A stretch of DNA of 56,509 nucleotides from Bifidobacterium breve (GTDB lineage Bacteria > Actinomycetota > Thermoleophilia > Solirubrobacterales > Solirubrobacteraceae), in assembly GCA_945878865.1 (NCBI GenBank), contig CAMCUD010000025.1, positions 1 through 56,509 of the forward strand, read 5' to 3'. Below are positions 1 through 56,509 of this stretch, piece after piece; within the stretch, counting starts at the first letter, position 1, and the number at the start of each line of letters is the position of its first letter. The notes below the pieces were generated by a model, which worked only from the letters and a program-made list of their open reading frames with translations, was not told the origin of the DNA and did no database searches. The translations under genes were made by a program, and so were the position numbers.

Positions 1-1
1 C

Positions 2-859
2 TACCCGATGCGCGTGCTCGCGCAGGATCTGCAGACCCGCCGGCAGCAGACGCTGACCGCCCGGATCGCCGACGAGTCGAGCCTCGGCCAGCCCAGCGGC
101 GTGTCCGGGTTCGGCATCGTTGCCGGCGCATCGGCCTCGACGCTGGCCACCACCGTGCTCAAGGGCGGCACGCCCGCCCGGACGAGCGGCGAGATGTGCG
201 TCCGGCTGAAGGTCAAGCAGGTCTCCCGCCAGCTGCGGTTCTGCAACCGCTACGTCCTCGGTGCAGGCGCGCCGGCGGGCGGCATCGCGAGCTCCGTGCT
301 CTCCGACGTGACCTCCGCCGCGGGGCTGCTCGACACGTACGAGTTCGGGCCGCTGCAGCCGACGGACCTGCAGATCGCGCTGCGCCTGAAGCGCGGCACG
401 GCGCAGTCGTTCGTCGAATCGGTCAGCGCGCCGTCCACGCTGCGCCGGGGCCGGCGCGCGACGCTGCGCCTGCGTGTGCGTCGCGTGTCGACCGGGAAGG
501 TGACGACGAAGCGCATCCGCTTCACCGTGCCGAACAGCGCGCCGCGCGGTTCGCGCCTGCTGACGGTCACCGGCCCGGCGTCGGATGCCGCGGCGGGCGA
601 CGACGAGCTGACCGCGGAGCTCAGCGATCTGTTCGGCGGCGGCGACACGAGCTCGTCGGCCGGCCCGACGACGCCGTCGGAGTTCGCCGACGCGTTCGAG
701 GGGCTCGCGCGCTACGACGGGCTGCGGCTCTCGTTCCCGACGGAGGCGGACCTCCAGTCCGAGGACGGCGGCGGTGACTCCTCGTCGGGCTCGCGTCTGT
801 ACCGCGATCCGGACCTCCGCCTGAGCGGCACCGCCCGGACCCCGGTGACGATCCGCTAG
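2..859 (+). CDS. C-terminal part of a secreted protein of unknown function (5' end outside window)
   Basis: The reading frame is already open at base 2, before the first ATG at 8, so the true start lies upstream of the window. The visible 285 or so residues contain a cysteine pair near residues 63 and 79 and an Arg-rich stretch (RRGRRATLRLRVRRVSTGK) that looks like a strand-rich beta-sandwich. A Ser/Gly/Asp-rich stretch and a short end (TPVTIR) follow. No membrane segment or catalytic motif is visible. It recalls C-terminal regions of large secreted proteins of Thermoleophilia, possibly those with an N-terminal SpoIVB-like S55 peptidase domain, but that domain is not in the window and the link is only a recollection. 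Its TAG overlaps the stop codon of the convergent glutaredoxin gene. Confidence 0.7.
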   Translation, partial: YPMRVLAQDLQTRRQQTLTARIADESSLGQPSGVSGFGIVAGASASTLATTVLKGGTPARTSGEMCVRLKVKQVSRQLRFCNRYVLGAGAPAGGIASSVLSDVTSAAGLLDTYEFGPLQPTDLQIALRLKRGTAQSFVESVSAPSTLRRGRRATLRLRVRRVSTGKVTTKRIRFTVPNSAPRGSRLLTVTGPASDAAAGDDELTAELSDLFGGGDTSSSAGPTTPSEFADAFEGLARYDGLRLSFPTEADLQSEDGGGDSSSGSRLYRDPDLRLSGTARTPVTIR

Positions 860-1242
860 TTCAGGCGGTTCTCGATCTGCAGCGTCGGGGCCTGCGGTTC
901 AGCGGGCTCCGGCTCGGCCGCGGGCTGTTCGACGCCGAGCGTCGTGGCCAGCTCGCCGGACTCGTACATCTCGACGATGATGTCCGACCCGCCGACGAGT
1001 TCGCCGCGGACGAAGAGCTGCGGGATCGTCGGCCAGTTGGAGATCTCCGACAGCTCCTGGCGGATGCGGGGATCGGGGAGGATGTCGACAGCGCTGAACG
1101 GCACCTCGAGCGCCTGGAGCGCGGCCGCCGCCCGGGCGGAGAAGCCGCACATGGGCTGATCGGGGGTGCCCTTCATGAAGAGGATCACCTCGTTGCCGGT
1201 GATGGCCTCCTGGATCGCGTCGCGCAGGGGGTTCTCGCTCAT
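856..1242 (-). CDS. grxD: Monothiol glutaredoxin, Grx4/GrxD family
   Basis: This 128-residue protein has the CGFS active site (C32-S35) that defines monothiol glutaredoxins binding a [2Fe-2S] cluster with glutathione. The family block WPTIPQLFVRGELVGGSD is also present, including the cis-Pro and GG motif of the glutathione pocket. Members transfer Fe-S clusters or sense iron, often as a heterocomplex with BolA. The last 25 or so residues (Pro/Glu/Ala-rich) are an extra tail beyond the roughly 105-residue core. The ATG overlaps the TGA of bolA upstream by 4 nt, so the two are translationally coupled. The 3' end meets the preceding plus-strand gene. Assignment is secure; which protein receives the cluster is unknown. 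Confidence 0.95.
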   Translation of the reverse strand: MSENPLRDAIQEAITGNEVILFMKGTPDQPMCGFSARAAAALQALEVPFSAVDILPDPRIRQELSEISNWPTIPQLFVRGELVGGSDIIVEMYESGELATTLGVEQPAAEPEPAEPQAPTLQIENRLN

Positions 1243-1460
1243 GGGGTCTCCGTCTTCAGGGAGAGGGCGTGGATCGAGCCGCCGAGCTCCGCGCCGAACA
1301 CGTCCATGACCATCCGGTGCTGCTCGATACGGGTCTTACCCTCGAACGCGGTGGCCTTCACCTGGGCGGCGAAATGGACGTTGTCCTCGCTCTGCACCGC
1401 CACCTCGGCGCCGGGGATGGCGGCCTCGATGCGGGTACGGAGTTCGTCGGGAGTCGGCAT
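1239..1460 (-). CDS. bolA: BolA family protein
   Basis: A 73-residue protein starting MPTPDELRTRIEAAIPGAEV. It has the BolA class II-KH fold pattern: an N-terminal helix, an acidic strand region (VQSEDNVHFAAQV) and the FEGKTRIEQHRMVMDVFGAEL block with the conserved His that ligates the shared Fe-S cluster with Grx4. The start at 1460 is chosen because upstream codons in the same frame are not BolA-like, and because a TACCCT hexamer sits 9 nt before the ATG. It forms a two-gene operon with grxD through a 4-nt ATGA overlap. It diverges from the A-type carrier gene across a 75-bp spacer that contains an inverted repeat. The likely role is iron or Fe-S homeostasis. Confidence 0.9.
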   Translation of the reverse strand: MPTPDELRTRIEAAIPGAEVAVQSEDNVHFAAQVKATAFEGKTRIEQHRMVMDVFGAELGGSIHALSLKTETP

Positions 1461-1469
1461 GTCGATGCG

Positions 1470-1475
1470 AGGGTA
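1470..1475 (-). promoter_or_regulatory. -10-like element (TACCCT) for bolA-grxD
   Basis: Read on the minus strand, TACCCT ends 9 nt before the bolA ATG with no ribosome binding site between. This spacing fits a leaderless transcript. It overlaps the left arm of the inverted repeat at 1473-1487. The same TAnnnT arrangement occurs before six other genes in the window. No transcript data. Confidence 0.4.
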
Positions 1476-1487
1476 GCGGGTCGCTAC
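1473..1487. promoter_or_regulatory. Inverted repeat in the bolA/erpA divergent promoter region
   Basis: GTAGCG at 1473-1478 and its exact complement CGCTAC at 1482-1487 flank a 3-nt centre. The left arm overlaps the bolA -10-like element and the right arm overlaps TACACT (1485-1490), a possible -10 for the divergent Fe-S carrier gene. A repressor bound here could shut both promoters. The binding protein is unknown, and a chance hairpin is also possible. Confidence 0.35.
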
Positions 1488-1535
1488 ACTTTGTATAGCT
1501 ACGGGAGCACCGACCCGACGGAGACGTATCGGATC

Positions 1536-1889
1536 ATGATCACCATCACCGAGAAGGGCGCCGCCAAGGTGCACGAGTTCCTCGCCTCCCAGGGCGAGCA
1601 GGCCGAGGACGCGGGCCTCCGCGTCGGCGTGCGCGGCGGTGGGTGTTCCGGGTTTCAGTATGCGCTCGCGTTCGACGAGAAGCGCGACGACGACGAGGTC
1701 TTCGAGGTCGACGGCCTGAAGATCCTCGTCGACAAGCCGTCCCTGCCCTACGTCAAGGGGTCGGTCATCGACTACGTCGACTCGCTCACGGGCGCCGGCT
1801 TCAAGGTCGACAACCCGAACGTCATCGCGGCCTGCGGCTGCGGCTCGTCGTTCCGGGTCGCCGACGAGGAAGAGGTCTCGGCGGTCTGA
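1536..1889 (+). CDS. erpA: A-type iron-sulfur cluster carrier (ErpA/IscA family)
   Basis: A 117-residue protein with the three conserved cysteines of A-type carriers: C37 in GGGCSGFQY and C100/C102 in AACGCGSSF. These bind and hand over an Fe-S cluster to target enzymes. The start MITITEKGAAKVHEFL fits the family exactly; a longer upstream frame has no family similarity. GGAG at 1520-1523 is an acceptable ribosome binding site. The gene diverges from bolA-grxD, so three Fe-S trafficking proteins share one promoter region. I use the erpA label for the family; the sequence alone does not separate ErpA from IscA or SufA. Confidence 0.92.
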   Translation: MITITEKGAAKVHEFLASQGEQAEDAGLRVGVRGGGCSGFQYALAFDEKRDDDEVFEVDGLKILVDKPSLPYVKGSVIDYVDSLTGAGFKVDNPNVIAACGCGSSFRVADEEEVSAV

Positions 1890-1897
1890 TCCGCCCC

Positions 1898-3160
1898 GTG
1901 CGCGGCGCGCTCGCCGCGCTGCTCTGCGCCGCGGTCGCCGTGGGCGGCTGCGGTTCCGAGGTCGATCCCACGCCCGTCCCGGCGAGGGCGCCCCTCGCCA
2001 TCGGCATCACCGAGGGCAACCCGGCCCTGCTCGCGCCCGGAACGGTGCCTGCGGCCTTCGCGCCCTGGCGCGATCAGCTCGCCGCGCTTCGCCCGCGGTA
2101 CGTCCGGGTCCTCGTCGACTGGGAGAAGGTCCAGTCGCAGCCCGGCACGCCGCCGCGGTTCGACCTCCCAGGGGACGGCTGCATGCGCGGCATCCCGCCA
2201 TGCGCGCCGAACCTCGGCATCCGCGATGTCCTCCGGGCGCTGGGCACTCGTCGCGCCGCCGGGCAGCCGGGGTGGGAGCCGGTCGTCGTCCTGTACGGCA
2301 CGCCGGCCTGGGCGGCGCGGCGCCCGTTCGCGCCCGCCCCAGGGGGCGGCGACTGCCGGGTGTCCTCCCGGGCCCGTGAGCCCGACCCGGCGGCGTACCG
2401 CGCGTTCGTCGAGGCGCTGCGCGCCGAGGCGCGTGACGACGGCGCGCCGATCCGCTGGTGGGCGCCCTGGAACGAGCCGAACCACCCGGCGTTCCTCGCC
2501 CCTCAGCGAGCGCGGTGCGCCGCCGATAGCCCGTCGCAAGCGGCCGGCCGGTACGCGCGGATCGTTCGCGCCTTCCTCGCGGTGCAGGAGCGCGGAGAGC
2601 GGATCCTGCTCGGCGAGACGGCGGGCTACGACGCGCCACGCGCGTCAGCGAGCTCAGTGGCCGAGTTCATCTCCGGCCTGCCGCGCGACGTGGTGTGCGC
2701 GTCGTCTACCTGGGCGCAGCACGTGTACGTCGCCCAACCGGGCGTGGTCGCTGACGACTGGTCCGGTGCGCCGCTCGCCGGTGATGCCGACGCGGCAGGC
2801 AGTCCCGCGTTGCTTACCGCTGTCTTCGAGGCACTCGACCGCCGGGGATGCCCGATGCGCCACCGGATATGGCTGACCGAGACGGGCGTGGGCGGGCCAA
2901 GGCCGGGGCGCGACCGCCCGACCGGCGATGCGGCGCTGCGGCGCCAGTGTCAGGCGATGGTCGCCGCGCTCGCGCGGTGGCGACGGGACCCGCGCATCGC
3001 CGCCGCGCTGCAGTACTCGTTCCGTGAGGACCCGGCGTTCCCCGTGGGGCTCGCCGACGCCGGCCTGACTCGGCGGTACGCCGCCTACGCCGCCTGGCTG
3101 CGCGGCGCGACGACGGCCGATGATTCGTCCGCCGGCACCACGACCTGCGGCGCCGGGTGA
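1898..3160 (+). CDS. Putative lipoprotein, glycoside hydrolase-like (clan A TIM barrel)
   Basis: A 420-residue protein starting at GTG 1898. Residues 1-18 form a lipoprotein signal with lipobox VGGC (C18), so it should be anchored outside the membrane. The body looks like a TIM-barrel glycosidase. WNEPN has E193 as candidate acid/base at the end of strand 4, and WLTETG has E328 as candidate nucleophile at strand 7, the arrangement of clan GH-A (GH39/GH5-like). Early strand motifs RYVRVLVDWEKVQ and VVLYGTPAWAA support this. The exact GH family and substrate cannot be told. Its 3' end overlaps the convergent WecG-like gene by 76 bp. A role in trimming or remodelling surface glycan is inferred from context. 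Confidence 0.75.
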   Translation: MRGALAALLCAAVAVGGCGSEVDPTPVPARAPLAIGITEGNPALLAPGTVPAAFAPWRDQLAALRPRYVRVLVDWEKVQSQPGTPPRFDLPGDGCMRGIPPCAPNLGIRDVLRALGTRRAAGQPGWEPVVVLYGTPAWAARRPFAPAPGGGDCRVSSRAREPDPAAYRAFVEALRAEARDDGAPIRWWAPWNEPNHPAFLAPQRARCAADSPSQAAGRYARIVRAFLAVQERGERILLGETAGYDAPRASASSVAEFISGLPRDVVCASSTWAQHVYVAQPGVVADDWSGAPLAGDADAAGSPALLTAVFEALDRRGCPMRHRIWLTETGVGGPRPGRDRPTGDAALRRQCQAMVAALARWRRDPRIAAALQYSFREDPAFPVGLADAGLTRRYAAYAAWLRGATTADDSSAGTTTCGAG

Positions 3161-4032
3161 ACGAGGTTCGTCGGGACGAGCCGGCGCGCGGCGCCGCGCA
3201 GGGTGCAGGCCGCCAGGATCCGCATCGCGAAGGGGATCCCGCGCTTGACGTAGCGCTCGAACAGCCGCTGCGGATCCTGCAGCAGCCGGTACGCCCATTC
3301 CAAACCCGCGTGATGCGTCCACTCGGGCGCGCGCCGCGCGTCGCCTGAGACGAAGCTCAGCGCGATGCCGAGCCCGAGGAACCAGGCGTCGGGCATGAGG
3401 GTGCGCAGGTGCTCGATCAGGCGCTCCTGCTTGGGGAATGGCAGCCCCACGATGACGATCGCCGGCTGGGCGCGCAGCAGGGCGTCCTCGATCCGGCGCA
3501 TCTCCTCCGGATCGTTCTCAAAGCCCATCGGCGGGAAGTGCGTGCCCGCGATGATGAGGTCGGGATGCTCCTCGCACAGCCGCTCGCCGGCGCGCTCGGC
3601 GACGCCTTCGTCGCCACCGAGCAGGAAGACCGGGAGACGCTGCTCAGCGGCGCGGCCGGTGACGCTGTAGATGAGGTTCGAGCCGGCGACTCGCTCGGGT
3701 AGCGGCGTGGCCTGGAGCCCGCTCGCCCAGATCAGCGGCATGCCGTCGGCCACGACCACATCGGCCTGAGTGCAGAAGTCGCGGGTCTCCTCAGAGCGCT
3801 GGAACACTCGCAGGTGGTCAAGGTTCGGCGTGATGACCCAGCCGCCGTATCCGGCGGCGGCGCGGCTGCAGATGATGTTGACCGTCTCGGGCTCGGTGAC
3901 GCGGTCGATGCGCATCCCCAGCAGCTCGATGCGGTCTCGCGCGCCCGGGAGCGTGCGTGGGCTCCTGGTGATCGGCTGGGCCTCGGCCGCGATCGCGGGA
4001 GCGGCGGCGGGAACACGGCTCTGGGTCGCCAT
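3085..4032 (-). CDS. WecG/TagA/CpsF family glycosyltransferase (GT26)
   Basis: A 315-residue protein. After a 30-residue variable N-terminus it carries the whole GT26 signature: TPNLD (68-72), the block ADVVVADGMPLIWAS (90-104), ERVAGSNL (113-120), the Rossmann-like VFLLGGDEGVAE, and the C-terminal PKQERLIEHL and GDARRAPEW blocks. Family members move N-acetylmannosamine or its uronic acid from UDP onto a lipid-linked acceptor (enterobacterial common antigen WecG, wall teichoic acid TagA). The start at 4032 precedes the first conserved block sensibly. It lies 55 bp downstream of the GMC oxidoreductase gene on the same strand, and that gap holds a two-unit PHO-box-like element, so phosphate control is likely. 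Donor and acceptor are unknown. Confidence 0.92.
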   Translation of the reverse strand: MATQSRVPAAAPAIAAEAQPITRSPRTLPGARDRIELLGMRIDRVTEPETVNIICSRAAAGYGGWVITPNLDHLRVFQRSEETRDFCTQADVVVADGMPLIWASGLQATPLPERVAGSNLIYSVTGRAAEQRLPVFLLGGDEGVAERAGERLCEEHPDLIIAGTHFPPMGFENDPEEMRRIEDALLRAQPAIVIVGLPFPKQERLIEHLRTLMPDAWFLGLGIALSFVSGDARRAPEWTHHAGLEWAYRLLQDPQRLFERYVKRGIPFAMRILAACTLRGAARRLVPTNLVHPAPQVVVPADESSAVVAPRSQAA

Positions 4033-4059
4033 GACGACGTAACGAGTGGCGTGCGGCCA

Positions 4060-4081
4060 ACCCGGTGAAAATTCCGTGAAG
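4060..4081 (-). promoter_or_regulatory. PHO-box-like direct repeat upstream of the WecG-like gene
   Basis: Read on the minus strand, two contiguous 11-nt units are present: CTTCACGGAAT at 4081-4071 and TTTCACCGGGT at 4070-4060. Both carry TCAC at the same phase. This is the layout of the actinobacterial PhoP (PHO) box, whose 11-nt units centre on GTTCACC. The element lies 27 nt before the start codon at 4032, inside the 55-bp gap after the GMC oxidoreductase gene. Confidence 0.6.
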
Positions 4082-4087
4082 CGCCGT

Positions 4088-5800
4088 TCAGCCGGCGGGG
4101 ACGGCGGTGACAGGCTCCGCGGGACGCAGCGCGTCGTCGAGGTGATCGGCCAGCCGGACCGCGAAGGCCAGGCCGGTGAGCGTGGGGTTCGCCTGGCTCG
4201 ACGTCGGGAACACGGAGGTCGCCGCGACGTGCAGATCGGGGACGCCGTGCACGGCGAGGTTCGGGTCGACCACGCCGTCGTCGGGGTGCGCGGACATCCG
4301 CGTCGTGCCCGTCTGATGGAAGCCGGCGATGCCCTGGAGATAGGCGCGGACGCCAGCCTCGACATCCTCGCTCAGGTACCGGATGCGGCCGGCACCGTGC
4401 TCGCGCAGGTGCCGGTCGATGCGGTCCAGCGCGCGGCGGACGGCGGCGACGTCCTCGTCGCCGACGTGCATGTCGGTGCACAGCCGGCGCATCCCGAGCT
4501 CGTCACGCTCCTCGCTGAGGAAGACGCGGCTCTCCCAGTGGGGGAGGTGCTCGCCGTGGTAGTGCAGCGGGTACGTGTTCGATGCGCTGCGGACGAAGAA
4601 GCCCGGCGCCTTGCGGCCGCGACGCAGGAAGCGCTCGTACGTGAACGTCACGGCGAACCGCGCCGCCGGCCCGAGGTCGCGGAGGATGTTGCGCAGGTGG
4701 TCGCGCACGCGCGTCGGCCGGCTCGTCTTGATGTGCGCCTGGCGGATCGCCTCGGCCAGCAGGTATGTGCCGAGCGGCGAGCGCAGCGTGAGGTAGACCC
4801 CGGAGAGGATGCCGCTGCCGTGCGAGGCGTCGCCGAGCTCCGGGTTGACGATCCACGCCACGGCGTTGGGCTGCGCCTCGCCGCGGAGGAGATCTTGGTC
4901 GAAGCTGAAGCGGCGGCGCACGTAGACGCCCTGCGGGTCACGCTCGTGCGCGTAGATCGTCTGCTCCGGGGGCGCGCTGAACTCCACCTCGGCGACCCGC
5001 GCCTCGATGTGCGCCATGTACCAGCGCCCGAGGTGGCCGGAGTGGTTGCCGATGCCGTCGGCGTGGACGGCGGTGGAGGCCAGCAGCAGTCGCGTGGCCT
5101 CCAGTCCGCCGGTGGCGATGACGTAGCGGCGCCCGGTGGCCGTCGCCCGCAGGCCCCCGAGGCTGCGCAGCTCGAGGTGATCAACCGACGCGCCGTCGGG
5201 GGCGCAGACGATCTCCGTGCAGGTCAGCCCGGTGACGAGGTCGACGTTGGGGTGGAGGTCCAGCGCCTCGCCGTACTCCGAGCCGAACCGGGTCGGCAGC
5301 GCCCATCGCTCCAGATCGGTCGTCCTGACGTCTCCGTCGGGCAGGCCCGGGGTCATGTCGCGTCCGGCCAGGGACGGGATCTCACGTGCGTTGAAGACGG
5401 GGTCGCCGCAGACCGCCCACCCGCACGCGCGCCCGAGGTGCTTCTCTAGCTCGTCGTAGCCGATCGGCCACAGGCGCTCGGGGACGGTGGGGCGGGGCTC
5501 GAAGTCGACCGGATCGAAGGGGACGCACCGGCCACCCCACAGCGCCGATGTGCCGCCCACCTGCCGGCGGATCGAGACGTCGCGGCGGGCGTGATACGCG
5601 TCCTCGCCGCGGCTGTCGGCGTCGCTCAGGCGCTGGGTTCGCGGGTCGAACGCGGCGTGCCCGCTCTCGATCAGCAGCACCTGGTGGCCGCGGTTGGCGA
5701 GCTCGAGGGTCGTGGCGATGCCGAGCGGGCCGGCGCCGACGACGACCACCTCGGCCTCGAGCCGGCTGCCGTCGGTCAGCGCGGCGGCGTCACGCCGCAT
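4088..5800 (-). CDS. GMC-family FAD-dependent oxidoreductase
   Basis: A 570-residue protein. The N-terminal dinucleotide-binding fold EVVVVGAGPLGIATTLELAN (GxGxxG at residues 22-27) is followed by E/SGH for the FAD ribose. The C-terminal GMC block near residues 490-545 has HQTGTTRMS, DPNLAVHGVPDLHVA and FPTSSQANPTLTGLAFA, with the usual active-site His followed by Asn. Length fits choline dehydrogenase-like and sugar oxidase enzymes. The protein has no signal peptide. It is coupled to the aldo/keto reductase gene upstream (1-nt TGATG overlap), so both probably act in turn on the same alcohol or sugar nucleotide intermediate. Substrate is unknown. It is followed by the WecG-like gene. Confidence 0.88.
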   Translation of the reverse strand: MRRDAAALTDGSRLEAEVVVVGAGPLGIATTLELANRGHQVLLIESGHAAFDPRTQRLSDADSRGEDAYHARRDVSIRRQVGGTSALWGGRCVPFDPVDFEPRPTVPERLWPIGYDELEKHLGRACGWAVCGDPVFNAREIPSLAGRDMTPGLPDGDVRTTDLERWALPTRFGSEYGEALDLHPNVDLVTGLTCTEIVCAPDGASVDHLELRSLGGLRATATGRRYVIATGGLEATRLLLASTAVHADGIGNHSGHLGRWYMAHIEARVAEVEFSAPPEQTIYAHERDPQGVYVRRRFSFDQDLLRGEAQPNAVAWIVNPELGDASHGSGILSGVYLTLRSPLGTYLLAEAIRQAHIKTSRPTRVRDHLRNILRDLGPAARFAVTFTYERFLRRGRKAPGFFVRSASNTYPLHYHGEHLPHWESRVFLSEERDELGMRRLCTDMHVGDEDVAAVRRALDRIDRHLREHGAGRIRYLSEDVEAGVRAYLQGIAGFHQTGTTRMSAHPDDGVVDPNLAVHGVPDLHVAATSVFPTSSQANPTLTGLAFAVRLADHLDDALRPAEPVTAVPAG

Positions 5801-6765
5801 CAGGCGGGCACCGCGGACGACCTCGCACCGGCGAGATCGCGGAAGCCCGTGAGCATCTCGAGGCTCGGCGGGTCGGCGAGCACGCTCGCGGCCACCGGCA
5901 GCCGGTTCGCGCGGATGGTGCTGAAGAGGACGGTTCCGCCCGGATTCGCGTCGAGCGCGTCGGCCAGGAGCAGACGGGCCAGGGTGTCACCTGCGAGCGG
6001 GTCGGCGCCGAGCCGGTCGCTCCAGTGATGGCGCAGCCCGGGGTCGGACTGCAACCGCGCGGCGAGGAGCTCGTGGGGCGCGCCGAGGACGCCGAACGTC
6101 ATGCGCGGCCCGCTGGTGCGCTCGGTGTCGAAGATCGTCTCGCGGATCTGCAGGATCGCGGACGGCCCGAGGCTTCCGACGACGTTCAGCCCGGGGTGCG
6201 CGTCCTGCGACACGCCCCATGCGCGCAGCTTGCCTGCCGCCCGCTGCGCCTCGAAGAAAGCGACGAGCTCGGCGGATCGGATGTCGTCGCCGGGCGACGG
6301 GTCGTGAATGAAGAGGATGTCGACGTAGTCCAGGTCGAGCTCGCGAAGGGAGCGGTCGAAGCTGCGCTGGGCGATGGCGAGGTCATAGCGGCGCGAGGAC
6401 ATCGCGGCGGAGCTGCGTCGCTTCACGGCCTGGCGGGCGGAGGGGACGCGGTTGAGCAGCTCACGCGCGGGCTGCTGCAGGCGGCCGAGGCGCTGCAGGC
6501 CGCGCGCCGGGTCGATGCCGAACTTCGTCGCGATGGTCAGTTGGTCGCGGTCGCGCCCGCGTGCGAAGCGCCCGACCTCCGACTCGACCGCGCCGAGCCC
6601 GTACATCCGGGCGACGTCGAAGTGCCGCAACCCCTGGCCGAAGGCCGAGTCGAGCAGGTGGAGCCGCTCCCGCGCCGACGTGACGCGCATCAGGCTCGCG
6701 CAGCCGAATCCGAGCCGGCTGACACGGAGGTCAGGGGCCTGCGGGAAGACGATGGTCTCGGGCAT
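5800..6765 (-). CDS. Aldo/keto reductase
   Basis: A 321-residue TIM-barrel oxidoreductase. Catalytic residues of the AKR family are visible: D50 and Y55 in HFDVARMYGLG, K81 in TIATKFG, and the His of VDILFIHDP. The ATG at 6765 is chosen because MPETIVFPQAPDLRVSRLGFG matches the usual AKR start; an upstream extension crosses the promoter region. It is the first gene of a minus-strand unit with the GMC oxidoreductase. A PHO-box-like pair lies 32 bp upstream, in the spacer shared with the divergent GT4 gene. It may reduce a keto-sugar or aldehyde for glycan synthesis, which is inference from context only. Confidence 0.88.
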   Translation of the reverse strand: MPETIVFPQAPDLRVSRLGFGCASLMRVTSARERLHLLDSAFGQGLRHFDVARMYGLGAVESEVGRFARGRDRDQLTIATKFGIDPARGLQRLGRLQQPARELLNRVPSARQAVKRRSSAAMSSRRYDLAIAQRSFDRSLRELDLDYVDILFIHDPSPGDDIRSAELVAFFEAQRAAGKLRAWGVSQDAHPGLNVVGSLGPSAILQIRETIFDTERTSGPRMTFGVLGAPHELLAARLQSDPGLRHHWSDRLGADPLAGDTLARLLLADALDANPGGTVLFSTIRANRLPVAASVLADPPSLEMLTGFRDLAGARSSAVPA

Positions 6766-6797
6766 GAGACCAGGTACGGTCGGGCCGATCGCCCGGC

Positions 6798-6819
6798 TCG
6801 GCGTGAAAAGGCGGTGAAC
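6798..6819 (-). promoter_or_regulatory. PHO-box-like direct repeat between aldo/keto reductase and GT4 genes
   Basis: On the minus strand the units GTTCACCGCCT (6819-6809) and TTTCACGCCGA (6808-6798) are contiguous. The first contains the exact GTTCACC core reported for Streptomyces PHO boxes. The pair points toward the aldo/keto reductase gene (start 6765) but also lies 38 nt upstream of the -10-like element of the divergent GT4 gene, so it could serve either. Confidence 0.6.
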
Positions 6820-6857
6820 ACCGGGCGTTTCGATCGAGGTGCGCTCGTCGCCGGTGG

Positions 6858-6863
6858 TACGGT
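6858..6863 (+). promoter_or_regulatory. -10-like element (TACGGT) for the GT4 operon
   Basis: TACGGT lies 8 nt before GTG 6872 and no Shine-Dalgarno sequence separates them. This suggests a leaderless transcript and favours 6872 over the in-frame GTG at 6839, which would place the promoter element inside the coding region. Confidence 0.4.
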
Positions 6864-6871
6864 CCCGCGCC

Positions 6872-8116
6872 GTGTCCGCCGGCCCCATCGCCTACCTCGT
6901 CGGCTTCTACCCGGCGGTCAGCCACACCTTCATCCATCGCGAGATCGACGCCCTGCGCGCTCGCGGGGTCGAGGTGCGGACGGTCTCCCTGCGCCGCACG
7001 CCGCCTGAGGAGCTGCTCACCGAGGCCGATCGGGCCGAGGCCGCCCGGACCTGGACCGTCCTGCCGCCGAGCCCGGGGGAGGTGGCGCGTTCGCACGTCC
7101 GTGCCCTGGGCCTCGATCCGCGCGGCTACCTCCGCACGCTGCGGCTCGCGCTGCGGACCGGCGCGGGCGGGATCCGCGCGACGTTGTGGCAGCTCTTCTA
7201 CTTCGTCGAGGCGGTGCTCATCCACGCCCGCCTCCGGCAGGAGGGCGTCACGCACGTCCACGCGCATTTCGCGAACTCCGCGAGCTGGATCGCCATGCTC
7301 GTCGCCGAGCTGGACGGGCCGGGAGGGATGGGCTGGAGCTTCACGATGCACGGCCCGACGGAGTTCGACGACGTCACGCGGTATGCGCTGGCCGAGAAGG
7401 TCCGCTCGGCGTCCTTCGTCGCGTGCATCGGGGACTACTGCCGCTCCCAGCTCATGAAGCTGACCGAGCCGGCCGTGTGGGATCGCCTGGTCGTCGTCCG
7501 CTGCGGGGTGGACACCGAGCGCTTCGTCCCCGCGCCGACCAACGGCGGCGTCCCGGTGGCCGGACCCCTGCGCGTCTTGTGCGTCGGACGCCTCGTTCCG
7601 GACAAGGGCCAGGGCGTGCTGCTCGACGCGATCGCCCGCCTGCGGGACCGCGGCGTCGACGTCGAGGCGACGTTCATCGGGGACGGGGAGGCGCGCGCCC
7701 AGCTCGAACGCCGCACCGAAACCCTCAGGCTCACGTCGAGCGTGAGGTTTCTCGGATCGGTCGGACAGGACCGCATCGTGGCGGCCTACCGCGCCGCGGA
7801 CGTCATGTGCCTTCCCAGCTTCGCCGAAGGTATCCCTGTGGTCCTGATGGAAGCCCTCGCATGCGGCATCCCCGTCGTGACGACGCACATCATGGGGATT
7901 CCGGAGCTCGTCCGCGACGGCGAGAACGGCCTACTCGTGCCCCCCGGCCGGGCGGACGCGCTCGCCGACGCCCTCGGCGCGCTCGCCGCCGACCGCGAAC
8001 GCCGCGTCGCGATGGGCCTGGCCGGGCGCACGCGGGTGGTCGAGGAGTTCCGCCTCGACCGCGCCGCCGCCGAGCTCGAGCAGCGTTTCTCCGAGCCGAG
8101 GGCGGCGCCGGCGTGA
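6872..8116 (+). CDS. GT4-family glycosyltransferase
   Basis: A 414-residue GT-B enzyme. The N-terminal half starts IAYLVGFYPAVSHTFIHREI, a form common in exopolysaccharide GT4 enzymes of the colanic-acid WcaL/AmsK type. Further motifs are HVHAHFANSA, SFTMHGPTEFDD and VRCGVDTERF. The C-terminal nucleotide-sugar domain has GRLVPDKGQ and the E-x7-E block SFAEGIPVVLMEALACGIPVV. GTG 6872 is preferred over GTG 6839 because of the TACGGT element 8 nt upstream. It is the first gene of a three-gene operon, with a GTGA overlap to the GT2 gene. Sugar donor and acceptor are unknown; a retaining transfer to a growing surface glycan is expected. Confidence 0.92.
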   Translation: MSAGPIAYLVGFYPAVSHTFIHREIDALRARGVEVRTVSLRRTPPEELLTEADRAEAARTWTVLPPSPGEVARSHVRALGLDPRGYLRTLRLALRTGAGGIRATLWQLFYFVEAVLIHARLRQEGVTHVHAHFANSASWIAMLVAELDGPGGMGWSFTMHGPTEFDDVTRYALAEKVRSASFVACIGDYCRSQLMKLTEPAVWDRLVVVRCGVDTERFVPAPTNGGVPVAGPLRVLCVGRLVPDKGQGVLLDAIARLRDRGVDVEATFIGDGEARAQLERRTETLRLTSSVRFLGSVGQDRIVAAYRAADVMCLPSFAEGIPVVLMEALACGIPVVTTHIMGIPELVRDGENGLLVPPGRADALADALGALAADRERRVAMGLAGRTRVVEEFRLDRAAAELEQRFSEPRAAPA

Positions 8117-9372
8117 GGCTGCGACGAGCCGGCCGCGCCGCCGGATGGGCCGTGGGCGGGCCGTTCGCCGCCGCGGCGGCCTACCACGTGGTGCTGCTCG
8201 CCGGAGCGGCGCGCCTGCTGCGCAACCCGGGGCCGCCGGCGTCCGGCGCGCCGCAGCTGCCCGTCACCGTCCTGATCCCGTCCCACGACGAGGAGCGCGT
8301 GATCGCGCGGACCCTCGCGGCGCTCGACGCCGCCGGGTTCCCGCGCGAGCTGCTCCGCGTCATCGTGATCGCCGACAACTGCACCGACGACACGGCCACG
8401 GTCGCGGCGGCCGCGGGCGCGACGGTGTGGGAACGGGCGAACCCCGACCTGCGGGGCAAGGGGCACGCGATCGCGTGGGCGATCGACCGCCTCCGCGCGG
8501 AGCCCCAGCAGTCCGGGATCGTGCTGCTGATCGACGCCGACTGCGCGGTGTCGCCCGAGCTGCTGCGCGAGGTCGAAGCGGCCATCCGCGGCGGCGCCAC
8601 GATCGTGCAGACCGCCCATGTCGTGGCGAATCCGGAGGCCTCCCACGTCGCCGCGCTGCGGTATGCGGGCTTCCGGCTGATGATGACCGTGCGCCCGGCG
8701 GGGCTGCAGGCGCTCGGGGGCTCGGCGGGGCTCTACGGCACGGGGATGGGCTTCCGCCGGGACGTCCTGCAGGCGGCCGGGTGGAAGGCTCTGTCGATCA
8801 CCGAGGATCTCGAGCAGCACCTCGATCTCGTCGCCGACGGGCACCGTGTGCGCTTCCTCGCGCGGGCGCAGGTCGCATCCGCGGCGCCGCTGACACACGA
8901 GGACGCCGAGTCGCAGCAGGTGCGGTGGGAGGGCGGCCGCGCGCGCCTGGCGACCAGGACCGTGCCACGCGTGGCGCTCATCGCGCTACGCCGCCGCGAT
9001 CCCGTGCTGCTGCTCGCGGCGCTCGATCTCACCGCCCCGCCCCAGTCGCTCCAGGCGGCCGCCGAGCTCGGGCTCGTGGGGGCCGGCGTCGCGCTCCGCT
9101 CGCGGGGGCTCGTGGCCCTCGGTCTCGCCTCGGCGGCCGGGCAGGCGGTCTACGTGATCGGCGGTCTGGCGGCCACGCGCGCGCCGGCGCCGGTCTGGGA
9201 GGCGCTCGCCGCCGCGCCCGGGCTGGTCGCCCGCAAGCTCGGAGTGTTCGGCCGCGTGGCGGCCGGGGGCACGCCCGATCAGTTCGTGCGCACCCACCGC
9301 GACGCCATGCCGACGCAGGTCGAGGTGCCGCCCGCAAGCCCGGTCGGCGGCGAGGCGTTGCGTTCCCCGTGA
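8113..9372 (+). CDS. GT2-family glycosyltransferase, membrane-associated
   Basis: A 419-residue protein. An N-terminal hydrophobic segment (about 11-35) precedes a GT-A catalytic domain. VTVLIPSHDEERVI (51-64) binds the nucleotide, DAD at 141-143 binds metal, ITEDLEQHL gives the acceptor-side ED motif and QQVRW matches the QxxRW motif of processive beta-glycosyltransferases (cellulose synthase/hyaluronan synthase-like). Two or more hydrophobic segments follow. The GTG start overlaps the previous stop by 4 nt and the stop overlaps the next GTG by 4 nt. It probably adds or polymerises sugar at the inner membrane face. The QxxRW motif suggests processivity but does not prove it. Confidence 0.9.
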   Translation: MRLRRAGRAAGWAVGGPFAAAAAYHVVLLAGAARLLRNPGPPASGAPQLPVTVLIPSHDEERVIARTLAALDAAGFPRELLRVIVIADNCTDDTATVAAAAGATVWERANPDLRGKGHAIAWAIDRLRAEPQQSGIVLLIDADCAVSPELLREVEAAIRGGATIVQTAHVVANPEASHVAALRYAGFRLMMTVRPAGLQALGGSAGLYGTGMGFRRDVLQAAGWKALSITEDLEQHLDLVADGHRVRFLARAQVASAAPLTHEDAESQQVRWEGGRARLATRTVPRVALIALRRRDPVLLLAALDLTAPPQSLQAAAELGLVGAGVALRSRGLVALGLASAAGQAVYVIGGLAATRAPAPVWEALAAAPGLVARKLGVFGRVAAGGTPDQFVRTHRDAMPTQVEVPPASPVGGEALRSP

Positions 9373-10223
9373 GCGTCTCCACCCCCACTCCTACCGAGGG
9401 CATTCCCGACGATCGCGGCGCCTTCGAGGACCTGACGATCCCGGGCCGGCCGCTCGTCGTCGCGTACGGCGGGATCGCCGGGCGCACGAGCGCGCCGATG
9501 TTCGAGTTCTTCCGGGTCACCGATGGGATCGCGGTCCACCGCCTCATGCTCCGCGACCACGACCGCTCGTGGTACCACCGAGGCGTCCGCGGGATCGGGG
9601 ATGACCTGCCCGCCGTGGAGTCCTACGTCGCGGACGTCATCGATCGCGCGCAGCCGTCGCGGATCGTCATGGTCGGCGCGTCGGCCGGGGGCTTCATGGC
9701 CATGCTCCTCGGCCACCGCCTCGGCGCCGACATCGTCCACGCCTTCGCCCCGCAGACCTTCATCTCGCCGGAGCTCCGGCGCTCTCACCGCGAGCCGCGG
9801 TGGGAACCCGAGACGCGCGACCTGGTGCGCTCCGGCCGCCTGGATCCCCGCTTCACGGATCTCGCGGAGATCCTGCGCACGCAGCCGCGGCGCATCGAGA
9901 CCGAGCATCACGTGTGGTACTGCACGACCGAGCAGCCGGATGCGGTGCACGCCGGCCACGTGGCGGGCGTGCCCGGCGTCAGGCTGCACGCGCTGCCGAT
10001 CGGCGGGCACGTCATCGTCAAGTGGATGCGCGACGCGGGGCACCTCACGCCCGTCGTGAACGCCTCGCTCGACGGCCGGCCGGTCCCCCGCCTGCCTGAG
10101 GAGGTCGAGCCCATCGTGCGGCAGCGGCCGTCACGCGTGTGGCTCGCCCGGCGGCGCTGGTGGCTGGCGAAGCAGGCGCTGCGCGATCTCCGCGGGCCGT
10201 CGGACGGCCCGCGGGTCGCCTGA
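9369..10223 (+). CDS. Alpha/beta-hydrolase fold protein in glycan operon
   Basis: A 284-residue protein with the nucleophile elbow GASAGG (S105 at residues 103-108) after the strand SRIVMV, and a candidate catalytic His in LPIGGHVIVKWM near residue 213. There is no signal peptide. A basic C-terminal end (RRRWWLAKQALRDLRG) could touch the membrane. Proteins of this type occur next to polysaccharide glycosyltransferases and are poorly characterised; deacylation, or a non-hydrolytic role in sensing acyl groups, is possible. The GTG overlaps the GT2 stop by 4 nt, so it belongs to the operon. It ends 13 bp from the convergent SGNH hydrolase gene. Confidence 0.7.
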   Translation: MSVSTPTPTEGIPDDRGAFEDLTIPGRPLVVAYGGIAGRTSAPMFEFFRVTDGIAVHRLMLRDHDRSWYHRGVRGIGDDLPAVESYVADVIDRAQPSRIVMVGASAGGFMAMLLGHRLGADIVHAFAPQTFISPELRRSHREPRWEPETRDLVRSGRLDPRFTDLAEILRTQPRRIETEHHVWYCTTEQPDAVHAGHVAGVPGVRLHALPIGGHVIVKWMRDAGHLTPVVNASLDGRPVPRLPEEVEPIVRQRPSRVWLARRRWWLAKQALRDLRGPSDGPRVA

Positions 10224-10236
10224 AGCCCGCCCCCGG

Positions 10237-12063
10237 CTACCCGGCCGCCCCCAGGTCGATGACCGTGAACTGGCCGAGTTCGAGTTCGCCGCCGGTCTTC
10301 TCGCCCACGGCCAGCTGGACGGAGGTCGTCGTGCTCAGCGACGGCGGAATCGTGAACGAGAACGGCGGGAGCACCGATCCGCTGGGCAAGTCGCGCCCCA
10401 GGCGCACCTCCCACAGCAACGTGCCGCTGGGGCGCGCGTACGCGCGGACGAACGCCGCGCCCCCGGCGGCCTGGACCTTCGTCCTGAGCCGCCCCGCGAC
10501 GTAGATCCTGGCGCCCGGCCCGGCGGCGACGCTGATGTTGGCCGAGCCCTCCGTGCCGGTGTGCGTGACCTTCATCAGCCGGCCGTCGGCGTGCGCGGTG
10601 TCGGTGGTCGTCGTCACCGCGAGGCCCGTGCCGGCGACGCCGTCGGGCCGGCCGTCGGCGTTCGCGTCGTCGAGGAACAGCGGGTTGGCGAACAGGGAGC
10701 CGGCGGGCAGCCCGGTGCCCTGCGCGTCGGTCAGCATCGCGTCGTCCTCCGGCAGGCGCGCGCGGAACGTCTTCGCCAGCTCGGCGCCCGCGATGTTCAC
10801 ACCCGGTTCGGCGAGGTGCAGCGCGTCGCGGTTCGTCCCCGGCAGGAACTTGCCGGTGGGGTCGGCCAGGACGGCGTTGAAGTCGGCGAGCGGGTAGCCG
10901 CTGGAGGCCGCGAAGCTGCGCAGCCACGTGTTGAACTCGGCGTTGGCGGCCTCCCGCCCGTCGTTGCGCGGAAGCGTGGTGCTCAGGATCGGCAGGACGC
11001 CGGCGGCGACCATCCGCGCGCACCCGGCGCGGTAGTCGTTCTTCGCCGAGGTGATGTAGCTGCCGCCGGCGGTCACGTTGTTCGTGCCCGCGATGACGAA
11101 GATCGCCCTGGGCCGCAGGGCGAGCGCGCGCGTGAGCTGGTCGCCGAAGATCGTGGCGGTGAAGGCGCCCGCCACTCCGAACGTGCCGCCGTACATGGAA
11201 CGCCCGCCGGCGAGCGCCGTCCCGAGCGACAGGACCGAGAACGTATCCACGTAGCCGGGCCATGCCGCGAGCGGCATGCCGGTGGTCGGGGCGTCCGGGA
11301 AGTACCCCTGCTGGCCGGTCGCCATGTTGCTGTCGCCGATGCCGATCACGAGGTTGCCGGTGCCCGGCGTGAGGTTGCGCTCGCACGCCCACCGGGTGTC
11401 GGCGCGGTCGAACGCAAAGTGGTCGAGGTCGGGGCCGCAGCGCTTCTCGTCGGCGCCGGCGCCGCCGAGGAGCGTGTCGTCGCCCGGACCACCGCGCAGC
11501 TGGTCACCGCCGCCGCCGCCGCTCAGGCGGTCGTCGCCGCTGCCGCCGGTGAGGGCGTTCGCGTTGTCGTCCCCGGTGAGGTCGTCGTTCCCCGAGCCGC
11601 CGACGGCCTGCTCGATCGAGATGTCCGCGCGATCGCGCTCGCCCGCCTCGCCGTCGTCTCCCGGTCCCGTCGTCGTGGGGGGAGCCAGCGTCACGGTTAC
11701 CGGCGCGGCGCGGTCCGCGTAGCTCACGAGGTCGATGCCGGCGCCGCCATCCATGCGGTCGGCGCCGAGCCCGCCGATGAGCTGGTCGTCCCCGGCACGC
11801 CCGTACAGCGCGTCGTCGCCGTTGCCGCCCACCAGGAGGTCGTTCCCGCCCAGCCCGTCGATCGTGTCACGCCCACCGAGCCCACAGATGACGTCGTCAC
11901 CGGCGGTGCCGACGAGGTTGTCAGCGGTACTCGTGCCCAGGATGGCGCCGGCCTGGCTGCAGGGATCGGTCGCGGCGCCTGCCCCCGCGGGCAGGAGCAC
12001 ACCGGTGAGAAGGATGGTGAGCAGGACCGGCACCGCGAGGGCGGCGCGGAGTGGGGTGGGCAC
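10237..12063 (-). CDS. Secreted SGNH hydrolase with RTX (haemolysin-type) calcium-binding repeats
   Basis: A 608-residue protein starting at GTG 12063, preceded by an AGGAGA ribosome binding site. Residues 1-31 are a signal peptide. Residues 43-115 and 153-206 carry Gly/Asp-rich nonapeptide RTX repeats (such as GGNGDDALY and GGPGDDTLL) that fold on calcium outside the cell. An SGNH/GDSL esterase domain follows: GDSN at 243-246 with nucleophile S245, GTNN at 326-329 and D413-x-x-H416. The C-terminal 130 residues look like a beta-sandwich. Substrate is unknown; sugar deacetylation on the surface glycan is plausible. The gene is preceded by a 248-bp spacer that it shares with the sigma factor gene and that holds a PHO-box-like pair. 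Confidence 0.85.
   Translation of the reverse strand: MPTPLRAALAVPVLLTILLTGVLLPAGAGAATDPCSQAGAILGTSTADNLVGTAGDDVICGLGGRDTIDGLGGNDLLVGGNGDDALYGRAGDDQLIGGLGADRMDGGAGIDLVSYADRAAPVTVTLAPPTTTGPGDDGEAGERDRADISIEQAVGGSGNDDLTGDDNANALTGGSGDDRLSGGGGGDQLRGGPGDDTLLGGAGADEKRCGPDLDHFAFDRADTRWACERNLTPGTGNLVIGIGDSNMATGQQGYFPDAPTTGMPLAAWPGYVDTFSVLSLGTALAGGRSMYGGTFGVAGAFTATIFGDQLTRALALRPRAIFVIAGTNNVTAGGSYITSAKNDYRAGCARMVAAGVLPILSTTLPRNDGREAANAEFNTWLRSFAASSGYPLADFNAVLADPTGKFLPGTNRDALHLAEPGVNIAGAELAKTFRARLPEDDAMLTDAQGTGLPAGSLFANPLFLDDANADGRPDGVAGTGLAVTTTTDTAHADGRLMKVTHTGTEGSANISVAAGPGARIYVAGRLRTKVQAAGGAAFVRAYARPSGTLLWEVRLGRDLPSGSVLPPFSFTIPPSLSTTTSVQLAVGEKTGGELELGQFTVIDLGAAG
11445..11940 (-). repeat. RTX nonapeptide repeat region in the SGNH hydrolase gene
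   Basis: Two blocks of 27-bp-type coding repeats specify GGxGxDxxx nonapeptides, separated by an acidic linker of about 40 residues. At DNA level the units are degenerate; this is a protein-level repeat. Confidence 0.75.
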
Positions 12064-12142
12064 GCAGATGTCTCCTGGGTCGTGGCAGGCGTCGTTGGGC
12101 AAACGAGCGCGACTCCCCTCAGCTTGCACCGGTGACACCTGC

Positions 12143-12164
12143 CTTCACCGAACGGTCACACCCG
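12143..12164 (+). promoter_or_regulatory. PHO-box-like direct repeat between RTX hydrolase and sigma factor genes
   Basis: CTTCACCGAAC (12143-12153) is followed directly by GGTCACACCCG (12154-12164), giving TCAC at an 11-nt period. A further weaker unit, GGTTACCCCTG at 12198-12208, is in the same 11-nt phase. The pair points toward the sigma factor gene 148 bp away and lies 79 bp upstream of the divergent hydrolase gene. Confidence 0.55.
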
Positions 12165-12311
12165 GCGAAAACCTGCTGTTTCCGGGCATTTTCGCGTGGT
12201 TACCCCTGCACCCAACGCGGACCCAACAGCAATGCCACAGCCACCAAACGGCTCGACCGTAGCTTGCCGCTCCGACGCCCCTCGCCGGACGACTTCACGA
12301 GACCAGAACCC

Positions 12312-12983
12312 ATGGATGCGGACACCACCCTGCCGACTCGCCGCCCCGCCCGCCGCGGGCGTTCGAACGAGCACGACGGGCCGAGCGCCGTCTTTCGCCG
12401 CGACACGCGACTGACCGGCGCGACCGACGCGCGGGCCGAGCGGATCCTCGTCGCCGCGGCGCAGGCCGGCGACCGCGAGGCGCATCGCGAGCTCTACCTC
12501 CTGTTCAAGGACAACGTCTACGGCTACGTGTGCAGCATCGTCCGGGACGAGCACGAGGCCGAGGACGTCACCCAGCAGGTCTTCGCCAAGGTGCTCGGCG
12601 CGATCGACGGCTATCGCCCGATGGGCCAGGTGCCGTTCTCGGGCTGGCTGCTGCGTATCGCGCGCAACATGGCGATCGATCATCTGCGCCAGCGCCGGCC
12701 GATGCCGGAAGAGGATCTCCCCGAGATCGGCGTCCTGCCGATCGACCGGATGCTCGAGAGCTTCACCCTGCGCGACGCGCTCGACGGCCTCCCCGAGGAC
12801 CAGCGGCGCGTGGTCGTCATGCGCCATCTCGTCGGCCTGAGCCCGCCCGAGATCGCCGACCAGCTCGGCCGGACCGAGAGCTCGGTGCACGCGCTGCACC
12901 ACCGCGGGCGCCAGCGCCTCCGTGACGAACTGGTCCGCACCGGCGCTGCGCCGGCGCGTCACCTCCGCGCGGCGGCGGTCTGA
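12312..12983 (+). CDS. ECF-like RNA polymerase sigma factor
   Basis: A 223-residue sigma-70 family protein. Region 2 covers about residues 55-130 (ELYLLFKDNVYGYVCSIV, then DEHEAEDVTQQVFAKVL, the core-binding and -10 melting part). Region 4 covers about 150-205, with PEDQRRVVVMRHLVGLSPPEI and a helix-turn-helix ending ESSVHALHHRGRQRLRDEL. Regions 1 and 3 are absent, so it is an ECF or group 4 type. The N-terminal 40 residues are basic and disordered. The ATG at 12312 is the only good start. No anti-sigma gene is adjacent. The sulfotransferase-cys operon starts 56 bp downstream and could be read through or be a target. A PHO-like box lies upstream. Confidence 0.92.
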   Translation: MDADTTLPTRRPARRGRSNEHDGPSAVFRRDTRLTGATDARAERILVAAAQAGDREAHRELYLLFKDNVYGYVCSIVRDEHEAEDVTQQVFAKVLGAIDGYRPMGQVPFSGWLLRIARNMAIDHLRQRRPMPEEDLPEIGVLPIDRMLESFTLRDALDGLPEDQRRVVVMRHLVGLSPPEIADQLGRTESSVHALHHRGRQRLRDELVRTGAAPARHLRAAAV

Positions 12984-13039
12984 AAGCTGGCCGCCCGCCG
13001 GATCGTTGCGTGTGAGATGACCGACGCCTACCGCCGTTC

Positions 13040-14071
13040 ATGACGACCCAAGAGGCATCGATCACCCGGCCGGTCACCCCGGCGGGCGACGGCGGCGCGG
13101 CGGCGATCCGTCCCATCTTCGTGCTGAGCGCGCCGCGGAGCGGATCCACGCTGGTGCAGCGGATGCTCGCCGCGCATCCGACGGTCGCGACCGCCGCCGA
13201 GCCCTGGCTGCTGCTGCCGCTCCTCGGCGGCCCGCGCACGGACCTGCCGGACGTCGCGAGCTGGCACCGCAACGCCGCCGTGGGCATCCGCGAGTTCGCC
13301 AAGGACTACCTGCCCGGCGGGATGACCGACTACGACCGCGCGATGCGCCGCGCCGCGCTGGACCTCTACGCGCGGGTCGCCGGGCCCGGGGCGACGCACT
13401 TCGTCGACAAGACGCCCGGGTACGCAATCATCGCCGACGACCTCGCGCGCGTCTTCCCCGATGCGGCGATCGTGTTCCTGTGGCGCAACCCGCTCGGGAT
13501 CCTCGCCTCGATCATCGACACGTTCGACGCGGGCGCGTTCCGTCCATACCACCAGGTGCTCCCCCTGTTCGACGGGCCCGCCCGCATGGTCGACACGCAG
13601 CTGCGCCTGGGTGACCGGGTCACGCCCGTCCGGTTCGAGGACGCGATCGCGCGCGACCCGGAGACGCTGCGCCGCCTCTCCGCGGCGACGGGTCTGCAGT
13701 ACACGCCCGAGACCGTGAACGGCTTCACGGAGGTGCACATCCCCGGGTACTACGGCGACCCGACCGGCGTGCACCGCTACCAGCGCCTGAGCACCGAGCC
13801 GACCGAGAAGTGGCGGCAGGTGCTCGGCAATCCCGTCCGGCGCGCGTGGGCGCGCCGGTACCTGCGGTGGCTCGGTCGCGAGCGGCTGCAGGTCATGGGC
13901 TACGACCTCGACGATCTGCTCACGCAGGCCGCCGAGCTTCCCTCATCCCCGACCGACATCGGACAGACCGCGGCGAAGGATGCCGTGGGCCTGACCGCCT
14001 CCATGCTGCGCGACACGGTGAAGGCGCGTGCCGCGTTCTCATCCACCTCAACCTGGCGACGCCTGCTCTGA
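13040..14071 (+). CDS. PAPS-dependent sulfotransferase
   Basis: A 343-residue protein with the 5'-phosphosulfate-binding loop APRSGSTLVQRML (31-43) and the 3'-phosphate-binding motif WRNPLGILASIIDTF. These are features of sulfotransferases that use PAPS to sulfate carbohydrates or lipids. A conserved C-terminal KWRQVLGNPVRR region matches bacterial members acting on glycolipid or polysaccharide. There is no signal peptide or membrane segment, so action is cytoplasmic on a precursor. It is first in an operon with cysD (1-nt gap) and cysNC, which make PAPS; this linkage strongly supports the function. The acceptor is unknown. One of two sulfotransferases in the window. Confidence 0.88.
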   Translation: MTTQEASITRPVTPAGDGGAAAIRPIFVLSAPRSGSTLVQRMLAAHPTVATAAEPWLLLPLLGGPRTDLPDVASWHRNAAVGIREFAKDYLPGGMTDYDRAMRRAALDLYARVAGPGATHFVDKTPGYAIIADDLARVFPDAAIVFLWRNPLGILASIIDTFDAGAFRPYHQVLPLFDGPARMVDTQLRLGDRVTPVRFEDAIARDPETLRRLSAATGLQYTPETVNGFTEVHIPGYYGDPTGVHRYQRLSTEPTEKWRQVLGNPVRRAWARRYLRWLGRERLQVMGYDLDDLLTQAAELPSSPTDIGQTAAKDAVGLTASMLRDTVKARAAFSSTSTWRRLL

Positions 14072-14072
14072 C

Positions 14073-15005
14073 ATGACCGTGAACCAGACGCTGACCTCCG
14101 ACGCCACCTCCTTGCGCAACCTGCGCGCGCTCGAGGCGGAGTCGATCCACATCATGCGGGAGGTGGCCGCGCAGTTCGAGCGGCCGGTGCTCCTGTTCAG
14201 CGGCGGCAAGGACTCGATTGTCCTCCTGCGGCTCGCGCTGAAGGCGTTCCGCCCCGGGCGCCTGCCGTTTCCGCTCATGCACGTCGACACCGGGCACAAC
14301 TTCCCGGAGGTCATCGAGTACCGCGACCGCCGGGTCGCCGAGCTCGACGAGCGTCTCATCGTCGCCAGCGTGCAGGCGTCGATCGACGAGGGCCGAGTGA
14401 CGGAGGACACGGGACCGCGCGCGTCGCGCAATCGCCTCCAGACGGTGACGCTGCTCGACAACCTCCGCGAGCACGGCTTCGACGCCGCGTTCGGGGGTGC
14501 GCGCCGCGACGAGGAGCGGGCCCGCGCGAAGGAGCGCATCTTCAGCTTCCGCGACGGCCTCGGGCAGTGGGACCCGCGCGCGCAGCGCCCCGAGGTCTGG
14601 AACCTGTACAACGGCGCGATCGGCCCGGGCGAGTCGGTCCGCGTCTTCCCGCTGAGCAACTGGACCGAGCTCGACGTCTGGCAGTACATCCGGGTCGAGA
14701 GCCTTGAGCTGCCGTCGATCTACTTCGCGCACGAGCGCGAGGTGTTCCGCCGCGACGGGATGATCTATGCGACCGCCCCGTTCATCGAGCACCTCCCCGG
14801 CGAGGAGCCGTTCCGCGCGACCGTCCGCTACCGCACCGTCGGCGACATGAGCTGTACGGGCGCCGTGGAGTCGACCGCCGCGACGCTGGAGAGCGTCGTC
14901 GAGGAGATCGCGGCCACCCGGATCACCGAGCGTGGCGAGACCCGCGCCGACGACCGCGTCGGCGAGGCGGCCATGGAAGACCGCAAGCGCGAGGGCTACT
15001 TCTAG
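14073..15005 (+). CDS. cysD: Sulfate adenylyltransferase subunit 2 (CysD)
   Basis: A 310-residue ATP-pyrophosphatase-type enzyme. SGGKDS at 43-48 is the PP-loop. The CysD blocks HVDTGHNFPEVIEYRD, AFGGARRDEERARAKER, FPLSNWTELDVWQYI and the CTGAVES end are all present. It joins sulfate and ATP to form adenosine 5'-phosphosulfate, driven by GTP hydrolysis in CysN. It starts 1 nt after the sulfotransferase stop and ends 2 nt before cysNC. No cysH or sulfite reductase gene is near, so the operon is built for PAPS supply to sulfation rather than cysteine synthesis, at least locally. Confidence 0.97.
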   Translation: MTVNQTLTSDATSLRNLRALEAESIHIMREVAAQFERPVLLFSGGKDSIVLLRLALKAFRPGRLPFPLMHVDTGHNFPEVIEYRDRRVAELDERLIVASVQASIDEGRVTEDTGPRASRNRLQTVTLLDNLREHGFDAAFGGARRDEERARAKERIFSFRDGLGQWDPRAQRPEVWNLYNGAIGPGESVRVFPLSNWTELDVWQYIRVESLELPSIYFAHEREVFRRDGMIYATAPFIEHLPGEEPFRATVRYRTVGDMSCTGAVESTAATLESVVEEIAATRITERGETRADDRVGEAAMEDRKREGYF

Positions 15006-15007
15006 AC

Positions 15008-16891
15008 ATGGCGACCATCGACACCACCATCTCCGAGGCCCAGGCGACCGCTCCGGCGGTCGACCTGCTGCGCATCGCCACGGCCGGCTCGGTGGACGAC
15101 GGCAAGTCCACGCTGCTCGGCCGCCTGCTGCATGACAGCAAGGCGATCATGGCTGACCAGCTCGACCACGTCCGCGCGGTCTCGCAGCGACGGGGCTCGG
15201 GCGAGGAGCTCGACCTCTCCCTCATCACGGACGGCCTGCGGGCCGAGCGCGAACAGGGGATCACGATCGACGTCGCGTACCGCTACTTCGCCACGCCGAA
15301 GCGCCGGTTCATCCTGGCCGACACCCCCGGGCACGTGCGCTACACGCGCAACATGGTCACGGGCGCGTCGACCGCCGACGTGGCGGTGCTGCTCGTCGAT
15401 GCCCGCGCCGGCGTCATCGAGCAGACGCGCCGTCACGCGACGATCAGCGCGCTGCTGGGCATCCCCCACATCGTCGTGGCCATCAACAAGATGGACCTCG
15501 CGGGCTGGGACCGCGCGGCGTTCGACCGCGTCGTCGCGGACTTCTCGATCCTGGCCGAGCGCCTGGAGATGCGCGACGTGCACTACATCCCGGTCTCGGC
15601 GCTCCTGGGCGACAACGTCGTCGAGCCGTCCGATCACACGCCGTGGTACGACGGCCTGCCGCTGCTGCCGCACCTCGAGCACGTCGACGTCAGCGCGGCG
15701 CGCTCGCGCCGCTCGGCCGCGCGCTTCCCGGTGCAGTGGGTTATCCGCTCCCAGGACTACCGCGGGTACGCCGGCCAGGTCGCCGGCGGCGAGTTCCGCG
15801 TCGGCGACGAGGTGCTCGTCCTGCCGTCCGGCGACCGGTCGCGCATCTCGGCGATCGACCTCGTCGACGGCGAGGCCGACGTCGCCGCCCCGCCGATGTC
15901 GGTCACGATCCGCCTGGAGGACGACATCGACGTCTCCCGGGGCGACCTCATCTGCCACCCGTCCGACGCTCCCGCGGTGACGCGCGACGTCGAGGCGACG
16001 GTCTGCTGGATGAGCGAGGAGCCGCTGCAGGTCGGGCGCCCGTACCTGCTGCGCCACGCCACGCGCGAGGCGCGCGCGGTCGTCGAGGACGTCCGCGACC
16101 GCCTCGACGTCGAGACGCTCGAGCACGACGCCACGGCCGCGAACCTCCAGCTCAACGAGATCGGCCGCCTGCACGTCCGCACGAGCACGCCGCTGACGCC
16201 CGACGCCTACGGCGCCAACCGCACGATGGGCGCGTTCATCCTCGTCGACCTGCAGACCCGCGACACCGTCGCGGCCGGGATGATCGACGACCCGGCGCCG
16301 GCCCCGCGCAGCGCCAACGTCGTCTGGCAGCAGGGCGACCTGACCCGCGAGAAGCGCTGGTCGGCTCTGCACACCTCGGGCGCGGTGCTGTGGCTCACGG
16401 GCCTGCCCGCCTCGGGCAAGTCGACGCTGAGTGCGGCGATCGAGAGCCGCCTGGTCAGCGCGGGCCGGATGGCCTACATGCTCGACGGCGACAACCTCCG
16501 CCACGGCCTCAACGGCGACCTCGGCTTCGACGCCGCCGCACGCGCGGAGAACGTGCGGCGGACGGCGCACGTGGCGCGGCTACTCGCCGACGCGGGCGTC
16601 GTGGTCATCGTGTCGCTCGTGTCGCCGACGCGGGCCGACCGTGACCTGGCCCGCCAGGTGATGGAGGCCGACGGCCTGCGATTCGTGGAGGTGTGGCTCG
16701 ACACGCCGCTGGAGGAGTGCGAGCGACGGGATCCGAAGGGTCTCTACGCGCGTGCGCGCGCGGGGGAGATCCCGCACTTCACGGGCGTCGGGCAGGCGTA
16801 CGAGGCGCCGGAGGCTCCCGAGGTGGTCGTGCGGCCGCACGAGGGCGTGGACGCCGCGGTGGAGCGGGTGCTCGGCCGGTTGCGCCACTAG
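15008..16891 (+). CDS. cysNC: Bifunctional sulfate adenylyltransferase GTPase / APS kinase (CysNC)
   Basis: A 627-residue fusion. Residues 1-440 are CysN: P-loop GSVDDGKST, switch II DTPGH, NKMD specificity motif and a translation-factor-like beta-barrel. Residues 455-627 are APS kinase CysC: P-loop GLPASGKST near 464, the DGDNLRHGLNGDLGF block and the GVGQAYEAP lid region. CysN powers CysD and CysC phosphorylates APS to PAPS, so CysD and this protein together complete PAPS synthesis. It is the last gene of the operon. A short 172-bp intergenic region with no obvious terminator hairpin follows, before the surface protein operon. Confidence 0.97.
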   Translation: MATIDTTISEAQATAPAVDLLRIATAGSVDDGKSTLLGRLLHDSKAIMADQLDHVRAVSQRRGSGEELDLSLITDGLRAEREQGITIDVAYRYFATPKRRFILADTPGHVRYTRNMVTGASTADVAVLLVDARAGVIEQTRRHATISALLGIPHIVVAINKMDLAGWDRAAFDRVVADFSILAERLEMRDVHYIPVSALLGDNVVEPSDHTPWYDGLPLLPHLEHVDVSAARSRRSAARFPVQWVIRSQDYRGYAGQVAGGEFRVGDEVLVLPSGDRSRISAIDLVDGEADVAAPPMSVTIRLEDDIDVSRGDLICHPSDAPAVTRDVEATVCWMSEEPLQVGRPYLLRHATREARAVVEDVRDRLDVETLEHDATAANLQLNEIGRLHVRTSTPLTPDAYGANRTMGAFILVDLQTRDTVAAGMIDDPAPAPRSANVVWQQGDLTREKRWSALHTSGAVLWLTGLPASGKSTLSAAIESRLVSAGRMAYMLDGDNLRHGLNGDLGFDAAARAENVRRTAHVARLLADAGVVVIVSLVSPTRADRDLARQVMEADGLRFVEVWLDTPLEECERRDPKGLYARARAGEIPHFTGVGQAYEAPEAPEVVVRPHEGVDAAVERVLGRLRH

Positions 16892-16954
16892 GCACTGGCC
16901 GGCGCGCCCCCGAACGTCACCCTTGGTTGACCCGAAAAAAGCTCAGTTGTTGCC

Positions 16955-16976
16955 GTCTCGTGACCATCTGGTGAAG
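16955..16976 (-). promoter_or_regulatory. PHO-box-like direct repeat upstream of the surface protein operon
   Basis: On the minus strand CTTCACCAGAT (16976-16966) runs into GGTCACGAGAC (16965-16955). Weaker in-phase units flank it: TTTCAATACGT at 16998-16988 and GGCAACAACTG at 16954-16944. The pair lies directly upstream of a promoter-like element for the plus-strand operon, though in reverse orientation to it. Confidence 0.55.
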
Positions 16977-16992
16977 ACCCGGTTCCGACGTA

Positions 16993-17020
16993 TTGAAAGC
17001 GGGGCTGGAGGCGTTACCTT
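16993..17020 (+). promoter_or_regulatory. Candidate promoter of the five-gene surface operon
   Basis: TTGAAA (16993-16998) and TACCTT (17015-17020) are separated by 16 nt, a sigma-70-like layout. The start point would fall near 17027, giving a leader of about 37 nt before ATG 17064. No Shine-Dalgarno sequence is evident. The PHO-like repeats end just upstream of the -35. Confidence 0.4.
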
Positions 17021-17063
17021 GGCCCGCTCTTCCGCGTCCCAGCGGACCCGCGCTCACCTCTCG

Positions 17064-19898
17064 ATGAAGATCCCCGCCTCCGTTCTCGCGGTCCTTTCCG
17101 CGCTGCTCATCCTGTCCGCACCCAGTCGTGCGTGGGGGTGGGCGGAGGCCGGGCGGGTGACGGTGCCGGACGTATCGAAACCTGGGACGTTTCCGACGTT
17201 GCCACCCGATGTCACGGGGGAGCTTGCGAACAAGGTCGACGGCAAACCCGCCAGCGATCGACTCCGAGCCATGACCGCCGCAACTCCCGTGGCGATCGAT
17301 ATTGACGCCTCCGGCACTCCGTACGTGCTTTCGGTCACCCCAAGCGTGGAAGTGGTCGACAAGTTCGGGATAACCCTGTATGAGGCGGCGCTGCTGACGG
17401 TGCGTCGCATCGCCGCGGACGGCAGCGCCACCGAACTCAAGACCTTTCTGACTCAGTCAGAAGGGGGGTGGCCGAGCGCGTTCGATGTCGAGCCCGGCGC
17501 GCTCCCGGCAGGACTCGCGATCGATCGTGGCCTGAACAAGATGTATGTGAGTGTTCCCGGCGAAGGCATCAACGCACTCTCGCTCACGTCTGGGCTGTGG
17601 ACCCGCTTCGTGAGCGACGACCACGTCTTCATCTCGGGGGAGGATGGCCTCGGGTCCGACACGGGCGAGTCGGCCGAGGATGGCACCTACGGAAGCTTGT
17701 GGGAGAACGGCCCGACCGCGCCCGGCGCGATCGGTGTCAACCAGGAGACGCATCGTGTGTACGTCGCCGACGCTGGAGCTGGAGCCGCCACCATTCCGGT
17801 GGATCGCATCAACTACGACGCCGCCGTGGTCCGGGAATTCGAGGTTGATGGGAGCCTCGTGGAGACACTGCCTTTCGATGCTCCTCGTACGGCGAACCCG
17901 CTTGATCAGGTGTACCCGACGACCGACGGACGCGTTGGCGGGTACGGACCGGTTCCGACCCGCTCAGCCTCACTGCTCGGTTTGGACCTGGGCGCAAGCG
18001 ATGACTTGCGGAACCGAATCCCTCGCATCGTGGCGCGGGGCACGACCATCGACGGTGAGGTAACGGCGCTCAACCAGGTGGCACTCATCTCGCGGGACAG
18101 ATTTGGCACCCCCAACCTCAGCGAGGACTACCTGGGCCAGATCGCCTCTGCGCGGAGATCGGGCGGCGGTCCCTGGGCTTACGGCGCCCTGACGGCGACG
18201 GCCGATACCCGGTACTTCGGGCCCAGCAGGTCGAACCTTGGCCCAGGGGTGCAAGATCTCGTCATCTCGAAGCGGGGCAACTATCTCGTCATTGCGTTCG
18301 ACAGCCCCGCCCTCTCCGACGACCAGGACCAACTGCTCGAGATCCAACCCGACGGGACCGTCCTGGGAGGCATTGGGCCGGCAACCGGGTCAAGTGCGTG
18401 CCGCATCGCCTTCCGGCGAGCGCACCTTGCGACCGACCCGTCCGGCGACGTGGTCGTCCTGCAGGCGCCAGATCCGGCGTCGGCGACCAGCAAGGCGCAG
18501 GTCATCCGCCTGAATCCTTCTGGCGCCGATGCGCCGGGGAACCCACAGGGCTGCCAGACATCTGTTCCGCCGGAGGAAGTCAAGAAGACTGCCCCGACCG
18601 TGTCCGTCGCAGGCGTCGAGTTTTCCGGCAAGGCGGACGCCCCTACTCCCATCGGGACGCTCGCGCCGATTGACGATGGGGGCCGCGTCGTGATCGACGC
18701 GGACTCCGAGTCCGCAGGCTTCATGTTCAGCGTGCGAGCAGAGGACGCAGACAATGGAGCGGCGCCGATCGGATCAGCTGCAACCTGCACGATCATTCAG
18801 GTCGGGGGAGCAACAACCCGCCTGCCGTGGCGGAGCTGCCGGCTCGCGATTGATGGAGGTACTGAGTCGTCACTCCAGCTGATCGTCCTCAAGGAGGCGC
18901 TCGACTCGCTTCCGGGCGCCACCCAGACCTTCCAGATCGACATCGTCGACGACGACTCTGGCGCTGACGTCGGAACCGCCAGCTTCCGGTTCTCGGTGCA
19001 GCTTCGCAAGCCGGAGAAGCCGCTGACTGCGTCGCTCACGGGGGACGCCGTCTCGCGCGACACGTTCACGTTCGCCCCGAGCGTCCCCCTCGACGTGAAC
19101 TTCGACTCGTGGCGACTGGACTTCGGCGACGGTGCGACTCCGGCATCGCAGCCTGACGGGGACGGATACTCGACCGACCAGCTTCCGGCCAGGTCGACGG
19201 CAGTCAAGTTCACGCCTGGGGCCCACACCGCATCGTTGACCCTGCGCCGTGACAATGGGCAGCAGTTCACCACGAAGGTGGACATCGTCGTCGATGCGCC
19301 GACGACCGATCGTCCCGTGACGACACCCAGGCCCCAGGGCGGGGCTGCCTGCTCGACGCCGCTGGGCATCCCCCTGTCGCAGCTCGGGCTGGGCGACCAG
19401 ACGCTGTGCGTCCCCGCGGACCCGTGCGACATCGACACCGCGGAGCTCGGCCTCACTCGGCTTCCCATCGAGCGCCCCGCGAGCTGCGCGGGCGACGACG
19501 CCGGCTTCACCGCCTCCGGCCAGGCGCCGCCCCCGCAGGTCGCGTCTCGGCCCGTGTTCCTGGCGCGGACCCTCAAGCTCGCCTGGGACCGTACGGTCGG
19601 CGTCCCGGTGCGCTGCGGCACCGGTCCGACGGCCTGCGCCGGGCGCGTGAAGATCCAGCTGATCACGCGCAGCTCGTCCACGCGGACGCTCGGGTCCTCC
19701 TCGTTCGCCGAGGTCGGCACCGGGAAGCGCAAGACGATCAAGGTCAAGGTGTCGGCGACGCTGGCCCGTCAGCTGCGGCGCACAGGCACCGCCCGCGTCA
19801 AGGTGACGGTCACCCCGAGCGCGCCGACCGGCTTCACGAAGCCGCGGTCCGACGTGCGCACGGTCAGCCTGTCCGCTCCGACCAAGCGGAAGCGGTGA
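17064..19898 (+). CDS. Large secreted protein with PKD-like domain (surface operon gene 1)
   Basis: A 944-residue protein. Residues 1-25 form a signal peptide (MKIPASVLAVLSALLILSAP). Residues 60-500 look like a propeller of short beta repeats (for example LAIDRGLNKMYVSVPGEGI and APGAIGVNQETHRVYVADAG). Residues 660-750 resemble a PKD/Ig-like domain (WRLDFGDGATPAS, then a strand-rich block). The C-terminal 115 residues start VPVRCGTGPTACAGRVKIQL and end with a basic tail, a beta-sandwich seen in many secreted Thermoleophilia proteins. No catalytic motif is visible. The N-terminal two thirds have clearly lower GC than neighbours. It starts a chain of five genes with 4-nt or smaller junctions. 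An in-frame TTG at 17019 is an alternative start. Function unknown. Confidence 0.78.
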   Translation: MKIPASVLAVLSALLILSAPSRAWGWAEAGRVTVPDVSKPGTFPTLPPDVTGELANKVDGKPASDRLRAMTAATPVAIDIDASGTPYVLSVTPSVEVVDKFGITLYEAALLTVRRIAADGSATELKTFLTQSEGGWPSAFDVEPGALPAGLAIDRGLNKMYVSVPGEGINALSLTSGLWTRFVSDDHVFISGEDGLGSDTGESAEDGTYGSLWENGPTAPGAIGVNQETHRVYVADAGAGAATIPVDRINYDAAVVREFEVDGSLVETLPFDAPRTANPLDQVYPTTDGRVGGYGPVPTRSASLLGLDLGASDDLRNRIPRIVARGTTIDGEVTALNQVALISRDRFGTPNLSEDYLGQIASARRSGGGPWAYGALTATADTRYFGPSRSNLGPGVQDLVISKRGNYLVIAFDSPALSDDQDQLLEIQPDGTVLGGIGPATGSSACRIAFRRAHLATDPSGDVVVLQAPDPASATSKAQVIRLNPSGADAPGNPQGCQTSVPPEEVKKTAPTVSVAGVEFSGKADAPTPIGTLAPIDDGGRVVIDADSESAGFMFSVRAEDADNGAAPIGSAATCTIIQVGGATTRLPWRSCRLAIDGGTESSLQLIVLKEALDSLPGATQTFQIDIVDDDSGADVGTASFRFSVQLRKPEKPLTASLTGDAVSRDTFTFAPSVPLDVNFDSWRLDFGDGATPASQPDGDGYSTDQLPARSTAVKFTPGAHTASLTLRRDNGQQFTTKVDIVVDAPTTDRPVTTPRPQGGAACSTPLGIPLSQLGLGDQTLCVPADPCDIDTAELGLTRLPIERPASCAGDDAGFTASGQAPPPQVASRPVFLARTLKLAWDRTVGVPVRCGTGPTACAGRVKIQLITRSSSTRTLGSSSFAEVGTGKRKTIKVKVSATLARQLRRTGTARVKVTVTPSAPTGFTKPRSDVRTVSLSAPTKRKR

Positions 19899-19899
19899 C

Positions 19900-21816
19900 G
19901 TGCGCGTCGTCCGCCGGACACCCGTCGCGCTGTGCGGCGGGGGAGCGCTCTTAATGGCCGCGTCGCTCGCGCTCTCCGCGCCGGCGCGCGCCGACATCCT
20001 CCCGGCGGATCGGATCGACGCCTCCGCCGATGTCCTCGACCTCGGCGGCGTCGCGATGGCCGACGACGGGACCGGCGGCGTGGTCTACCGCCGCCGCGAG
20101 GACGGCCGGCCGCACATCTTCGTCTCGCGGTTCACCGGAAGCAACTGGACGCGCCCCCAGCGCGTCGACAGCGGGCAGCAGTTCGAATCGACATGGCCGC
20201 GGATCGCCGCCGCGTCACGCGGGCGCCTGCTCGTGACGTGGGTCCAGCCGGCGCGCCGGACGATCGACGGCACGATCAACTCGCTCTACGCCGCCTGGAA
20301 GGCGCCCGGGTCGGCGACGTTCACTGCGCCGACGGTGGTCGACCCCGACGTCGGCTCCGGCCTGGGCCTGTTCCCGTCGCTCGCGCTCGCGGCCAACGGA
20401 GGCGCCGGCTTTCTCACGTATGTGCGTCAGCAAGGGGACCTCGCGGAGTTTCGCCTCGCGCAGTTCCGGGGAGGGCTGACGTGGTCTCGCCGGCCGATCC
20501 CGCGGAAGTCCAACCGGGCGCTGAGCTCCCTCACCGCCGAGACCGCCCCGAAGGTCTCCGTCGACGCGACGGGGAACGCGGTCGTCGGCTACATCGAGCC
20601 CGACCAGGACAACATCGACCGCGTCTACGCGCGCCGCGTCTTCTCCGGGGACCTCTCGGTCGTCCCCTTGCTGGCCAGCCCGGCTGCGATCGACGGCCGT
20701 CCGGTCACCGGAGCGGCGGACCAGTTCGCGCTGAGCGTCGGCGGGTTCGGGGAGGCGTCGTTCGTGATCCGCCAACAGCTCGACGCCTCCTCCTCGGCCG
20801 CGCAGGTCTTCGTCAACACGCTGCCGCCGATCTTCACGGATGGTGCGAAGGACTTCACCGGCGCCCGCGCCCTGCCGGCGCCGGCAGGCGGCATCCCCGC
20901 GGGGGTGAGCGCCGGGACGAACACCGATGGCGGCGGATTCCGCGTGGCGTACGGGCTGGGGAGCACGTTCGTGCTGACGACGTCGTCCGACGGCGTCGCG
21001 CTCGGCAGCCCCATCCGCGTCGGCACGCCAGGCAACATCGCCCCGGGCGTGCCGAAGATCGCGATGGGCCCGAAGGGCGCTGCCGTGCTCGCACGCCGGC
21101 TGACGATCTCAGGGCTCGACGGGGTGGAGGTCCGCGAGGTCCCGGCGACCGGGGTACACCGCCGCGCACAGGTCGCCTCGTCGCGAGGCGGCTTGGTCAC
21201 CGGCGTCGAGGTTGCGGGCTCCGGGTTCGGCGACGGGGTGGTCGCGTTTCGCTCGGAATCTCAGGGCGCCGGTGAGATCTCCGCCGCGACGGTCGACGCG
21301 GCGCCCGGGGTCTTCGCCGTGACCACGCCGACCGACTGGGTCCGCCCGGCACGCGCACGGATTACATGGGAGCCCGCGAGCAATGCGCTCGGTCGCCTGC
21401 GCTACGAGGTGTATCTCGACGGCACGAAGGCCACCGAGCTGGCCTCCGGCATCGCGTTCAGGTTCCCTCGGGCGGGTCTGGAGGACGGCCGCCATCGTGT
21501 GCAGGTGCGCGCCGTCGACCGGCGCGGTCAGCGGACGCTGTCCAACCAGGGAACGCTGAAGGTCGACGGAACGGCCCCGGAGGTGACGGTCACCGCGCGG
21601 CGCGGCCGCCGGGCGGCCGTTCGGATCACCGATCGCGGGCGCTCGGGCCTCGACACGGAGCGGTCGAAGGTGGTGTGGGGCGACGGCGACGACAGTCCGG
21701 CCGCCAACCAGCTGTCTCACGCGTACAAGCGCGCGTGCCGGTGCCGCGTCACCGTGACCGCGACCGATCGCGCAGGCAACCGCCGGACCGTGCGAACCAG
21801 GGTGGTGGTCAAGTGA
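19900..21816 (+). CDS. Secreted beta-propeller protein with Fn3-like domain (surface operon gene 2)
   Basis: A 638-residue protein starting at GTG 19900, 1 nt after the previous stop. Residues 1-29 are a signal peptide ending SAPARA. Residues 45-450 contain sialidase or propeller-like repeats with Trp- and Asp-rich turns (GSNWTRPQRVDSG, RGRLLVTWVQPA, GNAVVGYIEPDQDN), but no Asp-box catalytic set is clear. Residues 475-560 look like a fibronectin type III domain (RARITWEPASNALGRLRYEV). The C-terminal 70 residues resemble a PKD-type strand pattern (VVWGDGDDSPAANQLSHAYK). It is probably an extracellular structural or binding protein. Function unknown. Confidence 0.75.
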   Translation: MRVVRRTPVALCGGGALLMAASLALSAPARADILPADRIDASADVLDLGGVAMADDGTGGVVYRRREDGRPHIFVSRFTGSNWTRPQRVDSGQQFESTWPRIAAASRGRLLVTWVQPARRTIDGTINSLYAAWKAPGSATFTAPTVVDPDVGSGLGLFPSLALAANGGAGFLTYVRQQGDLAEFRLAQFRGGLTWSRRPIPRKSNRALSSLTAETAPKVSVDATGNAVVGYIEPDQDNIDRVYARRVFSGDLSVVPLLASPAAIDGRPVTGAADQFALSVGGFGEASFVIRQQLDASSSAAQVFVNTLPPIFTDGAKDFTGARALPAPAGGIPAGVSAGTNTDGGGFRVAYGLGSTFVLTTSSDGVALGSPIRVGTPGNIAPGVPKIAMGPKGAAVLARRLTISGLDGVEVREVPATGVHRRAQVASSRGGLVTGVEVAGSGFGDGVVAFRSESQGAGEISAATVDAAPGVFAVTTPTDWVRPARARITWEPASNALGRLRYEVYLDGTKATELASGIAFRFPRAGLEDGRHRVQVRAVDRRGQRTLSNQGTLKVDGTAPEVTVTARRGRRAAVRITDRGRSGLDTERSKVVWGDGDDSPAANQLSHAYKRACRCRVTVTATDRAGNRRTVRTRVVVK

Positions 21817-23726
21817 AGACGCGTGCCGGCGCCGCCATGGCGCTCCTGCTGGTGCTGTTCGCCGCCGTGCCTGTCGCGGCGCACGCGGGGTGGAGCCGTT
21901 CCCGGCTGATGTCGGCGGCCGGCGACGAGCAGGCGATCGACCGGTTCTCCATATCAGCGGCGTCGAACCGGTCAGAGCTTGTCGGACCGCCTGCCGTGTC
22001 AGCCGACGGTCGCTACGCCGCCTTCGACAACAGGGCGCAGAACCTGCTCGTGTCTGCTGGACCGGCGGCTCAGGCCGACGCCGAGGGCGGCGTCTTCCGC
22101 CGCGACATCGATTCGGGCGCGCTGGACATCGTCGCCCTTGCGGCCACTCCCGGTGGGTCGGGACGCACCGTGCGCCCCGTCGCGCTGAGCGCTGACGGCC
22201 GCTACGTCGCGTTCGCCACCGCACGGCCACTGGTGCCTGCTGACGTGAACGCACGGACGGACGTGTACGTCCGCGACATGGCGAAGCCCGACGGGTTCAC
22301 GCTCGTCTCCACCGGCACATCGACGGCTAACGCGACGCTCCCCAGCGTCAAGAGCCTCTCGGCCGATGGCCGTCGCGTGCTCTTCGTCGAAGGAGAGACG
22401 CTGGCGGTGCGCGATCTGGACAGCGGTGCGAGCACCGCGATCACCACGAGCCTCATGGGCGGCCTGTCGGAGGGCGACGACAATCCCATCGCGCTCAGCC
22501 CCGACGGGTCGACGGTCGTCTGGCCCGATGCCAAGCCGCGCGACGTGGCGTCCGTCGGCCAGTACCTCGGTGGCGAGCGCCCGCTTGTGCTGAACAAGGG
22601 CGAGACGAACTCGGACAACCCTCCCTGGGACGTGACCGCTGATCTGCTCTGGCGTCGCGTCGGCGACCCGACGGTGCGACGGGTCGTGGCTGGCGGGGAC
22701 AGCGAGGATCCCGCGTGCGCTGCCGGATCGGTCCTCACACAGGACGATCCAGCACGGCCCGAAGGCGTCCGCGGCCCGTGCGACGGGCCGTTCAGCTTCT
22801 CCACGGCTGCTCCGAGCCCCAGCTCGGTCACGGGCGTTGACCTGAATACGACCGGCGACCAGGTCGCGGTGGTCTTCGGTGGTCAGCGGCGCGACGGCGG
22901 GACCGGCGCGGAGCTCTTCCTGCGGGACATGGCCGCAACCGGTGGCCGGAAGGCAACCACCCGGACGCTGACCGCATTCGCCGGCGGGGACGCAAGCGGC
23001 GCGGTCGACATCTCGGCGAACGGGCGCATGATCGCGTTCGCCGCCGACACCGATGCATCCACGCTGCCCGTGCCGACCTTCGTCGGAACCAGCATCGGCC
23101 GCGGCGCGCAGAACGTGTACGCGATGGATCTCGACACGCAGACGTTCGAGCGCGTCACGCGCGCGTACACCTCCGATCCCACTGATGGCAACTCGACGTC
23201 GGCGGCGATCAGCGGGACCGGAGACCGCGTCGTGCTCCGCTCGGTCGCGACGAATCTGCTCTTCGGCGACTTCAACGCGAACTCGGACATCTTCGTCGCC
23301 GATCGCTTCGACGACCGGCAACCTCCGCTCGTGAGCGTGGGTGCGACCTCCGCGCCTCTGTCGGACACGGAGATCGCACCCGTGTGGCGTCTGTCGGCAA
23401 CCGTGTCGCGAGGTGGTCGCACGCTCTACGTCGATGTGCGCGTGCCCGCCGCCGGCCGCGTGACGGCATCGGCCCGTCGTGTCCGCGTGCGGGTGCGCGG
23501 GCGCACGCGGGTGGCGCCGGTGCTCGTCACCAAGGGACGGGCCGACGCGCGGCAGCCCGGCGCCGTCCGGGTCCGGCTCCGGCTGCCCCAGCGCTACCGC
23601 CGGACCGCGCGCGGGAAGAGCGGGCTGCCCGTCCGCGTCACCGTGCAGTTCAAGCCCGCGCGCGCGGGATCCACGCTCACCCGGACGTTGGATACGCGCT
23701 TCACGACCAAGAGCACCCAGCGATGA
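21813..23726 (+). CDS. Secreted TolB-like/WD40-like propeller protein (surface operon gene 3)
   Basis: A 637-residue protein starting at GTG 21813, whose GTGA overlaps the previous stop. Residues 1-25 are a signal peptide (LLLVLFAAVPVAAHA). Residues 55-500 hold repeats of the TolB/PD40 type: PAVSADGRYAAFDNRAQNL, ALSADGRYVAFATARPL, ALSPDGSTVVWP and ISANGRMIAFAADTD, each followed by a strand such as DVYVRDM. The last 120 residues form an Arg-rich beta-sandwich. TolB-like propellers usually bind other proteins. It has no Tol-Pal context here. Coupled by 4-nt overlaps on both sides; function in the operon is unknown. Confidence 0.78.
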   Translation: MKTRAGAAMALLLVLFAAVPVAAHAGWSRSRLMSAAGDEQAIDRFSISAASNRSELVGPPAVSADGRYAAFDNRAQNLLVSAGPAAQADAEGGVFRRDIDSGALDIVALAATPGGSGRTVRPVALSADGRYVAFATARPLVPADVNARTDVYVRDMAKPDGFTLVSTGTSTANATLPSVKSLSADGRRVLFVEGETLAVRDLDSGASTAITTSLMGGLSEGDDNPIALSPDGSTVVWPDAKPRDVASVGQYLGGERPLVLNKGETNSDNPPWDVTADLLWRRVGDPTVRRVVAGGDSEDPACAAGSVLTQDDPARPEGVRGPCDGPFSFSTAAPSPSSVTGVDLNTTGDQVAVVFGGQRRDGGTGAELFLRDMAATGGRKATTRTLTAFAGGDASGAVDISANGRMIAFAADTDASTLPVPTFVGTSIGRGAQNVYAMDLDTQTFERVTRAYTSDPTDGNSTSAAISGTGDRVVLRSVATNLLFGDFNANSDIFVADRFDDRQPPLVSVGATSAPLSDTEIAPVWRLSATVSRGGRTLYVDVRVPAAGRVTASARRVRVRVRGRTRVAPVLVTKGRADARQPGAVRVRLRLPQRYRRTARGKSGLPVRVTVQFKPARAGSTLTRTLDTRFTTKSTQR

Positions 23727-25579
23727 GCCAGCGCGTCCGCAGCGTGATCCTCGGCCTGGCAGCGGTCACCGCGTTGGCGTGGGCGTCGCCTGCGGTCGCC
23801 GGGCAGGTGGCTTGGCGCTCAGCGCAGCCAGCCCCGCCGCCGGGGGCGCCGTTCTCCAGCTCGGTGGGGTCGGTGGCAGCGATGGAGTTCGCCGCGCCGA
23901 ACCTCGGCCTCATGATGGTCGGCGGCGCGGGGTACGGCAACGGCCTGCTCGTGTTCGACGGGACCGGCTGGCGCCAGTCATCCACCGTCTGCGGCGGCAC
24001 GGTCGGCGCGATCGCGTGGGCGGGCCCCCGCGAGTGGTGGACCGTCGGGCCCGAGGCGCTGAAGCCCAAGAGCACGCAGCCCATCGCGCTCTGCCACTTC
24101 CGCGACGGCGCGGTCGTCGGCTCGTACGCCGTGCCGCCCTCCGACCTCACGAACTCGTACCCGTCGCTGCGGGCCGCGGCCTGCACCGGGCCTTCGGACT
24201 GCTGGTTCGCCGGGGAGATCACCGATCAGCCCACGATCGGGGCGCTGTACCTGCACTGGGACGGGTCGCAGCTGCGGCGGATCGTGCACCCCGCCGCCCG
24301 CGGGGTGGGCGCGATGCAGGCCTTCGCCGGCGGGGTGGTCGCCGGCACCGCGGTCGGTCCAACCCGTGGGGAGATCACCGTGCCGTCGGCCGATCCGACG
24401 GTCCGCTACGTCCTGACGCCCGACTCGGTCAACCGCGCCGAGGTCACCGATCCTGCGCTTGCGAGCAAACCGCGCCTCCTGCGCCTCCTCGGCGCCGACG
24501 GGAGCGTCACCGTCCCGACGTGGGCGCCGCGTCAGGATCGTGCGAGCGACGTGCAGGGCTCCGGGCTGCCGACGAACCTCATCGACACCGTCGCGCTGGA
24601 CACCGAGGGAAGCGCGCTGTGGCTCGCGGCGCGAGGCTCCCGGTCGGCGACGCGGCCGCTGCTGCCGACCGATCCTCCGCTGAGCGGGGACGACGTCCCG
24701 GATCAGCTCAACCCTGTCTCCCAGCGTCCGTACGTCGCCGTCCAGCGACCGGGGCGTTCCGAGCCGGAGGAACTCATCTGGCGCGCCGATGCGCAGATCA
24801 GCTCGAATGAGGTGATCCACGACATCGCGGCGATCCCAGGGACCAACGACGCCTGGATCGCGCTCCGAGACGACACGGTCGCCGGGGGTCCGGACACCGG
24901 TGCCCGGGCAGCGACGCTCGCGCGCATCCGGTTCGCCGCGACAGCTGGGGGACTCGAGGGCGAGGTTGTCGAGCGGGTCGACCTCCAGCGCCCCGATCTG
25001 AACATCGGCGGGGCGGCACGCCTGGAATGCCCCGCGCCGTCTGACTGCTGGCTGGCGACGGCGGGCGGGTGGATCTACCACTGGTCCGATCCCGACGTCC
25101 CGACGGAGCAGAACTCTGATCCGGTCTTCCAGCAGCTCATCACATCGCGCCCGCCCGACGGGCGGACACCGCGCGACGACCCCGACACGCTGCCCGCCGA
25201 CGAGGCCGCAGGGTTCGTCGCGCCCCCGGTCGAGCAGGACAAGCCCGCCGATGTGCCGGCCGCGAAGCGCATCCCGGCGCTCTTCAAGGTGCTCGGCAAG
25301 CCGAAGGTCCGCAAGGTCCGCGGCCGGTACATCATCGAGTTGCGCATCCAGCTGCGGCGCAAGGCGCGCATCCAGCTCGTGGGTCGTCGCAACGGCCGCG
25401 TGGTCGCCAAGACGAAGCAGCGCACGTACAAGAAGGGGCGCTACGTCCTTCGCCTGAAGGTCAAGCGCTCCGCCTGGCCGACCGCGCTGAAGTTCGTCAC
25501 CCGCGATCTCGAGATCAAGGAGGCGCCGGCCGAGGACGACATCGGCGGCGACTCCGGCGACACCGTCACGACAGGGTGA
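23723..25579 (+). CDS. Secreted propeller-like protein with SDCW motifs (surface operon gene 4)
   Basis: A 618-residue protein starting at ATG 23723, overlapping the previous stop by 4 nt. Residues 1-26 are a signal peptide ending SPAVAG. The body shows propeller-like repeats, and two Cys-pair motifs of one kind, ACTGPSDCWFAG (near 153) and ECPAPSDCWLAT (near 435). Such motifs mark blades of secreted propellers in high-GC actinobacteria, where the Cys pair is likely disulfide-bonded. Residues 545-590 form a basic beta-sandwich (RIQLVGRRNGRVV), and the tail is acidic (EDDIGGDSGD). No catalytic residues are evident. Function unknown. Confidence 0.75.
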   Translation: MSQRVRSVILGLAAVTALAWASPAVAGQVAWRSAQPAPPPGAPFSSSVGSVAAMEFAAPNLGLMMVGGAGYGNGLLVFDGTGWRQSSTVCGGTVGAIAWAGPREWWTVGPEALKPKSTQPIALCHFRDGAVVGSYAVPPSDLTNSYPSLRAAACTGPSDCWFAGEITDQPTIGALYLHWDGSQLRRIVHPAARGVGAMQAFAGGVVAGTAVGPTRGEITVPSADPTVRYVLTPDSVNRAEVTDPALASKPRLLRLLGADGSVTVPTWAPRQDRASDVQGSGLPTNLIDTVALDTEGSALWLAARGSRSATRPLLPTDPPLSGDDVPDQLNPVSQRPYVAVQRPGRSEPEELIWRADAQISSNEVIHDIAAIPGTNDAWIALRDDTVAGGPDTGARAATLARIRFAATAGGLEGEVVERVDLQRPDLNIGGAARLECPAPSDCWLATAGGWIYHWSDPDVPTEQNSDPVFQQLITSRPPDGRTPRDDPDTLPADEAAGFVAPPVEQDKPADVPAAKRIPALFKVLGKPKVRKVRGRYIIELRIQLRRKARIQLVGRRNGRVVAKTKQRTYKKGRYVLRLKVKRSAWPTALKFVTRDLEIKEAPAEDDIGGDSGDTVTTG

Positions 25580-28500
25580 CCATGGCGTCGATCCTCCGTC
25601 ATGCACGGCAGCGCCGTGCCGTGCTCCTCATCGCCCTGCTCGCGGCGGGCGTGATCGCGTTCGTCGCGCGGCCGGACGCCGCGCGCCCCGAGGGCGCGAG
25701 CCAAGCGTCCACCTCGTGGCCGGTGTCCTCCCTGCCCGCGCGCCCGGTGGTGCCGATCGGCGCCTCCGGCGACGAGGTGTGGGCGTTCGGCCGGGCCACG
25801 TCCGCGACGGTCGCCACCCCCGACAAGGCCACAGGCGCGGTGCTGCTGCGCCAGCGCGGCGACGGCGACTGGGAGTACGTCTCCCGCGTCCTCAGGCGCG
25901 GCGGCGAGCCCGAGAGCACCTTCCCGGTGGCGAGCGCCGGGCCGACCCCGGCGCGCGTGACCCCGCGCGGCGGCATCGTCCTGGCGGGAACCGACGAGAC
26001 GGTCTACGTCCGTGACCCCGGCGGTCCGCTGCGGGCCGTCGAGTCGCCGACGTCGCTGCTGGGAACCGGCCAGCGGCTCGTGGGAGGAAGCCGCGCGACC
26101 GTGGCGGCCGTGGACGAGGGATCGGCCACGGGCGCGTTCGTTGCGCCGATCGGCGACACCGAGGATCGCGTCCTGTACCACGGTGCCGCGGGGTGGACCG
26201 AGGAGCGGTTCGATCCCGCGATCACAGGCGGCAACGTGAAGATCGCGGCGATCGCGGGAACCGGCCCGACCGACATGTGGCTGACGCTCGACCAGGGCAA
26301 CGGGGTCGAGCTCTACCGCCGTGACACCTCTGCGGCCACGCCGGTCTGGAAGAAGGTGACGCTCAGCGGAGCCAAATCGTTCATCACCGCCGCCGGCGCG
26401 CGACCGCTCGCCTACCCGGCCGAGGGGCTCACGTCCGCGGGCGACGGCCTCTGGATCGACGCGCGCGCGACCGTCGGCGGCGCGATGCGGGACGTCGTCA
26501 TGTTCTTCGACACATCGAGCCGCCAGGTGACGCGCACATGGTGCGACGACGCCGCGTGCGACGCGAAGCTCGGCATCTCGCTCGGCGGCGCCCCGACCCC
26601 TCAGCCCGACGGCACGGTCGAGGGGACCCGCGACGCCACGACCCGGGGCTACCGGTCGTTCGCTTGGGACGGCGCGTCGTTCGGGACCAGGGTCATCACC
26701 AACCCGGATCTCGGCATCAGCCCGGCGAAGGCCGGCGGCACGGGATACGCGGTCTTCGACGGCGCGTCGTTTACGGCGGTCCGTGCGGGCGCGACGCGGC
26801 TGCAGGCGGCCGACGGCGCGTTCACATCGCCGAGCAGTGGGTGGATGGCGGGCAACCTGTGGTCGGTTATCCGCGTGGCACCGGCTGCCCCGCCGGCGCG
26901 TCTCCAGGCCTACCCGGCGCCGTCGTCGCGCCCGTTCCGCGCGGTCGTGCCCGAGCCGGGGCGCTCTGCCGGCGACCCGGGGGCGCAGGCGCTCGCCGTC
27001 GGCGACGACGGTCGCGTCGCGCGGTATTCCCCCGAGCGCGGGTGGGTCGCCGAGCAGCTGCCGACGTCCAGCGGCCGTGCCACCCCCCGGCTGCGCGGAG
27101 TGGCATGGCCGGAGACCGGGCGGGCCCACGCGGTCGGCGACAACGGCGAGATGTGGTTGTGGCGCGCGGAGACCGGACTGTGGGAGCGCGACGAGAATGC
27201 CCCGCAGGATCTCGCCGGGGACCGCTACAACGGGATCGCCTTCCAGCCGGGCAACCCCGACCGCGGCTATGCGATCACCGACGCCGGCCGCATCTTCTCC
27301 TACGGCAAGGGCTGGTCCGAGGACGCCGTTCCGGCGCTCGACCGCCGGGACAGCCTGCTGAGCATCGCGTTCGCGGGCAACCAGGCGCTCGTCGCCGCGC
27401 AGAAGACCCTGCTCGTCAATGACGGCAGCGGGTGGTCCGTCGACCAGCAGGCGGTCGACCTTCTCAAGGAGTACGGCTCCAAGGAGATCACGGCCGTCGC
27501 AGGGCTGCCGGACGGCGGCGCGATCGCGGCCGGCACGGGCATCGTCATCGTTCGCGACCAGGCGGGCTCGCCCTGGCGGCTCGCCGACCACCAGCTCGTG
27601 GGAACGGTCACGGCGCTTGCCGCGACCCGCGATGGCGACAAGGTGCGGGGCGTCGCGATCCTGAACTACCCGCAGGCGACAAGCGACCCGTTCGCCGACG
27701 TCGCAGAGCTCCCGGTGGACGAGCCCGGCGAGGTCCCGACGCAGTATCCGTCGACGCCGGATGTCGGATGGGGCGGCGTCGTCCGCGAGACGGCGACCGG
27801 GTGGGCCGACGACGTGCGGTCCTCCTACCAGCAGGAGGACGCGTACGCCGACTGCCCGTACATCCCCGACGCGGCCCGCGCCCTGGCGATCGACGCGGCG
27901 GGCGACGGCTGGGTCGTCGGCGGCGACGGCACCGCGCGCGCGGACGAGCAGTGCGGACCGTCGGGCGGCACGGACCAGCAGACGTCGGCGATCTGGCGCT
28001 ACGGCGCCCAGCCGCAGCCGCCGCCGGCGATCGCGCGCGCGCAGGAGCCGCTTGCCGCCGGCCCGGCGCGGCTGCTCCTCGGTGGCCACGCGGCGTGCAC
28101 CGAGGCGTGCGCGACCACCGCGGTGCCCGGGCACGCACCGGATCGGTATCTCGCCGCCGCGATCGATGTCGCGAGCGAGCTCTATGCCACGACTGGCGGC
28201 CCGCGGGCCTTCCTGTACACGGGCACGCGCGTGGCGCCATCGCGTGCTGGGGCGGCGGCAGAGCAGGTCCGGTTCGCCTCCCTGCTCGGGACGGCGACCG
28301 GTCGCGTCCCCGTGTATCTGGCGCCGTCGGGAACGGACGCCGGCGCGGACGCGACGACGTTCGGCTCGGCCTTCAGTGGGCTTGCGGCGCCCCAGGGCGC
28401 CGGCGCGCAGCCGGGGACGGTGTCGACGGCCGGAGTCATCGGCAGCGAGCCTGCGGGGTCGGCGCGCACCCACTACGCCTTCGACACCACCGGTCCCGAG

Positions 28501-29973
28501 GGACGGCTCCGCGTCGTCGTGATCGACAACTCCAGTGGCTCTCTGGCCGAGAGCGATCCCCATCAGATTCCCCAAGAGTCCGACGGCCAGGCCGGCTGGC
28601 TGGTCCGCACCCTCGAGCAGGCCAAGGCTCAGGGCGTCCCGACCGTGGTGATGGGCAGCCGGCCGCTGGGAGCGGCCGGAGCGCGGTCTCTCGCGGCGGA
28701 ACCGGGCGCCGGTGAGGGGGCGCGCATCAACTACCACGTCAGCGCGAGCGATGGCGTGGAGGTGGCGAAGCTCCTCGTCGATCACGGCGCCTCGGCGTAC
28801 CTCTTCGATGCCGCCGAGCAGAACCTCGTCACGCGCGTCCCGGAGAACGCGGGTGACACCATTCCGGCGATCGGGTCGGGTGCCCTCGGCTACGAGGCAC
28901 GGACGAACGTCACCGATGCGGGGCTGGCGCTGGTCGATTTCGACCTGCGCAGCCGCAATCCGCAGACCAACCGCGTGCCCGTGAAGGCGTCCATCGTGCC
29001 GGTCCTCGAGGACCTGACCATCGACCCGCGCGACGGGACGCAGGTGCGGCGCTCGACCGCCGCCCTCTTCGTGGCGCTCGGCCGCCGGCCCCGTGCCGGC
29101 CGTCAGTGGATCGAGACGGGGCCGCTCAGCGGACCGGACAAGGCGGTCTCCCAGCCGTACATCAGCATCCCGAACGAGACGTGCCGCCGGCAATCCTGCA
29201 GCCTCGACCTCGACTACTCGTTCACGTCCTCCAATCCCGAGGTCGGCGACTTCGTCAAGCAGGACCCGGCGCGCTCGACGAACCCGCGGGCGGTGTTCCT
29301 CGGTGAGAACGACAAGCCTGTGGGCGACGGCAGGTCGGGCCTGTTCTGCGCGTTCAACCCGGGGGAGACGACGATCAAGGTGACGGCTGGCGGGCTGGCG
29401 TACTCGACCACGATCAAGGTCCTCGCCGGCAGTCCCCGGCGCCCGTGCGGGACGCGACCCGTGACCGCGACCGAGGTTCCGAACGCCTCGGCTCCGAACC
29501 CGACGCCGGGCGCCGCTGCCGCCCCGCCGAGCGTCGCGCCGAACCCGACGATCGCGCCGCCGCCCCCAGTCGCCGTTCCGGTGCCGACGGCGATACCGGC
29601 GACTCCGGCGGCGGTCGTCACGCCACCCCCCGCCGCGGTTCTGCCGTCGATTCCGCCGCTCCCCGTCCTGCCGCCTCCTCCGGCGCCGCTGGCGACGCCG
29701 CTGGTGCCGATTCCGCCGCCGCCGGTCGGCAGCATCGCGCGCCCGTCGCCGCCGGGCGGCGCGACCGTCCGCGTCTACGAGGAGAAGCGCGAGGAGGAGG
29801 AGGCGTTCGAGCAGTCGTCGGCCTCCGTGAAGTACGAGCGCCGGTCATCGCCCCTGCCCGGGCCCACGACCACCGTGGCGGTCATGCTTCTCGCTGCCGC
29901 CGCCGGCAGCACCATCGTTCGGCGGCGTCCGCGGCGGAGCCGCCGAACGATTGCCCGACAAGAGGTGCGTTAG
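25576..29973 (+). CDS. Giant surface protein: propeller, metallophosphoesterase-like region, Ig-like domain, Pro-rich stalk, C-terminal anchor (surface operon gene 5)
   Basis: A 1465-residue protein, largest in the window. GTG 25576 overlaps the previous stop by 4 nt; ATG 25582 is an alternative. Residues 13-32 form an N-terminal signal or anchor. Residues 40-820 show propeller-like repeats (RGVAWPETGRAHAVGDNGEM, GDGWVVGGDGT). Residues 830-1100 resemble secreted calcineurin-type phosphoesterases (LLLGGHAACTEACATTAV, RVVVIDNSSG, QAGWLVRTLEQAKAQGVPTV), but the full metal-ligand set is not obvious. Residues 1215-1290 look like a BIG2 Ig-like domain (GETTIKVTAGGLAYSTTIKV). Residues 1310-1395 are Pro-rich. 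A membrane segment (about 1433-1450) and a tail of Arg residues end the protein, so it should stand on the cell surface. Function unknown. Confidence 0.8.
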   Translation: MTMASILRHARQRRAVLLIALLAAGVIAFVARPDAARPEGASQASTSWPVSSLPARPVVPIGASGDEVWAFGRATSATVATPDKATGAVLLRQRGDGDWEYVSRVLRRGGEPESTFPVASAGPTPARVTPRGGIVLAGTDETVYVRDPGGPLRAVESPTSLLGTGQRLVGGSRATVAAVDEGSATGAFVAPIGDTEDRVLYHGAAGWTEERFDPAITGGNVKIAAIAGTGPTDMWLTLDQGNGVELYRRDTSAATPVWKKVTLSGAKSFITAAGARPLAYPAEGLTSAGDGLWIDARATVGGAMRDVVMFFDTSSRQVTRTWCDDAACDAKLGISLGGAPTPQPDGTVEGTRDATTRGYRSFAWDGASFGTRVITNPDLGISPAKAGGTGYAVFDGASFTAVRAGATRLQAADGAFTSPSSGWMAGNLWSVIRVAPAAPPARLQAYPAPSSRPFRAVVPEPGRSAGDPGAQALAVGDDGRVARYSPERGWVAEQLPTSSGRATPRLRGVAWPETGRAHAVGDNGEMWLWRAETGLWERDENAPQDLAGDRYNGIAFQPGNPDRGYAITDAGRIFSYGKGWSEDAVPALDRRDSLLSIAFAGNQALVAAQKTLLVNDGSGWSVDQQAVDLLKEYGSKEITAVAGLPDGGAIAAGTGIVIVRDQAGSPWRLADHQLVGTVTALAATRDGDKVRGVAILNYPQATSDPFADVAELPVDEPGEVPTQYPSTPDVGWGGVVRETATGWADDVRSSYQQEDAYADCPYIPDAARALAIDAAGDGWVVGGDGTARADEQCGPSGGTDQQTSAIWRYGAQPQPPPAIARAQEPLAAGPARLLLGGHAACTEACATTAVPGHAPDRYLAAAIDVASELYATTGGPRAFLYTGTRVAPSRAGAAAEQVRFASLLGTATGRVPVYLAPSGTDAGADATTFGSAFSGLAAPQGAGAQPGTVSTAGVIGSEPAGSARTHYAFDTTGPEGRLRVVVIDNSSGSLAESDPHQIPQESDGQAGWLVRTLEQAKAQGVPTVVMGSRPLGAAGARSLAAEPGAGEGARINYHVSASDGVEVAKLLVDHGASAYLFDAAEQNLVTRVPENAGDTIPAIGSGALGYEARTNVTDAGLALVDFDLRSRNPQTNRVPVKASIVPVLEDLTIDPRDGTQVRRSTAALFVALGRRPRAGRQWIETGPLSGPDKAVSQPYISIPNETCRRQSCSLDLDYSFTSSNPEVGDFVKQDPARSTNPRAVFLGENDKPVGDGRSGLFCAFNPGETTIKVTAGGLAYSTTIKVLAGSPRRPCGTRPVTATEVPNASAPNPTPGAAAAPPSVAPNPTIAPPPPVAVPVPTAIPATPAAVVTPPPAAVLPSIPPLPVLPPPPAPLATPLVPIPPPPVGSIARPSPPGGATVRVYEEKREEEEAFEQSSASVKYERRSSPLPGPTTTVAVMLLAAAAGSTIVRRRPRRSRRTIARQEVR
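29515..29757 (+). repeat. Proline-rich low-complexity stalk coding region
   Basis: The DNA codes for runs such as PPPPVAVPVPTAIP and LPVLPPPPAPLATPLVPIPP. At protein level this is a rigid Pro/Ala/Val spacer between the Ig-like domain and the membrane segment, as in proteins that cross a thick wall. Confidence 0.75.
29914..29951 (+). terminator. Hairpin at the 3' end of the surface operon
   Basis: ATCGTTCGGCGGC (29914-29926) and its exact complement (29939-29951) make a 13-bp stem with a 12-nt loop, 20 nt before the stop codon. There is no T-run, so it is not a classic intrinsic terminator. It may protect the mRNA end or promote attenuation just before the pstS promoter. Confidence 0.4.
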
Positions 29974-30038
29974 GTCACAGGTCCGACACAGGACCTTCAC
30001 CAGACCTTCTCCAAACCATTCCAGGACGGTCACGGAGG
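29973..30038 (+). promoter_or_regulatory. PHO box: six tandem 11-bp units upstream of pstS
   Basis: Six contiguous 11-nt units start at 29973, 29984, 29995, 30006, 30017 and 30028. The best are GGTCACAGGTC, CTTCACCAGAC and GGTCACGGAGG; the others (CGACACAGGAC, CTTCTCCAAAC, CATTCCAGGAC) keep most of the core and the trailing AC. This is the direct-repeat design of actinobacterial PhoP sites. The last unit ends 16 nt before a TACGAT -10-like hexamer. The first unit overlaps the stop codon of the preceding gene. Confidence 0.8.
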
Positions 30039-30054
30039 AGGAGCAGGGCGTACG

Positions 30055-30060
30055 TACGAT
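30055..30060 (+). promoter_or_regulatory. -10-like element (TACGAT) of pstS
   Basis: TACGAT follows the PHO repeats by 16 nt. The start point would be near 30067, giving a leader of about 42 nt. No -35 hexamer is seen, as expected for a PhoP-activated promoter. Confidence 0.5.
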
Positions 30061-30091
30061 CCCCGCGTCCTCATCCAAATCGCCTCCATCC

Positions 30092-30097
30092 GGAGGG
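30092..30097 (+). promoter_or_regulatory. Strong ribosome binding site of pstS (GGAGGG)
   Basis: GGAGGG lies 11 nt before GTG 30109 and fixes this start. It is one of the strongest Shine-Dalgarno sequences in the window, where most operon-internal genes rely on overlap instead. Confidence 0.75.
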
Positions 30098-30108
30098 AAG
30101 GGATAACA

Positions 30109-31719
30109 GTGGCTATCAAGCACAAGCTCGCGCCGGCCGTTGCCGTGTCGGCGCTGGCGTTGGTCGGCCTCAGCGCTGCAGAGACCGCCTCGGCGGCCGA
30201 CTGCTCGCTGGGCCAGCAGCGCATCCAGGGGCGCGGCGCGTCCTTCCAGAACACCGCCCACAACGGTACTGCCGGCGGCTGGATCATCAACGCCGGGTGT
30301 GTCGTCGACGGCGGCGGCCTGATCTCGTTCGGCGCCGCAGACAAGGATCCGCAGGAGGCCGCGGCCTCTCCGGCCAACACCGGCTTCAACGCCGGCAACG
30401 ACCTCGTGTTCTACGACTCGCAGGGCTCGGGCAACGGTCTCGCCGCGTTCGGCGCGGGCACCGGCTCGGCTCCGAAGTTCTCGAACGTTCCGGGTCAGCG
30501 CGACAACCAGGTCTCGTTCATCGGCACCGATGATCCGGCCACCCCCGCGCAGAGCCTCACGATGGAGGAAGGCGGCAACGTCGTCGCCGGCGCCGACAAC
30601 GCGATCAACGACGACGACGACGGCGTGTTCCACACGATCCCCGTCGCGCAGAGCTCGGTCGCCGTCATCGTCAAGACGCCGCTCGGCTGCAAGCTGCCCG
30701 CGGGCCTCGTCTACAACAAGCGCATGCTGCTCGCCGCCGGCCCCGCCGGCAAGGCGAACAGCACGGTCGAGCAGCTCTTCTCGGGCGAGATCACCACGTG
30801 GGGTCAGCTCGGCTGGAAGAACACCACCGATGGCCTGCCCTGCTCGCAGCCGCTGCGCCGCGTCGTCCGTCGTGACAACTCGGGCACGACGTTCGGGTTC
30901 AAGACGTTCCTCGCCTCGACCGACCAGGGCCTCGGCGGCGCGACCAACTGGGCCGCGCACGACGAGACCGGTGAGAACAACACGATCTGGCCCGGTAAGA
31001 CGGTCGCCGACGCCTACGTCGACAACGAGGGCGCCTGCGATGGCGTCGACTCGAGCGTCCCGGGCGGCGGCCCGGCGGCCGAGGGTGACTTCGTCTGCCA
31101 GAACGCCTCCTCGAACGGCAACGGCGGCCTCGCCGACACGCTGAACGCCACGACGTCCGCGGGCGGCATCGGCTTCGCCGATCTGGCCACGGCGCGCAGC
31201 AAGAACTTCGGCTGGCTGAACACGTCGGACCGTACGTACTGGCTGCCGCTGCGCGCGGCGAACAGCCCGTCGACGGTCATCGACGCGGCCGAGGCGGCGC
31301 AGGGCTTCAAGCAGGGCGGCGCCAAGGGCGCGAACTGCCAGCTCGCCGAGTACGGCATCAACGGCGTCGGCGGCGTCCTGCCGACCAACACGAAGGGTGA
31401 CTGGTCGGCCGTCTACCAGGACCAGACGCCCACGCAGACCCAGTACCCGCTCTGCCTGCTGACGTACTCGGGCGCGTGGGAGGACTACAACGACGTCTAC
31501 CCGAACACGACCCTGAGCTGCACCGACAAGGCGGCGCGTCAGACGGCCGTGAAGAACTACCTGCAGTACGTGCTCGGCACGACCGCAGGTGGCGACGAGG
31601 GCCAGACGCTCCTGTCGTCCAACGACTACGCCGCCATCCCGGCGTCGATCAGCCTGAAGTCCGCGACCTACTTCACGCAGGCCGCGTTCAAGAAGGCTCC
31701 CAACGTCAACGTCTGCTGA
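30109..31719 (+). CDS. pstS: PstS-like phosphate-binding protein
   Basis: A 536-residue secreted protein; residues 1-30 are a signal peptide ending ETASAA, with no lipobox. PstS-type features are the early GRGASFQNTA block, PVAQSSVAVIV, EQLFSGEITTWGQL and the phosphate-loop motif RRDNSGTTFGFKTFL. It is much longer than classical PstS (about 350 residues) and has extra Cys-containing insertions in the C-terminal half. The six-unit PHO box, TACGAT -10 and strong ribosome binding site point to high expression under phosphate limitation. No pstC, pstA or pstB gene is nearby, so it either serves a transporter encoded elsewhere or works as a surface phosphate scavenger. Two hairpins follow it. Confidence 0.88.
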   Translation: MAIKHKLAPAVAVSALALVGLSAAETASAADCSLGQQRIQGRGASFQNTAHNGTAGGWIINAGCVVDGGGLISFGAADKDPQEAAASPANTGFNAGNDLVFYDSQGSGNGLAAFGAGTGSAPKFSNVPGQRDNQVSFIGTDDPATPAQSLTMEEGGNVVAGADNAINDDDDGVFHTIPVAQSSVAVIVKTPLGCKLPAGLVYNKRMLLAAGPAGKANSTVEQLFSGEITTWGQLGWKNTTDGLPCSQPLRRVVRRDNSGTTFGFKTFLASTDQGLGGATNWAAHDETGENNTIWPGKTVADAYVDNEGACDGVDSSVPGGGPAAEGDFVCQNASSNGNGGLADTLNATTSAGGIGFADLATARSKNFGWLNTSDRTYWLPLRAANSPSTVIDAAEAAQGFKQGGAKGANCQLAEYGINGVGGVLPTNTKGDWSAVYQDQTPTQTQYPLCLLTYSGAWEDYNDVYPNTTLSCTDKAARQTAVKNYLQYVLGTTAGGDEGQTLLSSNDYAAIPASISLKSATYFTQAAFKKAPNVNVC

Positions 31720-31733
31720 CGCAGATCTGACGC

Positions 31734-31752
31734 CGGGTCGCTGCGCGACCCG
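31734..31752 (+). terminator. Hairpin downstream of pstS (first)
   Basis: CGGGTCGC (31734-31741) pairs exactly with GCGACCCG (31745-31752) around a 3-nt loop, 14 nt after the pstS stop. No T-run follows. Together with the next hairpin it probably ends or stabilises the pstS mRNA. Confidence 0.5.
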
Positions 31753-31763
31753 ACCTTGAACCC

Positions 31764-31794
31764 GAGGGCCGGGACCCCTGAGGTCCCGGCCCTC
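31764..31794 (+). terminator. Hairpin downstream of pstS (second, 13-bp stem)
   Basis: GAGGGCCGGGACC (31764-31776) and its exact complement (31782-31794) form a 13-bp GC-rich stem with a 5-nt loop. No T-run follows; in very GC-rich actinobacteria such stems often act as terminators all the same. Confidence 0.65.
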
Positions 31795-31845
31795 GCCGGT
31801 TCAGCAGCCAGCTCGTCGTTCCCCGTCCCCCGCCCCTCTGGAGCG

Positions 31846-33441
31846 ATGTTCCTCGCACTCTGCCGTGTCCTGCGCGCCCGCCGCGGTCGCGCCGCGCTGC
31901 TCGCCGCCGCGCTGCTTTCCACCTTCGCCGCCGCCGCCACGCCCGCCCAGGCCAGTGACGCCCTCTTCGCCCTGACCGACGCCGGGGAGCTCATCACCGT
32001 GCGCTCCGATACGCCCGGCGTGCCGACCAAGCGCGTCCGCATCAAGGGCTTTCCCGACGGCGCCGTCCCGATGGCGCTCGACGCGCGACCCTCGGACGGC
32101 GCGCTCGTCGCCGGCGTCCGTGAGGGGAGCGCGTTCGTCCTGTACCGGGTCGACCCGGCCGACGGCACGGCGACGCGTCTGGCGCCCGGCTCGGCGGCGA
32201 TCCCGGACAGCACCGTCGACGCCGCCATCGATTTCCAGCCCAGCGGCGACGCCGTCCGCGTGGTGACCACCGGCGGCCAGCACCTGCTCGTCAACCCCGC
32301 AACCGGCACGGCGACCACGCTGTCGCCGCTGCACTATCCGCCCGGCAGCGGCGCCTCGAAGCTCAAGCCGGTTCCCGTGGGGCTTGGGCGGCTGCGGCAG
32401 GGCTGGACCGTGGTCGCCGACGCGGCGCGCGTCTCGCTCTCCCGCCTCGGCAGCGACACGGCGAATCCCAGTGAAGGTGTGCTGACCGCCCTCTCACCGC
32501 TGAACTTCCAGATCGACAAGAAGGGCGCCATGGCGGTCTCCCCGGCCGACGGGCGGGTCTACCTCGCGCTGGTCGATCGCGACGAGGAGCAGTCCAACCT
32601 CTACGCGTCCGAGCCCGACCCGCTCCAGCCGTTCTACACCGGGCCGTTCCCGGACAAGGACTCGGTGACGGGCCTGACCGTCGGCGAGGGTGGCCTCTTC
32701 GATCTCGACAGCCCGCTGTACCGGGTGCGCGAGAGCGAGGGCGTCGTCCACCTCGTGATCCGGCGCTCCGGCACGGTGAGCGCGACCGCCGCGGTGGAGT
32801 TCGCGCTGCAGGACGGGACGGCGAAGGGCGGACGCGACTTTCCTGAGACCACCGGCGTGGCCACGTTCGCTCCCGGGCAGGTGGCGGTGGGACTCGACCT
32901 GCCCGTGTACTCCGACGGCGAGACCGAGGGGGAGGAGGACCTCGGCATCCGTCTGATGAAGATCGCCGGCCCCGCCGCCTACGGCTTCCGCCGGCAGGCG
33001 CGGATCGCGATCCTCGACACGCCAACCCGTGGACCGTCCGGCACCGTGACCCGCCCGGGCAGTGTCCGCCCGGCCGGCGGGGCCGGCAAGGTCGCGGTGA
33101 CGCCGCAGAAGGCGTTCTCGCTCGTGGTGACCGCGCCGAAGGTGCGCCGCATCGGCCGGACGCTGCGCGTTCCGTTCCGCTGCACCACCGCCTGCCGCGT
33201 GGCCGTCGACGCCAAGCTCGATCGCCGCTCCGCTCGCCGGATCAAGCGCCCGGCGGCGCTGGGCCGGGGAACCCGCACGCTGAAGAAGGCCGGCAAGGGG
33301 ACGGTGACGATCAGGATCCCGCGGTACTCCAAGCGCCTGGCGAAGGTCCGTCGCGGGACGATCTACCTGACCGTTCGCGGCTTCGGCCCGACGAAGGCGG
33401 ACCGCAGCAAGCTGAAGCTCAAGATCGCCGTGCGCCGCTGA
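31846..33441 (+). CDS. Secreted DUF4394 and Calx-beta domain protein
   Basis: A 531-residue protein. ATG 31846 has GGAG 3 nt upstream and starts a basic-plus-hydrophobic signal peptide (cleaved near residue 36, TPAQAS). Residues 40-260 match DUF4394 repeats (ALFALTDAGELITVRSDTPG, VDAAIDFQPSGDAVRVVTTG), which look like a beta-propeller of unknown role. Residues 295-390 match a Calx-beta domain (VVHLVIRRSGTVSATAAVEF, GTAKGGRDF, GETEGEEDL), a calcium-binding Ig-like fold. The C-terminal 120 residues are a basic beta-sandwich with two Cys (FRCTTACRVAV). It follows pstS after the terminator hairpins and overlaps the convergent regulator gene by 23 bp. It is likely an extracellular structural protein. 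Confidence 0.8.
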   Translation: MFLALCRVLRARRGRAALLAAALLSTFAAAATPAQASDALFALTDAGELITVRSDTPGVPTKRVRIKGFPDGAVPMALDARPSDGALVAGVREGSAFVLYRVDPADGTATRLAPGSAAIPDSTVDAAIDFQPSGDAVRVVTTGGQHLLVNPATGTATTLSPLHYPPGSGASKLKPVPVGLGRLRQGWTVVADAARVSLSRLGSDTANPSEGVLTALSPLNFQIDKKGAMAVSPADGRVYLALVDRDEEQSNLYASEPDPLQPFYTGPFPDKDSVTGLTVGEGGLFDLDSPLYRVRESEGVVHLVIRRSGTVSATAAVEFALQDGTAKGGRDFPETTGVATFAPGQVAVGLDLPVYSDGETEGEEDLGIRLMKIAGPAAYGFRRQARIAILDTPTRGPSGTVTRPGSVRPAGGAGKVAVTPQKAFSLVVTAPKVRRIGRTLRVPFRCTTACRVAVDAKLDRRSARRIKRPAALGRGTRTLKKAGKGTVTIRIPRYSKRLAKVRRGTIYLTVRGFGPTKADRSKLKLKIAVRR

Positions 33442-34513
33442 GGGACTCGAGCGCGAAGCTCGGGCCCTCACCGTAGGCGTCGTGCAGCCGCCGGGCCAGC
33501 CCGTCGTAGCGGCGGCGGGCTTCCCCGTGGCGGCCGCGGCGCAGGCAGAGCTCGATGACGTTACGGTGGACCTCGGCGTCGAGCGGCTCGAGGTCGGCGA
33601 GCCGCGCCCAGTGCCCCGCCGCCGTCACGAGATCCCCGCGGCGCTGCGACAGCGTCGCGAGCGCCTCGAGCGCCAGCCGCAGGTGCTCGCGATGGCGTTC
33701 GCGCTCGGACGCCGCCCATTCGGCGTAAGGCTCCTCCTCGAGGAACTCGCCGGCGTACCTGGCGACCGCGCGCTCGAGCAGGCGGGTGGCCAGGGCGGTG
33801 CCCTCGGCGGCGAAGGCGGCGAGGCCGTCACGGACCTCGCGTTCGAAGACGTCCGCGTCGACCGTCACCCGGTCGGAATTGAGCCGGTAGCCGCCGCGAT
33901 GGGAGAGGATGAGACCCGCGCCACGTTCGGTGGCGCCGGCGCGCTCGAGTCGCTCGCGCAGGGCGTGGACCGTGTAGCGCACGGTCGAGGCGGCGGGCGC
34001 CTCCGGCCAGAGCGCGTCGGCGATGTCGTCGACCGGGAGCACGCGGGTGCGTCCGGCGACGAGGAGCCGTAGCAGTTGGCCCGGGCGCTGCTCGAGCCAG
34101 CGCCCTGTCTGCGTGTGGTCGCCCGGACCCTCGATGCGACATCGTCCTAGCACCCGGAGATAGACAGGATCGGGCTGCTGAGGCTGCCGGCCGTCCGCCA
34201 CGATGCCGTCGGGCTCGACGGCGATGAGCCGGGCGCCACCCGGAACGGCATGGACCCGCGCCTGGGCCGACCCGGACGGCAGCCGTAGGGTGATCTCGCC
34301 GTCGGCCACGGCGCCGCCGCAGACGTCGTCGAGGCGCTGGCCGACGATGCCGGTGCCGCAGCGCTCGACGAACGCGCGGGTCGCGTCGCGGATCGTGCCG
34401 TCGGCGGCCACCACGGCCACCCCTCCGGGCATGGATGCGAACGCCGACGCGAGCGCGCGGGCATCCGGCTCAACGCCGGCGGCAGAAGGGAGTCGAGGAT
34501 CTCGGCCGGCCAC
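33419..34513 (-). CDS. PAS - winged-helix - BTAD transcriptional regulator
   Basis: A 364-residue protein starting at GTG 34513. Residues 25-105 resemble a PAS sensor domain (GGVAVVAADGTIRDATRAFVERC). Residues 120-205 form an OmpR-like winged helix (LEQRPGQLLRLLVAGRTRVLPVDDIADALW, then YTVHALRERL and SHRGGYRLN). Residues 215-350 are the BTAD TPR-like region (DVFEREV, LERAVARYAGEFLEEEPYAEWA, EVHRNVIELCLRRGR). Unlike SARP or AfsR proteins it has no NB-ARC ATPase, and a PAS domain stands first. It sits next to the surface and pstS region and diverges from the HEAT-repeat gene, so it may control one of these. The signal is unknown. Confidence 0.88.
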   Translation of the reverse strand: MAGRDPRLPSAAGVEPDARALASAFASMPGGVAVVAADGTIRDATRAFVERCGTGIVGQRLDDVCGGAVADGEITLRLPSGSAQARVHAVPGGARLIAVEPDGIVADGRQPQQPDPVYLRVLGRCRIEGPGDHTQTGRWLEQRPGQLLRLLVAGRTRVLPVDDIADALWPEAPAASTVRYTVHALRERLERAGATERGAGLILSHRGGYRLNSDRVTVDADVFEREVRDGLAAFAAEGTALATRLLERAVARYAGEFLEEEPYAEWAASERERHREHLRLALEALATLSQRRGDLVTAAGHWARLADLEPLDAEVHRNVIELCLRRGRHGEARRRYDGLARRLHDAYGEGPSFALESLSGARRS

Positions 34514-34671
34514 GGTCCATTGGAAGTGTGAGTACCCGTTGGTGCCGAAATGTGAAGAAAAAGAGACGAACTTGAAAGAATCGCGGGGTCTGCTTCGTTA
34601 TGCGGGGACATGGCGAGTCCACGCTCGAGATTTCCGCACGCGATCGCCCAGCCCTCGGGCCGGGGTCGCGC

Positions 34672-36174
34672 ATGAGCCGCCTCTCCGCACGGGCGCGCCG
34701 CCGCCAGCTGCGCAAGCTGCGCCACCGCGACGTCGTCTCGACCCGCGAGGGCTGGCTCGTCGATCTCGCAGGCGCCGATCGACTTGCGGCGCTTCGCACG
34801 CTTGCCGAGGACGCCTCGCCCGAGGTCGAGGACGCGCTTCTCGACACGCTCGCCGACCCGTTGGACGATGTCCGCGCGGAGGCCGTCCGGTGCATGGAGC
34901 GCCGCGCGTCCGCCGCAGCCCTCGACCGGTGCGTCGCCGCGGCGCCCGGCTGGGACCCGGCGCGATACCCGGCCAGCCGCCATGCGGCGTGGGTGTTCCT
35001 GGGCGCGTGCGGCTCGACCGCGCAGGTGGACAGCTTCACCTCCTCGCTCCTGCTGGCCGCGGCGCTTCCGCACATCGACGATGCCGCGATCGTCGCGCTC
35101 GAGGCGATGATCGGGGACGACCACGCCGCGCTCAGGCTGGCGCTCGAGCGTGCCGCCAGCGCGTTCGGGCACGACGACCCCGACGTGGTCGCTCGGGCCA
35201 CGCAGCTCGCGGGCCGTCTCGGGGCAGGCGACCCGGCGCCCATCGTCGCGGCGCTCACGGATGACCGCTGCGCAGTCGCCGCCTGCGACGCCGCCGGGCG
35301 CATCGGCGATCTCAAGTTCTGCGGCCGTCTCGCCGCGTTGCTCGACGTCCATCGGCCGACCACGGTGCGTGCGGCGGCAGCGTCGGCGCTCGGCGCACTC
35401 GGCGGACACGAGGCGGCCTGGCACCTTCAGGCCGTCGTCGACGACGAGGATCCGGTCGTTCGCCGGGCCGCGACGGAGGCGCTGATCCCGCTGGCGGCGA
35501 TCGCGTCGAGCCCCGCGCCGCCCCTGTCGCTTCCACCGGCGATGATGACCCGTGTGCAGGACCCCTCGCACGGCGTCGTGCACACAGTTGTCGCGGAGGA
35601 GGAGTTCGCCGGCGAAGACGTCGAGGAGATCCACGAGGATCCCGCCGCTGATGCGCCCGTGGACGACGCCGACGAGGAGTTCGAGGCTGACGACGAGCCC
35701 GAGGCCGTGGCCGACGACGAGCCCGAGGCCGACGACGAGCCGGTGGCCTACGAGGAGCCCGAGGCGGCCGCGGTGGCCGACGACGAGCCGCTGGAGCCGA
35801 TGCCCGCGATGGCCCAGCCGTCCCGCGCGCCGTTCATCGTTCCACGCCCGACGTCCGATCCGGCCGCGCTGCATGCCGACTCGAACGGCGGCGCCGCCGT
35901 CGCCCAGGCCGTGCGGGTCGAGGAGATCGAAGAGGCGCCGCGCCCGGAGCCGGCGGTGGCCGAGTCCGTCGTCGCAGTCCAGGTCGAGGACGTGACCGAG
36001 GCGACCTCCGCCGAGGTGCCGCACGCGATGGCCGACGAGCTGCCCGTTCAGGAGAGCGACGAGGAGCGGGTGCCGGATCCGCCGACCTCCCGCTGGCTGC
36101 ATGATCATCCGCCGGCGGTGTCCGCGCCGCCCCCGCGTCCTCGCGGCGCCCGCCGCTCGATCCGCCGGAAATGA
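34672..36174 (+). CDS. HEAT-repeat protein with acidic disordered tail
   Basis: A 500-residue protein from ATG 34672; an in-frame ATG at 34600 would add 24 residues that look unconserved. Residues 20-290 are alpha-helical HEAT-like repeats (PEVEDALLDTLADPLDDVRAEA, PIVAALTDDRCAVAACDAAGRI, TTVRAAAASALGALGGHEAA, DPVVRRAATEALIPL). Residues 315-480 are highly acidic low-complexity sequence with DDEPEA repeats, and the last 20 residues are Pro/Arg-rich. There is no signal peptide. HEAT solenoids bind other proteins. The ATGA overlap with the sulfotransferase gene suggests joint work, perhaps as a scaffold for it. TTGAAA at 34572-34577 may be part of its promoter. Confidence 0.8.
   Translation: MSRLSARARRRQLRKLRHRDVVSTREGWLVDLAGADRLAALRTLAEDASPEVEDALLDTLADPLDDVRAEAVRCMERRASAAALDRCVAAAPGWDPARYPASRHAAWVFLGACGSTAQVDSFTSSLLLAAALPHIDDAAIVALEAMIGDDHAALRLALERAASAFGHDDPDVVARATQLAGRLGAGDPAPIVAALTDDRCAVAACDAAGRIGDLKFCGRLAALLDVHRPTTVRAAAASALGALGGHEAAWHLQAVVDDEDPVVRRAATEALIPLAAIASSPAPPLSLPPAMMTRVQDPSHGVVHTVVAEEEFAGEDVEEIHEDPAADAPVDDADEEFEADDEPEAVADDEPEADDEPVAYEEPEAAAVADDEPLEPMPAMAQPSRAPFIVPRPTSDPAALHADSNGGAAVAQAVRVEEIEEAPRPEPAVAESVVAVQVEDVTEATSAEVPHAMADELPVQESDEERVPDPPTSRWLHDHPPAVSAPPPRPRGARRSIRRK
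35689..35790 (+). repeat. Degenerate tandem repeat coding for acidic DDEPEA units
   Basis: Four copies of GACGACGAGCC, each followed by a variable 7-30 nt, lie in this stretch and encode acidic DDEPxA-type units. The repeat is in frame, so copy number changes would alter tail length without frameshift. Confidence 0.65.
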
Positions 36175-37067
36175 CCGCCACCGCGACGGCACGGCGGACG
36201 CTGCCGAACCTCATCGTCATCGGCGCCGCGAAGTGCGCCACCACGAGCCTCCACGGGTACCTGGACCGGCATCCGTCGATCCAGATGGCGCGGCCCCAGG
36301 ATGACGGCGTCGGCACCAACGACGACGCCCCGAAGGAGATGCGGTTCTTCTGGCGCGACGACTGGCGGGACCGCCTCGACTGGTACGCGTCGCGCTTCGA
36401 CGCCGAGGCGCCCGTCCGGGGTGAGGCGACCCCCGCCTACACGGCGCATCCGTTCCACCCTGGGGTGCCCGCGCGCATCGCGTCCGTCGCGCCCGACGCG
36501 CGGCTGATCTACCTGGTCCGGGACCCGATCGACCGACTCGTCGCGCATTGGGTGCAGGCGCGGGTCGACGGCCTGCGCGCCACCCTGCCGGAGCTGCTGA
36601 GGAGCCCCGGCTGGGAGGACCATCAGATCGTCTGTCCCAGTCGCTACGCCCTCCAGCTCGAGCAGTACCTCGAGCACTTCCCGGCCGACCAGATCCTCGT
36701 CGTCGATCAGCAGGCGCTGCGCACCGAGCGGCGCGAGACGCTGTCCCGCGTCTTCGACTTCGCCGGCGTCGATGCCACCTTCTGGTCCCCGTCGTTCGAC
36801 GTGGAGCGCAACACCCGGGAGGAGAAGTTTGCGCTGACGCGCGCCGGAGCGCCGCTGTACCGGCGGCTGCTCGACCCGGCCGGCCGGCGTCTCACGCCGC
36901 AGGCATGGCGGGTGCGGTCGCCCCAAGTGCGCCGTGCGCTGTCGCGACCGGTGGAGCGACCGACACTCGGCTCCGCCGATCGACAGCGGCTGGTCGCGCT
37001 CTTCGGGCCGGACACCGCCCGCCTGCGCGAGCTCACCGGCCAGCGCTTTGCCACATGGTCGGTGTGA
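36171..37067 (+). CDS. Sulfotransferase (second)
   Basis: A 298-residue protein with the PAPS 5'-binding loop IGAAKCATTSLHGYLDRHP (residues 17-35) and the 3'-phosphate motif YLVRDPIDRLVAHWVQ, where His stands for the more usual Ser. The early KEMRFFW and GEATPAYTAHP blocks match heparan-sulfate-type and bacterial sulfotransferases. It is only distantly like the sulfotransferase at 13040. The ATG overlaps the stop of the HEAT-repeat gene by 4 nt. The polysaccharide export operon begins 73 bp downstream, so a sulfated exopolysaccharide is the likely product. It depends on PAPS, presumably from cysD-cysNC in the same window. Confidence 0.87.
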   Translation: MTATATARRTLPNLIVIGAAKCATTSLHGYLDRHPSIQMARPQDDGVGTNDDAPKEMRFFWRDDWRDRLDWYASRFDAEAPVRGEATPAYTAHPFHPGVPARIASVAPDARLIYLVRDPIDRLVAHWVQARVDGLRATLPELLRSPGWEDHQIVCPSRYALQLEQYLEHFPADQILVVDQQALRTERRETLSRVFDFAGVDATFWSPSFDVERNTREEKFALTRAGAPLYRRLLDPAGRRLTPQAWRVRSPQVRRALSRPVERPTLGSADRQRLVALFGPDTARLRELTGQRFATWSV

Positions 37068-37090
37068 GCCCCGATGCGCGCAAGTTCTCT

Positions 37091-37120
37091 GCCACCTCGG
37101 TCGTTGACCGCTGCGGTGGC
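37091..37120 (+). terminator. Hairpin between sulfotransferase gene and polysaccharide export operon
   Basis: GCCACC (37091-37096) pairs with GGTGGC (37115-37120), and inside it CGGTC (37098-37102) pairs with GACCG (37106-37110) around GTT. It has no T-run. It may end the HEAT-sulfotransferase transcript or act as a leader structure for the next operon, whose ribosome binding site GAGGAG follows 8 nt later. Confidence 0.4.
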
Positions 37121-37140
37121 CTCATCTGAGGAGACGGGAA

Positions 37141-38082
37141 GTGATTGAGCAGTCGACCAGGACCGCGCCGCGCGCGGCGAACGGCAACGGCAACGGCGCC
37201 TCGAGCTACGGCGCGCCCTTCGCGGAACCGGCCACGGCCGGCGTGATCGGGCATGCGCCCCCCTCGGTGGGCGTCGTGGAATCCGTCAAGCGCTACCCGC
37301 TGCTGGTCATCATCCCGGCGCTCGCGCTCATGATCCTCGGCATCGTCGTCGGCCTGCAGAAGCAGGCGACGTACGTCGCTGATGCCCGGCTGACCGTGGG
37401 CCGGATCAACCTCAACGCCCCCGGCGCGCTCGCGGGATACGCGAGCGCGACCCAGGCGCTCGCGAGCCAGTTCGCCCGCGCGGCGACGGCGACGCCCGTG
37501 GTGGCGCCGGTCGCCAAGAAGCTCGACATCCCGGAGAGCAGGGTCCGGTCGCGCGTCTCGGCCAGCCCCATCCCCGAGAGCCCGATCTTCACGGTCCGTG
37601 CCACCGCACGCACGGAGGCGGGCGCGATCGCGATGGCCAACGCGACCGCGGTGTCCGTGCAGGAGTACGCCCGCAAGCTGAACGATCGGGACCCTGACAG
37701 CGGCGCGCTGCTCGGCCGCTACAAGGAGACCAGCGACATCCTCGCCGCGCGGGAGGCCCGCGCCGATGCGCTGAAAGAACGGTTCGAGGAGAAGCCGTCG
37801 GCCGGCCTGCGGCGCAAGCTCGCCGACGCTCGCGCGTCTCGCAACTTCTGGCGGCTGCGCGAGCAGGCGATCGAGGAGCGCTACCTCGCGGCGACCGGCG
37901 GTGAGGCCTCGAGCCGGCTGATCGAGATCCTCAACCAAGCGGAGACGGCGAAGTCCGACCGCCGGCGCTGGATCCAGATCCTCGGCTTCGCCGGGCTGCT
38001 CGGCGGTGTCCTGCTCGGTATGGGGCTCGCCACCTTCGTCGCGAACCGCAGGGTGCGGCGGCGCCTGGCCGCCTCGACGTGA
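37141..38082 (+). CDS. Wzz-like polysaccharide co-polymerase / chain-length determinant
   Basis: A 313-residue protein starting at GTG 37141 with GAGGAG upstream. Two membrane segments flank an extracytoplasmic loop: about 53-71 (YPLLVIIPALALMILGIVV) and about 281-300 (ILGFAGLLGGVLLGMGLATF). The loop starts with ATYVADARLTVGRI, a usual Wzz entry, and has coiled-coil-like helices between 225 and 275 (EARADALKERFEE, RASRNFWRLREQAIEE). No tyrosine kinase domain is fused. Such proteins set the length of polymer made by the Wzy pathway. It is the first of four coupled genes with a Wzy/ligase, a GT and a flippase. Confidence 0.85.
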   Translation: MIEQSTRTAPRAANGNGNGASSYGAPFAEPATAGVIGHAPPSVGVVESVKRYPLLVIIPALALMILGIVVGLQKQATYVADARLTVGRINLNAPGALAGYASATQALASQFARAATATPVVAPVAKKLDIPESRVRSRVSASPIPESPIFTVRATARTEAGAIAMANATAVSVQEYARKLNDRDPDSGALLGRYKETSDILAAREARADALKERFEEKPSAGLRRKLADARASRNFWRLREQAIEERYLAATGGEASSRLIEILNQAETAKSDRRRWIQILGFAGLLGGVLLGMGLATFVANRRVRRRLAAST

Positions 38083-39515
38083 CGCAGGCGCCTCTCCGGC
38101 GGCCTGCCCGCGCGGGCGGGCATCTCGCCATCGCGGGCGCCGGGGCGGCGGCGGCGTTCCTCCTGCTCGCCGCGACGGTGATCCTGCGCCCGATCGCCCC
38201 GGGCCAGTTCCTCGTCCTCGCATTCCTCGCCGGAATCGTGGGCATCGCGGCCATCGCGGCGCGCGTGGCGCCCGCGTGGCTCATCAGCATCGGCATCCTC
38301 TTCGTGCCGATGGCGGGCAACTGGGAGCTCGTCGGCGTCCCCGGGACGATCGCCCCTGACCGGGTGCTCCTCCTCGCCGGTGTCATCGCGACGCTCGCCC
38401 GTGTCCCGGCCGTCCGGGACCTCCCGGACCCGAAGTTCCGCGCCGCGCACTGGCTCTTCGCCGTGTACCTTGCCTACGCGCTCGGATCGGCACTCGTCGT
38501 CGGCACGCTCTTCAGCGACTCCGTCTTCCAGCTCGAGCGCATGGGCATCACCGCGCTCGGCTGCTTCCTCGTGGCGCCCGTGGCGTTCGCCCGGCCGGAG
38601 GACCGCCGGATCCTGCTGTGGTGCCTCGCCGGGATGGGCGCGTATCTGGGGGTCCTCGCGGTGTTCGAGATCGCCGCGCCCGGACTCGTCGTGCCGCACT
38701 TCATCACCGACCCCTCAATCGCCCGGCACCTGGGCAGGGCGCGCGGCCCGTTCCTCGAGGCGGAGCTCAACGGCTTCGCGATGTTCGTCGCCCTCGTCGC
38801 GGCGCTCGTCCTGTACGCGAACTCGAAGATCCCGCGAGAGCGCGCGCTGGCGCTGCTGGTCGTCGCGCCGTGTGCCCTTGGCATCCTGCTGACCCTCACG
38901 CGGACGACATGGCTGGGGGCCGTCCTCGGCGTCCTCGTCGCGATGCTCGTGTCGCGGCAGCTGCGGCCGTATCTCCTGCCCGCGATCGCCGCCGGGGTCC
39001 TGCTCGTCATCGGCGCGTTCGCGGTGATCCCTGGGCTGCAGGCGTCGGCGTCGGATCGCGCCAACAACCAGGGCACGGTCTACGAGCGCCAGAACCTCAA
39101 CCGGGCGGCGCTGAACATGATGCTCGACCTTCCGCTGACCGGTCACGGCTGGAACCGCTTCGCGTCGGTCGCGGATGAGTTCTTCTGGCAGGCCGACGAC
39201 TATCCGCTGGGGGTGACGAAGGCGAAGGTCGGGGCGCACAACCTGCTGCTCGGCATCGGCAGCGAGCTCGGGCTCATCGGGATCTTCCTCTGGGCCGCCG
39301 GACTGGTCGCCGCGGGGTGGGCGGCGCTGACGGGCCCGATCCCGCCAGAACTCCGCGCGTGGCGCATCGGGTTCGTGGCGATCGCCGTGCACTACGCCAT
39401 CGTGGTGCTGTTCACTCCCGCACGCCATCCCTATCTTCTGCTGACGGTGCTCGTGTGGGCCGCGGTCGCCGCCGGCCCGAACTCCCTCCAGCCGCGCCAG
39501 GAGTCCCGGGCGTGA
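38079..39515 (+). CDS. O-antigen ligase / Wzy-like polymerase, multi-pass membrane protein
   Basis: A 478-residue protein with about 11 or 12 hydrophobic segments and a large periplasm-side loop between the later ones, the Wzy_C/WaaL topology. That loop region has ERQNLNRAALNMMLDLPLTGHGWNRF and the conserved AHNLLLGIGSELGLIGIFLW, where the His is characteristic of O-antigen ligase-like proteins. The family joins oligosaccharide repeat units or transfers polymer to a carrier on the outer membrane face. The GTG overlaps the wzz stop by 4 nt. Whether it is a polymerase or a ligase cannot be decided from sequence. Confidence 0.88.
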   Translation: MTQAPLRRPARAGGHLAIAGAGAAAAFLLLAATVILRPIAPGQFLVLAFLAGIVGIAAIAARVAPAWLISIGILFVPMAGNWELVGVPGTIAPDRVLLLAGVIATLARVPAVRDLPDPKFRAAHWLFAVYLAYALGSALVVGTLFSDSVFQLERMGITALGCFLVAPVAFARPEDRRILLWCLAGMGAYLGVLAVFEIAAPGLVVPHFITDPSIARHLGRARGPFLEAELNGFAMFVALVAALVLYANSKIPRERALALLVVAPCALGILLTLTRTTWLGAVLGVLVAMLVSRQLRPYLLPAIAAGVLLVIGAFAVIPGLQASASDRANNQGTVYERQNLNRAALNMMLDLPLTGHGWNRFASVADEFFWQADDYPLGVTKAKVGAHNLLLGIGSELGLIGIFLWAAGLVAAGWAALTGPIPPELRAWRIGFVAIAVHYAIVVLFTPARHPYLLLTVLVWAAVAAGPNSLQPRQESRA

Positions 39516-40510
39516 GCGCGCCGATCGCGTTCGGCTGCGCGGCGGAGATCACGCCGCTGTGGGTCCAGCGGGTCGAGCGCCTCGCGTGGTCCCTGCGGAC
39601 GTTCGGCGGCGCTTCAGCCGACGCCGAGTTCCACGCGTGCTTCGCCGGCCCGGTCGAGGAGCGTCTGGTTGGCCCGCTGCGCGAGCTCGACGTGACCGTC
39701 CACCGGGTCCCGCGGTTCGACGCGCGGCTGTCGTACGCCAACAAGCTGCGGCTGCTCGAGCTCGGCGACCATCTCGGGGCCGACGTCGAGGCGATCGCGA
39801 TGATCGACTGCGACGTGGTGTTCACGGGCGACCCGGGTCCCCTGCTGCCCGCCGATCGCGTCGCGGCCAAGCCGGCGGATCGCGACCCGCTGCAGCTCGA
39901 CGCGTGGCGTCGCCTGTGTGCCGCGATGGGCATCCCCGTCCCCGCCCGGGACGTGGTCGCCACCGCCACAGGACGCCCGATGCCCCGGTACTACAACTCC
40001 GGGGTCGTCGTCGTGCCGCGCGGCCAGCAGGCATCCATGCAGGAGTCGTGGGCGCGCTGGCTGCGGCGGGTCGTCGACCTTCTCGCCGACGACCCGGAGA
40101 TCGTTCCCCAGGCCCGGCGGATCTTCGCCGACCAGTACGCGCTGATGGCGGCGATGGCCGAGCATGACGGCGTCGCCCTGCCGACCGAGGTGAACTGCCC
40201 GACGCACCTGCGGATGCATCAGGCGGCAGCGCCCGCCCGCCCCCCGGCGATCCTGCACTACCACGACCGGATGTGGGGGAACGGCCTGCTGCAGCGGCCG
40301 GTCGACGTCAACGCGCGTTCGGCCGCCGCGGCGTTCAACGCCGCGTGGGCGCAGGCGCAGGACCTGCCCGACCCGGGGCTGTATCCGCCGCCGGTCCGCG
40401 CGCGTGTTTCGACGTCGGTCGCCCGCGTGCGCGAAGGCGTGCGCGCGTCGCGCTCGTTCACCCGGCTGCGGACGTCGGTGGTGGGCGCCCGGTCCTCCAG
40501 GGTCGCCTGA
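39512..40510 (+). CDS. Putative glycosyltransferase in export operon
   Basis: A 332-residue protein, GTG 39512 overlapping the previous stop by 4 nt. Features resemble GT-A enzymes of GT8-like type: IAMIDCDVVFTGDP (near 105-118) gives a D-x-D metal motif, and RYYNSGVVVVPRGQQ and FADQYALMAAMAEH follow in the order usual for GT8-like folds. ILHYHDRMWGNGL gives a late His. There is no signal peptide and no membrane segment. I cannot name a family with certainty. From its place between Wzy- and Wzx-like genes it should build or cap the repeat unit. Confidence 0.72.
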   Translation: MSAPIAFGCAAEITPLWVQRVERLAWSLRTFGGASADAEFHACFAGPVEERLVGPLRELDVTVHRVPRFDARLSYANKLRLLELGDHLGADVEAIAMIDCDVVFTGDPGPLLPADRVAAKPADRDPLQLDAWRRLCAAMGIPVPARDVVATATGRPMPRYYNSGVVVVPRGQQASMQESWARWLRRVVDLLADDPEIVPQARRIFADQYALMAAMAEHDGVALPTEVNCPTHLRMHQAAAPARPPAILHYHDRMWGNGLLQRPVDVNARSAAAAFNAAWAQAQDLPDPGLYPPPVRARVSTSVARVREGVRASRSFTRLRTSVVGARSSRVA

Positions 40511-42045
40511 TGGCCCGGCACCAGCGCGGCAGCTACACGGAGGGCATCGGCTTCGAGGCGATCGCGTTCGTGCTGGTCACGATCATCACGCTGGGCTCGA
40601 GTGTCGCGATCGCCCGCCTGTACGGCGTCGATGTGCTCGGCGAGTACGCGCTGGCGTTTGCCCCGTACTACGCGCTGAACAACCTGTCGAGCGTCCGCGA
40701 GCAGGCCGCGTTCGCACGGCGGATCGCCACCATGGAGCCCCGGGACCCGCTCGTGACGGGCCTTTGGGTCGCGATGTTCGGCTTCTCCACCGCGCTGACG
40801 GTCGGGATGGCGGTCGTCGTCCTGGTCGTGACGTACCTCGTCTACACGGGCCCGATGGGCCGGCCCGAGCTCTTCCCGCTCGCCGTGATCCCCGTCGTGA
40901 TGGGGGTGGTCGTGTTCAACCCGTCGTGGAACCTCGACCGCGTCTTCACCACCTTCCGGGCGGGCCGGATCCTCGTGCGCATGCGCATCGTCGCGGCGCT
41001 GACGACCGCGGCGTTCATGGTCACCGCCGGCGTCGTGTGGGGCACGACGCTCTCGCTCGTCATCGCGGAGACCGTCTCGTGGATCCCGCTGCTCATCTGG
41101 CGCGCGATCGCCGTCCGCCACTACATGCGGCCGATCGTGCCGTGGTCGGTGCTGCGCGAGGGTCGCGAGACCCTGCCGGAGATCGTGTCGTTCGGCCTGC
41201 GGCTCACCCCAGGCACCCTGGCGGAGGCCTCGCTCAACCAGGCGGGGACATGGATCATCGGCCTCCTGGCGCCGCTCGGCGCCGTCGGCTCGTACTCCCG
41301 CGCGTGGCAGCTCGTCCGCCGGGTCATGGAGCTGCGCGCGCGCGTGGCGGAGATGCTCTTCCCGACGCTGATCGAGCGCCGGGACGCCGGCGACATGCAC
41401 GGCGCCGACCGGGCGCTCGCCGACACGATGCGCTACGTCCTGACCGGCCTGACGATGATCGCCGCCGCTGGCGGCGGCGCGGCCGTCGGGGTGATGGAGA
41501 TCTTCGGCGAGGGCTTCGTCGAGGCGTCGAGCGCCCTCGTGTTCCTTCTGCTCGTCCCGCCGCTGGCGATCAGCTCGTTCGTGCAGTTCCAGTCGATGTG
41601 GGCGCTCGGGCGGCCGACGGCGAGCTCCGTCATCTCGCTCGTGCGCGCGGCGATCGGCCTGCCGCTCATGGCGATCCTCACGTGGAAGCTCGGCATCGTC
41701 GGGTGCGCGATGGGCCAGGCGATCGCGTATGCCGCGGGGCTGATCGTCATCACCGTGCACACCAATCGCGAGATGTCGCAGCCGCTGCGCCAGCTCTTCA
41801 CCATCCGCCAGGCCGTGGCGATTCCGGTCGCCTACGTCGGGGGCTTCGTGGTCTCGCGGGTCATCGACGAGGCGATGCCGCCGATCATCGGGCTGCCGCT
41901 GGCGCTCGCCGCCGGCGCTGCGATCTACCTCGCGCTGATCGGCGTCGTCGGCGGGGTCAACGAGCGCGACCGCGATCGGGCGCGCCGGCTCCGGGGGAAG
42001 CTCTCGCGGGGCGGCGCCTCAGCACCCGCGCAGGCGCAGGCGTAG
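40510..42045 (+). CDS. Wzx-like polysaccharide flippase (MVF/MATE superfamily)
   Basis: A 511-residue integral membrane protein with 12-14 hydrophobic segments. The start (GSYTEGIGFEAIAFVLVTII) and the next segment ending RLYGVDVLGEYALAFAPYYA fit the polysaccharide transporter (PST) family, where the first helices carry G-x-x-x-x-G and a YG motif. The ATG overlaps the previous stop by 1 nt (TGATG). It should move lipid-linked repeat units across the membrane to the Wzy-like protein. It is last in the operon; its 3' end overlaps the convergent lipoprotein gene by 27 bp. Confidence 0.88.
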   Translation: MARHQRGSYTEGIGFEAIAFVLVTIITLGSSVAIARLYGVDVLGEYALAFAPYYALNNLSSVREQAAFARRIATMEPRDPLVTGLWVAMFGFSTALTVGMAVVVLVVTYLVYTGPMGRPELFPLAVIPVVMGVVVFNPSWNLDRVFTTFRAGRILVRMRIVAALTTAAFMVTAGVVWGTTLSLVIAETVSWIPLLIWRAIAVRHYMRPIVPWSVLREGRETLPEIVSFGLRLTPGTLAEASLNQAGTWIIGLLAPLGAVGSYSRAWQLVRRVMELRARVAEMLFPTLIERRDAGDMHGADRALADTMRYVLTGLTMIAAAGGGAAVGVMEIFGEGFVEASSALVFLLLVPPLAISSFVQFQSMWALGRPTASSVISLVRAAIGLPLMAILTWKLGIVGCAMGQAIAYAAGLIVITVHTNREMSQPLRQLFTIRQAVAIPVAYVGGFVVSRVIDEAMPPIIGLPLALAAGAAIYLALIGVVGGVNERDRDRARRLRGKLSRGGASAPAQAQA

Positions 42046-43080
42046 CGCCTGCAGGTGCTGCCAGGGGAAGGCCGTCGCGATCTCCATCGGTGATGCGTCG
42101 CCCTTGATGTCGCGATAGGGGTCACCGCCGCCGTACTGGGTGGGATCCTCGGCGGCGAAGCCCACCGCCCCCGCCCGGTTGACGACGACGACGCCGTACC
42201 GCTGGGCGGCGCGCGCCATGATCTTCGTCATCGGGGGGACGTCGAGCGCCTCCACGTCGAGCGTGGGGTCGAGGCGGAACCGCGCGCCCTCCGGAATGGC
42301 GTCAGGAGCGTCGGTGACTCCGTCGGTGCCGTGAGCGGGCTCGGCGCACACGCCGCGGCGGGCGTCTGGGATCGCGAGGTACAGCGCGTGGTCAATGCGC
42401 CCGCGCCGTAACTCCTCCAGCGTCATGATCCCGGCCGCGCCGCCGATCTTCGTGGCGTTGAAGCCCCAGAAGGGCTTCTCCACTTCCGGCGACGAGCGCT
42501 GGCGGTAGTAGCCGGGGTTCGACGAGACGTCGCGCATCTTGCCGCCCCAGTCCGCGCGGTAGACGCCGTCCTCCTCGCGGAACCGCCAGAACTCCCACAG
42601 CGTGTCCGACGACGGCTGGTAGACGACGAGCGCTCCGTCGGTTCCCCGGGCCGCCTGCGGGTCGTCGGGGAGCGGGACGTCCTCCCAGGCCTTCTGGAGC
42701 GCCGGCGCGGGCTTCGTGATCTCCACGCGCTTGCGCGGCTGGTCGGGGCCCACGCGGTAGATAGGGACGCTGTACTCCTTGATCATCACGGTGGCGCCCC
42801 GGCTGGCCACTTGGTCGCGGAGGTTCTCGACGTACGCGGCGCTCCGCGGATCCAGCGACGCATCATCGGGCACGGCCGTGTTCCAAGGCGAGTTCGGCGC
42901 GTAGAACTCCGGCGTCGCGCGTGGCGGCTCGGATGCGGTCGTGGCCGTGTCGGTGGAGGCCCGCGGTGTCGTGGCGGTCTGCGCCGGGCGCACCGGCGCC
43001 TCGTCATCACGGCTCGGCGCGCCGCATCCGGCCAGCAGCACGACGGTCGCTGCCGCGATGGTGGCCCCCGCCGTTCTCAT
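42019..43080 (-). CDS. Lipoprotein of an uncharacterised actinobacterial secreted family (paralogue A)
   Basis: A 353-residue protein with a lipoprotein signal (VVLLAGC, C19) and a Thr/Ala-rich linker to residue 55. The rest is closely similar in order to the next protein: PEFYAPNSPWNTAVPDDASL, SVPIYRVG, TLWEFWRFREEDGVYRADWG, KPFWGFNATKIGGAAGIMTL, RGRIDHALYLAIPDARRG, EGARFRLDP and IMARAAQRYGVVVVNRAG. This set is familiar from secreted proteins of Thermoleophilia but has no assigned function that I know of. WEFWRF and the invariant DHAL could be functional. A TACGGT element lies 8 nt before the ATG. A single PHO-like unit (CTTCACAACCT) ends 16 nt upstream of it. Confidence 0.8.
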   Translation of the reverse strand: MRTAGATIAAATVVLLAGCGAPSRDDEAPVRPAQTATTPRASTDTATTASEPPRATPEFYAPNSPWNTAVPDDASLDPRSAAYVENLRDQVASRGATVMIKEYSVPIYRVGPDQPRKRVEITKPAPALQKAWEDVPLPDDPQAARGTDGALVVYQPSSDTLWEFWRFREEDGVYRADWGGKMRDVSSNPGYYRQRSSPEVEKPFWGFNATKIGGAAGIMTLEELRRGRIDHALYLAIPDARRGVCAEPAHGTDGVTDAPDAIPEGARFRLDPTLDVEALDVPPMTKIMARAAQRYGVVVVNRAGAVGFAAEDPTQYGGGDPYRDIKGDASPMEIATAFPWQHLQALRLRLRGC

Positions 43081-43088
43081 CGCCGCGC

Positions 43089-43094
43089 ACCGTA
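43089..43094 (-). promoter_or_regulatory. -10-like element (TACGGT) of the paralogue A gene
   Basis: TACGGT on the minus strand lies 8 nt before ATG 43080 with no ribosome binding site, suggesting a leaderless mRNA. It shows that paralogue A has its own promoter 50 bp after the stop of paralogue B. Confidence 0.45.
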
Positions 43095-43129
43095 GCGCGG
43101 CGGCCTTGCGAGGTTGTGAAGAACGCGCG

Positions 43130-44248
43130 TCAGCCGCGCGCGGAGCGACGGCGGTGCGCGCGCTCGGGCCGCTTGGGCCGCTTGGGCCGCCGCAGCGCGT
43201 CGGCGGCCGTGGCCTGCCCGTCGCTCAGGCGCAGCGGCAGCGTCTGGACGTGCTCCCACGGGAACGCCCTCGCGACGTCGACCGGGCGCAGGCCTCCCAT
43301 CACCGAGGCGTACGGGTCCGTGGTGCGCCGGCTCGCATCCTCGGCGTAGAAGACCACGCTCCGGGCCGTGTTCGCGACCACCATGCCGTACCGCTGGGCT
43401 GCGCGGGCCATCATCCGCGTGAGAGGCGGAAGGCCGAGCGCGTCGATGTCGAGGTCGGGATCCAAGCGGAACCACGCGCCCTCGGGGATGGCGCGCGCGT
43501 CGGCGATGCGCCCGTCGGTGGCGTTGGCCGGCGCGGACCACACGCCCGCGCGCGCCTCGGGGATCGAGATCACCAGCGCGTGATCGATCCGCCCGGAGCG
43601 GATCTCCGGGACCGTCATGATGCCGCCGAGCAGGTTGAGGTGCGTGGCGTTCGTCCCCCAGAACGGCTTCTCGAGCGCGAGCCCGCTCTCGGGGTCGCGC
43701 AGATCGCGGTACCAGCCCGGGGAGTCATCGAGCCCGACGACGCGGCCGGCCCAGTCGGCGTGGAAGCCGTCCTCCTCGCGCGTGAAGCGCCAGAACTCCC
43801 ACATCGTGTCGGTCGCGGCCTGGTAGATCGCGACGTTGCCGTCGGTGCCCTCCGAGGCGACGGCGTCCGCGGGCACCGGCACGTCGGCCATGATCTCCTG
43901 CAGGCGGCGGGCGTCGGGGCGGTCGATGGTCACCTTGACCCGCGGCTGCGTGCCCGGGACGCGGTAGATCGGGACGGTGAACCGGCGCATGTTCACGGTG
44001 GCGTCGAAGTTCTCGGCCTGACGCTGCAGCTCGGCCGCGTAGGCCGCCGAGTCCCGGTCCAGGGTCGTCGCGCCGTCCACGCGCTGGTTGAACACCGCGT
44101 CGGGACCGAAGAACTCCGGCGCCGCGGACGCGGAGCCGGCGCCTGCGGCGAGGGCGGCGAGGGCGGCGAGGATGGCGAGGATGGCGGGGGCGAGAGCGGG
44201 CCGCGGGAGGATCACCCTCGTGGGGTCGTCCCCGATCGCCGCGCGCAT
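43130..44248 (-). CDS. Secreted protein of the same uncharacterised family (paralogue B)
   Basis: A 372-residue protein with a long signal peptide (about 1-43, hydrophobic core made of AIL/AAL repeats). It then has the family blocks PEFFGPDAVFNQRVDGATTL, TVPIYRVPG, TMWEFWRFTREEDGFHADWA, KPFWGTNATHLNLLGGIMTV, SGRIDHALVISIPEARAG, EGAWFRLDPDLDIDALGLPP and AQRYGMVVANTA. It lacks the lipobox of paralogue A and ends in a basic tail (RRPKRPKRPERAHRR) that could bind the wall or acidic polymer. Tandem duplication is the likely origin of the pair. Function unknown; location beside the polysaccharide operon suggests work on that product. Confidence 0.8.
   Translation of the reverse strand: MRAAIGDDPTRVILPRPALAPAILAILAALAALAAGAGSASAAPEFFGPDAVFNQRVDGATTLDRDSAAYAAELQRQAENFDATVNMRRFTVPIYRVPGTQPRVKVTIDRPDARRLQEIMADVPVPADAVASEGTDGNVAIYQAATDTMWEFWRFTREEDGFHADWAGRVVGLDDSPGWYRDLRDPESGLALEKPFWGTNATHLNLLGGIMTVPEIRSGRIDHALVISIPEARAGVWSAPANATDGRIADARAIPEGAWFRLDPDLDIDALGLPPLTRMMARAAQRYGMVVANTARSVVFYAEDASRRTTDPYASVMGGLRPVDVARAFPWEHVQTLPLRLSDGQATAADALRRPKRPKRPERAHRRRSARG
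43166..43190. repeat. 9-bp tandem repeat (GGGCCGCTT) in paralogue B tail
   Basis: GGGCCGCTT occurs twice and then partly a third time. On the minus strand it codes for the RPKRPKRPE basic tail. Confidence 0.7.
44148..44190. repeat. 9-bp tandem repeats in the signal peptide region of paralogue B
   Basis: GGCGAGGGC and GGCGAGGAT units alternate in tandem and code on the minus strand for AIL-AIL-AAL-AAL-AAG in the hydrophobic core. Unit gain or loss would keep the frame but change signal peptide length. Confidence 0.6.
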
Positions 44249-44325
44249 GACGCGGTGCGCCCCGACTTGGACGTCTGACCGGCAGCCGTCGCAAGTTCCC
44301 CCGAGGCCGGGCCGTTGATGTCACG

Positions 44326-45390
44326 GTGAGCACTATGGCGGCCCGAGCGACCCCGGCGGCACCTCACGCCGGGCCGGCCACGCCGCCCGCGGGCGCTCAG
44401 GGGCGCCCGCGCTCGATCATGCTCGACGTCATCAAGGGGCTGGCGATGTTCGGCGTCATCGCGCAGCACGCCGTCCCGAAGGATCAGCTCGCGGGTGTCG
44501 CCGGATCACTCTGGGTCCGCCAGGCGGTGACCGTCTTCCTCGTCGTGATGGGGCTGAACGCCACGCGGTCGATGCTCCGGCAGGGGCCCGCGCCGCTGCG
44601 CGAGCTCGCCGGCGCGGAGTACTGGACCAGCCGGTTCTGGCGGCTGCTCGCCCCCGTCCTCGTCTTCGCCGTCATCTCCACCCTGATCGGGGCGGCCCGC
44701 GGCGGGCTGGAGATCGGGCCGACCATCCTCCTGGGGCAGATGCCCTACCCGGGGCCGGGCGGGTACTTCGTGACCCTCGTGTTGACGTTCGCCGTGGTGT
44801 TCCCGGTCCTCTTCGTCCTCTTCCGCGCACACCCCGTCGCCACGGTGGCGGGCTGCTTCGCCGTGTCCCTGGCCGTCGAGGCGGCCGCGCTGCAGGTCGA
44901 CGCGATCAGCGGCCAGCAGTACCCGTTCGTCTACGTGGCGAGCCTCGCGCGGTACCTCGGGGTGGTCGGCGTCGGCATGTGGCTCGCCGTCGACGCGCGG
45001 CCGTTCGTCGCGCGCAACCTGTGGCTGTGGATCGGCGCGCCCATCGGCATCGCGTACCTCGTGTGGCTCGACACCGGGCAGCCCTCGTTCACCGACGTCG
45101 GGCCGAGCTTCCTGGCCACCGCGTTCCCGGCGGCATGCTACGCGGGCCTGGTCGTGGCGCTGCTGCTCGCGCTGCCCGTCTCGGCCCGAGGCGGGCGGCT
45201 GCTGGAGCCCGTGGCGCTCGTCGGCCGCGCGTCGTTTCACATCTTCCTCGTCCAGATGCTGGTGTTCCGGCTGCTCCCGGGCAGCGGGGCTGACACCTTC
45301 GTGCTGGCGACGGCGCTCTCGTGCGCGATCGGCATCGTGTTCTTCCGCGTGATGCCGACGTCGTGGCCCGGCCGCGCGCGCGGCGCCTGA
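44326..45390 (+). CDS. Acyltransferase 3 family membrane protein
   Basis: A 354-residue protein starting at GTG 44326 (ATG 44335 is an alternative). After a 28-residue Pro/Ala-rich head come about 10 hydrophobic segments. The opening SIMLDVIKGLAMFGVIAQHA has the early D and the H in helix 1 or its loop that mark the acyltransferase 3/OafB-like family (R/DxxR and conserved His). Members acetylate or succinylate surface sugars using acyl-CoA across the membrane. It lies between the polysaccharide operon and a transporter gene, so decorating the polysaccharide is the simplest role. It ends 18 bp from the convergent TauE gene. Confidence 0.8.
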   Translation: MSTMAARATPAAPHAGPATPPAGAQGRPRSIMLDVIKGLAMFGVIAQHAVPKDQLAGVAGSLWVRQAVTVFLVVMGLNATRSMLRQGPAPLRELAGAEYWTSRFWRLLAPVLVFAVISTLIGAARGGLEIGPTILLGQMPYPGPGGYFVTLVLTFAVVFPVLFVLFRAHPVATVAGCFAVSLAVEAAALQVDAISGQQYPFVYVASLARYLGVVGVGMWLAVDARPFVARNLWLWIGAPIGIAYLVWLDTGQPSFTDVGPSFLATAFPAACYAGLVVALLLALPVSARGGRLLEPVALVGRASFHIFLVQMLVFRLLPGSGADTFVLATALSCAIGIVFFRVMPTSWPGRARGA

Positions 45391-45408
45391 CTCCGCCGCG
45401 TGGTCAGA

Positions 45409-46332
45409 TCAGCGCTCGGCGTCCATGGCGACCGGCCGCGCGGGAGCGACGGCGATCGGGGCGCGGCGGATTCGCACGCGCTCGAAGAGCCAGATCGCGA
45501 CGCCGACGACCGTCGGCACGCCGAGGATGACGGCCGGGCCGATGGTGACCCCGCTCTTGCTCAGGACGCCGATGCCCGCGGCCATCAGGACGCACCCGAG
45601 CGTGGGGCGCAGCGCCCGGGCGGGCACGCGCGTCACGAGATGCGTGCCGATCCACACGCCGGGAAGCGAGCCGACGAGGATGTTGAGCATCAGGGCGACG
45701 TCGACGTTGCCGGCGAACCAGTTGGCCAGGCCGGCGACCCACAGCAGGATGGCGGCGTGGAACACGTCCGTGCCCACGACCCGATGCGGGGTCAGCTGAA
45801 AGACCAGGATGAGCGCTAGCCCGATGAGCGCGCCGCTGCCGACCGACGTCAGGCCGAGCACGAAGCCGAGGACCGCCCCGATGATCACCGCCTGCGCCTT
45901 GCGCACTCTGGTCATCTCCACGGTGTCCTGCTCGGCGGCCACCGCCTTGGGCATGAAGAGGGCGCGGCCGAGCGTGGCAACCGAGGTGATGAGCAGCGCG
46001 ATCGCTACCCAGAGCAGCAAGGTGTCGTCGAACGACTCCCCGTAGGAGTTGTGGAGCTGCTGGACGGTCCACACGCCGACGAGCGACGCGGGCGCCGACC
46101 CGGCGGCCATCCACCACGTGAGACCGAAGTCGACGGTCTTGTGCTTGATGTGATGCCACCCGCCGAACGTCTTCGTTACTGCGCCGTAGGCGAGGTCGGT
46201 GCCGATCGCGGTGACCGGCGGCGTTCCGACGAACAGCAACAGCAGCGGGGTCATGAGCGACCCGCCCCCGATGCCGGTCAGGCCGATGAGCACGCCGACA
46301 CCGAGGCCGAAGACGATGACGAGGGGGTCCAT
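45409..46332 (-). CDS. TauE/SafE family (sulfite or sulfonate exporter-like) membrane protein
   Basis: A 307-residue protein with about 8 hydrophobic segments and the two-fold family repeat. GLGVGVLIGLTGIGGGSLMTP in the first half and GAVLGFVLGLTSVGSGALIG in the second each hold the Gly-rich motif of this family, and GTDLAYGAVTK and GTDVFHAAIL are the paired follow-on motifs. Members export sulfite, sulfoacetate or similar anions. With two sulfotransferases and PAPS synthesis in the window a role in sulfur anion balance is possible but unproven, since this family is broad. No operon partner. Confidence 0.88.
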   Translation of the reverse strand: MDPLVIVFGLGVGVLIGLTGIGGGSLMTPLLLLFVGTPPVTAIGTDLAYGAVTKTFGGWHHIKHKTVDFGLTWWMAAGSAPASLVGVWTVQQLHNSYGESFDDTLLLWVAIALLITSVATLGRALFMPKAVAAEQDTVEMTRVRKAQAVIIGAVLGFVLGLTSVGSGALIGLALILVFQLTPHRVVGTDVFHAAILLWVAGLANWFAGNVDVALMLNILVGSLPGVWIGTHLVTRVPARALRPTLGCVLMAAGIGVLSKSGVTIGPAVILGVPTVVGVAIWLFERVRIRRAPIAVAPARPVAMDAER

Positions 46333-46383
46333 ACTCGCCTAAACGCATCGAGAATGTCCGGTCTTGCTCGATTCTCAGGATGT

Positions 46384-47244
46384 TCACGCGTCGTTGATCG
46401 GCCCCAAGCGCGGGATCGCGGCCCCGGTGTCGAAGGCGAGGAACCGCGAGAACTTCGGGTGCTCCGGCCCGTGGAAATCGGCGGAGCCCGTCGTGAGGAG
46501 ATCGAGCTCGTCCGCCAGCGCGGCGAGCGTCGCAGTCTGCTCGGCGGTGAACGTCGTGTAGAAGGCCTCGACGCCGTCCAGGCCGTCGGCGGCGAACCGG
46601 CGCAGGCACGCGGCGACCTCGGCGTCGTCCTCGATGTCCCAGTACGGATGCGCCCACACCGCCACGCCACCCGCGGCATGGACGACGTCGATCGCCTGCT
46701 TGATCGTGGGCAGCGTGCGGCCGCGGAACGCCGGCGCGCCGGGGATCAGATAGGCGACGAGGAAGTCCGTGCTCGTGGCGAGCGCCTCGTCGCGCAGCCG
46801 GTCCGCATTGGCCGGGTGCTCGAACACCGCGGTCGCGAGGTGCGGGCGGCCGGGGGCGTCGCGCCCGGAGAGATGCGACTCGTCGACTTCCCAGCCGAGC
46901 TCCCGGACCGCGTCGACCATGCGCCCGATGCGCCCGGCTCGATCGGCGCGGAACTCCTCCAGCGCGGCGCCGAACGCCGGGTCGTCGATGTCGATGCCGT
47001 AGCCGAGCAGGTGCAGGTCCTCGCCGGCTGGGTCGATGGTGGAGAGCTCGACGGCCGGCACGATGCGCACGCCATGTTGGACGCCCGCGTCCACGGCCTC
47101 CCGCACGCCGTCAACGGTGTCGTGGTCGGAAAGCGCAAGCAACTGGACACCCGCTTCGGCGGCGCGCGCGACGACGTCGGCCGGGGGCAGCGCGCCGTCG
47201 GAGTACGTGGAATGTGACTGCAGGTCGAAGCGGGGGAGGGTCAT
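46384..47244 (-). CDS. PHP-domain phosphoesterase (TrpH/YciV-like)
   Basis: A 286-residue protein. The PHP metal motifs are clear: DLQSHSTYSDG with H11, ALSDHDTVDG with D40-H41-D42, VPAVELSTI for the E ligand, VAVWAHPYWD for the next His, and SADFHGPEH at the end. This matches the RNase AM/YciV (TrpH) group, which acts on 3',5'-nucleoside bisphosphates (pAp) or short RNA 5' ends. Destruction of pAp, the by-product of PAPS-dependent sulfation, would fit this locus well, but that is inference. A TAGGCT element lies 7 nt before ATG 47244. Confidence 0.87.
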   Translation of the reverse strand: MTLPRFDLQSHSTYSDGALPPADVVARAAEAGVQLLALSDHDTVDGVREAVDAGVQHGVRIVPAVELSTIDPAGEDLHLLGYGIDIDDPAFGAALEEFRADRAGRIGRMVDAVRELGWEVDESHLSGRDAPGRPHLATAVFEHPANADRLRDEALATSTDFLVAYLIPGAPAFRGRTLPTIKQAIDVVHAAGGVAVWAHPYWDIEDDAEVAACLRRFAADGLDGVEAFYTTFTAEQTATLAALADELDLLTTGSADFHGPEHPKFSRFLAFDTGAAIPRLGPINDA

Positions 47245-47251
47245 GGCGCGG

Positions 47252-47257
47252 AGCCTA
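47252..47257 (-). promoter_or_regulatory. -10-like element (TAGGCT) of the PHP gene
   Basis: TAGGCT on the minus strand is 7 nt from the ATG with no Shine-Dalgarno sequence; a leaderless promoter is likely. Confidence 0.5.
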
Positions 47258-47294
47258 TGGCGGCGTTGAGCCCGCGGCGTGAACGACCTGTGCG

Positions 47295-47942
47295 TCAGTC
47301 GGCGTCGACGGGGGTCGCGTCCAGCGACTCCCACAGGTACCGGCACGCCAGCGTCCGGTACGGGCGCCACGGCTCGGCGATCTCGGTGAGCTCGACGCGC
47401 AGCGGCGCCTCCTCGAGCCCGTAGGCGAGCTGCACCGCCCGCCGGACCCCGAGATCGCCCCACGCCAGCACGTCGGGCCGCCGCAGGTGGAACATGAGGT
47501 ACATGTGGGCGCTCCACTCGCCGATGCCCTTCACCGCGGTGAGCTCGGCGATGACGTCGTCGTCGGAGAGCTCGGCGATCCGGTCGAGCTCGATCGAGCC
47601 GTCCTGCACGTGCTCGGCGAGCGACCGCAGGAAGCTCACCTTCATGCGGGACAGGCCGGCGGCCGCGCGCAGCTCCTCCGGATCGTCGGCGAGGACCTCC
47701 TCCGGCGTCGGGGTCCGGCCGCCGAAGCGGTCACACAGCCGCAGGTAGATCGCCCGGGCTGCCTTCGTCGAGAGCTGCTGGCCGACGATCGACCGCACGA
47801 GCGCCCCGTAGTGGTCGCTTGGTCGCCCGCGGGATTCGGCTTCGTCCTCGTCGGTGGGCAGCTCGCCGATCCGGTCGATGATCCCGGCGAGCACCTCGTC
47901 GGCCGCCCGCAGGTGCGCGACGGCCGCGGCGCGATCGTCCAT
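47295..47942 (-). CDS. DNA-3-methyladenine glycosylase (HhH-GPD, AlkA-like)
   Basis: A 215-residue protein. The helix-hairpin-helix TAVKGIGEWSAHMYLM (residues 135-150) and catalytic D163 in LAWGDLGVRRAV match the AlkA branch of HhH-GPD glycosylases, which remove alkylated bases. The N-terminal QQLSTKAARAI block is the usual AlkA helix. It is shorter than E. coli AlkA and lacks the N-terminal TBP-like domain, as in the short bacterial form. It follows hemQ directly (no gap), so the two are probably cotranscribed, although the functions are unrelated. Confidence 0.92.
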   Translation of the reverse strand: MDDRAAAVAHLRAADEVLAGIIDRIGELPTDEDEAESRGRPSDHYGALVRSIVGQQLSTKAARAIYLRLCDRFGGRTPTPEEVLADDPEELRAAAGLSRMKVSFLRSLAEHVQDGSIELDRIAELSDDDVIAELTAVKGIGEWSAHMYLMFHLRRPDVLAWGDLGVRRAVQLAYGLEEAPLRVELTEIAEPWRPYRTLACRYLWESLDATPVDAD

Positions 47943-48641
47943 CTACGCCGACGCGCTCGGCTCGACCGAGACCGCCTCGCCGTCGAGCGCGTTGAGCGCC
48001 CGCTCGACCGAGGTCGCGATGCAGGTGAACGTGGGCGTGTCCTGCTTGGTGTAGGCCGACGCCTCGGTGGTGCGCAGGCGCTGGACGAGGTCGAGGAAGT
48101 CGCCCGGGTCGTCGGTCTCGAACGCGACGACGAACTCCTGGTCGTCCAGGCCGAACGAATACGACGTGTTCAGGTCGATGTCCGGGTACTCGCGGCCGAC
48201 GGTGATGTGCTCCTGCATGATCCGCCAGCGCTCCTTGGCGTCCAGGCCGTACCACTCGCGGTTCTTGATGAACGGGTAGACGAAGAGGTACTTCGAGTGG
48301 GACTCGCGGACCTGCAGCCGCGCCTCGTCGCTGTACTCGGACTCCTTCGTCATCGCCAGGTACGAATAGGGGATCGACGCCCACTTCATGAGGCCGGACT
48401 GCGCGAGGACGACGTGGAACTCGTGGATGCGCTCGAGGTTCTCGGCCTGGCTGAGGAGCAGCATGTCCGTGTCCCCGCGGGTGCCCACGGTGGAGAAGGC
48501 GCGCAGCAGATGACCGTCGGAGAAGTCCTGGCAGGCGGCGGCGAACTCGCGCTTGTGCTCGGCGCGCTCCGCGGCGTCCAGCCGGCGCCAGGCGGGGTCG
48601 AGCTTGAGGAAGGTGAACTTCACGAAGTGGCGGCGCGGCAT
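47943..48641 (-). CDS. hemQ: Coproheme decarboxylase HemQ (chlorite dismutase family)
   Basis: A 232-residue protein of the chlorite dismutase-like family. MPRRHFVKFTFLKLDPAWR opens the ferredoxin-like repeat; FHVVLAQSGLMKWASIPYSY and the haem-side block SHSKYLFVYPFIKNREWY are typical of actinobacterial and firmicute HemQ, where K and Y act on the coproheme propionates. It makes haem b by oxidative decarboxylation in the last step of the coproporphyrin-dependent route used by monoderm bacteria, which supports the actinobacterial origin. The start at 48641 is set by TAGACT 7 nt upstream. It diverges from the GT4 fusion gene. Confidence 0.93.
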   Translation of the reverse strand: MPRRHFVKFTFLKLDPAWRRLDAAERAEHKREFAAACQDFSDGHLLRAFSTVGTRGDTDMLLLSQAENLERIHEFHVVLAQSGLMKWASIPYSYLAMTKESEYSDEARLQVRESHSKYLFVYPFIKNREWYGLDAKERWRIMQEHITVGREYPDIDLNTSYSFGLDDQEFVVAFETDDPGDFLDLVQRLRTTEASAYTKQDTPTFTCIATSVERALNALDGEAVSVEPSASA

Positions 48642-48648
48642 GGCCCCA

Positions 48649-48654
48649 AGTCTA
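48649..48654 (-). promoter_or_regulatory. -10-like element (TAGACT) of hemQ
   Basis: TAGACT on the minus strand lies 7 nt before ATG 48641 without a ribosome binding site, in the 78-bp spacer shared with the divergent GT4 fusion gene. Confidence 0.5.
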
Positions 48655-48706
48655 CGGCGGTGTGCACGCCGGCCTGCCCCGCATGCGCTCCACCCGCGCG
48701 GGCGGG

Positions 48707-48712
48707 TAGGAT
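48707..48712 (+). promoter_or_regulatory. -10-like element (TAGGAT) of the GT4-membrane fusion gene
   Basis: TAGGAT lies 7 nt before ATG 48720. An in-frame ATG at 48711 overlaps this hexamer, so 48720 is the better start for a leaderless transcript. Confidence 0.5.
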
Positions 48713-48719
48713 GGCGCGT

Positions 48720-51035
48720 ATGCGCATTGCGCTGGTGTCCCCGTACTCGTGGACGTATCCCGGGGGCGTGACGCGGCACATCGAGGCGCTCGCTGAAGAG
48801 CTGCTCGCCACCGGACATGACGTCCGGGTGCTCGCGCCGGTCGACCCCGACGACGCCCTCTCTGCCCGGCTGCATCGCGGCGCGCGGCCGCAGGCCCGTG
48901 CCCTGCCGGAGTACCTGGCCCCGCTGGGCCGCACCGTCGGGCTGCCCTTCAACGGCGCGGTGAGCACGCTGGCCCTGCACCCGCACTCGGTCAGCGCCTT
49001 CCGCACCGAGATCGCCCGGTTCCAGCCCGACGTCATCCACGTCCACGAGCCGATGGCGCCCACGGCGGGCTGGGAGGCGTGCAGCGCCTCGCCTGCCGTT
49101 CCGGTCGTCGGGACGTTCCACGCGTACGCGACGAACCCGGTGACGAACAACCTCGGCAACCTCGCCGGCGCGTGGCGGCGGTTCAACCGCCTCCAGCTGC
49201 GGATCGCGGTCTCCGAGGCCGCGGCGTGGACCGGCAAGCGCTTCTTCGGCGGCCACTACCGGATCATTCCCAACGGCGTGCACGTCGACCCCGCGCTGGC
49301 GCCGAAGGCGCCGCGCGCGGCGGGCGAGCCGCTGCGGATCGCGTTCGTCGGCCAGGCCGTCGAGCGCAAGGGGCTGGAGATCCTCCTCCCGGCGTTCGAG
49401 GCGCTGCGCGACCACGTCGCCGCCGAGCTGACGATCGTCGGGGCGTCCGAGCGCGACGTCGCGCCGCTGCTCCTCGATCCGCAGGGCGTCACCGCGCTCG
49501 GCAAGGTCGACGACGATGAGAAGACCGCCGTGCTGCGCGACGCCGACGTGCTCTGCGCGCCGTCGCTGGGCGGCGAGTCCTTCGGCATGGTCCTGACCGA
49601 GGGCTTCGCGGCCGGCACGCCGGTCGTGGCCTCGGACATCGCCGGCTACCGCGACGTCGTGCGCGACGGGCGTGACGGGATCCTGGTCCCGCGCGCCGAC
49701 GCCACGGCGCTAGCGACCACGCTGCGCGAGCTCGCGCTCGATCCCGCCCGCGTCAGCGCGATGGGCGCCGAGGCGGTCCGGTCGGCCCAGCGCTTCGCCT
49801 GGCCGCAGGTCACGCAGGAGGTCCTCGGCGCCTACGAGGACGCGTGCGCCGTCGCGCTGCCCGAGACGAAGACCCGCCGGTTCGCCGTTCGTCACGGGCT
49901 GCTGCCGGCCGACGGGCAGCCGGTGGAGCGCCCGCGGCGCCTGCCGCGGCCCGAGCCGGTCCGCGAGCGCCAGCGGCGCCCCGCGATCGCCTTCCTTCGC
50001 CGCGCCGCGCTGGGGCTGGTCGGGGTCGCCACGCTGCTGCTGGCGGCGCTTGCCCTGCAGCGCATCGGGGTCGACCGCGTCGTCACCTCGCTGCTCGAGT
50101 CGTCACCCGCGTGGGTGCTCGCCGGCCTCGGCGTCATGTGCGCCTCGATGGTCCTGCGCGCCGGCGCGTGGCGGGCGATCCTCCGGGCGGGCCTGCCCGA
50201 CGCGGTCATCGACTTCGGCGTCGCCCTGCGCGCGACGTCCATCGGCGTGCTCATGAGCGCGACGCTGCCCGCCCGCCTGGGCGAGCCCTCGCGTGCGCTG
50301 ATCGTCGCCCGCCGGGTGGGGCGTCCTCGGGCCACGCTCCCCGTGGTCGTCGGCACCATCGTCTCCCAGACCCTGCTCAACGCGCTCGCGCTGGTGATCC
50401 TCGGCGTGATCATGTTCTCGACGGTCGACGTCTTCACCCGCTCCGGGCCGCTCGTGCTCGCCGCCGTCGCGCCGGTCGTCCTCGTCCTCACCGTCCTGCT
50501 GGCCCCGGTGCTCGCCGGCCGCGCCCAGGGCGAGTCGCGGATGGCCGCGTTCTCGCGCAAGGCGCGCGCTGCGCTCCTGCGCGCCCGCAGCGGCCTGGCG
50601 GTGTTCCGCTCACCCCGGCTCGGCGCTGAGGCGACGGTCCTCCAGTTGTCGGCGTGGGTGCTCCAGGCGGTCTCGTGCTGGCTGCTGCTGCTCGCGCTGG
50701 GGATCGACGACCGCGCCGGTCTTGGCGCGGCCGCGGCGGTGCTCTTCGCGGTGAACGTCACCGCGGTCCTGCCGCTGACGCCGTCGAACATCGGCACGTT
50801 CCAGCTCGCCTGCGCGGCGGTGCTGGGCACGTACGGCGTGAGCTACGCCGACGGCATCGCCTACGGGGTCATCCTCCAGGCGGTCGAGGTCGCGACCGCG
50901 TTCATCATGGGCGCGCCGGCGCTGGTCCGCGAGGGCGTCACGTGGCGTGACGTCCGGGTTCGTGCGCTGCATTCCGCGCCGGTCGAGCTGCCGCCGCTCT
51001 CCGCGTCGGCCGCGGCCGACGCGATCAGCCGGTGA
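48720..51035 (+). CDS. Fusion of PimA-like GT4 mannosyltransferase and LPG-synthase-type/UPF0104 membrane domain
   Basis: A 771-residue two-part protein. Residues 1-380 form a GT4 enzyme close to phosphatidylinositol mannosyltransferase PimA: SPYSWTYPGGVTRHIEALAEEL, HVHEPMAPTAGWEA, FHAYATN, IPNGVHVDP, AFVGQAVERKGLEIL and GGESFGMVLTEGFAAGTPVVAS (E-x7-E). A basic linker (about 385-415) leads to residues 418-745 with 7-8 hydrophobic segments matching the flippase-like LPG synthase TM/UPF0104 family (SATLPARLGEPSRALIVAR and LPLTPSNIGTFQ). These two families are usually separate proteins. The fusion suggests that a mannosylated phospholipid is made and then flipped or modified by one protein. Confidence 0.9.
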   Translation: MRIALVSPYSWTYPGGVTRHIEALAEELLATGHDVRVLAPVDPDDALSARLHRGARPQARALPEYLAPLGRTVGLPFNGAVSTLALHPHSVSAFRTEIARFQPDVIHVHEPMAPTAGWEACSASPAVPVVGTFHAYATNPVTNNLGNLAGAWRRFNRLQLRIAVSEAAAWTGKRFFGGHYRIIPNGVHVDPALAPKAPRAAGEPLRIAFVGQAVERKGLEILLPAFEALRDHVAAELTIVGASERDVAPLLLDPQGVTALGKVDDDEKTAVLRDADVLCAPSLGGESFGMVLTEGFAAGTPVVASDIAGYRDVVRDGRDGILVPRADATALATTLRELALDPARVSAMGAEAVRSAQRFAWPQVTQEVLGAYEDACAVALPETKTRRFAVRHGLLPADGQPVERPRRLPRPEPVRERQRRPAIAFLRRAALGLVGVATLLLAALALQRIGVDRVVTSLLESSPAWVLAGLGVMCASMVLRAGAWRAILRAGLPDAVIDFGVALRATSIGVLMSATLPARLGEPSRALIVARRVGRPRATLPVVVGTIVSQTLLNALALVILGVIMFSTVDVFTRSGPLVLAAVAPVVLVLTVLLAPVLAGRAQGESRMAAFSRKARAALLRARSGLAVFRSPRLGAEATVLQLSAWVLQAVSCWLLLLALGIDDRAGLGAAAAVLFAVNVTAVLPLTPSNIGTFQLACAAVLGTYGVSYADGIAYGVILQAVEVATAFIMGAPALVREGVTWRDVRVRALHSAPVELPPLSASAAADAISR

Positions 51036-52041
51036 CCTGCGAAGTCTGCGGCGCCGTCTGCGTCGACGGCAGGGTGTAGCCGCCCGGGGCGTCGGCGGGC
51101 ACCGCGCCCGCTTTGAACGCCTCGATCTTCTTGAGCAGCAGCTTCGGTGTGTCGTCGGGCGTGACGCGGACGCGGGGCAGCGCGAAGGGGTCCTGCGCGC
51201 CGTCGGCGATCCCGCCCACGACCGTGGTCGCCGACGTGTAGCCCGCGGCCTTCGTCGCCGCGCGGACGGTCTCGTTGTTCGCCCCGGTCGGGTAGCAGAA
51301 CGCGTCGACCGGCTGGCCGAACTGGGCCTGCAGCTGCAGGCGGCTGTCCTCGAGCTCCTTCCGCAGATCCGCGGCGCCGAGCTTCGTGAGGTCGGGGTGC
51401 GTGATCGTGTGCGAGCCCAGCTCCCACCCGAGCCGGATGAGCTTCTTCACCGACGCGGCCGGGATCGTCGGGCCGATGTTGCGCGTCGTGAGGTACAGCA
51501 CGCCCTTCCAGCCGAGCTTCTCGAGGATCGGCCCGGCGTTCGTCGACTGGGTGAGGTAGCCGTCGTCGAACGTCAGCACGATCGGCTTCTCGGGAATCGA
51601 CGCGCCCTTCTGCCAGGCGTTCATCGCCTGCTCCATCGTGATGGCCTCGTAGCCGGCCTTCTTCAGCGCCTCGGCCTGGCTGCGGAACCGCGCCTTGGGC
51701 ACCCAGAGCTCGGACATCGGCTGCCCGGCCGGGGGCGTGGAGATCACGTGGTACATGAGGATCGGGATGCGCGCCTTCTTCGCGGCCTCGCCGCTGATCT
51801 GCGGGCCCGCGGGCACCTGGGCCGCGGTCTCCTGCACCGTCTTGCCGGTGGTGGACCCCTTCGTCGTGCTGGGCGCGGGCGTCTCGGACTGGGCGGAGCT
51901 CTGCGCCGTGTCGTGGCCGCCTGACGTGGCGATCGTGATGACGACGGCCACGAGGACGATCAGGATGCCCACCGCCGTCGCACGGCGCCGGCGGTAGGTG
52001 GCGGCGCTGGGCCGCCGACGCTCATCGCGGGGAGATGGCAC
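51025..52041 (-). CDS. Membrane-anchored polysaccharide deacetylase (CE4)
   Basis: A 338-residue protein. Residues 21-39 form a membrane anchor after a basic head; a Ser/Thr-rich linker follows to residue 85. The NodB domain has TFDD (157-160) with the catalytic and metal Asp, H211 and H215 in GSHTITH, and FCYPTG. It removes acetyl groups from peptidoglycan or a GlcNAc polymer outside the cell. GTG 52041 is chosen over GTG 52047 because TACCCT lies 6 nt before it and overlaps less with coding sequence. Its 3' end overlaps the convergent fusion gene by 11 bp. Confidence 0.9.
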   Translation of the reverse strand: MPSPRDERRRPSAATYRRRRATAVGILIVLVAVVITIATSGGHDTAQSSAQSETPAPSTTKGSTTGKTVQETAAQVPAGPQISGEAAKKARIPILMYHVISTPPAGQPMSELWVPKARFRSQAEALKKAGYEAITMEQAMNAWQKGASIPEKPIVLTFDDGYLTQSTNAGPILEKLGWKGVLYLTTRNIGPTIPAASVKKLIRLGWELGSHTITHPDLTKLGAADLRKELEDSRLQLQAQFGQPVDAFCYPTGANNETVRAATKAAGYTSATTVVGGIADGAQDPFALPRVRVTPDDTPKLLLKKIEAFKAGAVPADAPGGYTLPSTQTAPQTSQVTG

Positions 52042-52047
52042 CCCCAC

Positions 52048-52053
52048 AGGGTA
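52048..52053 (-). promoter_or_regulatory. -10-like element (TACCCT) of the polysaccharide deacetylase gene
   Basis: TACCCT on the minus strand lies 6 nt before GTG 52041 and directly touches the alternative GTG 52047, so the inner start is favoured for a leaderless mRNA. Confidence 0.45.
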
Positions 52054-52092
52054 CGAGGTGCGGCCGCCAGCAGGCGCTCGCGCCGGCCGCGC

Positions 52093-53115
52093 TTACAGCC
52101 GCGGGCGCCCGCCGTCGCGCTTGGGCTTGCACGTGAAGTACTTGCGGGTGCCGCGGCGCACCTTGCCCGAACGCGTCTTGGCGGTGATCGACACGGTGAA
52201 CCGCTTGCCCGGCAGGCCGCGCAGGTCGATGAAGGCGACGCGCCGGTTGCGGCCGCCGACCTTGGCCTTGGCGACCGCGACCGTCTTGCCGTTGACCCGG
52301 ACCGTCGCCGCGACGATCGGATCTTTGCGGTTGTCGACCAGTCGGATGCGGAAGCGGCGGCGGCTGACGCACGCGCGGTTGGTCGTCGCGATCACCTCGT
52401 TGGCGGCGGCCTGCGCTGTGCCGCCGTCACCGGTGACAGGCGGGGTCGTGCCGTTGTTCACCGACTCCTGGCACGTCTGGTTCGCGGCGCAGTCGGTGGT
52501 CGTCGCCGGACGGATCCGGATCGAGATCACGCCGTTGTTGTCGCCGAGCGGATCGTCGGTGTAGCGGAACGCCGCCGGACCGCCGGTGCCCTGGACGGTG
52601 TAGCGGTACGTGTGGTCGGCTCGCGGACCCGTGCCTCGGTTGTCGGCGATGACGTGCCGGAACCCGGCGCCGAGGTCCATCTGGAACGCGCCGATCGGCC
52701 GGACGACGGGGACCGGGCACGGGCTGGGGCCGGTATCCGCCACGACGTAGGAGAACGCCCACTCCGGGTCGATGCCCGCGGGGGCGACCTTGAGCACGCC
52801 TGGGCTGGGGAACAGCGGAGCGGGCTCCGGCGTGCCGCACCGGCGGAGCTTCGGCCGGGTCTCGTTGTTCATCAGCGGCCGGAGGTACCGGGAGTACGTG
52901 CCCGTGGCCTCGACGATGTAGAACCCGCCGGAGGCGAGTGGCTCTGTCGTCTTCACCGATCCGGTCGTCCCGGGCCGCTCTTTCTTCGGGTCGGCGCGGT
53001 AGGTGTCCAGCAGCAGGTTCTCGGGGGTGCTGAGGACCGCCGACGCGCCCGGCGCGGCGACCAGGCCGGCGAGCAGAAGGAGAAGCGTTACACCGAGAAT
53101 GCGGTCCGTGCGCAC
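52093..53115 (-). CDS. Secreted protein of unknown function
   Basis: A 340-residue protein starting at GTG 53115 with GAGG about 11 nt upstream. Residues 1-26 are a signal peptide (LLLLLAGLVAAPGASA). Residues 40-200 look beta-rich, with SGGFYIVEATGTYSRYL, HTYRYTVQGTGGPAAFRY and DPLGDNNGVISIRI, resembling a lectin-like sandwich of the LecA/PA-IL type; this is a weak guess. Six or so Cys suggest disulfides. Residues 245-340 are a basic beta-sandwich (RRRFRIRLVDNRKDP, KRFTVSITAKTRSG) similar in style to the tails of the large surface proteins at 17064-29973. It may bind surface glycan. Confidence 0.75.
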   Translation of the reverse strand: MRTDRILGVTLLLLLAGLVAAPGASAVLSTPENLLLDTYRADPKKERPGTTGSVKTTEPLASGGFYIVEATGTYSRYLRPLMNNETRPKLRRCGTPEPAPLFPSPGVLKVAPAGIDPEWAFSYVVADTGPSPCPVPVVRPIGAFQMDLGAGFRHVIADNRGTGPRADHTYRYTVQGTGGPAAFRYTDDPLGDNNGVISIRIRPATTTDCAANQTCQESVNNGTTPPVTGDGGTAQAAANEVIATTNRACVSRRRFRIRLVDNRKDPIVAATVRVNGKTVAVAKAKVGGRNRRVAFIDLRGLPGKRFTVSITAKTRSGKVRRGTRKYFTCKPKRDGGRPRL

Positions 53116-53198
53116 GTGCTGACGACCTCGAGATCAGAGGGGGACGAGGTACCGTCTGTGCACGGCACCTCGAACTCAACGAACGAGGGTCAGCGCTT

Positions 53199-53210
53199 CT
53201 TTCGCGAAAG
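53199..53210. promoter_or_regulatory. Perfect 12-bp palindrome CTTTCGCGAAAG
   Basis: The palindrome lies in the 100-bp spacer between the cupredoxin stop and the secreted protein start (both minus). It is 84 nt upstream of GTG 53115, so it could be an operator. It lacks a T-run and an adequate stem loop for a terminator. The binding protein is unknown. Confidence 0.35.
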
Positions 53211-53215
53211 TTGCG

Positions 53216-53596
53216 TCAGCGCGCGCGAAGCGTCGCGCGCATCCCGGCCGCGGCGTGGCCGTCGAGCGAGCACCACAGGCGCCAGCGGCCTGCCGTCAGG
53301 TGGACGGTGGCCTCGGTCAGCGTGCCGGGGTGGGTCATCGGCACGGCGCGGGTCGGGCCGACGGGCCGGCCGCGACGATCGAGGCGGCGCAGGCGCAGGT
53401 CGTGGTCGTCCTCGCCAGCGTTCTGCAGCTGGATCGCCACGCGGCCCGAGGGCACGGTCGCGCGCGACAGGGTGACGGACCACTCACGCGCGTCGACGAA
53501 CAGCGGCGCGGGGCTCTTCGCGGGCGCGCGGGTCGCCGCGCCGATCGCCAGGACGATCGCCAGCACGACGATCGGGATGATCACGCGGGGGCTCAC
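53216..53596 (-). CDS. Small membrane-anchored cupredoxin-like protein
   Basis: A 126-residue protein starting at GTG 53596, whose GTGA overlaps the DUF1501 stop. Residues 5-22 form a membrane anchor (VIIPIVVLAIVLAIGA). Residues 38-126 look like a cupredoxin: H65 in GEDDHDLRL, C109 and H114 in WCSLDGHAAAGM, and M119, the four ligands of a type 1 copper site in the usual order. It should be a blue-copper electron carrier on the outer membrane face. It lies last in a DUF1800-DUF1501-cupredoxin operon. The electron partner is unknown. Confidence 0.82.
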   Translation of the reverse strand: MSPRVIIPIVVLAIVLAIGAATRAPAKSPAPLFVDAREWSVTLSRATVPSGRVAIQLQNAGEDDHDLRLRRLDRRGRPVGPTRAVPMTHPGTLTEATVHLTAGRWRLWCSLDGHAAAGMRATLRAR

Positions 53597-54981
53597 CGGA
53601 TCACCTGCGGGCGGGCGTACTTCGCCGCGTCGGGGATGACGGCCGCCGGGTCGGCGCCCAGCCACTGCTCGAGGATCGCGCTGTACAGGCCCCGGTAGTC
53701 CGACGTCGCGCGCAGGTTGCCTTGGGGGTCGAGCGTCCCGAGGCCGGGGAACTCGCCGACCATGCGGCCGGTCACGCGGCTGCCCATGACGAAGCCCACG
53801 CCGGCGGCGCCGTGGTCGGTCCCCATCGAGCCGTTCTCCTGCGCCCGGCGGCCGAACTCCGACCACACGAGCGTGATGACCCGGTCGGCCAGCCCGCGCG
53901 CCTCGAGGTCGCGCTGGAAGGCCAGGAGGCTGTCGGCGCACAGCTGGAGGTTCTTCTTGAGCTCGTCGGGCTGGCGCTCGTGCGTGTCGTACCCGCCCGG
54001 GCCGCGCAGCGCGACCGCGCGCATCGGGAGGCCGCCGGCAAGCAGCCAGGCGAGGCCCGCGAGCTGCTGCGGGAAGCCGGCGGACGCGTTGTTCGGATAG
54101 GCGACAGGCGGCACTGGCGGGTTCTTCGGGTCGATCTTGAACGCGGCGAGCTGGTCGGTCATGCGCGCGACGTTGCCTGCGGCCAGGCCGGCCTGGCGCA
54201 GCGCCGGGTCGGACACGCCGGCGAAGCTCGAGCCCAGCTCGTAGACGGCGCGCTGCATGCGGGTGCCGACGGTGCCCCACACGCCGCGGGCGCCGAGGGA
54301 GTAGTCGCTGCCGCCCAGCGCGGCGACCGGCACCTTCGCGCTGGCGAGCACCGGAGAGAGTCGCCCGTCGAGCGAGAGGCCCTGCACCGGGTTGTCCAGC
54401 GTGCCGACGGTGTCGAGCCAGCGGCCGAGCCAGCCGGTGCGCTCGCTGGCGTCCGTCGCGCCGACCTCCCAGTAGTGGCGGGAGGTGAAGTGCGACTGGT
54501 CGGCGTCGGTGTAGCCGACCGCGGGAAGGACGGTGAGCTTCCCCTCGCCGTGGAGCGTCGCCAGCCCGCTCGCCGCGGGGTGCCACATGAGGCGGTTGTC
54601 CTCGCCGAACGCCGGTCCCGCGCCTTCGGGCAGCGCGAGCTTGGGGCGCAGCGCGCGGTACTTCGCGTCACCGATCGGTGCCAGGACGGAGAGCCCGTCG
54701 ATCCCGCCCTCGAGGAACACGTTGACGATGACCGGCGCGCCGCCGCCGTCGGCCGCCATCGCGACGCCCTCCTCCAGCGCGCCGACCCCGCCCAGTCGGC
54801 CGGCCGTGTACACGGAGAGGCCGAGCCCGACCGACCGCAGCAGGAACGACCGCCGGTCCATCCCCGTGCCCGCCGGCAGCGGCATGCCGGGCTCGATGCC
54901 GGGCAGCCCGCGACCCGCCTCTGCGGCCGCGGCGCGCAGCAGCTCGCCGCGCTTGAAGTTCTGGCACGGGGTGTGGGCCAT
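53593..54981 (-). CDS. DUF1501 protein with Tat signal
   Basis: A 462-residue protein. A conserved 40-residue lead (CQNFKRGELLRAAAAEAGRG) is followed by a twin-arginine motif DRRSFLLRS at 42-50 and a hydrophobic segment, so it is exported folded. The DUF1501 body has VIVNVFLEGGIDGLSVL, HFTSRHYWEVG, GWLGRWLD, LVWSEFGRRAQENGSMGTDHG and GEFPGL; the EFGRR and DHG motifs are typical of this alkaline-phosphatase-superfamily-like group, suspected to be a secreted hydrolase. It is coupled to the DUF1800 gene (1-nt TGATG overlap) and the cupredoxin gene (4 nt). DUF1501/DUF1800 pairs are widespread but their function is not established. Confidence 0.9.
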   Translation of the reverse strand: MAHTPCQNFKRGELLRAAAAEAGRGLPGIEPGMPLPAGTGMDRRSFLLRSVGLGLSVYTAGRLGGVGALEEGVAMAADGGGAPVIVNVFLEGGIDGLSVLAPIGDAKYRALRPKLALPEGAGPAFGEDNRLMWHPAASGLATLHGEGKLTVLPAVGYTDADQSHFTSRHYWEVGATDASERTGWLGRWLDTVGTLDNPVQGLSLDGRLSPVLASAKVPVAALGGSDYSLGARGVWGTVGTRMQRAVYELGSSFAGVSDPALRQAGLAAGNVARMTDQLAAFKIDPKNPPVPPVAYPNNASAGFPQQLAGLAWLLAGGLPMRAVALRGPGGYDTHERQPDELKKNLQLCADSLLAFQRDLEARGLADRVITLVWSEFGRRAQENGSMGTDHGAAGVGFVMGSRVTGRMVGEFPGLGTLDPQGNLRATSDYRGLYSAILEQWLGADPAAVIPDAAKYARPQVIR

Positions 54982-56390
54982 CAGCTCGTCTGGTAGTCGG
55001 GGGAGGTGGCGATCAGCTGGCGCAGGGCGTTCTGGCGCAGGCACCAGTGGGTGCGCTTCTTGTCCTTCGGGTTGCCGAGCGCCTCGCAGTCGGTGGCGAA
55101 CGTGAGCAGCCGCGCCCGGGTCTCGTCGGTCAACGTCGGGGAGCCCCAGAACGCCAGCGCGCGGTCGACGGCTTCCTGCGGCGTCTCGGTGCCGCCGATG
55201 CTCGCCAGGTAGGCGACGGGGTCGTTCAGCGTGTGCGGCGCGAGCGCGGTGCTCACGGCGTACCAGCGCCCGCGCCACGTCGCGGTGTCCAGCCAGCGTT
55301 GGTCGTCCCAGCCCGAGACGTTCGGCGGGATGAACAGCTGCTGCCCGGATTGCGCGTTGATCCACACCCACGCGTCGGTGTCGATCGGCCGGTTGAGCGC
55401 GCGCAGCATCCCCGCCGTGTGGACGACGGGCGGCTTGATCATGCGCGGGCCCTCGTAGAGCGAGGGGTGTAGGAGGATCGCCTCGAGCAGCGGCCGGAGC
55501 TCCGTGCCGGACTGCCGGTAGAGGGTGGCCAGCGCGCGCTCGGTCGCGGGGCTGGGAGGCGCCGGATTGAAGTAGCTCCAGAGCTTGCGCACGACGAACC
55601 CGGGGTGCTTGGGATGGTCGACGCACAGATGGACGGCGTCGCGCCAGTCGTAGGTGCCGGTCTTGCGGAAGACGCGCTTGCGACCGCGGTCGTGGACGTT
55701 GCGGTCGAAGCGGAACGCGTAGGGACCGGTGCTGCGCCACTTCGCCGTCCAGCCGGTAAGGGCGCGGGCCTGCTCACGCACGTCGGCCTCGGAGTACCCG
55801 GCGTTCACCCCGAGGGTGAAGAGCTCCATGAGCTCACGCGCGTAGTTCTCGTTCGGTGCGGCGGCGGTGTTGCCGATGCCCGACAGCCAGACGAGCATCG
55901 CCGGGTCCTTCGTGATCCGGACGGCCAGCTCGGCGAAGCTGCCCATGCAGTGCTCGCGCAGCAGCTGGTTCTGGTCGAGCATGAGCTGCGCGGTGGGCAC
56001 GCCAGACCGGCTCGTCGCGAACCAGTCGTGCCAGATGAGGGTCATGCGCTCGATGAGCGGCGCATCGGCGCGGACCATCCGGTCGAGCCACCACAGGTGA
56101 TCGTGGCCCCAGACGTGCGCCGGGAACAGGCCGGAGCCCTTGCCGTTGACCGGCCCCGGGCCGGTGAGCTTCTGGCTGGGCGGCTCGAGCAGCTGGGCGA
56201 CGGCCTTGCGCACGCCGAGCGCGGCGAGCTCCTCGGCCTGCCCGGGCTTCGGGCCGAACCCCGCGCGCCACAGGAGCCGCTCGGCCTGCGCGCGACCGAA
56301 CGTCCCCGCGTAGACCGGGGTGGGCGGCGCGGCGCCGCGACGCGTGGGGCGTCGCCGCCGGCGGGAAGTGGAGGGGCGCTTCTTCGGCAT
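54981..56390 (-). CDS. DUF1800 family protein
   Basis: A 469-residue protein. The head is strongly basic (KKRPSTSRRRRRPTRR) and has no clear signal peptide. The DUF1800 body is intact: ERLLWRAGFGPKPGQAEELA, ERMTLIWHDWFATSR, MLDQNQLLREH, NENYARELMELFTLGVN, YSEADVREQARALTGW, FVVRKLWSYF and NVSGWDDQRWLDTAT. These belong to a helical family almost always encoded beside DUF1501. The start at 56390 is chosen at the first Met before the basic head; an extra 20 residues upstream are possible. It is the first gene of the operon. The 119 bp beyond its start to the window end hold no evident gene or motif. Confidence 0.9.
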   Translation of the reverse strand: MPKKRPSTSRRRRRPTRRGAAPPTPVYAGTFGRAQAERLLWRAGFGPKPGQAEELAALGVRKAVAQLLEPPSQKLTGPGPVNGKGSGLFPAHVWGHDHLWWLDRMVRADAPLIERMTLIWHDWFATSRSGVPTAQLMLDQNQLLREHCMGSFAELAVRITKDPAMLVWLSGIGNTAAAPNENYARELMELFTLGVNAGYSEADVREQARALTGWTAKWRSTGPYAFRFDRNVHDRGRKRVFRKTGTYDWRDAVHLCVDHPKHPGFVVRKLWSYFNPAPPSPATERALATLYRQSGTELRPLLEAILLHPSLYEGPRMIKPPVVHTAGMLRALNRPIDTDAWVWINAQSGQQLFIPPNVSGWDDQRWLDTATWRGRWYAVSTALAPHTLNDPVAYLASIGGTETPQEAVDRALAFWGSPTLTDETRARLLTFATDCEALGNPKDKKRTHWCLRQNALRQLIATSPDYQTS

Positions 56391-56509
56391 GGGAGCGGAC
56401 GGCCGGCAGTCCGTCTTCCCTCGTCTTCGGCAGCCGCGCCCGCGGGTCAAGTGCGATGCGACAGGGGTCCAGTCGGCGCGCCGCCAGGATGGGGGGAGAC
56501 GGGGCGGCG

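What the first reader, a model, noticed from the sequence alone, without database searches (positions are those of the whole stretch)
17064..29973. Five coupled large secreted proteins without recognised function
Five genes of 944, 638, 637, 618 and 1465 codons follow each other with 1-nt gaps or 4-nt overlaps. All have N-terminal signals; each looks like a propeller followed by an Ig-like or basic beta-sandwich end. Only the last has a C-terminal membrane anchor. The tight coupling of unlike propellers suggests a fixed-ratio extracellular complex mounted on the anchored protein. Its place between a PHO-like box and the PHO-controlled pstS hints at phosphate scavenging or a starvation-specific surface layer. 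I know of no described system of this make-up.
Basis: inference. Interest (0 to 1): 0.72.

Follow-up and report, generated by a model that had tools for sequence, protein, structure and literature searches.

The report
Phosphate-starvation surface protein module, Solirubrobacteraceae
Five large secreted proteins are encoded together in a soil-type actinobacterium as part of a conserved, previously undescribed gene set that travels with phosphate-uptake genes and their switch sequences; its membrane-anchored member carries a phosphate-cutting enzyme fold that has lost its metal-binding residues, so the set probably captures or handles phosphate at the cell surface during starvation.

Summary
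In detail: five ORFs (944, 638, 637, 618, 1465 codons), 1-nt gap then three 4-nt overlaps, with secretion-type N-termini. The coupling is conserved in two congeners. P2, P3, P4, P5 and the next gene (a large PstS-like protein) form a module found in about 28 of 201 sampled genomes of the order, nearly all Solirubrobacteraceae. Gene order varies, and an FtsH-type membrane protease and a ~255-aa secreted protein (c7) usually accompany it. In this genome those two sit beside the main pst operon. The phosphate link is real: a matrix of 11-nt repeats trained only on genuine pst/pho promoters ranks the promoters of P1 and of the PstS-like gene as the two best sites in the window, and likewise in two congeners. 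The PstS-like protein keeps the phosphate-site motifs. P5 contains a metallophosphoesterase fold (Z 19.5) with every metal-ligand motif lost in all 32 aligned members: a new, membrane-anchored pseudo-phosphoesterase. In this genus the module is inserted in a sulfated-exopolysaccharide locus. Best reading: a Pho-regulated surface phosphate-capture apparatus. A physical fixed-ratio complex is untested. Not described in the papers I could search.

The parts
16946..17000 (-). PHO-box-like array of 11-nt repeats upstream of P1 (on the coding strand CTCGTGACCAT CTGGTGAAGAC CCGGTTCCGAC GTATTGAAAGC, 16957-17000)
   Evidence: best site of the whole window, 24.9 bits, with a matrix trained on true pst/pho promoters; top site also at P1 in L001 and L002
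17064..19898 (+). P1, 944 aa secreted protein; genus-level member; C-terminal basic domain shared with other secreted proteins of the family
   Evidence: no Pfam or NCBIfam match
19900..21816 (+). P2, 638 aa secreted sialidase-type beta-propeller followed by Ig-like and PKD-like domains; conserved module member
21813..23726 (+). P3, 637 aa secreted PD40/TolB-type propeller with basic C-terminal domain; conserved module member
23723..25579 (+). P4, 618 aa secreted protein with basic C-terminal domain; conserved module member, no known family
25576..29973 (+). P5, 1465 aa membrane-anchored surface protein
28033..29070 (+). P5 residues 820-1165: calcineurin-like metallophosphoesterase fold with all metal-ligand motifs lost (pseudo-phosphoesterase)
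   Evidence: fold; motif columns; profile match to SMPDL3B and Rv0805; no Pfam match
29071..29475 (+). P5 residues 1166-1300: Ig-like (BIG-type by eye) domain
   Evidence: alignment; inference
29713..29946 (+). P5 tail: Pro-rich end, near-invariant GSIARPSPPGGATVRVYEEKREEEEAFEQSS motif, TM helix, Arg-rich end
   Evidence: occurs once in the genome, so not a general sorting tag
29972..30037 (+). PHO-box-like array, six 11-nt units (AGGTCACAGGT CCGACACAGGA CCTTCACCAGA CCTTCTCCAAA CCATTCCAGGA CGGTCACGGAG), upstream of the PstS-like gene
   Evidence: second-best site of the window, 24.5 bits; conserved in L001 and L002
30109..31719 (+). PstS-like phosphate-binding protein, 536 aa, solo (no pstCAB behind it)
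   Evidence: Pfam PBP_like_2 3.5e-13; PDB PstS profile match 3e-20; GSG, D, RxDxSGT motifs kept in 16 members
31756..33441 (+). DUF4394 + Calx-beta secreted protein with basic C-terminal domain (real start probably inside the ORF); follows the module in L001 too
34546..34580 (-). weaker PHO-like array between a PAS-wHTH-BTAD regulator (33419-34513 -) and the HEAT/sulfotransferase/Wzz/Wzy genes
   Evidence: 16.9 bits; near-identical sequence in L001 at 19008
13040..16891 (+). context: sulfotransferase 13040, cysD 14028, cysNC 15008 (sulfate activation), syntenic in congeners

Best explanation
A phosphate-starvation-induced cell-surface apparatus for capturing or handling phosphate. SHOWN computationally: a conserved module (P2-P5, a large PstS-like protein, an FtsH-type protease, secreted protein c7) whose leading genes carry the same 11-nt repeats as the pst/pho promoters, and whose anchored member P5 has a phosphoesterase fold without its metal ligands. 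INFERRED steps: a PhoB/PhoP-type regulator switches the operon on when phosphate is low; the five proteins are made together and exported; P5 stays in the membrane and reaches out through its Pro-rich spacer; its dead phosphoesterase domain no longer cuts but binds a ligand or docks partners; P1-P4 propellers and basic C-terminal domains bind wall or matrix polymers; the PstS-like protein captures phosphate in that layer and passes it to the Pst transporter; FtsH removes P5 when it is no longer needed.
For: Promoter test: matrix from true pst/pho promoters; the two best of about 113,000 window positions are the P1 and PstS-like promoters, and the top two distinct sites are the same promoters in L001 and L002. 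Outside the training loci 16/39 leading-gene promoters (PstS-like, P2, P1) reach 14 bits against 5/152 other genes (p 5e-9) and 0/39 internal genes. Neighbourhood: PstC/PstA, PstS, PhoU-type and PhoB-type wHTH genes beside the module in L034, L037, L038, L054, and Pst genes beside P2 in L092 and L093. Own genome: FtsH and c7 directly next to pstS-pstC-pstA-pstB-phoU; the P5 paralogue with its own FtsH near another PstC/PstA. PstS site motifs invariant. Co-occurrence of P2 and P5: 27 both, 4 P2 only, 1 P5 only, 169 neither, p 4e-28. P5 fold: Foldseek top 19 all metallophosphoesterases, VIA Z up to 19.5; ligand motifs absent in all 32.
Against: No expression, binding or interaction data. Genomes are related, so p-values overstate independence. 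The matrix was trained on only 10 arrays, some from the same genome. The P5 paralogue cluster carries no such box, so the P5/FtsH pair is not always Pho-boxed. FtsH promoters outside the training loci do not pass the threshold (0/12). P5 and P2 models have low mean confidence (pLDDT 50 and 55). No phosphatase or phytase activity is predicted for any of the five. In the window the module lies in an EPS locus, not next to pst.
Confidence: 0.62

Rival explanations
1. Phosphate-sparing surface remodelling: when phosphate is scarce the cell swaps phosphate-rich wall polymers for a sulfated exopolysaccharide, and P1-P5 are the protein part of that new surface layer rather than a phosphate-capture device.
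For: cysD, cysNC, two sulfotransferases, Wzz- and Wzy-like genes flank the module, with synteny in congeners; a PHO-like array precedes the HEAT-sulfotransferase-Wzz-Wzy genes and is near-identical in L001. Teichoic-to-teichuronic switching under Pho control is a known precedent (PMC4415409).
Against: In the rest of the family the module is not next to cysNC or sulfotransferases (cluster c13 in 3 loci only); no box at the ecf-sulfotransferase-cysDNC promoter; the PstS-like protein keeps its phosphate site.
Confidence: 0.15
2. P5-FtsH is a sensing device: P5 reads the outside (phosphate ester or wall state) with its dead phosphoesterase domain and is turned over by FtsH to set Pho signalling; the propellers are ligands or modulators.
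For: The FtsH-P5 pair is the oldest constant: together in the main clusters, in paralogue clusters L052, L051, L059-L061 and in another family of the class, L088, where they overlap by 4 nt; near-invariant juxtamembrane motif.
Against: No kinase, receiver or other signalling domain in P5; in the window genus FtsH is not in the operon; P2-P4 have no obvious place in it.
Confidence: 0.13
3. An operon of convenience: unrelated secreted proteins of the starvation regulon share a promoter but form no apparatus.
For: Gene order outside the genus is shuffled and P1 is genus-specific; nothing shows physical contact.
Against: P2-P5 and the PstS-like gene stay together through many rearrangements and are gained or lost together; 4-nt coupling is kept in congeners.
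Confidence: 0.1

Closest known systems
Pho regulon with PstSCAB high-affinity phosphate uptake
   Same: 11-nt direct-repeat operators, PstS-type binding protein, neighbours pstC, pstA, pstB, phoU and a PhoB-type regulator in relatives
   Different: adds a conserved set of large secreted propeller proteins, a dead anchored phosphoesterase and an FtsH protease; the PstS-like protein is large and solo, with a basic C-terminal domain in many relatives
Calcineurin-like metallophosphoesterases (acid sphingomyelinase, SMPDL3A/B, GpdQ, Rv0805, Lmo2642)
   Same: fold of P5 residues 820-1165
   Different: D-x-H, GD, GNH, GH and GHxH metal-ligand motifs lost in all 32 aligned members; no Pfam match
Plasmodium GAP50
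   Same: a phosphoesterase-like fold described in the structure title as an anchor (PDB 3tgh, VIA Z 16.1)
   Different: eukaryotic inner-membrane-complex protein; analogy of use only
FtsH AAA+ protease (Pfam AAA + Peptidase_M41)
   Same: c4 has the Walker motif and HEAAH zinc site
   Different: a subfamily tied to P5 and phosphate genes, additional to the best FtsH match on another contig

Membership tests
Pho regulon member | PHO-box direct repeats of 11 nt matching those at the cell's own pst promoters | tested here: met
   top two sites of the window; same in two congeners
Pho regulon member | PhoB/PhoP binding and induction at low phosphate | not testable with these tools
   needs EMSA, RNA-seq or proteomics
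PstS phosphate-binding proteins | PBP fold family and phosphate-site motifs | tested here: met
   Pfam PF12849 and PDB PstS profile match; GSG, D, RxDxSGT invariant or nearly so
PstS phosphate-binding proteins | encoded with its permease pstCAB (usual, not strictly defining) | tested here: not met
   no permease follows in the window; pst operons lie on other contigs; so called PstS-like, not the PstS of a PstSCAB operon
Metallophosphoesterase (P5) | calcineurin-like fold | tested here: met
   Foldseek 3.7e-7, VIA Z 19.5; model of low mean confidence
Metallophosphoesterase (P5) | two-metal ligand motifs D-x-H, GD, GNHD/E, GH, GHxH | tested here: not met
   so not filed as an active enzyme
Beta-propeller proteins (P1-P5) | repeated blades or propeller fold match | tested here: inconclusive
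   met for P3 and P2; weak for P5; no match for P1 and P4
Sortase/exosortase-type substrate (P5 tail) | tag shared by many proteins of the genome | tested here: not met
   the tail matches only P5 in its genome

The most novel reading that the evidence does not exclude
A new kind of extracellular phosphate-acquisition machine of actinobacteria: a membrane-anchored pseudo-phosphoesterase holds a layer of propeller proteins and a giant PstS on the cell surface under starvation control and FtsH turnover, relaying phosphate to the Pst transporter; in this genus it is merged with a sulfated matrix that replaces phosphate-rich polymers.
Probability: 0.25. Interest if true: 0.82.

Novelty: new variant of a known kind. 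Interest (0 to 1): 0.64.

Why it matters
Bacterial phosphate uptake is usually pictured as PstSCAB plus secreted phosphatases. This module adds about seven conserved proteins of no known function to that regulon in a family common in soils and deserts, including an unrecognised pseudo-phosphoesterase family paired with its own FtsH. It gives clear targets for testing how thick-walled cells handle phosphate outside the membrane, and whether they trade phosphate for sulfate in surface polymers.

Tried and rejected
General sorting-tag idea for the conserved P5 tail: rejected, one match in the genome. P1 as orthologue of the c10 propeller-PKD proteins of other clusters: only the basic C-terminal domain aligns. 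P5 as an active phosphoesterase: rejected by motif loss. Sequence-only PDB search with P5, or with a 3-sequence profile, gave nothing useful; the 31-member profile put metallophosphoesterases on top but only at E 0.16-0.9. P4: no PDB or Pfam relative (one weak Phytase-like match in one of 21 members). PHO box at 12143: weak with the matrix (7.7 bits), not claimed. ORF 33482-34072 (+), first taken as a gene, lies opposite a real regulator gene 33419-34513 (-). Several genome-search runs failed while the machine was down; the full-length P5 query never ran. Literature searches found no description of the module.

Full report
OBSERVATION. The window is contig C25 of a 4.96-Mb, 96%-complete draft. 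Two genomes of the same genus, one of them apparently Svornostia abyssi (L001), hold the same five in the same order between cysNC and the PstS-like gene; 4-nt overlaps are kept at seven of the eight junctions of L001 and L002. L001 shows frame breaks in P1, P2 and at the end of P5, which may be sequencing errors.

A CONSERVED MODULE. Searching 201 genomes of the order with a P5 segment gave matches in 30, of which 28 were strong. A P2 segment gave strong matches in 31. 27 genomes have both; four have P2 only and one P5 only (Fisher p 4e-28; the genomes are related, so this overstates the strength). One of the four P2-only genomes shows the P5 tail at a contig edge (L092), so true agreement is higher. 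Fetched neighbourhoods show P2, P3, P4, P5 and the PstS-like gene together in about 20 loci in several orders, often with an FtsH-type protease (cluster c4; Pfam AAA + Peptidase_M41; HEAAH and Walker motif) and a ~255-aa secreted protein (c7). P1 is restricted to the genus. In a phylum-wide sample P5 relatives are rare outside the family: one in another family of the class has FtsH and P5 overlapping by 4 nt (L088), and one in a different class has a PstS-like gene nearby (L089).

THE PHOSPHATE LINK. In L034, L037, L038 and L054 the module lies beside PstC/PstA-type permease genes (PF00528), a PstS, in L034 a PhoU-type protein, and a PhoB-type winged-helix regulator. In L092 and L093 P2 is divergent from a PstS gene followed by permease genes. 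In the window's own genome the missing partners FtsH and c7 are directly beside pstS-pstC-pstA-pstB-phoU on contig C2, and the P5 paralogue with its FtsH on C1 lies about 10 kb from another PstC/PstA pair. So the operon in the window looks like the detached half of a module whose other half sits at the pst locus.

THE SWITCH SEQUENCES. PHO boxes are 11-nt direct repeats (PMC4415409). I built an 11-nt unit matrix from ten arrays at genuine pst/pho promoters (L034, L037, L054, L070) and scored three consecutive units. The best two sites in the window, both strands, are at the promoters of P1 (24.9 bits) and of the PstS-like gene (24.5 bits); in L001 and L002 the two best distinct sites are again those two promoters. 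Outside the training loci, 16 of 39 upstream regions of PstS-like, P2 and P1 genes reach 14 bits, against 5 of 152 other genes (p 5e-9) and 0 of 39 internal genes P4, P5 and c7. Three of those five 'others' are the two divergent genes at window 34578 and the L001 counterpart upstream of the HEAT gene.

THE PSTS-LIKE PROTEIN. It matches PstS structures (best E 3e-20) and keeps the GSG, DEPP and RxDxSGTT motifs through 16 members, which align with the PstS motifs, so it probably still binds phosphate. In many relatives it carries a basic beta-sandwich-like C-terminal domain resembling the ends of P1, P3, P4 and the DUF4394 protein.

P5, A DEAD PHOSPHOESTERASE ON A STALK. Residues 820-1300 were modelled from three sequences (pLDDT 50, pTM 0.54). 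Despite the modest confidence, the 19 best Foldseek matches are all metallophosphoesterases (SMPDL3, acid sphingomyelinase, GpdQ, Lmo2642), and VIA-align gives Z up to 19.5 over about 250 residues. An independent profile of 31 members puts SMPDL3B and Rv0805 on top by sequence, though only at E 0.16-0.9. At the five metal-ligand motifs no member of 32 has the canonical residues: GD became GT/GG, GNHD became e.g. SGTD or SAGD, GH became GS, GHxH became FDxxE or YExxE. No member matches any Pfam phosphoesterase model. The domain is followed by an Ig-like region, a Pro-rich stretch, a near-invariant motif, a TM helix and an Arg-rich end. The tail occurs nowhere else in the genome. Plasmodium GAP50, titled an anchor in its PDB entry, appears in the same list (Z 16.1) and is a useful analogy for a phosphoesterase fold used as an anchor.

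THE OTHER PROTEINS. P2 is modelled as a sialidase-type propeller with Ig-like and PKD-like ends. P3 has PD40 propeller repeats. P4 and P1 have no recognisable family. Sialidase-type folds are common to many glycosidases and lectin-like proteins; no activity is claimed.

LOCAL CONTEXT. Only in this genus does the module follow ecf sigma - sulfotransferase - cysD - cysNC and precede DUF4394/Calx-beta, HEAT, sulfotransferase, Wzz-like, Wzy and glycan genes. No PHO-like site precedes the cysDNC operon, but one precedes the HEAT-sulfotransferase-Wzz-Wzy set and is near-identical in L001. This raises a phosphate-sparing rival, with the known teichoic-to-teichuronic switch as precedent (PMC4415409).

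LIMITS. Gene calls in relatives come from a simple GC-based caller of mine plus tblastn. Statistics ignore relatedness. No signal-peptide tool was used. Regulation, binding, complex formation and phosphate transfer are inferences. The literature library is partial, so 'undescribed' means not found in it.

Noticed in passing
window 34546-34580; L001 about 18975-19010: PHO-like array between a PAS-wHTH-BTAD regulator (33419-34513, -) and the HEAT/sulfotransferase/Wzz/Wzy genes, near-identical in Svornostia: possible phosphate control of sulfated polysaccharide genes.
   Followed up: partly
L070 12714-13076 (own genome C2), L034 3866-4234: Stand-alone PhoB-type winged-helix DNA-binding proteins of about 120 aa without a receiver domain, next to the pst operon and themselves preceded by the 11-nt repeats.
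   Followed up: partly
L052 5564-12117 (own genome C1:254000-273990): Paralogous FtsH + P5 pair near another PstC/PstA set, without PHO-like repeats.
   Followed up: partly
L070 10734-11558 and relatives (cluster c7): About 255-270-aa secreted family with WCL...CxxLGGxLPTAAQL motifs, looks like a C-type-lectin or DUF1566-like fold by eye; no Pfam match; constant partner of the module.
   Followed up: no
window 31756-33441, 17064-19898, 21813-25579; L037, L040, L042 PstS-like ends: A basic C-terminal beta-sandwich-like domain recurs on many secreted proteins of this family; possibly a shared wall- or polymer-binding domain.
   Followed up: no
L001 (Svornostia abyssi) P1, P2 and end of P5: Apparent frame breaks in three module genes of the deposited sequence; sequencing error or decay not distinguished.
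   Followed up: no
window 53593-56450 (-): Adjacent DUF1501 and DUF1800 genes, not linked to the module.
   Followed up: no
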